Both the position numbers and the translations under genes were made by a program. A stretch of DNA of 64,000 nt from Pratylenchus scribneri (Eukaryota > Nematoda > Chromadorea > Rhabditida > Pratylenchidae): contig JAQSEB010000023.1 in NCBI GenBank assembly GCA_030063045.1, positions 5,456,001 through 5,520,000 of the forward strand. Reading direction: 5' to 3'. A model generated the notes under the pieces. It was not told the DNA's origin. It was given only the letters and a program-made list of their open reading frames with translations, and made no database searches. Below are positions 1 through 64,000 of the stretch, in pieces. Each line of letters begins with the position of its first letter. Position 1 is the first letter of the stretch.

Positions 1-272
1 TAATTTAATTTCCTGTTTCCTGCAAAAATCGATTTCTTAAATTTTAAAATTAACTTGCTGTGTAAATATTAAAAATTCCAATTAAATTCAACATTGAATA
101 ATCTACAAATTGGGTGGTCATGGGCCACACAAACACAAAGAATAAAAATCCCTAATTTATACTAAAAACAGCTTTACAAATATTTAAATGGGATATGTGT
201 GGTCAAATTGTGAGGATATTTAAATTCTCTGCGAAAATGGATATTCAAATTAAATTTAAAATATTCTTTAAA

Positions 273-985
273 ATGATAAAATTTCTCCTAATTAACTTAT
301 TTCTTGGAATTTTAATGATTTCAACTTGTGTAATGCCAAAATCGTTATCAATTGCCCAAAAAGATGAATTGTTAAAAAACAAAGCCGCTGGAGACAAATT
401 TTTGCCGGAATCGAATAATAATAATAATAATAAAATTGTCCGAAGGAAAAGAATGTTTTCTCCGATACAGCTACAACCATACAAAAGTACTGTCCCTACT
501 ATGCCACAAGCGCTTCAATTTTCCGGGCAACCCTTCTCCATGCAAAAATTCCCTTCAATGCAGTGGAATAGTGGCTCCTCTGTGCTACCACAACCCCCGC
601 GATATGGTAATTTTTATTTATTTAATGCAAATTTTTTATCCTCAAACTTTATGCACTCCTGCCAAAAACGAAATTAACAAAAATGGCAGTAAAATTTTGG
701 GCTTACTTGTAAATTCTAGAATTTAGCCCTCATCAGGAGGATGAATATTGTGCTAAAAAAATTTTAGCTTGTGGAGGCAAATTTTGGGAATATTTTTTAT
801 TCTAAAAATTGATAATTTCTCTTTGGGCATTTTTAAATTCTTATATTAAAATTTTATTTATTTTAGATCCTAACCAAATCTTGGCTTCATTTAATCAATT
901 ATTTAAACAAATGAATGGAGGTGGCTCTCAAAATGCTCCAAAATCATCGCCACAACATGTGAATGACCTAATCCTTGCTCCATAG
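273..985 (+). CDS. Small secreted protein precursor, unrecognised
   Basis: Two exons, 273-606 and 867-985, joined by a GT-AG intron of phase 1, give a protein of about 150 residues. The start at 273 is chosen because it opens a clear signal peptide (hydrophobic run LLINLFLGILMISTCV). Upstream in-frame ATGs at 195 and 237 would only add a charged leader. After the signal come an Asn run, a tetrabasic RRKR site suited to furin-type cleavage, then a Gln/Pro/Ser/Met-rich low-complexity segment and a C-terminal part containing FNQLFKQMNGGGSQ. A poly(A) signal AATAAA lies at 1014-1019. I recognise no family. A secreted peptide precursor or gland or cuticle product is possible, but this is inference. 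The splice sites and the stop codon are seen directly. Confidence 0.6.
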
Positions 986-1159
986 AAATATGAAAAGATT
1001 ATCCAAAAAATATAATAAACACACGATATTATTGTAAAATTAATATTAAAAAATTTTGTTTTTCTAGAAATTAATTAGAATTTTCTTTAAAAGGATTACA
1101 ATTAATTAGGATGAGGACAAAATGATAGAGAAGGATAATATAGCATAAAGGAAATGATA

Positions 1160-2150
1160 AACATTTTGGTGCTGTGGCGTTTCCTAAAAAGTGCCAAATT
1201 GTTGAAATTCCTAAAAAAGTGCCAAATTGTTGAAATTCCTAAAAAAAGTGCCAAATTGTTGAAATTCCTAAAAAAAAGTGCCAAATTGTTGAATTTCCTC
1301 AAAAAAGTGCCAAAAAAAGTAAGTGCCAAAATAATAAATAAATGAGAAATATTGCAAAATTTTGTGTCGTTATAAAATTTCTCGAGATGTATTAAAAAAT
1401 ATAATAACCAGATAAAGGGAGATTAAGCCGGATAATGGGGGATTAAGAGGTATAAAGGTTTAAAATGGCGGCATTAAGTAGGAAATGGGTCAGAGATGAA
1501 AGGGAAGCGTGCCGAAGATACTTGGTCCGGGCCAGAGGCACGGGGGTACGCAGGATTAAATCGGATAAAGAGGGATTAAGCCGGATTAAGCGGGATTAAG
1601 ATTCAAAATTGAGGGATTAAGGTACAAAATGGATCCGAGATGAAGGGTAAGTGTACCGAAGGCACATGGACTGGGCCGGGAGGCCGTAATGAGCGGGATT
1701 AAGCCAGTCAAAGGGGGATTAAGCAGGATTAAGAGGGTTTAATGTTCAAAATGGAATGAATAAGGTACAAAATAATTCGGAGGTAAATGATAAGCGTGCC
1801 GAAGGCACGTGGGTCTTGCCTGAAGCCCGGAAGTGATGCCAGATAAGGGAGATTAAGCCGGATTAAGAGGGATAAAGGTCTAAAATGAAGGATTAAGGTA
1901 CAAGCGAACATCGAATATTTATTTCAAACCATTCAATTTTACCTTTATTAACAATTTTGCAATATTTCTCATTTATTTATTATTTTGGCACTTACTTTTT
2001 TTGGCACTTTTTTGAGGAAATTCAACAATTTGGCACTTTTTCTAGGAATTTCAACAATTTGGCACTTTTTTTTAGGAATTTCAACAATTTGGCACTTTTT
2101 TAGGAATTTCAACAATTTGGCACTTTTTAGGAAACGCACAACCACGAACA
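1160..2150. mobile_element. Foldback / long inverted-repeat element
   Basis: The left arm (about 1170-1365) consists of tandem copies of a 25-30 bp unit containing GTGCCAAATTGTTGAAATTC. The right arm (about 1950-2140) is its reverse complement, down to the inner border AATAATAAATAAATGAGAAATATTGC. Outer ends share GCGTTTCCTAAAAAGTGCC. The loop (1366-1950) is richer in G and carries degenerate GGATTAAG tandem repeats. No transposase is present, so it is non-autonomous. I could not see a convincing target-site duplication. Confidence 0.75.
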
Positions 2151-2533
2151 TTTTTAAAATTCGGTTTTAGTCTAAATATTGGTTTAAAATTTAATTATTA
2201 AAGTAACTATCCCCCACTTACATAAGAAATTTGATTTAATTTTTCATAAAATAACGAAAAAATCAAACAAAAATTAAAACTTAAATATCATCATTTTCTA
2301 AACCTTAACCAAAGAGAGAAATTCCCAATAAAATTGGTTTCGCAGTATATCAATTTAAATTAATGAAATTGTGTAAATTTTATCCAAATATTGTCGTTTT
2401 CGAAACTTTGAATTTATTTCAAATTAAATGCATTTGCTTGTATCGAAATTTATAAAGAAAAAAGTGATATTTCGTTGAATTTGAATTTATTTCCAAAAAT
2501 GAAATTATTCGTTCATCCAATTGCCCCAATAAT
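2151..2533. other. Intergenic spacer, nothing recognised
   Basis: AT-rich sequence between the foldback element and the stop codon of the minus-strand HSP70-like gene. No ORF, repeat or RNA gene is apparent. Confidence 0.6.
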
Positions 2534-5500
2534 TCATTCATCAATATTTGACTGACGACCGGATTTCTCACTCGAAACATGGAAAATCTGAATTAAAAAG
2601 GTGTGTTTGAATTAATTAATGTTCGAAATTAAGCAAACCCCATTAGCATCAATTTCGAGGCTAAGACGCAGAAAATTTTTGCCAAAAGTGTGAGCATTAT
2701 CGTTGAACAAGGAAATACACTTATTGTGAAGCAAATGATCCCCGTCTTCGTCTTCTGCATAACAGCCATCCAATTTTTCGAGGGCACAATTCACGTCTTC
2801 TTTGAACTGAAAAAATTATACCTCGGCTACATAAAAAACGCATGCAGAAAAACTGCAAATTTTATGTAGCCACCCAGCAATTTGCAGAAACTGCATGCAG
2901 AAAAAAAGTATGCAGAAAAACTGCATGCCTTTTTTATGTAGCCACTCAAATTTTCTGCAAATTTGGAAACATCCATTCCCAGTGGCCCACGATTGGGAAC
3001 ATTGCCGAGGGTAATATTCACCATAATTTCCCTTCAATCAAACGGCATTCAGAAGTTCAACAATCCTTCGATGATGGAATTTTAATTTTTTTTCAGAAAA
3101 TTGTGAAAGTTTACAAAAAAATAAATTTAATAAATAACCACAAAATATTCTTTATATTTTTATATTTAGAAAATATTTATTCCAAATAAGTTCAATACGA
3201 TTAAAAATAAATTGTAATACATTAATTGAGTAAAAAGTGTTTACAATTTCTCAAATCATTCGTTCTTGCCATGGCACTGATCCAATTTCTGAGTTGAAAT
3301 ATTCGAGTAAATGTTGGCGCATTGTTTTCGCATCCTTTGGCCAATTTGCTGCGCGATTTGGAATTTGTTGACCTTGCTGAAGTGGCACATTTCCGCCCAA
3401 AATTCTGCGCCATATGCCATTTTGGCCATCCAAGTCTTCGTTGATAGCACGATCAGCCAATAATTCTGGACGATACTTTCCTTTGCATTCATCAATCAGA
3501 AAATTGTGAAGCACGAGGATGGCACGAACAATCCAATTGGCATTCTCCACCGATGTCTCTATTGGTTTCAGCAATAGGCGCCACTTTGCACAGATTATGC
3601 CGAAAACATTTTCAATTATTCTTCGTGCGCGAGAAATTCTTTAAAAATTTTTTTAAATTTTTAAAACCCATTCTTATAATTGAACCTGTAATTGTAAATG
3701 CGTTGCTCATGTGAAAGATCGGCTCCAGAAAAAGGTTTCATGATCGCCAGCGACAATGGAAAAGCGGCATCCGCCACAATGAAATGGTGCACGACGGGGC
3801 TTTGATCATCCATGCCTGGAAGAATTTTTGGTCCTGGGATGCCGAGGTTTCCATTGTCCAATTTTTGTAATTGGTTCAAAATTAAGCTAAAAAATTTTTT
3901 TAAAAGCACCATTGGATAAAGCATAGTCGAAAACCCCCGACGAAATTTTTCGGGATCGAAATTCCTACATTTTCATATGCGTTCAAAACTTGCAGAAAAA
4001 AATTTTCTGCAAAAAAATGATCGGCCGATCATTTCCAATTTTCTGCAAATGCGTCTACTTTTTTGCAGAAAACGCATTTTTATGTAGCCACCCAATTTTG
4101 CAGAAGACGCATTGCGTTTTCTGCAATGCAGAAGACGCATTTTTATGTAGCCACCCAATTTGCAGTTTTTCTGCATGCGTCTACTTTTTTGCAGAAAACG
4201 CATTTTTATGTAGCCACCCAAATTTGCAGAAAAAACGCATGCAGCAAATGCCCTCCTCTTTTTCCATTATCTTTTTTGCTGCAAAAAATTTGCGTTTTTT
4301 ATGTAGCCGAGGTATTATAAATTAATGAAATCAATTATTACTCTATGAACTCAAATTTCTTAAAATATGAGGCCATACTTATTTTAAAAAATTTCTAAAA
4401 ATTTTTTCTTGCCTTCATTTGGAATGTTTGCTGATCATCGAAGACACTATAAAATGTAATACTTTTCTGGCAAGGATATTGGCTGAATTTGGGAAAAATC
4501 ATTGTTTGGGTGTTGGCCTCCAAATAATGGCAATAAATTGGATGGCAGAGAAGTTCAACAATTTGGATGGGCGAATTCTTAGATTAAAGAGAAATATTTT
4601 TTAAAATAAAATTAACCAAAAACTTACGCCATTTTCAGTATCAACATTTTCCGATGAGTAATAAAGGCAGCCTTTAACGCACAATGAATTTGCATCCAAT
4701 CCAAGTGCGTGGATTTGCGAATCGTTAATGCCCAATTCATTCTGAATAATAAAATTAAAATCAATAATCAATTCAGTTGGGCATATTATATTTCATTGTT
4801 AAGTAAAGTAACGTAACCTAGTTTTATTTTAGTGATTACTCTTATTAAATATATAAATGGTCAGTTTTAATATAAATATTCCTTTACTCACTTGAATTTT
4901 CAATGCCAAATAATCAATTCGATAATTGCCCAGGATAAGAACATGAAAATCGTCAATTTTCGAGCCAAAAGCCAAGGCAAAATTATCGCCATCGAAATTG
5001 AAATTCATCTCAAAAGCATTGAATTCTTTTTTGCCCAAAATTGTTAATTTGTTTTGATGAATTTTTGCAAAGCACGTTTCCAATGAACGAGGGCTGCTAT
5101 TGATGATCCAAATGAATCCATGCTTCTCAATTTTTGTCAATCGTTTTTGGCGGCAAAATCCAAGAGCAACTGAAATCAATTCATTAGTGAGCCTTTTAAA
5201 ATTTTTTCTAGAGAATTTCTAAGATCAGAGTGGATGTTTTTATTGACCCCAAACCACATCAGTAATTGAATTGTTTCAATTCAAATCAGTAAATTGCATT
5301 TTCGATTGTTAAAGAAAATGTGTTTTCGATAGTATGTTTTTGATTGTAAATGTATTTTCGAGTGAGTGTTTTGGATTGTAGGTTTTTGTGATTGTAATTG
5401 TGTTTTAGTTTGTAAATGTGTTTTCGATTGTAATTGTGTTTTGGATTGTAACTGTGTTTTCGATTGTAATTGTGTTTTCGATTGTAATTGTGTTTTCGAT

Positions 5501-6943
5501 TGTAATTGTATTTTCGATTGTAAATGTATTTTCGATTATAATTGTGTTTTCGATTGTAATTGTGTTTTCAATTGTAAATGTAATATTTTTTTTTAGATTG
5601 TAAATGTGTTTTAGATTTTAATTGTTTTCAAATGTAAATGTAATATTTTAGATTGTAAATGTGTTTTCGAGTGAGTGTTTTGGAATTTAATTGCTTTCGA
5701 TTGTAAATGTGTTTTGGATTGTAATTGTCATACATTTTATATCAGTTATCGGTGAATTAACACATACCCGCTGTTTGGCCATTCAAAAAATGGATTTTCT
5801 CAAAACCAGCGAATGATTTTAATGCGCCCATGAATTCTCTTCTTTGTCCAATATTCCAATGGTCGGGAATAGCGAATACTCCTTGGCCAATTCGTTCAGT
5901 TTCCATTTTGTGCTGAAAATTATAGAAAAGTAATTATAGTTTTTGGGATACAACAGACCAAATTTTCAATTCTGGAACAAATTTCCTTGACTGAATTAGC
6001 AAGTGCCTTACTCTCGGCAACATCCAAAGGATCTGCAAAATTCAAACTTTTTTTTTCTCCAAATATTTTCCATATCATTTTGGCACTGGCATGAAAGGCA
6101 ATTCATCACATTTGTTGCCGGGTCGAGCCAACCACAAAATGTGATCTTCCCATTGGAACAATCAAATCCGGCGACCAATTTGGAAAGCGCTAGAGAAATG
6201 TGGATTGGAAAATTATGCATTAAAAATGATCTAAATTGGATACCTTTCTTCTCTGTTTTTCTATTGAATTGTTCTTCCTTATCTTTCGCTTCATCCTCCA
6301 AATTGTGCTCTTCATCCTTTGTTTCATTCTTATCATTATTTTCCAATTGTTCTTCATCTTTTTCTTCATTCTCCATTTTTTCCTCTTCTTTCGTTTCGTT
6401 TTCCATCTGATCTTCATCCTTTACTTCATCTTCCATCTCATCCTCATCATCTTGTGTTACATCCGTATCATAATTTTCCAATTGCTTTTCATCCTTTGCT
6501 TCATCTTCCACCTTGTCCTCATTCTTTGCTTCATGTTCCATATTTTCCAATTGTTCAGCAAATGGCACTGAAAAATGTTTGTACTTAAGTCATTAGATAA
6601 AATTACTTTGAGTTCCTGCGTCCTTTCCAACAATTGAGATCGGCTCATTTTCCCCAAATCCAAAGATTCCAAAAGAATTGGTCAACGCAGTTTCGCTTTG
6701 TTCCATCAGATGAAGATAATCTTAAATTATTTATTAATGAATTTTATATTAATTAATTGTTTTACCTGGATCAGAGTTATGCATTGAAGATTGTTGCTGG
6801 TTCATTTGGCTTTTTCCAATGCTTTCATCCAAAAATTCATTCCCATTTTCATAATCAACATTGTCGACAATTTCAATATCACTGCCCGCTTCGCTGTCAT
6901 CTTCCGCCGGTTTTGAAGCGGCCGATGAGAAAAAATTAAACAT
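2534..6943 (-). CDS. Divergent HSP70-like protein with acidic insert (paralog A)
   Basis: Minus-strand exons, 5' to 3': 6943-6766, 6720-6607, 6567-6244, 6189-5959, 5912-5768, 5169-4892, 4741-4628, 4577-4413, 2806-2637, 2587-2534. The HSP70 order is recognisable. LNGQTAVALGF matches the EPTAAALAYG segment. The exon 4577-4413 matches the start of the substrate-binding domain. SLEIDANGIFHVSS matches the FDIDANGILNVSA strand. An Asp/Glu/Lys-rich stretch of about 100 residues (6567-6244) precedes the ATPase core. The phosphate-loop position reads GFDCSNG rather than GIDLGTT, so ATPase activity is doubtful. The frame breaks once at an A9 run (near 6049), probably an assembly indel. The intron after 4413 starts GC and holds the Harbinger element. 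The protein ends after the beta-sandwich, without a full lid. It may be a pseudo-chaperone or co-chaperone. Confidence 0.65.
2819..4314. mobile_element. PIF/Harbinger DNA transposon, internally deleted
   Basis: The 24-bp terminal inverted repeats start TACCTCGGCTACATAAAAAA at 2819 and end with the reverse complement at 4314. They are flanked by the 3-bp duplication TTA (2816-2818 and 4315-4317), the Harbinger signature. Sub-terminal copies of TTTTATGTAGCCACCCA next to TGCAGAAAA motifs fill 2840-2960 and 4040-4240. The element lies in an intron of HSP70-like paralog A and carries a 5'-truncated transposase on the minus strand. Confidence 0.88.
3251..3960 (-). pseudogene. Harbinger (DDE_Tnp_4) transposase, 5'-truncated
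   Basis: Minus-strand remnant of a HARBI1-type nuclease. The upstream part (about 3960-3679) encodes LGIPGPKILPG and VADAAFPL, the latter carrying the second catalytic Asp. A 54-bp intron follows. The downstream exon (about 3642-3251) encodes RRIIENVFGIICAKWRLL with the catalytic Glu, followed by a HNFLIDE segment and a stop at 3251-3253. Only about 350 bp separate the first readable residues from the 5' TIR, so the N-terminal half, including the first catalytic Asp and any helix-turn-helix, is absent. The copy is therefore dead or mobilised only in trans. Confidence 0.8.
5290..5740. repeat. 18-bp tandem minisatellite (TTTTCGATTGTAATTGTG)
   Basis: About 20 imperfect copies of an 18-bp unit with TTTTCGATTGTAATTGTG as the commonest form, inside the intron 5170-5767 of HSP70-like paralog A. 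The unit length is a multiple of three, so a Cys/Val/Phe-rich ORF appears on the plus strand. It is a repeat artefact. Confidence 0.85.
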
Positions 6944-7254
6944 TGCTCAATTAGAAGAAAACGAAACCAATAATTCCTATGATTTAAAATAAATTAAAAT
7001 ATAAATGATGTAAAATTTCGAGATATTTCAGGATTTTTAATCCAATTATTAAATGAATTAATGAAAATGTGTGCTGTAAGTTTTATTCAAATGTGTTTAA
7101 TAAAGAAGGAATGACGACAACTTGTTATAAAGTTGTGAAAAGTGAAATTTATAATAAAGGATGTCAACTTGTCATAAATTGTAAAACAAAATTAAATCGA
7201 ATTTCTCAACTCAATATGTAATCCTTCTTTTAATCTTGCCGTATGGAAATCATC
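6944..7254. other. Short spacer between two HSP70-like genes
   Basis: 311 bp between the stop of paralog B and the start of paralog A, both on the minus strand. The short gap and shared orientation would fit a nematode operon or a simple tandem duplication. No splice-leader acceptor could be assigned with confidence. Confidence 0.4.
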
Positions 7255-8121
7255 TCAATTAATTGCATTCAGAAGAAAACGGAAATTGACAAGACGATTC
7301 TCAAATTCCTCAAATTTAGCATTCGGATTATGCTCGACCCAATCCTCGAATTTTTTCGTGATTGCCAGAATACGCGGATCATTGCACTGGAATGAAATAA
7401 AATATTAAAATTATTATTTCATGTTAATATTAAATGCCTTGTATTTGGCTCGTTCGATCGCCGAGATCAATTCAGTTTTCTTTTTGATGCGTTTCTCCTC
7501 ACGAAAATCAGCCAAATGGTGCAATTCGGCGTCATGAATCATTTGGTCAACTTTGTCCGAGTCGATTCGTTTTTCCTATAAAAATTCTTAAAAATAAATT
7601 TAAATACTGTTTCAACCTTATAATTGGTGTTCATTTTGGCGATATTGTTCTTATGAGTTGCCTCAGCATGCAAAATCCCATCTTTGTCAATTGACAATTT
7701 GAGTTTGACCAACACATCCCCAGCTGCTCCCTTTGGAAGATTATAGAGAGTAAAATCACTGAGATGGTTGTTCTCCAATGCCAATTTGCGTTCACCTTCG
7801 TAAATCTAAATAATTAAAATAAAATTCTATTTCATGAATTATTTGATTCCCCTATTACATCTAATGCCATTATTTGTTGATCATTAAACACAGTACAACG
7901 AATTTTCTCATTGGAACAAGGGATTTTAGTACCTCGGCGAATTATTGGACAAAATAAACCACCATTGGTTTTGATGCCAATGGACAGAGGACAAATCTCA
8001 ACCAGATTCATTGAGGGCAATTGAGCCTGAAAAATATAGAAATTGAGTTAGTTGTTAATGTTTTTATTATCATAAACCTAATAATTTAAATTCAAATAAT
8101 GAAAAAGTCAATTAAATAAGT

Positions 8122-8384
8122 ATCCTATTATCGGGAGGGGGGGGGGATGATGATGATAAAAAATATGATGCTAATGAGGACAATGAATATGAGTTGATTC
8201 GTCTTTTCCTCATCATCGATATCACCATCTTTTTCATCCTCTTTATCATCATCCTCATCTTCTTCATCACCTTCCTTTTCATATCCTCGCTTTATCTTCT
8301 TCATCCTCATTTTCATCTTTCTTATCATCTTAATCATCATCTTTCATCTTCTTCGCAATTCCCCCCTCCCACCGATAATAGGAA
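8122..8384. mobile_element. Foldback element with ATC/GAT microsatellite core
   Basis: Ends TCCTATTATCGGGAGGGGGG (8122) and the inverted CCTCCCACCGATAATAGGA (to 8384) flank a GAT/ATC-rich core, inside the intron 8027-8454 of HSP70-like paralog B. It has no coding capacity. Confidence 0.6.
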
Positions 8385-8801
8385 AGTATAAAAAGATTTG
8401 GATATTCATTAAAATTTGAAATCAATCAAATTCATCGAACTCGGTTTGGTTTACCTTCATTTGTTCATCCAATTGGGCACCAACAATGGCCGCTCCTTTG
8501 GCAATTGCATGCATCGGTTCCAGACGTTTGATTTTGTCAGAAGTAAACCCATTTTCCTCCAACATATCCAATAGAATAGGAGTGCAGGAAGAGCCGCCAG
8601 TCATTTGAAGTACTTGAATTTGGGTAGGGCTCAATCCGGCGGAGTCAGTGTTTCATTGACTGTTTCGATCACTTCATTCAACTGATCTTCCACCAAATCT
8701 TCATATTCCTTTCGGGTCAGATGAACTTCGCCTTTGATGCCAATTTTGTAAAGGAGGTCAATACTGAAATAAATTTGATAAAATATTATTGAGCTATTTA
8801 G

Positions 8802-8962
8802 TAGAGATCGGACCAATATTATCAAGATTTGGTCAAGATCAAATCAATATTTATCAAGAGACCTTGATATCAAGATCTTGATTGAATTTTTTTGGGCATT
8901 TCGTCAAGATTTATCAAGATCTTGGGTTTAATATCCTGATTGACCATTCTGTCCGATCTCTA
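8802..8962. mobile_element. hAT-like MITE, 161 bp
   Basis: Inverted ends TAGAGATCGGAC / GTCCGATCTCTA flanked by a perfect 8-bp duplication CTATTTAG (8794-8801 and 8963-8970). An 8-bp target duplication with a TA-starting TIR fits the hAT superfamily. The interior repeats TCAAGATC motifs in both orientations. It lies in an intron of HSP70-like paralog B. Confidence 0.82.
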
Positions 8963-8973
8963 CTATTTAGATG

Positions 8974-9113
8974 CTATTGCAGTTTACGGGCTGGAAGAAA
9001 AAAAGATGAAGATGATGTTAAAGAAGATGATGAAGAAGATCATTTTTAGCTTCATCTCATCTTCTCCCCATCATCCTCATCCTTTTTCCTTTCCAGCCCC
9101 TAAACTGCAATAG
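8974..9113. mobile_element. Small foldback element
   Basis: CTATTGCAGTTTACGGGCTGG (8974) faces CCAGCCCCTAAACTGCAATAG (to 9113). Between them lies a GAAGATGATG / CATCTTCTCC inverted core. It directly follows the hAT-like MITE in the same intron. The target duplication is unclear. Confidence 0.6.
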
Positions 9114-9467
9114 TACCCCAATTTATAATACCTGGATTTTTGCTGAATGGACAAATCGATTTTAATGCGTTCGCATTCCTCAAGCAGCACTTGCATATTT
9201 CGTTTGACACGACGGCATTTATGAGGATCACATTTTGGGGCACATTCTTTGCAATGAGTGCAATCATATCCAAATTGCGTCTTGATCCGTTTGACCATTT
9301 CCTTTCGAACCAGCTCGTCCAAGTCTCGTCCGCCCAACCATTTTCGACCACATGCGGCCAACACTTCGAATTCATTGTTTTCCACTTTCAGAATGGAAAC
9401 ATCCAATGTGCCCCGCCAAAATCCAACACCAGCATTTTGAAACCATCCAAACGCAAATGTTTGAAGC

Positions 9468-9780
9468 TGTGACGATCAAAAGGATTGTGAATTCGAGGAT
9501 TTGGAAAGAATTGGAAAAAACATGAAATATTTTAAATTATTGCATCATTTTTATTGAAGGGGCGGGACTCTCGAGCCAAGCCTCTTCTTTTTGGACTCTT
9601 TCAGTTAGTTAGGCTTGCATCCCCAACTGGCGAGGCTCGAGAGAACCGGCCCTGAATATTTCCCCATTTCTATTTCAATTGAATATTAAATAAATATTTT
9701 GGAATCAATTATTGTATATGATTTGGACATCAAGGGGGAAAGTCAGTTTATCACCTAGTCGGCCATTCGGTTCGGCTACA
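9468..9780 (+). repeat. 5' LTR
   Basis: 313 bp, starts TGTGACGATC and ends CGGCTACA. It contains a 10-bp inverted repeat CTCTCGAGCC ... GGCTCGAGAG around a loop of about 60 bp, and AATAAA inside TTAAATAAATATT, a likely polyadenylation signal. It matches the 3' LTR base for base on reading. Confidence 0.92.
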
Positions 9781-9782
9781 AT

Positions 9783-9800
9783 TGGAGGAGCCGCCCATCT
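9783..9800 (+). promoter_or_regulatory. Putative tRNA primer-binding site
   Basis: TGGAGGAGCCGCCCATCT begins 2 bp after the LTR. The TGG start complements a tRNA 3' CCA end, as expected for a primer-binding site. Which tRNA it matches cannot be decided without a search. Confidence 0.5.
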
Positions 9801-10030
9801 CGTCCCGTCAGTTGAGTGATGTTTCTAATGCTTATTAGTTGCTTTGAATATTTTTAAGATAATTTATTAAAATATTATTAAAGCGTAAATAAATGTGATA
9901 AGTGAAATAAAATAGTGAATGCAAATTTTCCTTTTCTCTTCATTCTTTTCGCCCCAAGCCAAATTAGACAGAGTTGTTCACTGGATTCGCCAAAGGAACA
10001 TTTTCCTAGCGAAAGGGTCTATTTTAAAAA

Positions 10031-10442
10031 TCATGGCCAAAATGCTACCCAATTATGAGCCGGCATAGGAATCCGATAAGTCGGAGTAGGAAGTTCATAA
10101 ATGCCAGTTTTTTGACGCTTTTGGAGGAGAAATAGATGAATCACAATATTGGCGAGCAAAAGGAGAATGAGCAAAACAATTCCAAAACCAATGAGGAAGC
10201 CATAACCAAAAAAGGCCGGAGGCGATGAGCAGAACACGGGTTCATAAAGCCTTGAGAAATACAATAAGATTTACTTTTTCCCAAACACAATACCCAACAG
10301 GATGATAGCAAATCTGATTCCCGGGACAGTCACAATGGATCCCAACCTCCCACCCGAGAAATTGATGAGGAGGAGAAGAATCGGCATCAGAATTAGCGGA
10401 AATAATAGGAAAAAAAGCCAAAATAAAGAATAAGAAGAACAT
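10031..10442 (-). CDS. Antisense small Cys-rich membrane protein in retroelement leader
   Basis: Opposite to gag, a start at 10442 opens a signal peptide (FFLFFILAFFPIISA) and a short Cys-rich ectodomain with the spacing C-D-C-P-x4-C-x5-YC (HCDCPGNQICYHPVGYC). In a second minus-strand frame, 10264-10031, there follows a strong membrane segment (LIGFGIVLLILLLLANIVI) and a tail of about 30 residues ending NWVAFWP. The two frames meet near 10270. A GTAAAT...CAAG stretch there is only 24 bp, too short for a comfortable intron, so either a one-base error or unusual splicing is needed. The ectodomain-membrane-tail order suggests a single-pass surface protein. I recognise no family. It could be a captured host gene or chance ORFs in the leader. 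Confidence 0.35.
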
Positions 10443-10661
10443 TTTGAGAAAAACAATTTTGTTGGGGAAGGTTTTGATAAAATGAAAGTTGAAAAATGAA
10501 GGTTAAAGCGCGAATAGGATAGGAATTTAAAGGGGATAAACATCTGGCAATAAAAGGTTAAGGTTGGTGAAAAGCGAATAATGGGAAAAGTACGAGTTTC
10601 GACCCTGCCCATTGACTCTTTCGATTAATACAAACTAACCCCCAGAGCGGGTCTCATCAGA

Positions 10662-10829
10662 ATGGACTCTGGGGGCGATATAACAATAATTGAAGAAATA
10701 AAAAAGGAAATTAGCCTGAAAAATGATAAATTTGATGGAAATAAAATAAGGGAGAAAATGGAGAATATTTTTGACGTTTTTTTTAGGGAATTGCAATGGG
10801 AATACGGTAGCATTGGGGAAGGAAATTAA
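10662..10829 (+). CDS. Short leader ORF upstream of gag
   Basis: A 55-codon ORF starting at ATG 10662 (begins MDSGGDITIIEEIKK, ends YGSIGEGN). It is acidic and probably helical. Its position between the primer-binding site and gag would fit an upstream leader ORF or a 5' exon of Gag. No family is recognised and it may be chance. Confidence 0.25.
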   Translation: MDSGGDITIIEEIKKEISLKNDKFDGNKIREKMENIFDVFFRELQWEYGSIGEGN

Positions 10830-11344
10830 ATGGCGCCTATTTTGCAGAATAATACATTTTCTGAATGGAAATAGCTATTTCTGGAATTGGAAAATAAAAA
10901 ATGCAATTACGTTTTGGGGACTTCATCGTAAAACCCCTTATGGCCATTCCGTTGGGAGTACTCGCAAACTCTATTAAACTGGAAAAATGGAAATTTTAAT
11001 TAAAGAGAGCTCTCCTTTTTTTGTTTTTACGGTATAATTGTGGCCCAAATTTTGGCCCAATATAAGGAATGGAGGGGGAAGCGGCCCTCCCCTCACTCTC
11101 ATTCCTAAAACCCCCAAATTAAAAAATTCAGCGTTTTCCATTGCGAAAAAAGTATAACCTAAGAGAAAATCCGCAAAAAACTCAAAAATTTTCTCCATCG
11201 AATTGGGCGGCTTCATCTAGTTCAGGAGGAACAAAACAGCCAAAAAAGGAGCCGCCAAGCTCGGGAAACGGTTCGGAGAGCGATCCGGAAGGATCAAGTA
11301 AGCGAAAATTTGGAAAAAGTGGAAAAAGGGAAAGAACTAAGAAA

Positions 11345-12760
11345 ATGGCAGGGGTAAATCAACCACCACCACCACCACCCCAAGCACCCGCAGCAACTTT
11401 AGATGACTTATTAAGGGAATTTCAAGGATTATCCGTTAAAATCGCAAAACCTAAGGTCACGCTAAAACCATTCCTGGGTAGAAAGGACACACGAACTTTT
11501 ACGGCATTTGTGAATGAATTTAATAAAATGGCGAATGCGCTTAATTGGAACCAAGAAGAAATGCTAAGAATGTTACCCCTTTACTTAGCAGAGGAAGAGC
11601 AACTTTTTTATGATTCATTACCGCAGGCGACCAAAGAAAATTGGCAATTATTAACTACCGCGCTAGCACAACATTTTCAAACGGGCGCCTCTATACCGCA
11701 TTTTAGGAGAATGGTGATTCTTAGGCGCCAAAGAGCTGGGGAATCGCCTGCTGAGTTTGCGCTAGCCTTGAAGCATTTAATTGATAAATCTTTCCCCGAT
11801 ACCCAAGGGTTTAATGCGGCTACGCGAGAAGATATGAGCATTGATTATTTTAGGAATGGATTAAAAATGGCCCTTAGGGAACAAGTTAGGCATTTAACTA
11901 AACCGGCAACGCTAACTGAGGCAATTATGCAAGCAACTGAGGAGGAAGAAGCGCTGGCTGAGTTAACTAGGGAAAAATTGGCGAACGCACAGGTAGAACA
12001 AGTAAATCAAATAAACCAAGTAAATGAAGTAAATCAAGTAGGACCCCCTCGCGCGCCTATTCAATCAAGAGTCCAATTCCTACCTAATCGTTTCACCCCG
12101 TATAATAATAACTGGAGAGGTAGGGGAAGATGGCAATCAGCACCACCGCAACCGCAACGCGCAAGATTTTTTCCACAACGTCCTAGATTTGTCCCTCAAT
12201 TCCAACGGGGCGGATTTTCTAACCAAAGGGGATTTCTTCAAAATAGAGGTAGAGGTGGAGGAATGCGCAGAGGTCGGGGAGGATATCGGATTAATGCAGT
12301 TAGGCCACTTTCCCCAGTAATGATGCCACTTTTAACTCTGATCGCGGTTTTAACATTTTTTGTCCCCAACGCGTTTTCTTATCAAATTTGTAGGGAAACA
12401 GCTAAAAGCATAATAGTGGAACCCCCAGAGCGGGCAAATTGCACCTTACCAGCTAAGACCACCATTGAAAAACACGAAATAGAAATTTTTGTTGAGAGAA
12501 AGAGACCTATTATTTTTGAAGGTTTTTCCTGCCAAAAGAAAATAATCAAAGTTTGCACCTTTTCTATCCTAAAACTGAGCAAATCGGATCCTATCGTTAA
12601 CGGTTGGTTAGTCCCGGTAAAATTTGAGGATTGCGTAAAATTAGTTAAGGAAGGTAAATTAGGTAATAAGACTTTGGAAAGAATAGATGAAAGAATTCTG
12701 CGCTCTAAGACTACGGTAGAAGCTAATTGTGGGTTCTGGGGAAAAAAATTGCGACTTTGA
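11345..12760 (+). CDS. gag: Gag polyprotein running in frame into env-like N-terminus
   Basis: The frame is open from 11141. The first ATG is 11345 (MAGVNQPPPPPP). Residues about 15-230 look like a retrotransposon Gag capsid (LKPFLGRKDTRTFTAFVNEF, then FRRMVILRRQRAGESPAEFA), in which FRRMVILRRQRAGES-PAEFA is the major-homology-like stretch. The C-terminal nucleocapsid lacks CCHC knuckles and is instead RGG/FxPQRPR-rich (about 12110-12290), an RNA-binding tail. The ORF then continues without a stop into a second start (ATGATG, 12320-12325) that opens a signal peptide (PLLTLIAVLTFFVPNAFS) and a Cys/Asn-glycosylated segment. TTTCCCCAG just before that ATG could be a splice acceptor for a separate env mRNA. 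The frame ends at 12758-12760, just after an A7 run, while the next frame overlaps it. Confidence 0.8.
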   Translation: MAGVNQPPPPPPQAPAATLDDLLREFQGLSVKIAKPKVTLKPFLGRKDTRTFTAFVNEFNKMANALNWNQEEMLRMLPLYLAEEEQLFYDSLPQATKENWQLLTTALAQHFQTGASIPHFRRMVILRRQRAGESPAEFALALKHLIDKSFPDTQGFNAATREDMSIDYFRNGLKMALREQVRHLTKPATLTEAIMQATEEEEALAELTREKLANAQVEQVNQINQVNEVNQVGPPRAPIQSRVQFLPNRFTPYNNNWRGRGRWQSAPPQPQRARFFPQRPRFVPQFQRGGFSNQRGFLQNRGRGGGMRRGRGGYRINAVRPLSPVMMPLLTLIAVLTFFVPNAFSYQICRETAKSIIVEPPERANCTLPAKTTIEKHEIEIFVERKRPIIFEGFSCQKKIIKVCTFSILKLSKSDPIVNGWLVPVKFEDCVKLVKEGKLGNKTLERIDERILRSKTTVEANCGFWGKKLRL

Positions 12761-15344
12761 TTATGATTATATAGTAACCCGTGGAAAAGTTTATCAAAAT
12801 ATTAAGACAGGGGAAATAAATACTGAAAATGGATTTTTTGAGAATTGCGATCTGTCAAAAAAGTTTTGTAAAACTGAAAATAATACTTTATTGTGGTTTA
12901 ATGATGAGTGGGCCAATCACTGTAAGGTTGAAACTGTAGGAAAATACGAAGCTTTAGTTTTCAAAGATTTAGTCCTAGTAAAACAGTTGCAGGCGGCATT
13001 TATTTTCAGAGAAACTGAAGAGAATTTTGAAGATTTGGAACGCTGCGTAGGTGACAATACTTTCCCTATGGAAAATGGGGTTTTCATATCAATACCGAAA
13101 CTGAGAAGGATTTTAGATGGTGATGAATTCTTTATTAGGCAACCAATAAATTGGGAATTAGGCAACAAAAAGAAAAGAGAGTTGAAAAGTGCTCGTACAA
13201 TGCAACAAATGGCGCCTCTTATGAATTTTTCGCAGCCAACTACTAAAATTGCGCAAATTTTTACTACCCAAAAAATCGAAAATAACAAAAATAACATAAC
13301 TAACGCTACGCGTTTACAAAATTTTGCTTCCTTAGGTACCTCAACCACACAAAAAACCACAAAAACATTTATTTTCACCACTACCACAAAACCAAAAACA
13401 ACCCAAAAAATTATAAAAACATCAATCCTAACCACTATAACCACACCAAGCACTATTACTCAAAAAACTACAAAAAAATTACGCACTACAAAAATAATCA
13501 CACCCAAACCCACCACACCAATACCAGTTTTTACAACTCTAACCACACAAAAAACACCCGAAAATACCACACCCAAAAATTTAGTTTCTTCTACTCATAA
13601 AATTACCACACAAACCACTACGGAAAAAACGGGTTTTACCACTAAATCTAGTCTAAAAACGGATTTACCTACAAAAATTTTACCGCAAAGTACTACCCCA
13701 AATTGGGAAGAAACCGAGTCAACAAAAAACCCGGTGAAAACTAGTACATCTGTGATATTACCGCCAAGTACTACCTCAAATTGGGAAGAAACTGAGTTAA
13801 CAAATACCCCGGTTAAAATTAGTACACCTGCGATAACCACCACAAAAATTATACCACCATTTATTACCCCAAATTGGGAAGGAATTAGGAGACAAATTTG
13901 GACCCAAGATTTTTTGATGCAAGGAAATGGAGTTGATGTGGTCTCTAAAATTATTGATATTTTTGGGTCTGGAAAAAGCATTAAAAGGGAAATTCCTAGT
14001 GAAAATAGATCTTGGACTTCAGAAACTAGTAACACGAATGTTAGGCTACAATATTTACAAAATGAATTGGAAGAAAGCGCGGAAAATAATTCTAATAGCC
14101 TTTGGTCAAGTATTTGCGAGTTACACAATAAGCAAATAGATATGGTTCGCGCGTTTTTACTGCTAGATCCCACGGCGGGAGTGCGAATTTGGCTAAGGCG
14201 AAGTGATATATATGCAAAATATGTGGGAGAGGCAATTGCAATTTTTGAATGCCAACAAGTTCACCCGTTAAAAATTAGATGGGATAAGAAAATAGGGGGA
14301 AAATGTTTTGAAAATGTGCCCATTGAAATTAAGGAAAAGAATAAAACCGAAATATATTTTCTAGTGACCGGTACTAAGGATTTAATAAAATATTCCGCGG
14401 AAATTCCGTGCGCTAAGGTAGAGAAAGCTATTTATAGGGATGAAAATGGTGATTGGATTTCGGATGGTGAGAAAATTTTAGTGGAATCAAAAAATACACC
14501 TTTTGCCTACACCCCCGAAAAAGCGAATATCTATTTTACGGCTAATTCAATTTTTCAATCGGACCTTGAAAATATAGTCGCATCAGTTTCCGTTTTGCAG
14601 TCTTACACTAGTAGAATTAATAAGATTGAGAAAATAATTAGGGAGCAAAATGTTACTAAGGAAAATGCAACTTTTATAGAGGGCGCAGCGGATTTTATTA
14701 GCACAGAAGGCGCGAACATTGCGAATAAAGCTACTAGTTTCTTCTCTAACCCATTAGTTTATCTGTGGGAACTAGTTGATAGCTGGCAAAAATTAATTCA
14801 AGGAATTTGCGGACTTTTATTAGTTATAATTGTGATCGGGGGGCTAATTTATTCATACCCCTGGTACGCCCCATTTTTTCGTTGCTGGATAAGACAAACT
14901 GAAAGGAATAATAGGAAGGCAATTGAGGATAAAAAGGCGGAAGAAAGTGAAATTAACGCAATTACTGTTAAACCCTCCGCCCCACCAATTCAATTACACA
15001 CATGGGTTCCAAAAATCTATAATATTAACTTTAATGAAAATCACCACCAATCGAAAATTCTAACCCGAATTAGCGGAAAGTATTGGGACACGCTAATAGA
15101 TTCCGGCGCTTCCATTTCTCTTTGCAAGAAAAATGTGGCCAAAGGAATAGGAGAAATTTTCCCTTTAGGAGTAATGGACCAACCGTTAGCAAAAGTTGCT
15201 AATGGAGAATTTATTAATTTTATTGGGAAAATTAACGTAAAAATTGAATTGGACGGGATAATGGTTCAAATGACTCTGCTAATTACAGAAGATGAAAATT
15301 GCCCAACTGATATTTTATTAGGGATACTTTTTTCGAAAAATTAA
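12729..15344 (+). CDS. Env-like glycoprotein fused to aspartic protease
   Basis: The ORF continues the glycoprotein begun in the gag frame, entered by a one-base shift around the A7 run near 12745. It has no ATG of its own there. It shows many N-x-S/T sites, a dibasic KKKRELKSA candidate cleavage site (near 13175), a long Thr/Lys/Pro mucin-like stalk (13230-13880), a second KREIP site (near 13985), paired cysteines (14115-14420) and a transmembrane helix (GICGLLLVIIVIGGLIYSY, near 14803-14860) followed by a short basic tail. Downstream of the membrane segment, in the same frame, is a retropepsin with the DSGAS active site (near 15100) and the TDILLG flap-end motif near 15310. A glycoprotein between Gag and protease is not the usual gene order. 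The glycoprotein family could not be identified by eye. Confidence 0.7.
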   Translation: MGSGEKNCDFDYDYIVTRGKVYQNIKTGEINTENGFFENCDLSKKFCKTENNTLLWFNDEWANHCKVETVGKYEALVFKDLVLVKQLQAAFIFRETEENFEDLERCVGDNTFPMENGVFISIPKLRRILDGDEFFIRQPINWELGNKKKRELKSARTMQQMAPLMNFSQPTTKIAQIFTTQKIENNKNNITNATRLQNFASLGTSTTQKTTKTFIFTTTTKPKTTQKIIKTSILTTITTPSTITQKTTKKLRTTKIITPKPTTPIPVFTTLTTQKTPENTTPKNLVSSTHKITTQTTTEKTGFTTKSSLKTDLPTKILPQSTTPNWEETESTKNPVKTSTSVILPPSTTSNWEETELTNTPVKISTPAITTTKIIPPFITPNWEGIRRQIWTQDFLMQGNGVDVVSKIIDIFGSGKSIKREIPSENRSWTSETSNTNVRLQYLQNELEESAENNSNSLWSSICELHNKQIDMVRAFLLLDPTAGVRIWLRRSDIYAKYVGEAIAIFECQQVHPLKIRWDKKIGGKCFENVPIEIKEKNKTEIYFLVTGTKDLIKYSAEIPCAKVEKAIYRDENGDWISDGEKILVESKNTPFAYTPEKANIYFTANSIFQSDLENIVASVSVLQSYTSRINKIEKIIREQNVTKENATFIEGAADFISTEGANIANKATSFFSNPLVYLWELVDSWQKLIQGICGLLLVIIVIGGLIYSYPWYAPFFRCWIRQTERNNRKAIEDKKAEESEINAITVKPSAPPIQLHTWVPKIYNINFNENHHQSKILTRISGKYWDTLIDSGASISLCKKNVAKGIGEIFPLGVMDQPLAKVANGEFINFIGKINVKIELDGIMVQMTLLITEDENCPTDILLGILFSKN

Positions 15345-15345
15345 T

Positions 15346-16173
15346 GACCAAGGATGGGATATTGCATTTAATTTTTTCGATGGAACCATTAAAATTGGAA
15401 AAACGAAAATTCCTTTAATAGCCAATTTGGAAGCTGAGGAAATTAAAACAGAGGAAGAAAATGTAATTAATAAGGAATTAATTGAACTTGATCCGCGAGC
15501 GGACATTTTAGTACCCTGCAAAGAAATGGGAAAGAGGAATGGAGAATATTTCCCAAAAAACTCTAAGGAACCAAGGTTAATTATTCCCGAAGTTCTAAGG
15601 AAAAGGATAATTAGGGAAGCACACGAAGATCCGTTAATGGGAGCACATTTGGGTATCGATAAGACTTTAAATAAAGTGAAAAAAAGATTTTATTGGAAGA
15701 AAATGTTTGGAGATGTTCGCAGGGAAATTAATCAGTGCGCGAAGTGCCAAGAGCGAAAAAGAGGTCCCAAATTTTCGGAACCCTTAAAAGAATTTGAAAT
15801 CCCAACTAAACCGTTTCAAAGAATTCACACGGACATTCTAGGACCCCTTCCCGAATCATTAGAGGCATTTAAGTATATTTTGGTAACGGTTGATAGTTTT
15901 TCTAAGTGGTTAATTGGGTCCCCTTTGGTCAACCAAACAGCTAAAATGGTAGTGGAAGCGTTCACAAATGACGTAGTCACAAAATACGGGATCCCCGAAC
16001 TTGTCATTTCTGACAACGGGAAGCAATTTATTGGCAAGACTTTTACTGAATTAGCTAAAAGCTATGGTTTTCGGCACCTGACCATTGTCCCATACCACCC
16101 GCAAGCGAATGGACAAGTAGAACGCGCGAATCGCGTTATTAGCGATATGCTGGCCAATTACGTTAATATGCAG
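15346..16173 (+). pseudogene. int: Integrase, N-terminal and catalytic part, interrupted
   Basis: The frame resumes one base out of register just after the protease, next to a T6 run near 15328. After about 60 residues that look like the protease tail comes a Gypsy-type integrase: the HHCC zinc finger (HEDPLMGAHLGIDKTL then CAKC), the first Asp in HTDILGPLP, the second in SDNGKQF and the Glu in NGQVERAN with 35 residues between the last two. The core is intact. There is no room for reverse transcriptase or RNase H between protease and integrase. The ORF is cut at 16173 by a MITE with a CAG duplication and reads into it until a stop at 16368. The C-terminal part resumes at 17143. Confidence 0.85.
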
Positions 16174-17139
16174 GGGCCTGGTTCAATTTCCGTCAGATCT
16201 GCGATAAGATTTTACGATATGATGGAAATCATATCCCCGGCGCGCGGTTCAATTAAATCGTATAAAAAATCGTATGCGGCGCATGATTATGACGATCATA
16301 TCGTCATAAAGTTGGTCCAATTAATCATTTTGTCGTATAAGGGATATGATCGTCGCATCAGAGCCTAAATCATGGGCCGCATACGATTTATCATACAAAA
16401 AGTCATAAGCGCGGTTCAATTAATTTTTTTCCACAAATGATAACTCATCATATGATGACAATTCCCTTTATAAAAATCATACGCAGACATATCCATTCCG
16501 AAGCGGATATATGCTCAAATCATATGTATTTAAAAATTCATAAAAAATTTAGAAAAATTTCTAAAATTATTCTGTAAAAAGTATTTTATAGAAAAGACTC
16601 TGCTCTATCTAATGAGCTAAAAATTGAGTAAAAGAACTAAATGTTTGATTTTATATGAATTTTCAAAGAAAATGTTGCCTAATCGGTCCAAATAAATTTT
16701 ATTTTCGTTTATATAAATTTTATAATTATTTTAAAAATATTTTTCATATACTATACTGAAATTTAACGAAATTTAATTGAAAAAATTTTTTACTTCTTTT
16801 TCAAATATTTTTTTATGAATCGATAGAGAAAAATTTTCTTATTAATGTGGTGAAAAAATTAAATTTTTAAATAATAAAATAACAAAGTTATAATTATTTA
16901 AAATTAATTTAAATTAATTAAAAATTCGTCATATGATGCCGGCAAGGGAAAAATCATATCGTATCGTCGAAAACTAATTGAACCAAGCGATTTGTTGTAC
17001 GATTGTATGATTATCATACGCAGCCATCGTATGACGATTTTAGAGACGATTTTACGATATGATTTTTTTTCACTAATTGAACCGGGGATATGACAATCAT
17101 ATATCATATCACAGATCTGACGGAAATTGAACCAGGCCC
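16174..17139. mobile_element. MITE inside integrase, 966 bp, 3-bp TSD
   Basis: Perfect terminal inverted repeats of about 27 bp, starting GGGCCTGGTTCAATTTCCGT, at 16174 and 17139, with the target duplication CAG at 16171-16173 and 17140-17142. Sub-terminal copies of GGTTCAATTA and ATCATATC in both orientations fill the ends. The centre is AT-rich and non-coding. Both flanks of the integrase frame are preserved, so insertion was clean. Confidence 0.88.
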
Positions 17140-17142
17140 CAG

Positions 17143-18024
17143 GGCGATAACTGGCCCGAGTATTTACAACTGGTCATTTTTGCCTATAATACTAGCATTA
17201 ATGAAAGCACGCAACAAAGCCCATTTTACACCATCTTTTTGAGAAACCCAGTTTTACCCATCGACTTGCGCATTGATAACCCAGAATTGGAACTATCGGA
17301 ATATAGGACCCTGAATAAGGAAAATTTAACTAAAATTTGGGATTCGGTCAAAGCAGCAATTAGAAAAGCGCAGGTTAAGCAAAAAGGTTTTGCGGATTTG
17401 AATAATAAGGCAAAAATAACGGAATTACGAGTAGGCGAGTTAGTTATGGTTAAAGTGGAAACCCCCGCTCACAAGTTCGCAGCGAAGTTTAAAGGGCCCT
17501 TCAAAGTTATTAAGGTAGAAAATCCGATGGTTAGCTTGCAAGAATTGGAATCGGGCAAACCCCTTAGGACCCATATTAATAAAATAAAGCGATTCGCACA
17601 AGCAACCCCCTTCGCATTAAGGTCACCTGAAGAAATTGCCACAATCGAAGCTATGCAGTGGGAGGATTTTGCGAGCGGCTCAAACCAGGAACAAAAAGGA
17701 AAAGTGGAAACTTTTAAAATCCTCAAAATAGATGGGAAAAGCCAACTGGTTTATGTGTCCGAAACATATAATGAAAACTATGAGGTAACCAGGGAGGAAA
17801 GTTCCGACGCAATTCATGATGGTATCATCGATGGGGATGGACTAAATTTAGGACCATTATTGGGACTAAAAAACTATTGGGTCAAATACGACACGGAGAA
17901 AAAGGGAATGTTAGAATTCAGATTGGTTGGCCGATTTTCACCATGGGGTATTCCAGCGGCCAGCGGCTGGACCTGGTGGGTGATAGGTAAGTCAGGGATT
18001 GCACAATTAGGAATTACTCCATAA
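17143..18024 (+). pseudogene. int: Integrase, C-terminal part, with long extension
   Basis: Open from the MITE border. It opens with the end of the integrase core (FAYNTSINESTQQSPFY), a typical Gypsy motif, then a helical linker and the SH3-like C-terminal domain (ELVMVKVE, KFKGPFKVIKV, THINKIKRF). About 140 more residues follow, rich in acidic and aromatic residues (YWVKYDTEKKGM, SGWTWWVIG), ending at 18024. This tail has no domain I recognise. It may be an integrase tail or a cleaved extra protein. As a separate piece it has no own start codon. Confidence 0.75.
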
Positions 18025-18069
18025 TTAATTAGTAAACGCGCATTGTAATATAAATCGCTTTCTTGTATA

Positions 18070-18834
18070 ATGACCACGCTCGCAGAATTATCTTTAGAAA
18101 TACTCGTTGATGCATATTATTTTATGGATATTGTAATCAAATTAAAGCTAAAATCTACTGCTAAGGGATTCAAGTCGCTAATCGATAATATTGATAAAAA
18201 TCTAGAGTCACGCTATAAAAGTTTTGAATCAAAAGCACTTAATACATTAAATAATATTACCTATCGCTGTAGATTTCTCGAAAACCCATTAAGAATTTTT
18301 CTTGGACATGTTAAAACTATTTACGTGCTAAGGGAATGTGACAAAATCCTTTTAAGATACCGCGATCGAACCCATAATTTGGATAGGATTTACTTCAAAT
18401 TAAAAAATCAGGACCAAATGTTCATGCTATATTTTGATGATAAATTTTATGACGCGAAGGAATTTCTAGAACAAATAGTTTGGGGGAAAATGAAAGAATT
18501 CGAAATTTGGTACAAGAACCGTTACTCCCACCGCGCATTCCACACATGGTTGCGAGATTTGTTTGAGAATCCTAAACCCTTTTTGGACAAGCTAAATGAG
18601 ATAATGAAGCTGGGTAGAGCCAAGGGATTGACAACCATTTATAATTTTAGCAAGGATAAAAGGTCCTATTTTACTAAAGTGGAGTACGCGCTGCAGGAAA
18701 TTAAGAAGGAATTAAATGCGGGAAAGCGCGTTACAGTAGATGGGATGAATGTGATGGGCCCTGATTCTAATCCTATAGTACGAGAAGCAGAAGGAGAACT
18801 TGAATTTGATAGAGGCAGAAAATCCTGGTTTTAA
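18070..18834 (+). CDS. Accessory ORF 1, F-box-like protein (254 aa)
   Basis: It starts at ATG 18070, 45 bp after the integrase stop. Residues about 5-40 (LSLEILVDAYYFMDIVIKLK followed by STAKGFKSLI) have the pattern of an F-box: Leu-Pro/Ser-Leu-Glu-Ile-Leu, a helix ending in Phe-Met-Asp, then Leu-Lys-x-Ser and Phe-x-x-Leu-Ile. An F-box would bind SKP1 and recruit targets to an SCF ubiquitin ligase. The remainder is helical. It shares with the two following ORFs an AF-x-TWLRDL helix and a C-terminal YNF-x-KDKRSYFTK motif. It ends in an acidic-basic tail. Nearest alternative: a non-F-box helical viral accessory protein. The paralogy with its neighbours is clear, the F-box call is moderate. Confidence 0.7.
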   Translation: MTTLAELSLEILVDAYYFMDIVIKLKLKSTAKGFKSLIDNIDKNLESRYKSFESKALNTLNNITYRCRFLENPLRIFLGHVKTIYVLRECDKILLRYRDRTHNLDRIYFKLKNQDQMFMLYFDDKFYDAKEFLEQIVWGKMKEFEIWYKNRYSHRAFHTWLRDLFENPKPFLDKLNEIMKLGRAKGLTTIYNFSKDKRSYFTKVEYALQEIKKELNAGKRVTVDGMNVMGPDSNPIVREAEGELEFDRGRKSWF

Positions 18835-19240
18835 CTCCTAACTCAGTGAAGAATTTAAACTAAAACAGTACAACCAAACTATACCTTTTGTTAAATAGAA
18901 TTTTTATTTTTAAGCATATTCGAAACTGTTTCAAGTTTCCAATATGCTAAATCCCAAACCAGTATTAATTTGACCTTAAAGCCCAAAACTCGGTTGGCAG
19001 AATGTTTTAGTTTTTATCTTCTTCACCGATTGTACCAACCTTACTTAAAATTTTGGGATTTTTATTTTAAACCGTGAGCCTACCAATCCATCCATAGCAC
19101 CAATCCATCCATTGTCCATCCATTGCTGACGAATTGTCCATCCATCTTTTGAAACATCCACCCATCCATTGCACAACCCGCTTTGGCCAGCCCAACACTG
19201 CTGCTCGATTCCATTGAACTATAAATAAATTGCTATTATT
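18835..19240 (+). promoter_or_regulatory. Spacer with CATCCA repeats before accessory ORF 2
   Basis: 406 bp without an ORF. Its last 170 bp hold about ten CCATCCATC / GTCCATCCAT units (19085-19180), then CTATAAATAAA-type sequence (19218-19229) shortly before the ATG at 19241. A similar CATCCA-rich leader precedes accessory ORF 3, so it may be an expression signal such as a promoter or splice or internal-entry region. Confidence 0.4.
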
Positions 19241-20077
19241 ATGACTGCTCCTAATCTTTCTCTAGATATTTGGGCGGATTTTTACATATTTTGCGACCTA
19301 GTCACTAAGTTAAAGTTATTTGGCACCTCTTATTCAGTACAAGATTTTATTATGGCATTTGATGAGAATTTTCCGGAAAGATTTGAGGACTTCCAAAGAA
19401 AAGCTTTAATCACCCTCCAATATGACATTTACATGTCAAACATAATTAGATTCCCATTATATGCTAACTTTATTAATAGGATAGATACTATCCGGAAATT
19501 AGAAAAATCCGCATTATTCCTCATTTTATCTATCCCTGAAAGGGATAAATACCAATTTGCAATTTTGGATACAAAAAATGGAATTAAAAAAATTCAATTG
19601 AACTCGGGATTCGCCAATACAAAAATATTTTTGGAAAAATTTTTACCCCTAAATATAGAAATATGCAAAAAAAAGAAGAAACCACTAACTAGAGCATACG
19701 CAGAATGGCTAATTACCTTAAAATTGAACACAACCAACTTTTTATCTGACCTAAATAGAGTAGCAAAATACAGAAGGTACCTAAGGAGTCGTTCCTCAGT
19801 CTTTAAAGTTTATAATTTCCAAAAGAAAAAAAGTTGCTTCTTCACAAAAGACTTTTTGGGGAGAAAATTGATGGATAAAGAATTGGGAATCCGAGTAGGT
19901 AATATTCCCGAAGTGGGTGAAAACTTTTTATTAGAACAGGGGGTAGGTTTCTGGTTCACAAATTTAGACCAGTTAATTGTAAAGGATGAACCGGAATCCG
20001 AGGTAGAAATTAGCCCAAAGAGGAAAATGCTAATGAATCGTAATTGCTTAACTTTACTTATGGAGATTTTTGTTTAA
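19241..20077 (+). CDS. Accessory ORF 2, F-box-like protein (278 aa)
   Basis: Paralog of the ORFs on either side. Residues about 3-40 (PNLSLDIWADFYIFCDLVTK, then LKLFGTSYSVQDFI) repeat the F-box-like pattern. A middle helix RAYAEWLITLKLNTTNFLSD matches the RAFHTWLRD and RGFREWLII helices of its neighbours. The C-terminal motif is VYNFQKKKSCFFTKDF. Overall identity to the other two looks low (perhaps a quarter), but order and spacing of the motifs are conserved, indicating old duplication within the element lineage or serial capture. The start at 19241 is the first ATG after the CATCCA-rich leader. Confidence 0.7.
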   Translation: MTAPNLSLDIWADFYIFCDLVTKLKLFGTSYSVQDFIMAFDENFPERFEDFQRKALITLQYDIYMSNIIRFPLYANFINRIDTIRKLEKSALFLILSIPERDKYQFAILDTKNGIKKIQLNSGFANTKIFLEKFLPLNIEICKKKKKPLTRAYAEWLITLKLNTTNFLSDLNRVAKYRRYLRSRSSVFKVYNFQKKKSCFFTKDFLGRKLMDKELGIRVGNIPEVGENFLLEQGVGFWFTNLDQLIVKDEPESEVEISPKRKMLMNRNCLTLLMEIFV

Positions 20078-20197
20078 AGTATTTCACAAACCGTTTATCC
20101 AATTGTTCATCCATCCAATCATCCAGTTGAGCAGGCCATTTATCCAGTCGACCAGACAATTTGTTGTCCATCCGCCTGTTGCTTCATCGACGCCCCA
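20078..20197 (+). promoter_or_regulatory. CATCCA-rich spacer before accessory ORF 3
   Basis: 120 bp, with CATCCATCCAATCATCCAG and TTTATCCAGTCGACC-type units at 20095-20175, resembling the leader of accessory ORF 2. Confidence 0.35.
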
Positions 20198-21010
20198 ATG
20201 CCCTGCAATTTATTAGATATACCAAACTTTTCATTAGAAATATTAGCCGAAATTTATATATTTTTAGACATTGTAACAAAAATGAAATTAACAAGTTCCG
20301 CTAGATTCCTAAAGAATTTTGTGGAAGATTTCGATCCCCAATTAAGCGACCGATTCGAATTTTTCCAATTTAGGGCCCTAACTGCACTCAATAACATTTT
20401 CTATAACGATAGAATGAGTTACTACCTAAACCCCCACAACAATTTTCTAGATACAGTAAAAACCATTCAAATATTGGGGAAGAATGCATTAATTCTACAA
20501 AGGCCATTAATAGGGTGCGAAAAATTATACTTTAGGGATCAAGAAGGAGTAAGGGTCCTAACAATAAATATGCGATTCAGTAAAGCCAAAATGTTTTTGG
20601 AGTCGATGTTACCATCTAAAATTAAAATGTGCAGGAGGGGGGAACCAGACTTAAGAGGATTTCGGGAATGGCTAATTATTCTAAGAGATAAAACGAAGGA
20701 ATTTTTAACTGAATGGGATGAAGTAAACAATATGAGAAGGACCCCTATAATCTCACTATATAACTTTAAGAATAAAAAATGGGGTTTTTATACGGATTGG
20801 GAGTTGGCGGAAAAGAAGATTGTACAAGGGATTCACATGAATATCGACCTAGTACCCTATGGCCCTACGATCTGTAGAGAAGCCCTAAATATACCCTATT
20901 ACTGGGATGTGTTCGGATTTAAGCCCCTACTCTGGAGGGATATTGCAGGCCCATTTTTTGAGGAAGAACACGTTGAGGCTGATGGATCGGAGGACAGCTC
21001 TGACTCTTAA
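20198..21010 (+). CDS. Accessory ORF 3, F-box-like protein (270 aa)
   Basis: The clearest F-box of the three: residues about 9-45 read FSLEILAEIYIFLDIVTKMK followed by LTSSARFLKNFV, close to the canonical LPxEILxxIxxFLDxxxLxxLxxxSxxFxxLI pattern. The middle helix RGFREWLIILRDKTKEFLTE and the C-terminal LYNFKNKKWGFYTDWELAEK motif match the other two ORFs. The C-terminal tail is acidic (FEEEHVEADGSEDSSDS). Predicted soluble, no signal peptide or membrane segment. Placed last before the 3' untranslated part of the retroelement. Confidence 0.72.
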   Translation: MPCNLLDIPNFSLEILAEIYIFLDIVTKMKLTSSARFLKNFVEDFDPQLSDRFEFFQFRALTALNNIFYNDRMSYYLNPHNNFLDTVKTIQILGKNALILQRPLIGCEKLYFRDQEGVRVLTINMRFSKAKMFLESMLPSKIKMCRRGEPDLRGFREWLIILRDKTKEFLTEWDEVNNMRRTPIISLYNFKNKKWGFYTDWELAEKKIVQGIHMNIDLVPYGPTICREALNIPYYWDVFGFKPLLWRDIAGPFFEEEHVEADGSEDSSDS

Positions 21011-22263
21011 GTCGCTTTTGTCTAGTCTTTTTCTTTTCTTACCCCATAATTAATAACCACATTAGAAACATAATGCTCAAATTGTTAAATATTCCCAGTT
21101 GACTTTAATATTTTGTATTTATTTTGTAAACCTGTTAATGGCTTGCTGTTTTGTGCCACCACAACCGCCATCGCCCATAGCCTTTGATCATTATATAAAA
21201 AGAAAAAAAAAGAAAAAACTTATTCTTTATGAAATTGGAAACCTAGTATTTGCCAAATATTTTGTGCCAATAGCCATTGAAGCGATTTGTCCCGGTTGCC
21301 CTGAGCTTAATAGTTGTGAATAATTAGAATTTTTATTTTAATTGTTAAACCAAGGTGGAAGCATTTGCTTCGGCGCCATCCGCCATGGCCAATTCCGCTT
21401 GATTATGAACGTTTTGTGGGCTGCCATCGCCATTCGCTAATAGTTAGCTTAAAAAAATAAAAAGTAAAATATTGTGTTGATTAGTAAATGTTTTGAAAGT
21501 AAAGTAAACACGTAGTAGACAATAAAAAGTAAATCCCTATATTAAATTTTATGATTTAAAGGACATTTTAGTAACAGAAAATGTAATATAGAGATTTGCT
21601 GTATACTTCCTTAATAAGCCAATTTTTTCATTTATTGTCATTTTAAAATTATTTGTAATGAAATTGGCTTATTCAGAATTAGTTTGGAATTGTTTTCGGA
21701 AAACTTTTGGAATCAAAAAACAATTTTCTTATTATTCAATTGTAATTTTATTTGGGAAAACATTTGGGGAATGATGCACAAATTGGAAGAAGAAGAAGCA
21801 CGCGGAATGAACCAGAAATGGCACAAATATCGGAATGATTGGAAGTGAAGATTGGAATGAAGATTGGAAGATGGGAATGGAGGAAAAGGACAAGAATGAA
21901 GTCGACCTAACCATTAACCACACAGTCGAGGATTTGCCCAACCCTCCCTGCAGCAGCAATTCAAAGTGGACGCCAACCCATCATCATCATCAACAGCAGC
22001 AAAAATTCCCATGGCCTACTTTTCCTCTTGATGGCTGAGCATGTGAAGAAGGAAAAAGGGAAAAGGAAAAGAAGAGAAAATTGGCGAGAAATGAAGAGAA
22101 GAGAAGTCAGAGTTGCTCGGCGTCGTAAATCTTTCTGCTCTTTGTGTGCTTGATTGCCTGCGGCCGATTGGAATGTGCGATTGTGAGAAAAGAAAGGAAG
22201 AGAGAAGAGATGATTGAAGACAGCTTGACAATGGCGGCCATTGCCCACCTCGGTGGGGGTCTG
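21011..22263 (+). other. 3' non-coding part of the retroelement
   Basis: No convincing gene. A short ORF (about 21138-21323, starting MACCFVPPQPPSPIA) has Cys and a Lys run but is too small to judge. 21780-22250 is purine-rich with repeated GATTGGAATG/GAAGATTGG words. It runs up to the MULE terminal repeat at 22264. Confidence 0.5.
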
Positions 22264-24716
22264 TTCAGCGTCGCCAGTTCAGCGTCGCCGTTTCAGCGCC
22301 GCCGTTTCAGCGTCAGCCGTTTCAGCGTCCGCCGTTTCAGCGTCCGCCGTTTCAGCGTCGCCGTTTCAGCGTCCAGCCAAAAAGGGGACGTTTCAGCGTC
22401 ACCATTAAAAAATTATTTACCAAGCTTTTAAAAGTATTTTCAAGCATCCTTTACTAAAATAAATGTTAGACTATAAAAATGCAATAAATTTTTAATAATA
22501 TTTATCCAAAATAAAGAGAAATCAAATAACAAAATTGCGACTGGGGGAAATAAAGATGGTGAAAGTAACTTCAAATAATCAAAAATTATAATAATGGAAT
22601 GGAAGATGGATTAACAAAATGTATATTTTTGGTTGAATGAGGACTATGGATCCATTTTATAATTGCTAGAAATGCCGGTCAGAAATTCAATAATATAATG
22701 GTGGAGCCCAATTTGATAATTATGGTCGGCCATCTGATTGGCATTGTTGGGTGGATTGAAACGTTGAACGAGCGTAAGAATTGCGCGGTCGGTTTTGATC
22801 AAATTTTTGTCTTTCTCTCGATGTGGTTCTCCCCGAATACAGAGGGCCATGTCAGCATCCCGCGACTTTTGTTCACGTTTCAATGTATCGATGAAACTAA
22901 AAAATTTTAATTGAAAAAATTTTAAAAAGAAACTACTTCCAAATTGTTGGGTGATGACATGCGAAAGCGCCCTGCAAACGACGGTGACTCGCTTCGGCAA
23001 AATTGTTCGTTCGTGCATCTCCGTTCAATGTACGCTGATGAACATTCCACAATTCCGGCGGAAACTGCGGCAAAGTGCGTGTTCCATCGACCCTAGGTCG
23101 GCCAGTATAATAGGTGATGAACCTATGTCATTAAGATTTTTTTTATTAAAATATAATTAAAATTTACCAATTCATCAGTGGAGCCATTTCGGGAGGAAGG
23201 TGCAGATCCAGCGCATTGATTGCATTTGTGATTTGGTCCAGAGGCAAAAAAGCCATTGATGTTATTAGGCGGCATTGGATTGCAAAATTTGCATCAAGAC
23301 GATAACGCTAAAAAATTTTTAGAAATTTATTCATTAATATTGAATCTAAAATAAACCTGGGTTAAATGTTCCTGTGCTATTTGCTTTTTCATGTTTTGCA
23401 CCAGGTGAAACAAACAGCCACGCAGATCGGCTTCGGGGAATTCAGTGCGGATGGCATTGATGGCTCCTTGCTCATAGTCAACGGAAACTGATTCGGGTGA
23501 AAAGGCCGGCCATTGTTGTTTCACGAGGCGCCAAAATCGTTCATATGTTGATTGGGTTTTGGTGGAAAGAAGCCCATAAAGCACTGGAAAAACCCAATCG
23601 TTCTTTCTGCAAATGTAAATATTTTTTGAATATTATTATTTTATTTACCTTGCAAGAACAACATAAATTTGATAGAACAAATTTGGGGCCAGCGAAAAAG
23701 TTCCATCCACAAAAACTTCCTTCATATTGCCGGACCAATTCGCATAAGAAGAGCGGCCAAAAATCAGAATCCTATAGATTAAATTAAATATCTTTAATTT
23801 CTTTTCATTTTACCTGTGATTTCTGTCATTTTCATTGTAGATTCCTGAATCAGCGAGTAAAAACTGCTCCTGCAGTTCTTCTGTTCTTTGGTACATTTGA
23901 AAACGCTCGGGAATCACCAATTCTTCGAGACTGTTTGGCAAAGCAGGTGGCGGTTCAATTTCACGTCGGGCTCTCTTGACGACCTATTAAAAAATAAAAT
24001 GATTACTATTTCTATTGTTTCCCAACCTTTTTCATTGAATCCTTGTTATTCAATTGGGCAAGCACCGGTGTTGGTATATTCTGCAGAACATTTGTTCTGA
24101 GCATGGCCGGAGCTTCATTGGTATCGATTGCCCTTCTTTTTAGTGCCGTCATGACCTGTTTTTTGCCAACATTTTCTGCTCCAGAGCCTGTGCAGGTATG
24201 CGCTCCGACTTCTTTGAGAACATTGCCTTGAAAATCCGCGTGGAGACGAGCATGACAATTGACGTTTTTGGTTCCAAAATACTCGCATCTCCAAAATTTT
24301 TTGGTTTCATCTTTGCTAAGTTGATCGAAGACATATAAAAATCCATTATGATTCAATTTAGCCTTGTTTCTTTTTGTTTCAATATCCATTTTCTCTAAAT
24401 ATAAAAAATTAGAATAAATAATTTTAAAGCATAAGAATAAAGTGATAAATGGAAAAAATGTGAAATTGGGGCGAAAAAATTAATATTAATGTGAATGGGA
24501 ATACTTCTGCATGATTGAAAAAAGAATAAAAATCAATAATACATAATCTTATATGCTTAATTACGATAAAAATATAGGTGACGCTGAAACGTCCCCTTTT
24601 TGGCTGGACGCTGAAACGGCGACGCTGAAACGGCGGACGCTGAAACGGCGGACGCTGAAACGGCTGACGCTGAAACGGCGGCGCTGAAACGGCGACGCTG
24701 AACTGGCGACGCTGAA
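22264..24716. mobile_element. MULE (Mutator-like) transposon with tandem-repeat TIRs
   Basis: Each end is built from 14-15 bp tandem units of GCCGTTTCAGCGTC: left 22264-22400, right about 24583-24716. The arms are near-perfect inverted copies out to TTCAGCGTCGCCAGTTCAGC. The enclosed minus-strand gene is a FLYWCH/MULE transposase. A clean 9-bp duplication was not found (left flank GGGGGTCTG, right flank ACGTCTTCC), so ends may have been trimmed. It sits in the retroelement 110 bp before the 3' LTR. Confidence 0.85.
22644..24389 (-). CDS. FLYWCH zinc-finger MULE transposase
   Basis: Seven minus-strand exons: 24389-24027, 23983-23814, 23771-23649, 23606-23357, 23307-23168, 23122-22937, 22896-22644. 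The first exon is a FLYWCH finger (FLYVFDQLSK, FWRCEYFGTKNVNCHARLH, GAHTCTG). The catalytic core follows: EVFVDGTFSLAPN with the first Asp, ESVSVDYEQGAINAI with the second, a CLFHLVQNMKKQI helix with the MULE Cys/His signature, then NNFAEASHRRLQ with the likely Glu. All seven exons join in frame on reading and end at TAG 22644-22646, so the transposase may be functional. FLYWCH-MULE fusions are known in animals. Confidence 0.85.
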
Positions 24717-24826
24717 ACGTCTTCCCGCGTGCCCACCTTTGGACTTGTCTGGGAGAGGAGATTGTGATGAGGAGAATGTTGGATCATTGAAGAGGCCGGG
24801 TCGGCTCTTGTCTGGGGAGAGGAGAT
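24717..24826 (+). promoter_or_regulatory. Polypurine tract region before 3' LTR
   Basis: GGGGAGAGGAGA abuts the 3' LTR (about 24814-24825) and is the likely polypurine tract that primes plus-strand DNA. A near copy, GGGAGAGGAGATTGTGATGAG, lies about 70 bp upstream, with the start of the LTR sequence (TTGTGA) partly repeated. Confidence 0.6.
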
Positions 24827-25139
24827 TGTGACGATCAAAAGGATTGTGAATTCGAGGATTTGGAAAGAATTGGAAAAAACATGAAATATTTTAAATTATT
24901 GCATCATTTTTATTGAAGGGGCGGGACTCTCGAGCCAAGCCTCTTCTTTTTGGACTCTTTCAGTTAGTTAGGCTTGCATCCCCAACTGGCGAGGCTCGAG
25001 AGAACCGGCCCTGAATATTTCCCCATTTCTATTTCAATTGAATATTAAATAAATATTTTGGAATCAATTATTGTATATGATTTGGACATCAAGGGGGAAA
25101 GTCAGTTTATCACCTAGTCGGCCATTCGGTTCGGCTACA
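24827..25139 (+). repeat. 3' LTR
   Basis: 313 bp, matching the 5' LTR at every position on reading. It is followed by AAGC, the target duplication, and by the remainder of the HSP70-like exon. Confidence 0.92.
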
Positions 25140-25855
25140 AAGCCATAGAAGTATGCGGCTAAAAATATTAAAAATTTAAATTACCAAACATTTACAAACC
25201 AGCATTTGGCTCTTTGACAAAATGGACTTCCGAAAAACCGGCCATATTTGCTGCACGAATTGTCCCGACCAATTGTTCTTGACCAAATTTCAATGGCACG
25301 GCGATGACTGCTTTGTCGAATTTCTTCACGCCATTAGCCCATTCATCTGCGGTTTCGCGGATTTTTTTGAGTATTTTGGTGGCAATTTCGACTGGTGTTT
25401 GACGAATTGTACGGCCACAATGACGAATTTCGTAAGCTGCATATCCACCAGAATTCACAATCTTGAACTGCTTCATTTTGTCCTGGAATTCTTTGATTGA
25501 ATCCTCTGAAAAAGCCAAGCACATGATGCGCTTCGAATCTGCAATAAAAAATATTTAGCAGGCATTTTATGGTAAATTCAAACCGCAAATGGTATTTTCT
25601 GGATACTTGGCCTTTTGTTGTGCCGTGCTTTCCGACCAACACAACATCACTTCCTTGATCATAGTAAACACATGAATCAGTCAGAGTGCCATCCGCTGAA
25701 AATAATCAACTAATAAAATTTTTGCCATTAATAAACTTACATTCCTCCACATAAAGCACTACCATTACACCTCCGTTGTAAACTGCTGCTACTGTTTTTG
25801 TAGTGCCCAAATCAATACCAATCCATTCTGACATTTTTGACTGATGTTCCGACAT

Positions 25856-26041
25856 TGAATTTTTGTTAATTTTTGAATGTTTTTAGTAAAATTCTAAAAG
25901 GCAAATTTATAAATTTAATAAAGAAAGTTAGCGGAAGTATCAGATTGTAGAATGAATTAAAAACGAATAGAAAGACGAGTTTTATTATTTTAGAATTTAC
26001 ATGGATTTTAAGAAATTGGTTGGATGGGAATGGTGCTGCCT
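25856..26041. other. Upstream region of HSP70-like paralog B
   Basis: AT-rich 5' flank of the minus-strand gene. I see no clear heat-shock element array (nGAAnnTTCn) and no convincing TATA box. Confidence 0.4.
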
Positions 26042-26360
26042 CAGTTCAGCGAAAATAGATATTTATCGAAATATTACTGTTTATAGGGATATGGATTAAA
26101 CTAAAAATTAATGTTTTTGAATTCAGCATATTGGAAAACCCTAAAAAACATTTTCAAAACATACATTGTTTACATTTAAAACATCCATATTTTTGTTATT
26201 TGACCTTTATTTCAAACAAACCATGTTTTTGCTAGTTTAACTTTTTTAAACTGATTTTATGCGTTTTCCAATACGCTGAATCCAAAAACATCATTGGTTT
26301 TTTGGTTTAATCTTTATTATAAAAGAAATATTTCGATAAATGTCCATTTTCGCTGAACTG
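26042..26360. mobile_element. Inverted-repeat element
   Basis: CAGTTCAGCGAAAATAGATA (26042) faces its reverse complement ending CGCTGAACTG at 26360. Inner arms include TTTATCGAAATATT. The core has TTTTTGAATTCAGC-type repeats. It has no ORF. Confidence 0.65.
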
Positions 26361-26735
26361 CAGAGCTTATTTGCCCTTTCACTGAATTGAGCATTCACGT
26401 ATGGGATTGAAATTGAATCGAGAAAAAAATAACCGAACCGGCAAGGATCTCATAATAACGACGCCTACAAACTAATCAATAAATTTTCGTCTCCTCTTAA
26501 AGTAAAGTAGAAATAATAATTATTAGGAAATAATTCATCGTTCACCCACTTTTTTTCCATCCCATCGCTACAAAACATCTAAAGTCCAAAACGTACGAAA
26601 TATCTAAAACGATAGAGCTAAAAATCAAAAAATCCTATATATAATTTTAGATCTGTCTGTTTTGTCCCACGCTATTTCGCTTTTTCTCTAACACAAAGGG
26701 AGAATGGGGAAAGGAAGGAAAGGATTGCTCTGCTG

Positions 26736-27437
26736 AGGTGGTATGAAAAGAATCAGTGGAAAATTACACTTGTATTTACCCACACGTATATCGGATGGAA
26801 ACACCACGAATACAGGTGGTTCCCCTTTATGAAAAGAAAAACACGGATTTTGATGGCATTTCACCTGTGCTACAGTAATTCCGGTGGTGTTTACCACTCC
26901 CACTGAGAAAATCGGTGGCGTTTACCATACATTTAGACCTAATTTTCTTTAAAATTCTATAAAAATTCATAATGATTTTTTAAAATTTTAATTCTTTCAC
27001 AAATATATGTAAAAAACTCTGGGCTTTCTTGTGAACCCAACATTGTTTTTCAAAAATATTTTAAAAATATTAAACCTGAATAAAAAATTAAAATTTTTAT
27101 ATAGAAAGATAGAGGAGAGTCTTTTCTATAAGATACAATTTATTTCATAATTTCATCTTTTTTTACTGATTTTTAATGATTTTTTAAAAAAGCGTGGTAA
27201 AAATGTCACACTAGGAAGAGGCGGTGGACAATTTCGGTGTATTTTGCCACAAATTTCGGTGGCAAATCCCACGTGGGACTTTCTTTTCATAAGTGGGAAA
27301 TAGTAGTGGGATTTACCACCGAAAATTGGTGGGATATGCCACGGAAATCCGTGGATATTCTTTTCATACGGAAATGTGGGATTTACCACCGTAATCGGTG
27401 GCAACCAACACTCCCACGGATTCTTTTCATACCACCT
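26736..27437. mobile_element. Inverted-repeat element with GGTGGTATG ends
   Basis: AGGTGGTATGAAAAGAATC at 26736 and its complement ending at 27437, with the direct duplication CTGCTG (26730-26735 and 27438-27443). Internal sub-repeats of CCCTTTATGAAAAGAAA / TCTTTTCATA and GGTGGNNTTTACCAC occur on both sides. Non-coding. It is followed by a run of 18 or more G at about 27445. Confidence 0.7.
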
Positions 27438-27577
27438 CTGCTGGGGGGGGGGGGGGGGGGGTGGGGGAGAGAGAGAGATGTAGCTATGCTTAGTATTGAA
27501 ACAGAGAAAAAGAAATTAGGGAGAGTGTAGGTTGAACGAATGGTAGAGGGAGGGCTGGCATAAGGGCGGAAGGAATT

Positions 27578-28160
27578 ATGCCATGGCATTTTGTTTGTAA
27601 GGCCGGTAACATGGATTGATTTATAGCTCAAATTAAAGTAATCGAATGGTATGAGAATCATTGTTGTAAGTAAAGATTTTGGGGAGATATGCCAATTTAA
27701 CATATTGGGTACAAGAAGAAGGGGATGTTTGTGCCATGGCATATTTGTTTGTAAGGCCGGTAACATGGATTGATTTATAGCTTAAGTTAAAGCCCTTTTC
27801 AAGAGTAATCGAATGGTTAAAGATTTTGGGGAGATATGCCAATTTAACGTATTGGGTACAAGAAGAAGGGGATGTTTGTGCCATGGTATTTTGTTTGTAA
27901 GGCCGGTAACATGGATTGATTTATAGCTCAAATTAAAGTAATCGAATGGTATGAGAATCATTGTTGTAAGTAAAGATTTTGGGGAGATATGCCAATTTAA
28001 CATATTGGGTACAAGAAGAAGGGGATGTTTGTGCCATGGCATTTTTGTTTGTAAGGCCGGTAACATGGATTGATTTATAGCTTAAGTTAAAGCCCTTTTC
28101 AAGAGTAATCGAATGGTTAAAGATTTTGGGGAGATATGCCAATTTAACGTATTGGGTTTC
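27578..28160. repeat. Four tandem copies of a 150-bp unit
   Basis: Copies begin near 27578, 27731, 27880 and 28031 at GCCATGGCATTTTGTTTG-like sequence and contain AAGGCCGGTAACATGGATTG. Two variants alternate (one with CCCTTTTCAAGAG, one with GAGAATCATTGTTGTAAG), so the array is a two-copy duplication of a dimer of about 300 bp. Confidence 0.8.
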
Positions 28161-30193
28161 AAAAAAATTTTTTATAATGAATTGTGAAATGAAAAAAGAA
28201 GATGATTTAACGTATAAATATCATTTTATATGCAAGAAAATAAAGAAAAAAAAGATGATTTAGTTGAGTTTTTCAAAAAAAAAAATTCCTTAAAATTTCC
28301 CCCGAAATCCCCGAACTCACGGGGAGGGGAGCGGGGAATGGCTCCCAAATTTTCGGGGACGGGGAGGGGATGGGGGCCAACCCTAATTTAAACGATATTA
28401 ATATTATTATGGAAATAAAAATACAATAAAAAAATCACATCCCTTATTATGGCAAAAGAAAATTATAAAAAAGAATAAATAATTAGGTCAAAATGCTTAT
28501 CATTTTATTTTGCAAATCTTTCTCAAATATAATTTCTTGTTCAAAAATTCACTGCCAATTTAATTAAAAATTTCCAAAATTGAAGTTAATATTTTTTAAT
28601 TATTTATTTCTAATATTTGTCGTCATTGAACAATTTTACATTTATTGTTTTCATTTTTATTGAAATGTAAAATATGTAAATCCTAAAAATAAAAAAAAAG
28701 TATAAATCAAAATGGTACCTGAAAAAAGTATTTCTTATTTTAATTTGTTGAAAATTTTGGTTAATTTATAGTCTAAATTTTATGTTAAAATGTAGGAAAG
28801 GACGAAGAAAAATTGCTTTTTCCACAAAATGTACCATAAATTCATTATGCTACACCAGAATTCATATTTTTTTTTGATTACCTATTTGGTGCTTTCGAAT
28901 GCGCTAATTTATTATAATGGCTAATTTAAACAATTCAAATCCTTCACAATTTAATTCTCGAAGCCACGAAAGGGCGAAGAAGATAGCAACAGTCAGGGCG
29001 TTCTTCTGAGATAGTTATAATTATTATTGAGAAAAATGGCTGGCATTTACTATAATCAGAAAACTTTCTTATATAATTTGAAAAAATTGGTTACCAATTA
29101 TGAATATGCAAAGAAAATGAATTTTTTCTATAGGAAATGGCTAGAATGTTGCAAAAAAAATATTCAAATGAATTAATTACTTCAAAATAAATCAGAAAAT
29201 GTCAGCCAAAACCCAAAATCCCGCATCACATGTCCATTTGTTCCTCTCACCCCGATCCATACCGAATTGCCAAATGGCAAGGGGCTCAAAGTCACAGTCC
29301 CGAATCACCCACAACCGCATTTAAGAAGGAGAATTCGTGGCCAAGGTGACGATGAATAACGATCGAAGGAAAAGGACCAAAAGGAAAAATGGGAAAGGAC
29401 ACCTCCCCCAACTCCTTTCCCAGCTTTTGGGAAAACAAAAATTGATCGTCGATAGTTTCAACATTCACGCATAGAATTAAATATTTCTCATTGATTTTTC
29501 TTTAAAATAAAATTACTATAGTTAAAATTAATTTTTAACACCATTATTTCATGTAATTGGGAAAATAGAAAATTTTAAAAATTATAAAAAATTTAAGGAA
29601 AATATTTTTTACCGAGAAAATAATTTTTGTAGACAAAACAGTTTTTTTTATTTCTAATAAATCATAAACCAGTTTTAGACACTACAAACCTTATGTCAAT
29701 GTGTAGATCTCATCGAGATTCGAGACGCATCGAATCGTATACAAAATTGTAGGTTTTGCCCTAAAAGTAAAGAGTTAAAATTAAAAATATGGTTTAAACT
29801 TTTTAATTTTAATTTTTGCCAAACCTGACTTTTTATATGACAATCGATGCGTCTCGATGAGATCTATTTGTAGGGTCTAAAAGCGGTTACTGATTTGTAA
29901 GAAGTTAAAAATTGTTTTGTTTGCAAAAAATAATAACCAAAATTTTAAACAACACTTTTTACATTAAACAGAATTTACATAATTATTTACCTTTTCTTAA
30001 TTTGATAAATTTGATAATGGAAATGGGCTCTCCCCCTATTTATGGGCACAATAGGCTCAATTTATTCTAAAATTAAAATTTATTGAGTTTAAAAATAATA
30101 ATAGCTCAGGGACGCGCGCGTATAACATTTAAAAATATGAGATATTTTCATTAAAAAAATTAATAATTACAATTGCTCCAATTAGATAATTTA
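28161..30193. other. Non-coding interval
   Basis: AT-rich, no gene seen. Notable points: a GGGGACGGGGAGGGG patch at about 28319-28380 and a foldback copy at 29638-29912 (described separately). 29215-29470 is relatively GC-rich without an ORF. Confidence 0.5.
29638..29912. mobile_element. Foldback MITE family, copy 1
   Basis: Left arm with CTAATAAATCATAAACC and GATCTCATCGAGATTCGAGA; right arm with ATCGATGCGTCTCGATGAGA and the inverted TAGGGTCTAAAAGC end. Related copies occur at 31190-31560, 34810-35170 and 36010-36270. All share a core resembling CTCATCGAGATGCGTCGATTG. Confidence 0.65.
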
Positions 30194-33100
30194 ATGCCTA
30201 AAAGCAATAAATACGAATTGATTGTTGAAAATGGAAATGTTCCAAAGAAGTCAAATTATTATTATTTTTTCCTTTGCCTATTCTTCTCCCTAATAATTCC
30301 AATCATTTTCCTATACAATTTTGCTATTTCGAATAAAATTACGCCGACATTCTTCCATCAAAAATGTGAACAAAACACTGATGATTCAAACATTAATGTA
30401 AACATTATTTTTATATTAATTTTAAAATAAAATTTAATAAGCTTTATAAAATTGTAAACTGCAAAAAATATTATCCAACCGAGATTTAAATTTTAAACTG
30501 TGAATGGAAATGATAAATCGGAGATGAAAATGGCCTAATGGAATTTTATCATCAATTAAAAAAATTATAATTTTTTTATTTTGTTTGAGGGCAACTCGAT
30601 GAACTTTATAAAAAAATTGCAACAGAATTTCTCATTAATTTTATTTTATTTTTTAAAAAATATTTTCATGGTAGAGAAAACATCAACGATTGAAAAGGTC
30701 ACGTTTCGTTTTCCTCTCTGATTTCTTTAATGCTTTTACATCTCCTATAATTTTTTAGAAAAAATTCATACAAAATAACTTAGAAAAAAAAATGAAAATT
30801 TCCTTTTGAAAAGCTAATTTTTTATATATATGTTGCAACCGTAATCTTATTTTATCATCTTCCAGGTTCCAGCAGAAGGCAAAATTAATAGTACAAATGT
30901 GGATGCGGAAATTGGTTATTGTGGTGATGAATTGGTAAATTCACATTTGTTTAAATAGTTTTCCATTTCTTTTCTCAATTAGATGCGTTATAGCCTGCGA
31001 ATTCGTCGCTATTCAAATTTGTCCACAAATTTTGTAATGGGCCATCGCTTCAATTGTTCATTCCTTTGGCTGCTTCATAAATTTAAACTCTCAGATAAAT
31101 TTGCCATCGAGAAAAGTGTTTCGGTATTTATTTATTTTTTCCGTTAAAATTTTTAATTTACAAAAATAGAATTATATTTTAAGATGGAAACTAATTTTTT
31201 TTAAAAAAAGTTTTTTACCCAAAAGTAATTTTTTAAACTCTAAAGTCTAAAATAAATCAGAAACCGGTTATAGACCCAAGACAATTTAAATCAGTTTGTT
31301 GATCTCATCGAGATGCGTCGATTGGTATATAATTTATCAAGGTTTAATGAAAATTAAGGAGTATTAAACCGTTAAAACCCTCTCATGGTTTTTGGTTCAA
31401 AAGTAATTTAAATTTCACCTAATCATGACATTTTATATACCAATCAATGCAACACGATTAAATCTACAAAATGGTATAAATTTTGTAGGGTCCAAAAGTA
31501 TTTTCTGATTTATTATAAATCAAAAACTACTTTTGGGTAAAAAATACTTTTTTTGGAAAAAAAATGTTTGCTTAAAAATAATTATTCATTTAGACTTAGA
31601 TAAGAAAAATATAATGTATTTTTGATCAAAATTATGGATGAATATAAAAATTCCCCATAATTATATCAAATTAAATCAATTTAAAGTCCTTATATACTAA
31701 ATAAATAATTTGGATAACTTTTTCATTTCATTATTTGGATATATTTTCTTATTAAAAATTATATTTAATAGTGTCATAAATAACAGAATTAGAAACTTGA
31801 TTCGCCCTCATCTTTTTCCGAGATTGTCATCATAAAATTTTTAACTTTCCTCAAACACTCGCACAGTTGAAAAGACCGGGAGAGGATGGCTTCTTTTTTG
31901 TCACTGCTGCAAATCACAAATATTATGCCTACTTGAAGACACTTTTATTCAATCTGAAGAAAACATTTAAATGCCAACAAAAAATTATCGTCTATGATAT
32001 GGATGGATTCAGCATGAATGTAACATTGGTAATTTTAAAAAATTATTCGGCTCGTATATATGATAATAAGTAAACAGTCAAGTGCCGATTGTAGGCTGCT
32101 TGATCAATTAAGAGTGACATTTAATCGAGTATAAAATTAATTATAAAATGATAATGAAATTATAAATCTTTTTATTCTTACTGAAAAATTAGATATGGCA
32201 ATTTTGGCTGAATATAGGATATTAATTTTTTTATCCAATGGAATTAATAAATATTTTTTATTCTTAGTAAAAAATTAGATTTGTCCAATTTTGACTAAAG
32301 TTGGATATTAATTTTTAATATAATTTTGTAATTAATTTTTTCCATATTATAATACCATATAAATTCACTCTTCAGTTTTACCACACAATCGATTTTTTTC
32401 TCAACTTTCTCAATTTTCGCAATATTAATATTCGAAGATTTTTTAATAATATTAATATTTGAGAATTATAACCCAGCTCTCCCAATTGTCAATTAATACT
32501 AAAATTGGGAAATGAGATAATCATCAGTTAAAAATTTTTTACCCATCACAGAAAGAGCCTCTGAATGCTGTTTGCGGCATTGAATTTCGCATGTTTAATT
32601 GGTCAAATTTGTTGCCGGATGTTAGTGAGAGAATGAACATTTTTGCGTGGAAATTTATCATTTTTGCGGTTAATTAAATATCAAAATTAATTAAAAGTTA
32701 TTATTTTCTAGCATTCTTTTGCTGAATTTGACACGTGGATATGGCTGGATACTTCAATTATATTTCATGACCCAATGCTTTTCGAACCAATTTTCTTGGC
32801 CATCGAAAAAGGAAATGTTTCGGAGTTGATTATTCCTGGAGGTGACTATCCCCAAAATATTTGGATAAATTAATAAATGATTTTAAACATTTTAGAAAAT
32901 TATCACGGAATGCGATATGCAACGAATCCTAGTAAGTAAATTGATTCGTCTAATGAACAAATATGAAAAAAACTGGTTTATTTATATAACGGGAAAAAAT
33001 TTTTAAAATCAAATTTTATTTTGTTTATTCACTTTAGAAACCAATCAAATAACTCATTTTTAAACTTTAGCTTAAGAATTAAACTCAAACTAGCATTAGA

Positions 33101-35870
33101 TAAGATTTGAAAATAATTGTCCGAAACTTTTTTACTTAAGACAAAATACAAAATTATGATTAATATATCGGTTAAACAACATTTGAGGACTCGACATTTG
33201 TGGCGAAATGTTCTTATGCCGATGGTGGCAAAGCGAATGTTACATTGTTTATAGTATTTTTTAGGCATAAAATTAGCTACAAAATAATATCAAAAACATT
33301 GACCAAGTTTGCATATTCACCATGTTTTGGCTAAAATAATACTTTTGATATCATTTTTTGCTAATTTTATGCCCAATTAAACGCTAAAAATAATGCCACC
33401 GTAACTTTTCACCTTCAGCAAAATAATGTTTCGTAAACAAGGTTCACATTCGCATGCCCATATGTCGTAATACGAATATATTTTGGGATGATGGGATAGG
33501 AGGTGGTTTTTTTTTTTATTAATTTTTTTATAAAAATTTTGATTTTTTAACCATATATATAAATATGTATTTAATCTAATTTACCAAAAAACCCTATTAT
33601 TTTGTTATGGCAAATTTGTATGACATAAAAAAGATTTGAAGAAAAGTTTTCGGATGATTCAATATTTTATTCGATATAATTTCTTTATTTGAATTAAAAT
33701 TGCAGGAATGTATAATTTTTTGCCGTTTGCGCCAGATTGGTATCCATTATCTGCTGAATGGGAAAACAAGCAATGGGAGTCGAACATTTTTATTGTCCAT
33801 AAAAGTGAATACTCAAGGAAATTGCTTAAATGGTCAGTTTAAATTAAATATAATTTAATAAATAAAAATTATGCATTTAAAAAATCAATTTTTGGAGTTT
33901 TTTTTATTTTCAATTCACCAATTAAAAAATCATTTCAAAATTATCAGCTGTTTATTCGCTACTTTTGACTTTTGAGGTACTTTTCCAATTTGGTTCCTCT
34001 TTTTTTTGGTTGAAAAGGGAAAAAGTGAAAGATCCCCACCCCACTTGGGTTATCAAGATTAGGGTTAAGTTTATGTAGTGTAGGTCATTCAGGGCTGGGA
34101 TATCATCCAACGTAACCCCAAATGACCCTAACTATATTCCTGATGACCAAAAATGAAGAACGGCACCAAAAAAACGAAAAAATAGTAGGCAGAGCGTGAA
34201 AAATAAAAAAATTAGGGATTTTATCAGATTTTTCGAAAAATTTTTTTAATTTTTCTGAATTTTCCCCCTTCTATCTTGCCCTAATCCTAACTCTTCACTT
34301 TTCCCTAATTGAACACAAAAGGGGGACCTAAACTGGATAAATACCACTTTTAAAATTAATGAAATCATAATTTGTTTAAAAAATATATTAAGCTATTAAG
34401 TACCAGAGTCAATTTTGATTTCAATTTGATAAATTCAATGAAATTTCAAACCGAAATTGGGAAATTTTGCAGAAATTTCTCGAAAATAGGAAAACCGAAA
34501 ACTCTAACATTTTTTCAAAAGCCGAAAACTGAGTCGAATGAAATTTTTATTCTTGTCAGCTATTATAATGAATTAATTTCCAAAGCAAAATTTTAGGGCC
34601 TTATTGTGCGCTTTAACTCGTCAATGTATTGAACCTTTTGGGACAAGAGAGGATTTATATTGTGATGAACGTCGCCTCAATGATGTTGGAATTTGCAATC
34701 GTCAGGACCAAAGCATCCTCACCATCTTGACTGTGAACGCGGAACATGACAAATTATACAATGAAGGTAGAAAAATTTAAATAAAATAATGATATTACCG
34801 GCAAAATTTCTTTTTTTACTGACAAAAATCCTTTTTTTACCGGTGTTTTTGGCTTCTAATAAATCAGAAATCGGTTTTAAATCATACAACTTTATACAAT
34901 TTTGTAGATCTCATCGAGAGACATCGAAAGATATATAATTTGTCATAATTTGGTCAAAATTAAAGGGTATTAAAATGTTTTAACTATTTTTCTAGTTTTT
35001 GGTTTCTCTTTAATCTTAAGGCAAAATTTGATATTTTATATACCATTCTATTTTCTCGATGAAATCTACAAATTGGTTTAAGTTTGTAGGCAAAAAAACC
35101 GGTATATGATTTATTAGAAGTCAAAAAATTTATTTAATCTTTTTTTTTAAAAAATTGTCTGTAAAAATTATTCTTTTTGCCCAAAAGGAAAATAGAAATT
35201 TTTTAAAAATAATTCCTGAACGTGTTTAAATTAATTGAAAATTTTAAATAAAAGGATCAATGAAAATTTGATATTTTGGTGAAAATTTTTTATTTGCAAA
35301 TATGAATCACAAAATATTAACTTAATCATTGACCATATACGATTACCATGGTAGTGGATAAATCTTGCATTTAAGTATTTTTGGTATTCCTTATAGGAAA
35401 ATATTAATTTACACAAAAAAATAATTAATTTAACCAAATTCTTTCATCTCGAAAAATTATATTTTAAGGCCTTATAACTTGGCCATAACTAGGTATTAAG
35501 GATGATAGTTAGGTTCAGGGCCAGGATGGGATTAGGGGCTAAGGATTAGGGAATCTTAAAAAAGTCTGATTTGGCCTAAATGATTATTTTTCGACACAAA
35601 AGATTTGTGTAAATTAATTTTTTTTGTAAATTAATAGACTCCCTATCCCCTTTCGGATATTTGTCAATGCTGGATTTTGATGGGATTTTTCAGTATTATA
35701 AATATTTATTTTTATTTTAAGGCATCAATTTTCTTCCCCATGCCGATTCCAAACATCCAAGAAAGGGTATTGTCGGGAAACAATATGAAGTGCGAAGGAA
35801 AACGCCATTGAGTGAAGAGGATGAGCGCAATTTTGTCAGCACAGTAAATTGTTGTCACAAACAATTTTAG
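30194..35870 (+). CDS. Type II membrane DUF1647-like (glycosyltransferase-like) protein
   Basis: Exons: 30194-30397, 30866-30934, 30983-31123, 31867-32028, 32552-32668, 32712-32841, 32896-32931, 33706-33832, 34597-34766, 35722-35870. All phases agree. The product has about 400 residues: a short cytosolic N-terminus, one signal-anchor (YYFFLCLFFSLIIPIIFLYN), then a lumenal domain. Landmarks are FFFVTAANHKYYAYLKTLLF, QQKIIVYDMDGFS, CGIEFRMFNWS, FAWKFIIF and FDTWIWLDTSIIF, the last at the position of a donor-binding Asp. This layout matches nematode DUF1647 proteins, which look like Golgi glycosyltransferases. Enzyme activity and substrate are unknown. Introns carry several members of one foldback MITE family. 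Confidence 0.7.
31190..31560. mobile_element. Foldback MITE family, copy 2
   Basis: Lies in intron 3 of the DUF1647-like gene. Arms contain TAAATCAGAAACCGGTTATA and GATCTCATCGAGATGCGTCG, facing ACCAATCAATGCAACACGAT and TTTTCTGATTTATTATAAATC. It is more diverged than copy 1. Confidence 0.55.
33240..33390. mobile_element. Small inverted-repeat element
   Basis: GGCATAAAATTAGCTACAAA faces TTTGCTAATTTTATGCCCAA across about 130 bp in the intron after exon 7 of the DUF1647-like gene. A related pair (GGGCGCAAAATTATATATAA ... GATAATTTTATGCCCAATA) is at about 38335-38510. Confidence 0.5.
34810..35170. mobile_element. Foldback MITE family, copy 3
   Basis: In the last intron of the DUF1647-like gene. 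It shows TTCTAATAAATCAGAAATCG and GATCTCATCGAGAGACATCG, facing TTTCTCGATGAAATCTAC and GATTTATTAGAAGTC. Confidence 0.55.
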
Positions 35871-36009
35871 TAATATGTTAACAAATATTATGAAAGAGAA
35901 TGGGAAATTAACATATTTCTAAAAATTTATTTCTGAAAAAAATTACATATGTTGAAATAAATAAAAGGAAAAATATTAATTGGGAAATATTTAAAATGGC
36001 GAAAAGTTA

Positions 36010-36270
36010 ATAACGGTTTAGTGGTGTGTCATAGATCCTCAAACCAATATATCCATTCGATAGAGCTCCAAGACGCATCGAATGGTGTATAATTTGTCAT
36101 GATTTAATTTGTTTTGAATCAAGCACTATAAAATTGTTTAAGTGGTTTAATACCATTAATTTTAAACAAACACGACAAAATATATACCAATCGACGCGTC
36201 TTGACGAGATTTATCGATTTGTTATAAGGTTTGGAAGTCAGAGAAAAACCACGTGAACCGTTATAATCTT
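36010..36270. mobile_element. Foldback MITE family, copy 4
   Basis: Intergenic copy with AGACGCATCGAATGGTGTAT facing ATACCAATCGACGCGTCTTG. It lies between the DUF1647-like gene and the next gene. Confidence 0.5.
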
Positions 36271-36802
36271 TTCACCATTTTCAATGTTTTTTCGCGATTT
36301 TTTTTTCACCAAATTAAATACTAACATCCAAAAAAGAATTAATTTAACCAAATTCTTTCGCAATTTTCAATGTTTTTTCGCAAAATTAATAAATACCATC
36401 CATTTATAAAATGAAAAATGTTTGGGCAAAATGTTGCAAAACACACAGCCCTCAATGATTCAATCTTCATTTAAGAAGAGCTCACTCATTTCATTTAGTC
36501 AGTGTACATCAATCTCAAATAGTGGTTTGGCCTCTTGTGCTGCTGTTGATGTTGATGGTTTTATAATTGTCTGCCTTCTTCTTTGACCTTAATGTATGAC
36601 CAATGGACCTCATTTAGAAGAATGAGGGAAATATTCCTCGCCTTCATATATTTCTGCCACTTTGCCATTCCTCTATCCTCGGCCGCTCATTATTTGGCTT
36701 GGCTTTTTATTGACTAAATAAATATTTTTGCTTTGTCTATGTCCAAAAAAATTCATTCTCGAATTATAAAATGATTTATTTTTTTTTATTTATTTAGAAA
36801 AC
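36271..36802. other. Upstream interval of the secreted-protein gene
   Basis: About 530 bp without an ORF. It repeats CAATTTTCAATGTTTTTTCGC-like words (36280-36375) and is otherwise plain AT-rich sequence. Confidence 0.4.
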
Positions 36803-39766
36803 ATGATTAAATTATTTAATCTACCATTAATTTTCATTTTCGTCAATTCCCATGCCAATGCCTATTTTGGTCAAGAATTTTACCCAGCAAAATTAAATAA
36901 AGATTGGCCACATGTTCCGGATCCTAAATTCCCAAAAATGCCATTGGAATTTCTGAACAACATCGATCCAACATGCCAGTTCCTTTTATATTTTGGCACA
37001 TTAACATGGGAAGTCATCCCGGACCATTCCATGATCAAAGTTAATAAATTTTATGAATAAAATTATAAAATATTTTTTACAGTTTTTAATGGATGCAAAC
37101 GCGTTTCACGCGGTTTTTGCCGAACCAAAAAGTGTCCATTTCGTTCGCCTAGCACTGGCGATATTTGCTTTTATAAACGCAGTTTGAATGGTGGAATCTG
37201 GGCTGCGATGGGCCCGTACCGAAAAAGAAAACCAAAATGTGACACTCCGCCGGATGTCAGCATATCCGCAGGTGTGCTGTGTAGGCATATATGGAATTTT
37301 ACAAAAATTAAAAACAACAAAAATATTGTTCAGAAATTAATTAATGAAAAAAGCAAATTAAATAAAATAAAAATAATAATAAAAAGATAATTTTGGTGCT
37401 ATGTCAATTCCACAAAAGTAAAAATGTGGTCAATTCCACAAAAGTAAAAATGTGGTCAATTCCACAAAAGTAAAAATGTGGTCATTTCCACAAAAGTAAA
37501 AATGTGGTAAAAGAAAGTGCCCGATTGTCAAAAATACAAATATTAATCATTTAAAAAAATATAATTAATTAAAAAGTGAAGAATAAATTCATGGGAAATT
37601 ATAATAGTTTGGCCATTGTCAACCAAATGAATAGAGCCAGTCACCTAATATTTTGTATAGAAATGACGATCTGTTTATTATTATTTTTTTGTGCGGTGAC
37701 AGCCGTGCTAGGCATTCGATTTGACTATTGCCTGCGCATTGAAAAGTGCCATCCCCTATCATTCATATTTCATATTAATGATCAATTTGTTTATTATTTT
37801 TTTTTTGTGCGGTGTCAGCCGTGCTAGGCAATTTATATGGAAAAAGCTTTATATATACTCGTAGAATTTTACATATCGATATTATTCTGAACATTTATTA
37901 TATAAATTCTCCATATTCAAAAGCATATAAATCCCAATTTTCACTTCATTCTGACAATATTTACATTTTAGCCATTTTGAACCCGTTTACAAACCACCCA
38001 ATGAACTGGTCAAAAAACTAATGTCATTTTTGAATTCTCCACATCAGAAAGCCCCTATGTCCAAATTTTTTTCTTCCAACTCAAATAAATAATTTCACAA
38101 AAAAAATAACATTAGCATTTTTACTTTTGTGGAATTGACCACATTTTTACTTTTGTGGAATTGACCACATTTTTACTTTTGTGGAATTGACCACATTTTT
38201 TCTGTCCTTTATCGATTGTGGAATTGTCCTCGGACGGATAATTTTATAATTCCTTTTTGTTATTTAAACAATTATCAAAGAAACGGTCAAATGTCGATGC
38301 TATTAAAGTTATTGGATCAATTATATTGTATTTTATTGGGCGCAAAATTATATATAAAATAATATTAAAAAATTATTTACAATATTTAAAATTTGGTTAT
38401 AAATTGGTTTAACAAAAATTTTGGACATTTTTTGCAGTTCAGTATACCCAATATTAGCTAATATTTTTTTCATATAATTTTTTTGATAATTTTATGCCCA
38501 ATAATATGTGTCTTTATCAATATCGACATTAGTAGACCATCATTTAGTCCTCAATTGCCTTACAAATTTAACATCAAATATTTTTTTATAAATTTTAATA
38601 AAGAATTTTAAAAATCCAAATTCCCCAAAATTATAGATTTATGGCACTCTGTATCAAAGTATTTGGCCACAAACTCTACAAACAATTTTACAACAAATGC
38701 AACCAAAAAATTGCCTCGCACCTTTGGTCTTCCCTTTCCTGCACCGCTGCCACGAAATTTTAGCAAAGAATATTCGGATGAATGCAGAGTAATAAAAGCT
38801 GGATGGAATATTCTATGGCAAAAAATTCCATATGAAGAATTTTACAAGGTATTAATTTAAGAGAAATTCTTTAATTTAAAAAAAAATACTGAGAATTTAT
38901 GGTTAATCAAAATAATTGAATTTTATTTTAAAGATATTTTAGTAATTTATAATTTTGAATATTTAAACATGAATGAATTTTAAATTAATTTTGTTAAATT
39001 GAAAAATTTTAGTAAGCAAAATCCGACATTTACCATAGATAATTCCAAATTCGTAAATGTCGGCATATTTTTATCAAAATGGACAAATATGAATATTTAC
39101 CGTTTTTGTATTTTTCTGTTATATGAAACACCAACCCACCACAAAAAATTTTTTGTTTTTAATTCATTTTTTTGGTCAATTTTCAGTGCTAACTAAAATG
39201 AATAAATGGTACCTATGGAATTTTATCCCCTTTTTTTGTTGAGAAGGGAAAAAATGAAGAGTCCCCCAATATGGGTCATTAGGATTAGGGTTTAGGATTA
39301 TTAATAGAGGTGCCTCGGAACCAGAATTTTACCGAAACCGGAAGTTCCGCGGCAACTCTAGCTTATTAAGGGTAAAACTGAGATTCCTATCATTTGAATG
39401 ACACCTAATGACCCTAGCCCAATTCCTAATGACCTATAAGAGGGATCTTTCATTTTCCATAGTAGACCCAAAAAGGCGATACAAACTCCATAAATAACAA
39501 ATGAATTTAAAAAAGAGTGATATAACAGAAAAGTACCGTAACTTTTTCCATTTGACAAATTAATCACTTTCTACAATAATTGAAGTAATTTTTAGAATTG
39601 TAATTTCACATCGGATTCGGGCAAATATTGTATGATGGAGGAGCGGCGAACTCAGTATGGCAAAGACCAATCAATGCTATTGCGTTCCACATCGGGTTGG
39701 TACGAAATAATCGGCGCAAAATGGCGGGATTCATTTCTTCCGGCATGCGAGTTAAATCCGTTTTGA
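36803..39766 (+). CDS. Secreted Cys-containing protein, unrecognised
   Basis: Exons: 36803-37039, 37083-37271, 38637-38848, 39596-39766. Together they give about 270 residues. A signal peptide (LFNLPLIFIFVNSHANA) is followed by a Pro/Trp/Phe-rich segment, then a Cys-containing basic segment (NGCKRVSRGFCRTKKCP, then GDICFYKRSLNGG and KPKC), an Asn-rich stretch with several N-x-T glycosylation sites (NSTNNFTTNATK), and a C-terminal part with NCNFTSDSGKYC. Exons 2 to 4 join in phase. Exon 1 to 2 is out by one base next to a T5 run, which I read as a likely assembly indel. No family is recognised. It is presumably secreted or lumenal. Confidence 0.55.
37395..38230. mobile_element. Inverted-repeat element with AATTCCACAAAAGTAAAAAT arms
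   Basis: The left arm is four tandem copies of a 31-bp unit with CAATTCCACAAAAGTAAAAA (37405-37510). The right arm holds the inverted unit about three times (38117-38200). Inside, GTGCGGTGNCAGCCGTGCTA occurs twice as a direct repeat (37691 and 37807). It lies in intron 2 of the secreted-protein gene and is non-autonomous. Confidence 0.75.
39205..39560. mobile_element. Degenerate inverted-repeat element
   Basis: GAGAAGGGAAAAAATGAAGA and GGGTCATTAGGATTAGGG on the left face CCCAATTCCTAATGACC and GATCTTTCATTTTCC on the right. A related copy is at about 33955-34340 (GAAAAGGGAAAAAGTGAAAG ... CTTCACTTTTCCCTAATTG). It lies in the last intron of the secreted-protein gene. Confidence 0.5.
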
Positions 39767-41183
39767 ATTGGATGGATGAAAGGGAATGTAATAGTACATA
39801 ACATTCTTGCCATTCTTTTTAAAAGAATTAATTTAAATTTGTTAATCTACTTATGTTGCAATTTCAATTCCATTCCGTTTTAATAAAATAATTAATTATT
39901 ATTTTAATTTGATGCCAATACCAAGGATAAAAATTCAGGAGTTAGGTTTCGGGTCAGAATTTTTTAATTTTTTGTCTTTAATTTTCGAGTATGCCTTGCA
40001 AGAAAAATTCTTCTTTCTTGTAATTCATGTCGAATGAGTTCAGCAGATCAATCCCCTCTGCACTACTTCATGTCAACAATTTATTGAAATTTTAAATTGT
40101 ATAAATTTATGCTTTGCTATAGTTCTAATAAATTCAAGCTATATTTGAATTTTATAATTTTAAAAAGTTTATTAATTTTTTGGCTTTTTCAATTTAAAAT
40201 TTAAAACGTCTCTTCTTCACATGAATTTTCCCATATTGTTGCTGCCAATTTTATATCTCCCTAATTTAAAGCACATTCTTTTCCCTTTCCTCCGCCGATT
40301 TCCATTTATTTTTCCATTTCTATTAGAAAAATGAAAAAGTCATTTGGATTGGATGGAGTTATCGCAGACACAATCTATTTTTTACAACATTATTCATTCA
40401 AAAGCATTTTCCATTGTAAATCTACCTATTCAATTCATCCATCCATCCATTTGATCAACAATTTTTGCTCTTCTTTTCATTGCCCTTTTAGCCTTTTTCT
40501 GGGCCAAACTCTCCAGCATCATATTATCGCAGCATCGCACAGATAAACTTCTGCTCAACCCCAACTTTTCCATTTTTAACCTTTTTTTTCCATTTCCAAT
40601 CCACATTTGGCCTTTCCTTCATAAAACATTTTCCATCCTCTCATCACAAAAACATATTTATCCACATTTTATTCGCATCATTTGCTTTTTTCAAAAATAT
40701 TATCCCATCTTCTTTTCATTTTCACCGCATTTTTGAGATAATAAAAATAGATGAAAAGCAGATCCGCATATAAAATCAACTAAGAAAACCAATTTTAGTA
40801 AATTTGGCTCATTTTATTCATTATTCGATCCATATGTTTTTTTTTTCATTTTTGGAGTATTACCTAAAGTAGCATAAAGAATTTTTCCCATAACCAAACC
40901 TAATACCTTTTTGATAATTAAAAAAGAAAACTCCTTGTTTTAGGCATATTTTGTCACTTTATGGTCATAGGATTTGGGAAATTCCTATCTGAAAAAAAAT
41001 TTGTTCCACTTTCTTTCTAATTCCCTCATTCATATTTATTGGTGAAATGACAAACAAAAATCATTAATTCTATTTGAGGGGATAAAAATTATTTTCAATT
41101 TATTTAATTACCTTTTATAGAATTTGAATTCTTCCACAAATCTATCAATTTAATTTCAAACCGTTTTGTCTGAAAAGCCAAGA
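39767..41183. other. Intergenic, nothing recognised
   Basis: AT-rich. A pyrimidine-rich stretch at 40200-40740 gives short ORFs without coding character. No RNA gene was seen. Confidence 0.5.
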
Positions 41184-44100
41184 ATGGATGCCCAAGTGAG
41201 TCAGCGCCAATTTGCGCAATTGGAAAACAATCCCAATTATCGATGCTGTTGTGGGGCAATGTCGGCAGCGCAGGTGGGAATTTGGGGAAAAAAACTTTAA
41301 AATTTATGGATTAATCATTTGTGAAAATCAAAATCAATGAATAATTAAGTATCAGCAAAAAATTTATAATCTCTGGTCATATTCAATTTTCATGCCTTTT
41401 AAGCTACGTTTTACACAAAAGGAGCCAATGCGTTGGCTCCAAGAGGAGTAGAAATTTTGGGGACCTACAACAAATTTTTCTACCTGATCAAAAAATAATA
41501 TTTATACCAAAAAATAGAGCAGACTCAGACTTTATTGCATCGGAAAATATAATTTTACAATTTTCTGACGAACAGAAACATTAATAAAAATTTGGAGCCA
41601 GCACCGGAGCAAACGATTCAAATTGTTTAAATCATTGGCTCCGGTGTTGGCCTAGACATTGCTCCAAAAATTCTAATAATTTTTTCATTCGTCAGAAATT
41701 TCTCAAATTACATATACTATCCGATGCCCTAAAGCCTGCTCTATTTTTTGGCATAAAATATTATTTTTTGATCAGGTAGAAAGAATTTTTTGAAGGTCCC
41801 CAAAAATCCTACTCTTTTTTGAGCCAACGCGTTGGCACCATTTGTATAAACGTAGCTTTTTGTTCACGATTTTAGTAAATATTTTTTATAATAAATTGTT
41901 TTTTTTATATAATTCCATTTTTAAGGGTGCCAATATTTTTGCCATCATTTCGCTGGTCTTCCATTTCTTCTTGACATTGCTTTCATTTGTCATTTGGCTT
42001 CTGCTGCCCTATGACATCGTGACTCTCTATCAAATTTTGATTGCAATTTTGGTGCTCGTCGGCCATTCCAAACACAGCCCGGATCTTTATTTGGCCAGCC
42101 TCATTTTACAGGTATATCATGTTACTTTTCAATCAAAAAATAAAATTGGAATTAGTTTAGTTTTAAATTTTAATGAGAGAAAATGATTAGGTATTTAGGT
42201 TCATGCGAAAAATGTAGGACTATGTAGAAAAACATAAAACATATTTTGGCGAACATTTTTCGTAAAAGGGAAAACACATTTTGGCGAACATTTCTAAAAA
42301 AGTAAACACATTTTGGAAAACACATTTTGGCGAACATTTCTGAAAAGAGAAAATATAAAGAAAACACATTTTGGCGAACATTTCTGAAAAGGGAAAACAT
42401 AAAGAAAACACATTTTGACGAACATTTCTAAAAAAGAAAACACATTTTGGAAAACACATTTTGGCGAACATTTCTGAAAAGAGAAAATATAAAGAAAACA
42501 CATTTTGGCGAACATTTCTGACAAGGGAAAACATAAAGAAAACACATTTTGACGAACATTTCTAAAAAAGAAAACAATTTTGGAAAACACATTTTGGCGA
42601 ACATTTCTGAAAAGAGAAAATATAAAGAAAACACATTTTGGCGAACATTTCTGAAAAGGGAAAACATAAAGAAAACACATTTTGGCGAACATTTCTAAAA
42701 AAGAAAACACATTTTGGAAAACACATTTTGGCGAACATTTCTGAAAAGAGAAAATATAAAGAAAACACATTTTGGCGAACATTTCTGAAAAGGGAAAACA
42801 TGAAGAAAACACATTTTGGCCAACATTTCTGAAAAAGAAAACACATTTTGGAAAACACATTTTGGCGAACATTTCTGAAAAGAGAAAATATAAAGAAAAC
42901 ACATTTTGGCGAACATTTCTGAAAAGGGAAAACATAAAGAAAACACATTTTGACGAACATTTCTAAAAAAGAAAACACATTTTGGAAAACACATTTTGGC
43001 GAACATTTCTGAAAAGAGAAAATATAAAGAAAACACATTTTGGCGAACATTTCTGAAAAGGGAAAACATAAAGAAAACACATTTTGGCGAACATTTCTAA
43101 AAAAGAAAACACATTTTGGAAAACACATTTTGGCGAACATTTCTGAAAAGAGAAAATATAAAGAAAACACATTTTGGCGAACATTTCTGAAAAGGGAAAA
43201 CATGAAGAAAACACATTTTGGCCAACATTTCTGAAAAGGGAAAACATAAAGAAACACATTTTGACGAACATTTCTGAAAAGGGAAAACATAAAGAAATCA
43301 CATTTTGACGAACATTTCTGAAAAGAGAAAACATAAAGAAAACACATTTTGGCGAACATTTCTGAAAAGGGAAAACATGAAGAAAACACATTTTGGCGAA
43401 CATTTCTGAAAAGGGAAAACATAAAGAAAACACATTTTGACGAACATTTCTGAAGAGAAAACATAAAGAAAACACATTTTGGCGAACATTTTTGTAAAGA
43501 GAAAACATAAAGAAAACACATTTTGGCGAACATTTCTGAAATGGGAAAACATAAAGAAAACACATTTTGGCGAACATTTTTGAAAATGGAAAACATGAAG
43601 AAAACACATTTTGGCGAACATTTCTGAAAAGAGAAAACATAAAGAAAACACATTTTGGCGAACATTTTTGAAAAGAGAAAACTTAAAGAAAACACATTTT
43701 GACGAACATTCTGAAAAGGGAAAACATAAAGAAAACACATTTTGGCGAACATTTCTGAAAAGGGAAAACATAAAGAAAATACATTTTGACGAACATTTCT
43801 AAAAAAGAAAACACATTTTGGAAAACACATTTTGGCGAACATTTCTGAAAAGAGAAAATATAAAGAAAACACATTTTGACGAACATTTCTGAAAAGGGAA
43901 AACATAAAGAAAACACATTTTGGCGAACATTTCTGAAAAGGGAAAACATAAAGAAAATACATTTTGACGAACATTTCTAAAAAAGAAAACACATTTTGGA
44001 AAACACATTTTGGCGAACATTTCTGAAAAGAGAAAATATAAAGAAAACACATTTTGGCGAACATTTCTGAAAAGGGAAAACATAAAGAAAACACATTTTG

Positions 44101-47100
44101 GCGAACATTTCTGAAAAGAGAAAATATAAAGAAAACACATTTTGGCGAACATTTCTGAAAAGGGAAAACATAAAGAAAACACATTTTGGCGAACATTTCT
44201 AAAAAAGAAAACACATTTTGGAAAACACATTTTGGCGAACATTTCTGAAAAGAGAAAATATAAAGAAAACACATTTTGGCGAACATTTCTGAAAAGGGAA
44301 AACATGAAGAAAACACATTTTGGCGAACATTTCTGAAAAGGGAAAACATAAAGAAAACACATTTTGGCGAACATTTCTAAAAAAGAAAACACATTTTGGA
44401 AAACACATTTTGGCGAACATTTCTGAAAAGAGAAAATATAAAGAAAACACATTTTGGCGAACATTTCTGAAAAGGAAAACATGAAGAAAACACATTTTGG
44501 CCAACATTTCTTAAAAAGAAAACACATTTTGGAAAACACATTTTGGTGAACATTTCTGAAAAGAGAAAATATAAAGAAAACACATTTTGGCGAACATTTC
44601 TGAAAAGGGAAAACATAAAGAAAACACATTTTGGCGAACATTTCTGAAAAGAGAAAATATAAAGAAAACACATTTTGGCGAACATTTCTAAAAAAGAAAA
44701 CACATTTTGGAAAACACATTTTGGCGAACATTTCTGAAAAGAGAAAATATAAAGAAAACACATTTTGGCGAACATTTCTGAAAAGGGAAAACATGAAGAA
44801 ACACATTTTGACGAACATTTCTGAAAAGGGAAAACATAAAGAAAACACATTTTGGCGAACATTTCTGAAAAGGGAAAACATAAAGAAAACACATTTTGGC
44901 GAACATTTCTAAAAAAGAAAACACATTTTGGAAAACACATTTTGGCGAACATTTCTGAAAAGAGAAAATATAAAGAAAACACATTTTGGCGAACATTTCT
45001 GAAAAGGGAAAACATGAAGAAAACACATTTTGGCCAACATTTCTGAAAAAGAAAACACATTTTGGTGAACATTTCTGAAAAGAGAAAATATAAAGAAAAC
45101 ACATTTTGGCGAACATTTCTGAAAAGGGAAAACATGAAGAAAACACATTTTGGCGAACATTTCTGAAAAGGGAAAACATAAAGAAATCACATTTTGACGA
45201 ACATTTCTGAAAAGAGAAAACATAAAGAAAACACATTTTGGCGAACATTTCTGAAAAGGGAAAACATGAAGAAAACACATTTTGGCGAACATTTCTGAAA
45301 AGGGAAAACATAAAGAAAACACATTTTGACGAACATTTCTGAAGAGAAAACAAAGAAAACACATTTTGGCGAACATTTTTGAAAAGAGAAAACATAAAGA
45401 AAACACATTTTGGCGAACATTTCTGAAATGGGAAAACATAAAGAAAACACATTTTGGCGAACATTTTTGAAAATGGAAAACATGAAGAAAACACATTTTG
45501 GCGAACATTTCTGAAAAGAGAAAACATAAAGAAAACACATTTTGGCGAACATTTTTGAAAAGAGAAAACTTAAAGAAAACACATTTTGACGAACATTCTG
45601 AAAAGGGAAAACATAAAGAAAACACATTTTGGCGAACATTTCTGAAAAGGGAAAACATAAAGAAAATACATTTTGACGAACATTTCTAAAAAAGAAAACA
45701 CATTTTGGAAAACACATTTTGGCGAACATTTCTGAAAAGAGAAAATATAAAGAAAACACATTTTGGCGAACATTTCTGAAAAGGGAAAACATAAAGAAAA
45801 CACATTTTGGCGAACATTTCTGAAAAGAGAAAATATAAAGAAAACACATTTTGGCGAACATTTCTGAAAAGGGAAAACATAAAGAAAACACATTTTGGCG
45901 AACATTTCTAAAAAAGAAAACACATTTTGGAAAACACATTTTGGCGAACATTTCTGAAAAGAGAAAATATAAAGAAAACACATTTTGGCGAACATTTCTG
46001 AAAAGGGAAAACATGAAGAAAACACATTTTGGCGAACATTTCTGAAAAGGGAAAACATAAAGAAAACACATTTTGGCGAACATTTCTAAAAAAGAAAACA
46101 CATTTTGGAAAACACATTTTGGCGAACATTTCTGAAAAGAGAAAATATAAAGAAAACACATTTTGGCGAACATTTCTGAAAAGGGAAAACATGAAGAAAA
46201 CACATTTTGGCCAACATTTCTGAAAAAGAAAACACATTTTGGAAAACACATTTTGGTGAACATTTCTGAAAAGAGAAAATATAAAGAAAACACATTTTGG
46301 CGAACATTTCTGAAAAGGGAAAACATAAAGAAAACACATTTTGGCGAACATTTCTGAAAAGAGAAAATATAAAGAAAACACATTTTGGCGAACATTTCTA
46401 AAAAAGAAAACACATTTTGGAAAACACATTTTGGCGAACATTTCTGAAAAGAGAAAATATAAAGAAAACACATTTTGGCGAACATTTCTGAAAAGGGAAA
46501 ACATGAAGAAAACACATTTTGGCGAACATTTCTGAAAAGGGAAAACATAAAGAAAACACATTTTGGCGAACATTTCTAAAAAAGAAAACACATTTTGGAA
46601 AACACATTTTGGCGAACATTTCTGAAAAGAGAAAATATAAAGAAAACACATTTTGGCGAACATTTCTGAAAAGGGAAAACATGAAGAAAACACATTTTGG
46701 CTAACATTTCTGAAAAAGAAAACACATTTTGGAAAACACATTTTGGTGAACATTTCTGAAAAGAGAAAATATAAAGAAAACACATTTTGGCCAACATTTC
46801 TGAAAAAGAAAACACATTTTGGAAAACACATTTTGGTGAACATTTCTGAAAAGAGAAAATATAAAGAAAACACATTTTGGCGAACATTTCTGAAAAGAGA
46901 AAATATAAAGAAAACACATTTTGGCGAACATTTCTGAAAAGGGAAAACATGAAGAAAACACATTTTGGCCAACATTTCTGAAAAAGAAAACACATTTTGG
47001 TGAACATTTCTGAAAAGAGAAAATATAAAGAAAACACATTTTGGCGAACATTTCTGAAAAGGGAAAACATGAAGAAAACACATTTTGGCGAACATTTCTG

Positions 47101-50100
47101 AAAAGGGAAAACATAAAGAAATCACATTTTGACGAACATTTCTGAAAAGAGAAAACATAAAGAAAACACATTTTGGCGAACATTTCTGAAAAGGGAAAAC
47201 ATGAAGAAAACACATTTTGGCGAACATTTCTGAAAAGGGAAAACATAAAGAAAACACATTTTGACGAACATTTCTGAAGAGAAAACAAAGAAAACACATT
47301 TTGGCGAACATTTTTGAAAAGAGAAAACATAAAAAAAACACATTTTGGCGAACATTTCTGAAATGGGAAAACATAAAGAAAACACATTTTGGCGAACATT
47401 TTTGAAAATGGAAAACATGAAGAAAACACATTTTGGCGAACATTTCTGAAAAGAGAAAACATAAAGAAAACACATTTTGGCGAACATTTTTGAAAAGAGA
47501 AAACTTAAAGAAAACACATTTTGACGAACATTCTGAAAAGGGAAAACATAAAGAAAACACATTTTGGCGAACATTTCTGAAAAGGGAAAACATAAAGAAA
47601 ATACATTTTGACGAACATTTCTAAAAAAGAAAACACATTTTGGAAAACACATTTTGGCGAACATTTCTGAAAAGAGAAAATATAAAGAAAACACATTTTG
47701 GCGAACATTTCTGAAAAGGGAAAACATAAAGAAAACACATTTTGGCGAACATTTCTGAAAAGAGAAAATATAAAGAAAACACATTTTGGCGAACATTTCT
47801 GAAAAGGGAAAACATAAAGAAAACACATTTTGGCGAACATTTCTAAAAAAGAAAACACATTTTGGAAAACACATTTTGGCGAACATTTCTGAAAAGAGAA
47901 AATATAAAGAAAACACATTTTGGCGAACATTTCTGAAAAGGGAAAACATGAAGAAAACACATTTTGGCGAACATTTCTGAAAAGGGAAAACATAAAGAAA
48001 ACACATTTTGGCGAACATTTCTAAAAAAGAAAACACATTTCGGAAAACACATTTTGGCGAACATTTCTGAAAAGAGAAAATATAAAGAAAACACATTTTG
48101 GCGAACATTTCTGAAAAGGGAAAACATGAAGAAAACACATTTTGGCCAACATTTCTGAAAAAGAAAACACATTTTGGAAAACACATTTTGGTGAACATTT
48201 CTGAAAAGAGAAAATATAAAGAAAACACATTTTGGCGAACATTTCTGAAAAGGGAAAACATAAAGAAAACACATTTTGGCGAACATTTCTGAAAAGAGAA
48301 AATATAAAGAAAACACATTTTGGCGAACATTTCTAAAAAAGAAAACACATTTTGGAAAACACATTTTGGCGAACATTTCTGAAAAGAGAAAATATAAAGA
48401 AAACACATTTTGGCGAACATTTCTGAAAAGGGAAAACATAAAGAAATCACATTTTGACGAACATTTCTGAAAAGAGAAAACATAAAGAAAACACATTTTG
48501 GCGAACATTTCTGAAAAGGGAAAACATGAAGAAAACACATTTTGGCGAACATTTCTGAAAAGGGAAAACATAAAGAAAACACATTTTGACGAACATTTCT
48601 GAAGAGAAAACAAAGAAAACACATTTTGGCGAACATTTTTGAAAAGAGAAAACATAAAAAAAACACATTTTGGCGAACATTTCTGAAATGGGAAAACATA
48701 AAGAAAACACATTTTGGCGAACATTTTTGAAAATGGAAAACACATTTTGGTGAACATTTCTGAAAAGAGAAAATATAAAGAAAACACATTTTGGCGAACA
48801 TTTCTGAAAAGGGAAAACATGAAGAAAACACATTTTGGCGAACATTTCTGAAAAGGGAAAACATAAAGAAATCACATTTTGACGAACATTTCTAAAAAAG
48901 AAAACACATTTTGGAAAACACATTTTGGCGAACATTTCTGAAAAGAGAAAATATAAAGAAAACACATTTTGGCGAACATTTCTGAAAAGGGAAAACATGA
49001 AGAAACACATTTTGACGAACATTTCTGAAAAGGGAAAACATAAAGAAAACACATTTTGGCGAACATTTCTGAAAAGGGAAAACATAAAGAAAACACATTT
49101 TGGCGAACATTTCTAAAAAAGAAAACACATTTTGGAAAACACATTTTGGCGAACATTTCTGAAAAGAGAAAATATAAAGAAAACACATTTTGGCGAACAT
49201 TTCTGAAAAGGGAAAACATGAAGAAAACACATTTTGGCCAACATTTCTTAAAAAGAAAACACATTTTGGAAAACACATTTTGGTGAACATTTCTGAAAAG
49301 AGAAAATATAAAGAAAACACATTTTGGCGAACATTTCTGAAAAGGGAAAACATAAAGAAAACACATTTTGGCGAACATTTCTGAAAAGAGAAAATATAAA
49401 GAAAACACATTTTGGCGAACATTTCTAAAAAAGAAAACACATTTTGGAAAACACATTTTGGCGAACATTTCTGAAAAGAGAAAATATAAAGAAAACACAT
49501 TTTGGCGAACATTTCTGAAAAGGGAAAACATGAAGAAACACATTTTGACGAACATTTCTGAAAAGGGAAAACATAAAGAAAACACATTTTGGCGAACATT
49601 TCTGAAAAGGGAAAACATAAAGAAAACACATTTTGGCGAACATTTCTAAAAAAGAAAACACATTTTGGAAAACACATTTTGGCGAACATTTCTGAAAAGA
49701 GAAAATATAAAGAAAACACATTTTGGCGAACATTTCTGAAAAGGGAAAACATGAAGAAAACACATTTTGGCCAACATTTCTGAAAAAGAAAACACATTTT
49801 GGTGAACATTTCTGAAAAGAGAAAATATAAAGAAAACACATTTTGGCGAACATTTCTGAAAAGGGAAAACATGAAGAAAACACATTTTGGCGAACATTTC
49901 TGAAAAGGGAAAACATAAAGAAAACACATTTTGGCGAATATTTCTAAAAAAGAAAACACATTTTGGAAAACACATTTTGGCGAACATTTCTGAAAAGAGA
50001 AAATATAAAGAAAACACATTTTGGCGAACATTTCTGAAAAGGGAAAACATGAAGAAAACACATTTTGGCCAACATTTCTGAAAAAGAAAACACATTTTGG

Positions 50101-53100
50101 AAAACACATTTTGGTGAACATTTCTGAAAAGGGAAAACATAAAGAAAACACATTTTGGCGAACATTTCTGAAAAGAGAAAATATAAAGAAAACACATTTT
50201 GGCGAACATTTCTGAAAAGGGAAAAATAAAGAAAACACATTTTGGCGAACATTTCTAAAAAAGAAAACACATTTTGGAAAACACATTTTGGCGAACATTT
50301 CTGAAAAGAGAAAATATAAAGAAAACACATTTTGGCGAACATTTCTGAAAAGGGAAAAAATGAAGAAAACACATTTTGGCCAACATTTCTGAAAAAGAAA
50401 ACACATTTTGGAAAACACATTTTGGTGAACATTTCTGAAAAGAGAAAATATAAAGAAAACACATTTTGGCGAACATTTCTGAAAAGGGAAAACATAAAGA
50501 AAACACATTTTGACGAACATTTCTAAAAAAGAAAACACATTTTGGAAAACACATTTTGGCGAACATTTCTGAAAAGAGAAAATATAAAGAAAACACATTT
50601 TGGCGAACATTTCTGAAAAGGGAAAACATAAAGAAAACACATTTTGGCGAACATTTCTAAAAAAGAAAACACATTTTGGAAAACACATTTTGGCGAACAT
50701 TTCTGAAAAGAGAAAATATAAAGAAAACACATTTTGGCGAACATTTCTGAAAAGGGAAAACATGAAGAAAACACATTTTGGCGAACATTTCTAAAAAAGA
50801 AAACACATTTTGGAAAACACATTTTGGCGAACATTTCTGAAAAGAGAAAATATAAAGAAAACACATTTTGGCGAACATTTCTGAAAAGGGAAAACATAAA
50901 GAAAACACATTTTGGCGAACATTTCTAAAAAAGAAAACACATTTTGGAAAACACATTTTGGCCAACATTTCTGAAAAGGGAAAACATAAAGAAATCGCAT
51001 TTTGACGAACATTTCTGAAAAGGGAAAACATAAAGAAATCGCATTTTGACGAACATTTCTGAAAAGAGAAAACATAAAGAAATCGCATTTTGACGAACAT
51101 TTCTGAAAAGAGAAAACATAAAGAAAACACATTTTGGCGAACATTTCTGAAAAGGGAAAACATGAAGAAAACACATTTTGGCGAACATTTCTGAAAAGGG
51201 AAAACATAAAGAAAACACATTTTGTCGAACATTCTGAAAAGAGAAAACATAAAGAAAACACATTTTGGCGAACATTTCTGAAAAGGGAAAACATGAAGAA
51301 AACACATTTTGGCGAACATTTCTGAAAAGAGAAAACATAAAGAAAACACATTTTGACGAACATTCTGAAAAGAGAAAACATAAAGAAAACACATTTTGAC
51401 GAACATTCTGAAAAGAGAAAACATAAAGAAAACACATTTTTGCGAACATTTCTGAAAAGGGAAAACATGAAGAAAACACATTTTGGCGAACATTTCTGAA
51501 AAGGGAAAACATAAAGAAAACACATTTTGGCGAACATTTCTGAAAAGAGAAAATATAAAGAAAACACATTTTGGCGAACATTTCTGAAAAGGGAAAACAT
51601 AAAGAAAACACATTTTGGCGAACATTTCTAAAAAAGAAAACACATTTTGGAAAACACATTTTGGCGAACATTTCTGAAAAGAGAAAATATAAAGAAAACA
51701 CATTTTGGCGAACATTTCTGAAAAGGGAAAACATGAAGAAAACACATTTTGGCCAACATTTCTGAAAAAGAAAACACATTTTGGAAAACACATTTTGGTG
51801 AACATTTCTGAAAAGAGAAAATATAAAGAAAACACATTTTGGCGAACATTTCTGAAAAGGGAAAACATAAAGAAAACACATTTTGGCGAACATTTCTGAA
51901 AAGGGAAAACATGAAGAAACACATTTTGACGAACATTTCTGAAAAGGGAAAACATAAAGAAAACACATTTTGACGAACATTTCTGAAAAGGGAAAACATA
52001 AAGAAAACACATTTTGGCGAACATTTCTGAAAAAGAAAACACATTTTGGAAAACACATTTTGGCGAACATTTCTGAAAAGGGAAAACATAAAGAAAACAC
52101 ATTTTGGCGAACATTTCTAAAAAAGAAAACACATTTTGGAAAACACATTTTGGCGAACATTTCTGAAAAGAGAAAATATAAAGAAAACACATTTTGGCGA
52201 ACATTTCTGAAAAGGGAAAACATGAAGAAACACATTTTGACGAACATTTCTGAAAAGGGAAAACATAAAGAAAACACATTTTGACGAACATTTCTGAAAA
52301 GGGAAAACATAAAGAAAACACATTTTGGCGAACATTTCTGAAAAGGGAAAACATAAAGAAAACACATTTTGGCGAACATTTCTGAAAAGAGAAAATATAA
52401 AGAAAACACATTTTGGCGAACATTTCTGAAAAGGGAAAACATGAAGAAACACATTTTGACGAACATTTCTGAAAAGGGAAAACATAAAGAAAACACATTT
52501 TGGCGAACATTTCTGAAAAGGGAAAACATAAAGAAAACACATTTTGGCGAACATTTCTGAAAAGGGAAAACATGAAGAAAACACATTTTGGCCAACATTT
52601 CTGAAAAAGAAAACACATTTTGGTGAACATTTCTGAAAAGAGAAAATATAAAGAAAACACATTTTGTCGAACATTTCTAAAAAAGAAAACACATTTTGGA
52701 AAACACATTTTGGCGAACATTTCTGAAAAGGGAAAACATGAAGAAAACACATTTTGGCGAACATTTCTGAAAAGGGAAAACATAAAGAAATCACATTTTG
52801 ACGAACATTTCTGAAAAGGGAAAACATAAAGAAATCACATTTTGGCCAACATTTCTGAAAAAGAAAACACATTTTGGCGAACATTTCTGAAAAGGGAAAA
52901 CATAAAGAAATCACATTTTGGCCAACATTTCTGAAAAAGAAAACACATTTTGGCGAACATTTCTGAAAAGGGAAAACATAAAGAAAACACATTTTGTCGA
53001 ACATTTCTAAAAAAGAAAACACATTTTGGAAAACACATTTTGGCGAACATTTCTGAAAAGGGAAAACATGAAGAAAACACATTTTGGCCAACATTTCTGA

Positions 53101-55927
53101 AAAAGAAAACACATTTTGGTGAACATTTCTGAAAAGAGAAAATATAAAGAAAACACATTTTGGCGAACATTTCTGAAAAGGGAAAACATAAAGAAATCAC
53201 ATTTTGGCCAACATTTCTGAAAAAGAAAACACATTTTGGCGAACATTTCTGAAAAGGGAAAACATAAAGAAAACACATTTTGTCGAACATTTCTAAAAAA
53301 GAAAACACATTTTGGAAAACACATTTTGGCGAACATTTCTGAAAAGGTAAAACATGAAGAAAACACATTTTGGCGAACATTTCTGAAAAGGGAAAACATA
53401 AAGAAATCACATTTTGACGAACATTTCTGAAAAGGGAAAACATGAAGAAAACACATTTTGGCGAACATTTCTGAAAAGGGAAAACATAAAGAAAACACAT
53501 TTTGGCGAACATTTCTAAAAAAGAAAACACATTTTGGAAAACACATTTTGGCGAACATTTCTGAAAAGAGAAAATATAAAGAAAACACATTTTGGCGAAC
53601 ATTTCTGAAAAGGGAAAACATGAAGAAAACACATTTTGGCCAACATTTCTGAAAAAGAAAACACATTTTGGAAAACACATTTTGGTGAACATTTCTGAAA
53701 AGGGAAAACATAAAGAAAACACATTTTGGCGAACATTTCTGAAAAGAGAAAATATAAAGAAAACACATTTTGGCGAACATTTCTGAAAAGGGAAAACATA
53801 AAGAAAACACATTTTGGCGAACATTTCTAAAAAAGAAAACACATTTTGGAAAACACATTTTGGCGAACATTTCTGAAAAGAGAAAATATAAAGAAAACAC
53901 ATTTTGGCGAACATTTCTGAAAAGGGAAAACATGAAGAAAACACATTTTGGCCAACATTTCTGAAAAAGAAAACACATTTTGGAAAACACATTTTGGTGA
54001 ACATTTCTGAAAAGAGAAAATATAAAGAAAACACATTTTGGCGAACATTTCTGAAAAGGGAAAACATAAAGAAAACACATTTTGACGAACATTTCTAAAA
54101 AAGAAAACACATTTTGGAAAACACATTTTGGCGAACATTTCTGAAAAGAGAAAATATAAAGAAAACACATTTTGGCGAACATTTCTAAAAAAGAAAACAC
54201 ATTTTGGAAAACACATTTTGGCGAACATTTCTGAAAAGAGAAAATATAAAGAAAACACATTTTGGCGAACATTTCTGAAAAGGGAAAACATGAAGAAAAC
54301 ACATTTTGGCCAACATTTCTGAAAAGGTAAAACATAAAGAAACACATTTTGACGAACATTTCTGAAAAGGGAAAACATAAAGAAATCGCATTTTGACGAA
54401 CATTTCTGAAAAGAGAAAACATAAAGAAAACACATTTTGGCGAACATTTCTGAAAAGGGAAAACATGAAGAAAACACATTTTGGCGAACATTTCTGAAAA
54501 GGGAAAACATAAAGAAAACATATTTTGACGAACATTTCTGAAGAGAAAACATAAAGAAAACACATTTTGGCGAACATTTTTGAAAAGAGAAAACATAAAG
54601 AAAACACATTTTGGCGAATATTTTTGAAAAGAGAAAGCATAAAGAAAACACATTTTGGCGAACATTTCTGAAAAGGGAAAACATGAAGAAAACACATTTT
54701 GGCGAACATTTCTGAAATGGGAAAACATAAAGAAAACACATTTTGACGAACATTTCTGAAAAGAGAAAACATAAAGAAAACACATTTTGGCGAACATTTT
54801 TGAAAAGAGAAAACATAAAGAAAACACATTTTGGCGAACTTTGAAAAGAGAAAACAAAGAAAACACATTTTGGCGAACATTTCTGAAAATGGAAAACATG
54901 AAGAAAACACATTTTGGCGAACATTTCTGAAAAGAGAAAACATAAAGAAAACACATTTTGGCGAACATTTTTGAAAAGAGAAAACTTAAAGAAAACACAT
55001 TTTGACGAACATTCTGAAAAGGGAAAACATAAAGAAAACACATTTTGGCTATTTTATTGATTTTTTGAATCAGGAAAAATGAAAACACAATTTGGCTAAA
55101 ATTTCGGGAAAGAAAAAACTGAATTTATATTATTAAATTAAGTGGGATTTTAATTCTCTTATAGCATTTACCATTTACTTTTTATTTCTTATAGGCAATT
55201 TATTTGATTCCTGCCAGTTTGCTCCTACTTGGTGCCTTCATCGCTTCGCTTGACGCAATTTTTAATGGGAATCCATTGGTTGCTCTTTTCTTTGCCTTAT
55301 GCTTGCCTATCCTTTTGATCTATGACATCTATTTTGATGTGGTTTATAAGGTTTGTTTAAAAATTATAAATAGGGATTAAATTAATAAAAAATACTGGCA
55401 TTAAAATAATTGAACTGGATACTAAAATTGGACTTTTTTGATTAATTTAAATTATAGCCAATTAAAATTAGGTTAAATTCATTTAATTTCTACGAAATTT
55501 TCCAAGTTTAAATTTAACAGTAGAATTTCCAATTGTGCGGAATTCTTGCCATAAAAGACAAATTGATAATTTGATTAGAACATTGATAAGATTTATTAGA
55601 TATTTTATTTAATTTTTTGTGTGAAAAATTTTTATTCGTTTTAAAGAAAAAGTAGAAAATTTAACTTTGCAAAATTTAAAGTTTTTTCCCAATAAATGTA
55701 AAACAAATAGTTTAATATTTAAGGCATACAAGTACATGAAGGCTGAAAAACAATGGCTGATTGAGAATCCACCGGCTCCAGGCATGGCATTTGGATCCGT
55801 CGTCACCTACACCACCACGACCACCACTCAGCCACAGAACATGGCAAACCCTTCAGCTCCTCAATTTGCCGCTCCGCCGCCCCTTTTTCCGGCTGCAATC
55901 AACGAAGATGCTTTGAAGAACGTGTGA
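41184..55927 (+). CDS. Four-pass membrane protein, LAPTM-like, with satellite-filled intron
   Basis: Exons: 41184-41273, 41926-42111, 55195-55350, 55724-55927; all phase 0. The product has about 210 residues. The N-terminus has NPNYRCCCGAMSAAQGANIF, a Cys cluster just before the first helix. Four hydrophobic helices follow: FAIISLVFHFFLTLLSFVIW, a second over YQILIAILVLVG, a third over IPASLLLLGAFIASL and a fourth over ALFFALCLPILLIYDIYF. The tail is Thr/Pro-rich (TYTTTTTTQPQ) and ends in EDALKNV. Size, four passes and the CCCG motif recall nematode relatives of lysosome-associated LAPTM proteins. That assignment is by pattern only. Intron 2 is 13,083 bp, nearly all satellite. AATAAA at 55980 follows the stop. 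Confidence 0.72.
41401..41859. mobile_element. Long-arm inverted-repeat element
   Basis: AAGCTACGTTTTACACAAAA at 41401 faces TTTGTATAAACGTAGCTT ending about 41859. The arms exceed 100 bp and include GAGCCAATGCGTTGGCTCC-like, CTACCTGATCAAAAAATAA and AAAAATAGAGCAG segments. It sits in intron 1 of the four-pass membrane protein gene. Confidence 0.75.
42227..55048. repeat. 12.8-kb satellite array, 44-bp unit with higher-order structure
   Basis: About 290 copies of a 44-bp unit built on ACACATTTTGGCGAACATTT followed by a purine-rich half (CTGAAAAGGGAAAACATAAA). Variants include GAGAAAATATAAA, GACGAAC for GGCGAAC, GGCCAAC, and a shortened unit with CTAAAAAAGAAAACACATTT. In large parts three variants form a trimer of 134 bp that recurs exactly (for example 42638 to 42772, 45851 to 46029 with an extra unit). 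A larger block of about 1.9 kb is repeated (marker at 43661, 45548 and 47483). The array is confined to one intron. Since neither 44 nor 134 is a multiple of three, long ORFs arise by lack of stop words only. Confidence 0.95.
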
Positions 55928-57675
55928 AGTGAAGGAGAAGGAAAAGAAAACGGAAAGAAGAAAATATAAGAAAATGATTAAATAAACCATGGTGCAGAAA
56001 CTATTTTGGCCTTTAATAAATCAATAAAATTTCAATAAAAATCTGCACCATGGAAAATTCAAAAATCACCAACAAAATCCATTCCAATTTAAATGCATTA
56101 TTTTTAAAAGTTTAATTCAATACATTGCTTTATTCCTTTCAACACTAACCATAATTATGAATTCTTTCCTATTAATAAATGGTTGAAAATTTTTCTACTT
56201 GTTCAAAAAATTTTTTCAAATTTGGAACATTTGTAAGAGAGAAGTAAGGAGCTAGAAATTTTTGAAATTTTGATTGCACGATTTTTTATTCAGTCCATTT
56301 CAAATCAGAATATTCTTAAGGCTTAAGGGTCACCGATCTGAAAAGTTAGGATATCCTCGCTATCGTCAATCCTGAGCCCGAAAATGAGTTCTTATCCCTA
56401 TCCGACCGGATTAAGTTTTAGCTAAAACCCAAAATTCTTTATCGAAAAATGCTAATCATGTTTGGTGTAGCTCTAATCCAGAGAAAATTTATAATAAAAT
56501 TAAAATTTAAAAAGTTTTAAAGTTTTTATCAATTCGTCATTTGAGGACCAAAAAATTAGATCTAATGGAAATTGATGGAAAATTACCAAAATAAAAATAT
56601 AAAAAGGGTAAATCGATTGCGCTTAATCCGAAATTTGCATCCATTTTCCACCAACGGCTTGGGACTATATTCAATTGGATAAACTTTAGTGATGGAACTT
56701 TTTAAATTTTTCCATTTTATTATCAAAATAAATTTGGCTCCGCTTATCATTTCTGCTGCTGAATGCTGCTGATCCATTTTTATAAAAAATCCAATCGGGA
56801 GGACATTCCCATAATCCCAACTGCCACCGACTTTGAGGATCCTTCTCTTCCAATCCCCAAAAGAATAACTGGTTGCTGCCTTAATTGATTTCGTTCTTGT
56901 GCTGCTAATAAATCTGTGCTGGCTGGATAAAAGGCTAATAAGCGGGAGGAATGAGATAATCAATCCACAACTTACACAGTAAATGTCCACTTTTCTGCAC
57001 TTCATGTACAACTAAATTGGCTTTTACAGTTATTTTTTGTTAAAAATCCGTTTTATCTAATTATTATATTGTTTTGATTATCATAAATAATATTCCCTCT
57101 TTTCTAAAAATAAATTTACGAATATTGACTCATTCAATTTAGTGTTGCTTGAAATGTTCCTTTACTCCGAAAATAAAAATAAAATATTGACAAAGAAGGC
57201 TAACAAATATATATGTCGGCACTAAAGTTGAAATTCCAGTAAAGTTGAAATTCACACAATATTTTTGTCAGAGAAGCAGAAAAAAATCGAGATTTCGAAA
57301 AACTAACTATGGGTTTAGGGTTAGGGGCCCGGCAGCGTGGGATTAGGGGTAGGGGCTATGCGCTAGGGTTAGGTTTGTACTCTGCTTCTTCAGCGAAATA
57401 GTGTGCAAATTTCAACTTTAGCGGAATCTCAATTTCAACTTTAGCGCCCACATATAAAAAAACCCATTCAAGTTTGCATGGCTTTCGAGGAGAATTGAGG
57501 CGTGCCCATTCGTTTGTAGCCGTTAATCCCCTATAAACATAGATAGATAGTATCGTCCATCTTTTAAAATTTTTTGATTTTTTGAAAATAATTTAAAATA
57601 AATATATTTTTATTTTAGGAATTCCAAAAAAAATGTTTTTATAAATTATTTTTTAATTGAAAAAATAAGAAAAAA
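55928..57675. other. Intergenic, with weak minus-strand ORF
   Basis: A 12-bp inverted pair CCATGGTGCAGA / TCTGCACCATGG at 55988-56050 lies just after the membrane-protein gene and could fold in its 3' end. A 142-codon minus-strand ORF (57011-56583, starting MYMKCRKVDIYC, with a hydrophobic start) is open but shows no family and no clear splice partners. I give it low weight. Confidence 0.35.
57210..57456. mobile_element. Small MITE with TATATGTCGGCACTAAAGTT ends
   Basis: TATATGTCGGCACTAAAGTT at 57210 faces AACTTTAGCGCCCACATATA ending at 57456. AAGTTGAAATT is repeated inside each arm. The core contains GGGTTAGGG words. Confidence 0.65.
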
Positions 57676-60600
57676 ATGTTGAAAATCTTCTATTTATTTT
57701 TAATTTTCTTTTCGTATATTCTATTAAATACATCTCAAGCGCATGACCAATTCAAAAGGGTAACTTTGCAATTTCCGGTGAGCCAAATCTTTTTTTTTAA
57801 CTCTTGTATAGGGTTGCTCAAAGTCGGTTTTAAACCGAGGTTTCCGGTTTTCGGTTTTCCCGGTTTTCCAATGTCGGTTTTCGGTTTCGGTTTGAAAAAA
57901 TTCTCGGTTTTCGGTTTCGGTTTTCCGGTTTTTCGGTTTTTTGAAAAATGGTCAAAAAATTTTTGAAAAATTTAATTTTTGATAAAATTTCGCAAGAAAT
58001 CAAAGAAAATTTTTTCAAATATCACATATCCAATATTTTACTTCAATTTTTAGTTATTCTTCTAGGTTTGCTTCAACAAAAAAGACCCAAAAGAGAAAAT
58101 ATTTCAAAAAAGCCCAACAGAGAAAAATTGACGCTATATGGAAATAAGCACTTTTAGAATTTTTTTTTTTCAAAGTCGTCAAATTATAGACCAATCGACG
58201 CGTCTCGACCAGCTGAGTATGAAAATGCTATTGGTTTCATCTAAAACTCAAAAGAAAAAATGTTTTCACCGAAAAACTAAAAATTTAGTTGCGCAAAGGA
58301 AATACGGATTGGAATTGCTCCGGGGGCATTTCAGAGTGGACTCCTCCGTGTGCTCCGCCTCCGCGCGACCAGACGAGCGCTTGGCTCGCTGCGCTCGCCA
58401 AGCACTCGTCCAGTTCCCGCGCTTCGGCTACGCACACTCCGGAGTCCACTCTTACATTCCTCCGCAGTTCCAACACATTCCAGCGAGATTTAGAAAAAAT
58501 TTTCAAAAAGTGCTTATTTCCATATAGTGCCGAAAAATTTTAGCCTAAATAATAGGGTTGGAGAGAGTCGGTTTTAAACCGGGGTCTTCGTTTTTCGGTT
58601 GGCCCGGTTTGCCGACCTCGGTTTTCGGTTCGGTTTGAAAAAAATCCTCGGTTTTCGGTTCGGTTTTCCGGTTTTTCGTTTTTTTGAAAAATGGTCATAA
58701 AATTTTTAAAAATTTAATTTTTCATATAATAAAGAAAAAAAAATCGAACAAAATAATTTGAATAAGATTCCCAATACTTTTTTTATCAACAATTTCTAAA
58801 TATTCTTACTATATTGAGAGAAATTTTTAACCAAAAATAGCCTCGCAGCGAGAAAACTTAAGCTAAAGTGGCCCCGTCAGGGAAAATCAAGACCAAAATT
58901 GGTTCTGGAAGGGAAAATTCGAACAAAAATCGACTCGTAGGAGGTTAAAATTTTAAGGCAAAAATGGTCCTGATTAAGGGAAAATTTTAGTCAAAAATAG
59001 GCCCGATAGGGGAAAATTTTAATCAAAAATGGTCCTGATTAAGGGAAAATTTTAATCAAAAATAGGCCCGATAGGGGAAAATTTTAATCAAAAATGGGCC
59101 CGATAGGGGAAAATTTTAGTCAAAAATTGCTCTACAGAAATAAGCCTATTTCATTATTCTCTCTTAAGCCCGCCTGTACTTCGTGCAAAGATTTAAGTCT
59201 TACACCCTCAAATATTAAATATTCATAGCATTGTAAACTATTTATTTGTATTTAAATAGGCATATTTTTAATATCTAATATCAACCAAATAATAATTAAA
59301 AATCTTATTAAATTTAATTTTAATAATAGCCCCATTTTTTTTGAATAAAAATATAGTTCAGTAATAAAATTGGAATAATAAATTATCGTTTTGTGAGAAA
59401 TTTTAAGCCAAAATGATCTCGAAATATAAAATTTTGATTAAAAAAAGGCCCGCAAGGAAAAAATTTTAGCTAAAAATAGCTGCACAAAGTAAATTTTTAT
59501 CGAAAATTGCTTTTTATGTTGAAAGGGAAAAACCGAAAAACTGGTCGGTTTGGACCCTCGGTTTTCGGTTTTCCCGGTTTTCGGACCTCGGTTTTCGGTT
59601 CGGTTTTTTTGCCAAAAATCGCCTCGGTTCGGTTCGGTTTCGGTTCGGTTAACCGACCGCCTCCAACCCTACTAAATAATTCACAAAAAGAAGAATTTCG
59701 AATAAAAATGGCCCCGCAGGGAGTAAAATTAGAAAAGAAAGGCCATAAATGAAATAATTTATATTAAAAATGCCCGTTTAAGCAAAAAATTTCAGTTGAA
59801 AATGGTTTTGAATAAAAAAATAGACCAAAAATTTCTTGGAGGGTAAAATTAAAGGCAAAGATGGCCATAGAGTAAAAAATGATCCAAAAGATAATATTTT
59901 AAGCCTAAAAATGGCCCGTTAGGGAAAATTTTTAATTAAAAATGGTCGAATAAGGTAAAATTTTAACCAAAAATTGTCCCTTAAGGTGAAAAATAAAAAC
60001 CGAAAAACCGTCGGTTTGGACCCTCGGTTTTCGGTTTTCGCGGTTTTCGAACCTCGGTTTCGGTTTCGGTTTTTGGGCCAAAAAACCCGGTTTTCGGTTT
60101 CGGTTCGGTTAACCGACTTTGAGCAACCCTACTCTTGTATAAAAATAATTTTTCTCAACAAATAGGCCTATTCTCCAACAAAGGTTGTGTGGATGTTATT
60201 CAATTAAATTTTAAACAAAACAACCATTAAAGAAACATGACGATGTTTATGTGATTAAAAAGTTGATGCCCGGATATATTGGTCAGTAATTAAACTTTTT
60301 AAAATTTAATTTGATTTTTCTTATTAGTTGGGTTTGAGCCATCGGCTGATTCTCATCGGCTACTGCATCTGTAAGTGATAATAATATTTATTATGCTTTT
60401 CAATTAAAAAAGTTTTTTTCTGTCTAAACTTTTATTCCTTTAGATAATTTTTTTCTATTTGTGGGTTATCTACCAGCAGATTTGATTTTTTTTAAGATTT
60501 TTATTCTATTATTTATATTTGATTGTAAAATAATGCGAAAAACTTGATTTTAGGTGACTTAAGGGTTTGACAATTTTGGTGGATAACTTAAACTTAAAGT

Positions 60601-63600
60601 AATTTTGGGCAGAAAAAAGTCTGGTGATAGATAACCCAAAATTACCATTTTCCAGCCCAATGACTTGTCTTTTAAGATCATATATAATATTCGGGATATT
60701 ATTATATTTTTCCATAAAAAGATGCTATATCAGATTTTATATTTGTGATGGAAAAAAATAAATCTATAAAATTTTTAAATATTATTTAAAATTTATTAAA
60801 AAATTTTCAGTTCATTTTATGGCTGCACTGTTGCTGTCCCAATGAATCAGAGCCAGTTTGAAGGTAATTCAAAATCAATTATGAAATATTAGTATATTCT
60901 TTATTCAATTTTTTTGAATTAAATTCTTTGATTTTTTTAAAAATTTATTTTTAAAATTATATAAGAAATCCATAATAAATCGATTATTTAATTATAAATA
61001 TAATTGTATTTAATTATAAATATAATTGTATAGAAGTTTGGCAGAAATTTCCATGCAAATGGGGCTCGCAAATCTTGTACGGATGGGTAAATTTTCTTTG
61101 GCATTTTATTAAAAATGTATTTTAGACCAGAAATGCTGGTTCCTTCAAATTACCCAACGATGTGGGCTTTCCAGTTGGCCACTACGGAGATAGTATTCAA
61201 TATTTGGTCATGAAGTAAGCAAAAAAATTTCTTATCCATTTTATTCGATATTGCCCTTACATTTCAATTCTATTTTATTTACTAATTTTCTTTCCTTAAT
61301 ATAAATTATTTCAGTGCCCATTTCATTGATCGTTTTGTCGGAGATGTGCGCGATTTCTCGGGTTGAATTTTGGATTTTTTTTAAATTTTTATGGCTTAAT
61401 TGCACTAAGGCCGTAAAAGAACATAACATGGAAATTGAATTTTAAAATAATTTTTCATACTAAGTTGCCTAGAAAAATTAAATCTGTTTTTAAAAAAATT
61501 TTTAATTGTTATTAATCTGCGAATATATTTTTATTTCTCTTTAAAATCGACTTGAGATTAAATTATTAATTTTTGACATTTTAAATATTTAAATTTAATT
61601 TTTTTAAATTAAACAATATAAATTTTCAGCCATTTCTGTTCTCCTATCGGAAAGGAAACCACAATATTTTGCTGGCACCTATACATTATTGGATGACCGA
61701 AAACAGACAATAATGCCGGGTCATCAAGCATTTTTCGTCAATTCTAGCTGTCAATACAATTCTTCTCGGACTACATTCCGCCCTTTCGCGTAACTCTTAA
61801 AATATAAATAATTAAAAAAAAATAAATTATAATTTTACAAAAATATATTCAAAAATATTCTAGTTTACCTTTAAAGATTTCTTGTCCATTCCCACGATTT
61901 GGGCCGAGTGATTTCCGCCTCTGTCAAATCCGCCGCTGATGGTCGTTGGACCGAGATTGGGAGGCGAAATCCACAATGGCCTCAGGTGTCGGAATTAATT
62001 TGAGAAATTTTTATATTTAAAAATAAAATTTAAATGTAGAAAGGGGTTAAAAATCCATATATTGATTTTTACATTTTTATAAACTTTTTCTTCTTTAGAT
62101 TTTCCAAATGAGAGATCAGCTAATGGAAATTCATTATGGAGACACAATGGCGATGGTTTGGTGTGAAAAAATCTTTAAAAAATTTATATATATTTAAAAA
62201 GAATATTTTTATGAATTTTTATTAAATTAATTTTTTAAAAATTAAAAATCAATTTTTCAGCCGTTTTGATTCGACCAAAAGGAAAAAGCCAACTCCATTG
62301 GATATGAATGAAATGTGCAGCTTTTGGATTGTGAATTTTTTGTAAAATCTAAGAATTTCAATCAAAATAAATTAATATTTAAATAAAGCGAATTCGATTT
62401 AAATTGTCCTATGACTTCACAATCAACCCCTTTCAAAATAGGTGTAAAATCAAATAAATATATAAAAATAAAATAATCAAATTAATATTTTTTAAATATA
62501 TTACAAAAAGAAATATAGCAGGTCTACTATTTGTTGTCTGTTAAGATTTTTTAAGGATTATTAGTAGAATTTCCAACTTTTTAATAGGGGATAATGGAAG
62601 TCATATGCATGCAAATCTACTCTTATCTCTTACAAACGAGAAAATGTTTTTAAGAAAAATCATTAATTTGTTCAGATGTATTTGTGGAACTCTGATGAAG
62701 TGACGCCCTTCTACCCAGAGCACAATTTGTGTAATGCAAATAATTTTGCAGAATTGGTCAGGGACGAATATCCGGCTGGTAAATTTTTTATTTATATTTA
62801 TTATGATAATAAAAATTATTTTATTCACTTATAATTTAATTATCCCCTTTTAAAAATATTTTTTACTTTTAAAAATAATTTTAATTATTTATTTCAAAAG
62901 AATTCACTACATTGTTACCTAGCAATTCGGCATTGGAGAGGAAGGGCACCCAATTCAAAGGCCGATTCGGTGTGAAGGAACGCAAAGCATTGCATTCGCT
63001 GGGAACAGAGAAATTGGGCCAGATCAGTGGATTGGCCACAGATTTAAATGGAAATTTGGTCATTTTCCATCGAGCTGAACGAAAAGTGAATGATCGGTTG
63101 GTATTTATCTTCTTATTTGAATTGGTTTAATTCCTACACAATTTACAATGATAAGAAAGATATATAAATTAATTAATATATTTTAAATTAAATATTTCAA
63201 TTAATTAATTAATAGGCTTGCAAAAACAGACGATAAAAAAATCAATTTAGGTATAATATAAAATAAATATATAATTTATTTAAATTTAATTAATATTATT
63301 TATTTTAGTACATTCAATGCCAATAATATGCTCAAAGAAAGGAGCCCAATCACTCAGCACACAATATTGTTGGCCAATATTAACAAAAATAGTCTGCAAT
63401 TGGTGGCCAAATATGGAAGCAGAATGTGAATATATTAATTTGCTTAAATATTAAATATACAAAATTTACTAGGGAATTATATATTATTCTCCTTTTATTT
63501 TTCCAGATGGAAAATTCTTTAAAAAATAAAAATTTTTTGATAATTTCTCCTTCTGAACATAAATTTTTGATAAATAAATATAAAATTATTTATAATTCAA

Positions 63601-63971
63601 TATGAATGAATTAAAAATTCCCAAATTTAGGTTTTACCTCCCGCAGAGTATTGTTGTTGATAACAATGGAAATTTGTTCACCACGGATATTGGCTCTCAC
63701 CAGTTGACAAAATGGACCATCAAAGAGAGTTAAGCAATTTTATTTAAAAAAAAATACGACATTTTCAATTTTTTAAATAACAGATGTCCTGGAACCGGTT
63801 TGGGTACTCGGTGAAAAATTTGTGCCAGGTGAGAGAAAATAGACTCTCATTTTTCTCTATTATATATTATCATCAGGATCTGACCAAAACCATTTCTGCA
63901 AGCCTGGAAGTTTAATGGTTAATCCACAAGACAACTCAGTGTTTATGGTTGATGGTTGTGTAGAGAAAAAG
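57676..63971 (+). CDS. Bifunctional peptidyl-glycine alpha-amidating monooxygenase (PHM-PAL), partial
   Basis: Exons: 57676-57777, 60166-60183, 60233-60281, 60328-60370, 60811-60863, 61034-61086, 61126-61214, 61315-61361, 61630-61789, 61877-61985, 62099-62160, 62261-62330, 62676-62778, 62901-63096, 63309-63425, 63631-63728, 63784-63828, 63877-63971, continuing past the window. All phases agree. A signal peptide leads into a PHM domain that hydroxylates glycine-extended peptides in the secretory pathway; then a short linker and a PAL domain (LVIFHRAERK with the catalytic Arg; FYLPQSIVVDNNG; HFCKPGSLMV). The CuM ligands are present (HSHDLG and NEMC), as is the third CuH His (NAHFID). The second His of the usual CuH pair is Arg (SHRLLH), and the first PAL metal His is Gln (LPQS). 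Amidated neuropeptides are the expected products if active. A similar gene in C. elegans is pamn-1. Confidence 0.85.
58134..58527. mobile_element. Nested foldback element with GC-rich hairpin core
   Basis: CTATATGGAAATAAGCACTT at 58134 faces its complement ending 58527. The centre (58310-58460) is unusually GC-rich and self-complementary around GAGTGGACTCC ... GGAGTCCACTC and GCTTGGCTCGCTGCGCTCGCC. Confidence 0.75.
58553..59671. mobile_element. Second hAT-like element nested in the first
   Basis: TAGGGTTGGAGAGAGTCGGT at 58553 faces its imperfect complement ending CCTCCAACCCTA at 59671, with the 8-bp duplication CTAAATAA (58545-58552 and 59672-59679). The interior has tandem AGGGGAAAATTTTAATCAAA units (58850-59125). 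It is of the same family as the host element, inserted later. Confidence 0.85.
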
Positions 63972-64000
63972 GTAGCCAATTTTAGATATAAATTTTGTCG

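Follow-up and report, generated by a model that had tools for sequence, protein, structure and literature searches.

Tandem accessory genes, perhaps F-box-like, in a young Ty3/gypsy-type retroelement of Pratylenchus scribneri

Results

The window, a 64,000-nucleotide stretch of Pratylenchus scribneri DNA, contains a young, virus-like LTR retroelement of Ty3/gypsy type at positions 9468–25139. Its LTRs, both on the forward strand at 9468–9780 (313 bp, with TG...CA ends) and 24827–25139, are identical (313/313), and the 4-bp target site duplication AAGC is found on both sides of the element (9464–9467 and 25140–25143). The coding features described below lie on the forward strand unless stated otherwise. 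The first is a gag-like open frame (11123–12760; Retrotrans_gag E 0.015, under the cut-off) whose C-terminal part includes a hydrophobic signal-like segment at the start of the env-like region (19-residue hydropathy 2.2, residue 396). The frame at 12720–15344 encodes an env-like viral fusion glycoprotein (PF24664, Pfam Monjiviricetes_fusion, E 7.9e-11, above its cut-off) with one strong transmembrane segment (hydropathy 2.73 at residue 692), followed in frame by an aspartic protease (gag-asp_proteas E 3e-4, below its cut-off). An earlier note on this DNA placed three ORFs downstream of integrase, where env is normally expected; an env-like gene is nevertheless present, namely this glycoprotein between gag and protease.

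The next open frame (15322–16175) contains the first part of the integrase, with an H2C2 zinc finger (PF17921, E 4.9e-20) and an rve core (PF00665, E 1.6e-17). The integrase is split by a 964-bp insertion with ~35-bp terminal inverted repeats (16176–17139; inverted ends 94%) that is not present in a sister copy of the element, C50. The C-terminal part of the integrase and the end of pol (17140–18024) lie inside a 91% identical stretch common to C50. Downstream of the integrase, as the earlier note had proposed, we located three same-strand ORFs of 254, 278, and 270 codons. Accessory gene 1 (18070–18834, 254 aa), with a putative F-box-like N-terminus, begins 45 bases downstream of the pol stop codon in the window copy (C23) and in C50, and 67 bases downstream in a divergent copy, C90. 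It is followed by a spacer (18832–19122) common to C90 and another copy, C203 (72–73%), by accessory gene 2 (19241–20077, 278 aa), and by accessory gene 3 (20198–21010), which has 270 aa from its ATG at 20198 in a frame open from 20078; the block surrounding gene 3 (20028–21000) is missing from C50. Beyond the three genes lie an antisense (reverse-strand) fragment of a host ribosomal-protein first exon (21364–21432), which we take to be L39-like and which is common to four element copies, and a nested DNA transposon (22251–24729, ends approximate) with 140-bp perfect inverted repeats (22264–22403 and 24577–24716). The window copy is thus damaged: besides the split integrase and the nested transposon, its reverse transcriptase (RT) and RNase H are absent.

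Both of these domains are found in C50 (RVT_1 E 9e-30; RNase H E 3e-34). Combining RT and RNase H of C50 with protease and integrase of the window gives the order protease–RT–RNase H–integrase, with an RT_RNaseH-type RNase H and an H2C2 integrase, and it is on these domains that the assignment to the Ty3/gypsy (Metaviridae-type) lineage rests. Homology in env of at least 43% connects five copies. The three that retain the end of pol (C23, C50, and C90, the last with an integrase 62% identical) all carry accessory genes; the other two, C203 and C175, are truncated before it. C23, C50, and C90 each have identical LTRs and their own target duplication (AAGC, GAAC, and ATCT, respectively), and CCCA flanks a solo LTR on C159.

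The stop-to-stop frames of genes 1, 2, and 3 (261, 282, and 310 aa) all exceed the longest frame obtained when this stretch was simulated 1000 times with a first-order Markov model and read on both strands (median 93, 99th percentile 173, maximum 235 aa). Apart from the damage to the window copy, nothing speaks for chance ORFs or an assembly artefact, an explanation of negligible probability: the ORFs are conserved at two other loci, which have separate target duplications, and in a contig from a metagenome; these independent copies exclude it. The three genes are paralogous, as had been proposed, with genes 2 and 3 being 31–33% identical to gene 1, 42 of 315 alignment columns invariant, and tblastn E values among the three of 3e-14 to 3e-30. 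The pattern of shared motifs noticed earlier also holds, with corrections to its wording. The N-terminal block reads SLxI....Y.F.D.V.K.KL; in the middle, the three share R[AG][FY]xxWL and not AxxWL; and the C-terminal motif is YNFxxxKxx[FY][FY]T. The proteins contain two to four cysteines each, none of which is conserved across six aligned members, and K+R exceed D+E in 7 of 8 (46 versus 36 in gene 1).

The position between integrase and 3′ LTR is the usual one for env and would fit a degenerate or alternative envelope gene. Nevertheless, this is very improbable, as a fusion glycoprotein is already present upstream and no transmembrane segment is seen in the eight members (maximum 19-residue hydropathy 0.65–1.46, compared with 2.73 in the env-like ORF).

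All six intact family members found in the genome sit inside retroelements, three in C23, two in C50, and one in C90; one further match, on C12, is a fragment interrupted by stops. Three genes are therefore not a fixed feature of the element. The products of genes 1 and 2 are, respectively, 93% and 88% identical to their C50 counterparts, with 43% identity to C90 for gene 1. Between C23 and C50, dN/dS is 0.23 for gene 1 (bootstrap 0.12–0.46) and 0.17 for gene 2 (0.10–0.27), compared with 0.13 for the integrase tail and 0.08 for the integrase core. Genes 1 and 2 are thus under purifying selection, and the accessory genes travel with the element in quite different element lineages. Since other copies carry members and two of the genes are selected, the scenario in which copies lack the ORFs and host exons were captured once, raised in the earlier note as grounds for rejection, does not apply; single capture of host exons was rejected because every intact member found is in a retroelement. 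The genome is that of a nematode, with 227 exact SL1 sites.

Another explanation would be that the element captured host F-box genes and carries them along as passengers that do nothing for it. Host F-boxes are numerous (at least 21 matches to PF00646 and at least 78 to PF12937), and the element does carry a host-like antisense ribosomal-protein exon. This explanation is improbable, however, given the purifying selection between element lineages and the presence of the genes in elements with integrases only 62% alike. Furthermore, genome searches with two members as queries, which depend on a loose first look, revealed no host homologue, and tblastn of eight members against five host F-box loci gave nothing better than E 0.16.

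The proposed F-box-like nature of the N-terminus was assessed by several comparisons. In profile–profile alignment with hhalign, the N-terminus of the accessory proteins scored 22.3 against 17 host F-boxes, 22.8 against 20 more that are partly kin of the first 17, and 22.9 against all 37, the alignment being in register from residue 1 to ~50. The HH probability was 45–57% for the N-terminus and only 9–15% with the whole protein. No control exceeded 14.5: the maxima were 13.6 for 100 column shuffles, 11.5 for four other segments of the accessory proteins, 13.5 for 67+67 pol windows, and 14.5 for 101 low-diversity pol windows, with 11.0 for the reversed profile and 11.3 for 17 homeodomains. A trimmed 37-sequence profile scored 20.2 unshuffled and at most 12.9 in 200 shuffles. 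The score drops to 18.4 when one host sequence, L077, is removed and to 15.5, only just over the controls, for members without the gene 1 clade; the gene 2 clade alone is at control level (10.8), and single sequences give 8.8–16.0.

Pfam hmmscan of eight whole accessory proteins (3+5) and six N-termini returned neither PF00646 nor PF12937, both of which do find the host F-boxes counted above. An HMM of the 17 host F-boxes recovered each left-out host sequence with 16–48 bits, but reported only two of eight accessory proteins, at −1.3 and −0.5 bits, scores equalled by 945 and 461 of 2000 shuffles, respectively. A Leu-Pro at the start of helix 1 is the F-box signature; all eight members lack it, having Leu-Ser, Phe-Ser, or Leu-Ala instead. 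The proline is also missing in some host F-boxes, e.g., L057 and L076. AlphaFold models were too poor to settle the fold (mean pLDDT 51.6 and 43.5), but both show three N-terminal helices, at residues 9–24, 28–41, and 45–65 in gene 1 (pLDDT there mostly below 60), with the gene 3 core modeled more poorly still. Searches with the first model gave no clear match. The rest of the protein is predicted, at low confidence, to mix helices and strands and has the conserved RxxxxWL and YNFxxxK motifs. With an in-register profile match over all controls on one side and no match to the curated F-box models on the other, an F-box-like N-terminus, perhaps a weak one, is plausible.

Discussion

We give even chances to the reading that explains these observations best, a retroviral accessory-gene family that is perhaps F-box-like. 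The ORFs make up a small family of genes that has paralogues and, in divergent elements, relatives; it shows purifying selection and prompts a specific, testable guess as to function, SKP1 binding. According to this reading, the first ~54 residues would likely fold as a diverged F-box and dock onto an SKP1-like (SKR) protein of the host, while the rest of the protein may bind a host protein and bring it to an SCF ubiquitin ligase. Alternatively, the ligase might be used to tune the element's own proteins. Either activity would favor survival of the element in the germ line, with the copies diverging as they track different targets; for these, the earlier note suggested small-RNA machinery as one example.

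A bolder proposal, possible although short of probable, is that a nematode retrovirus-like lineage encodes a tandem-amplified, diverged F-box family that hijacks host SCF ligases to counter restriction factors, whether of germ-line defence or of other kinds. It would be the equivalent, in a retroelement, of polerovirus P0 or of the lentiviral accessory proteins. The latter hijack cullins. If the weak F-box-like domain is real, the accessory proteins are candidates for steering the host protein-destruction machinery. This would be a case of an animal retroelement attacking or using protein turnover through ubiquitin, and would offer a way into the conflict between the nematode germ line and retroelements. 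No retroelement-encoded F-box family was evident among the open-access papers that the literature searches brought up. F-box or F-box-like proteins are encoded by poleroviruses (P0), poxviruses, and baculoviruses (Lef-7) (PMC6593998, PMC8399815, PMC6105029); these are RNA or DNA viruses, whereas the genes studied here belong to an LTR retroelement and their SKP1 binding is putative.

An ORF of unknown function in the position of env is a familiar feature of LTR elements, including those of plants (PMC10309623). The C. elegans Ty3/gypsy element Cer1 likewise has a non-envelope ORF between pol and the 3′ LTR, CERV, a 517-aa protein that contains a cysteine loop and whose spliced mRNA includes gag exons (PMC10309623). 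The accessory proteins could accordingly be CERV-like regulators that aid export or packaging of element RNA with no link to ubiquitin, their F-box resemblance reflecting a common three-helix pattern. The basic character of seven of the eight proteins and the silence of curated F-box models favor this rival, which we regard as credible but rather doubtful, for the profile match lies over all controls. CERV, as described, shares gag exons and needs its cysteine-rich loop (PMC10309623), which sets it apart from the cysteine-poor accessory proteins, in which no such conserved loop is found; these are 1–3 tandem paralogues of 249–278 aa with a putative F-box-like N-terminus, each of which has an ATG of its own, a short distance past pol.

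Gain of family-specific third ORFs is also seen in LTR elements of bdelloid rotifers, where the captured ORF3 encodes a GDSL esterase or a DEDDy exonuclease (PMC5408684). Those are enzymes of known families, unlike the tandem, putatively F-box proteins described here, which have no Pfam match. Anakin, a mosquito BEL-Pao element with a chuvirus glycoprotein (PMC7642597), resembles the present element in carrying a glycoprotein related to those of negative-strand RNA viruses, but it belongs to the Pao lineage; here, the element is of Ty3/gypsy type, has its glycoprotein between gag and protease, and carries accessory genes in addition. Atlas virus, a hookworm belpaovirus with Gag-Pol-Env order and a class II phlebovirus-like env, is likewise a nematode element with identical LTRs and one long polyprotein with env (PMC9094657). 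Accessory genes are not mentioned in the accessible part of its description (PMC9094657), and in the P. scribneri element the env-like gene precedes the protease.

Structure of the C23 retroelement

The window (C23:5456001–5520000) lies in a 227-Mb genome that has 227 occurrences of the exact 22-base SL1 leader and none of its reversed control, which identifies the host as a nematode. It contains an LTR retroelement (9468–25139; the C23 copy) whose LTRs are identical over 313 bp, with TG/CA ends and AAGC on both flanks. Within it, a gag-like frame is followed by a fusion glycoprotein of env-like type (PF24664, E 7.9e-11) in one frame with the protease, by an integrase (two domain matches, E 4.9e-20 and 1.6e-17) and by three cargo ORFs. 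Reverse transcriptase is absent from this copy and present, with RNase H, at the corresponding place in the copy on contig C50.

The earlier note had described three mutually paralogous ORFs of 254–278 codons after the integrase, and this description holds. Genes 1, 2 and 3 (18070–18834, 19241–20077 and 20198–21010, plus strand) have 254, 278 and 270 codons and share 31–33% identity; none of 1000 simulations of this stretch produced a frame as long as any of them. No transmembrane segment was found in any of the three, and Pfam gave no family match to the cargo proteins better than E 0.09.

In the region from gag to the protease (11123–15344; frame of 2684 aa in C50), the env-like glycoprotein is located between these two. 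The gag frame has a signal-like segment towards its end and the glycoprotein a single transmembrane segment, so the polyprotein might thread through a membrane. Beyond five close copies, 42 other genome places match the glycoprotein–protease ORF across its glycoprotein part (25–35% identity).

The integrase is split by a 964-bp insertion (16176–17139; inverted ends of ~35 bp), which C50 lacks, despite the identical LTRs of the element; presumably the insertions happened very recently, or the element was mobilised in trans in its damaged state. Near the 3' LTR, a DNA transposon that is absent from C50 is nested in the element (22251–24729); its inverted repeats are perfect over 140 bp, its target duplication is apparently 9 bp long, and its minus-strand frame 23327–23632 resembles a MULE transposase.

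Comparison of the cargo N-termini with F-boxes

Curated F-box models, with 21 and 78 matches across the host genome, hit neither the whole cargo proteins nor their N-termini. An HMM of 17 host F-boxes reported two of eight cargo proteins, at −1.3 and −0.5 bits, values reached by 945/2000 and 461/2000 shuffles, respectively, and left the other six unreported; in the leave-one-out control, all 17 left-out F-boxes scored 16–48 bits.

In contrast, profile–profile comparison (hhalign) of the eight-member cargo N-terminal profile with the 17 host F-boxes gave a score of 22.3 (P 2.2e-4, HH probability 45%) over 54 columns from residue 1. The score was 22.8 against 20 further host F-boxes, partly kin of the first 17, and 22.9 (HH probability 57%) against all 37. 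The controls were lower: column shuffles reached at most 13.6 (100 shuffles), or 12.9 (200 shuffles) for a trimmed 37-sequence profile that scored 20.2 unshuffled; the reversed profile gave 11.0 and other segments of the cargo (n=4) no more than 11.5; pol windows against F-boxes and cargo against pol windows reached 13.5 each (n=67 in both), low-diversity pol windows 14.5 (n=101), and homeodomains (n=17), which likewise have three helices, 11.3. The match also has weak points, one being that the F-box had first been proposed on inspection of the sequence. Single cargo sequences scored 8.8–16.0, the gene 2 clade alone 10.8 and the cargo set minus the gene 1 clade 15.5; removal of one host sequence (L077) lowered the score to 18.4, and the whole cargo protein gave an HH probability of 9–15%.

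AlphaFold models have three N-terminal helices in both gene 1 (mean pLDDT 51.6) and the gene 3 core (43.5), and structure searches with the low-confidence gene 1 model were uninformative. Given these mixed results, we speak of F-box-like cargo proteins and refrain from classing them as true F-box proteins.

Were the N-terminus an F-box, a cargo protein would link SKP1 to a protein of the host or of the element, whose stability would then be altered; among several conceivable roles, one would be to counter small-RNA silencing in the germ line. The main rival is a role in export of the element's own RNA, like that of CERV, the accessory protein of the C. elegans Ty3/gypsy element Cer1, in which the env position is occupied by an ORF that does not encode an envelope (PMC10309623). 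Other papers describe extra ORFs in bdelloid rotifer LTR elements (PMC5408684), RNA-virus-like envelopes in nematode elements (PMC9094657) and mosquito Pao elements with a chuvirus glycoprotein (PMC7642597); viral F-box proteins are the topic of PMC3588083 and PMC8399815. Among the papers listed in searches of open-access literature, none deals, by title and start of abstract, with F-box genes in retroelements.

Distribution and conservation of the cargo genes

A genome search with the DNA of the three-gene stretch found the C50 locus (90% over genes 1 and 2) and two short spacer stretches, on C203 and C90. The gene 3 protein had seven matches, three in the window, two on C50, one on C90 and one broken fragment on C12, and the C90 cargo protein recovered only the six intact members. 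The C12 relic (L011, C12:543690–543929; gene 2-like, 49% identity over 83 aa) lies in a very AT-rich stretch (18% GC) and perhaps derives from an older element.

Five close copies (C23, C50, C90, C203 and C175) are defined by an env homology of 43% or more, and cargo is carried by all three in which the end of pol is preserved. The number of cargo ORFs differs between them: C23 has three, C50 two, lacking gene 3 (block 20028–21000), and C90 one. In C203, a deletion runs from the zinc finger of the integrase to within the spacer that follows the cargo gene; C175 breaks off within reverse transcriptase, and in the 3.5 kb that follow, cargo matches reach E 0.17 at best. Twenty-seven more distant Ty3-type loci (L020–L046), which reach 1.5 kb past the integrase match, had no cargo protein match at E 1 or better. 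In many of these loci pol continues past the locus end, so a cargo gene could lie farther downstream, but the genome-wide searches with the gene 3 and C90 proteins did not match these elements either.

LTR pairs are identical within C50 (314/314) and C90 (365/365), flanked by target duplications GAAC and ATCT, respectively. The window element's LTR occurs at five genome places: two in the window, two on C50 (94%) and a solo LTR (C159:818775–819063; 85%, target duplication CCCA). C90 and window integrases share 62% identity and therefore represent distinct element lineages.

For the C23–C50 pair, which covers genes 1 and 2, dN/dS is 0.23 (bootstrap 0.12–0.46) for gene 1 and 0.17 (0.10–0.27) for gene 2, compared with 0.08 (0 to 0.20) for the integrase core and 0.13 (0.07–0.22) for its tail. 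The check proposed earlier thus indicates that these cargo genes are conserved, somewhat less strictly than pol. Along the element, dS ranges between 0.11 and 0.34, a hint of recombination between lineages.

A large protein set yielded two relatives among 4252 candidates, a count that is no measure of rarity as the set may hold few nematode proteins. Both are on one 4053-base metagenome contig and resemble C23 and C50 genes 1 and 2 at 89–95%, which means that these genes have a close relative elsewhere.

An antisense host-like exon

All four copies seen with their 3' region carry an antisense copy of exon 1 from a host ribosomal-protein gene that resembles RPL39 (window 21364–21432; C50, L002 ~3853–3939; C90, L004 ~2286–2352; C203, L003 ~940–986). 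Twenty-six bases of it are identical in the four copies and host locus C59:1628565, with one mismatch at host locus C23:1793174, whereas in the spacer after gene 1 the similarity of C23 to C90 or C203 is only 72–73%. Elsewhere in the window, a long array of KCSPKCVFFMFSLFRNVRQ... repeats (42294–55124) is open on the minus strand in many overlapping frames, and similar repeats occur near the host L39-like locus at C23:1793k (L124).
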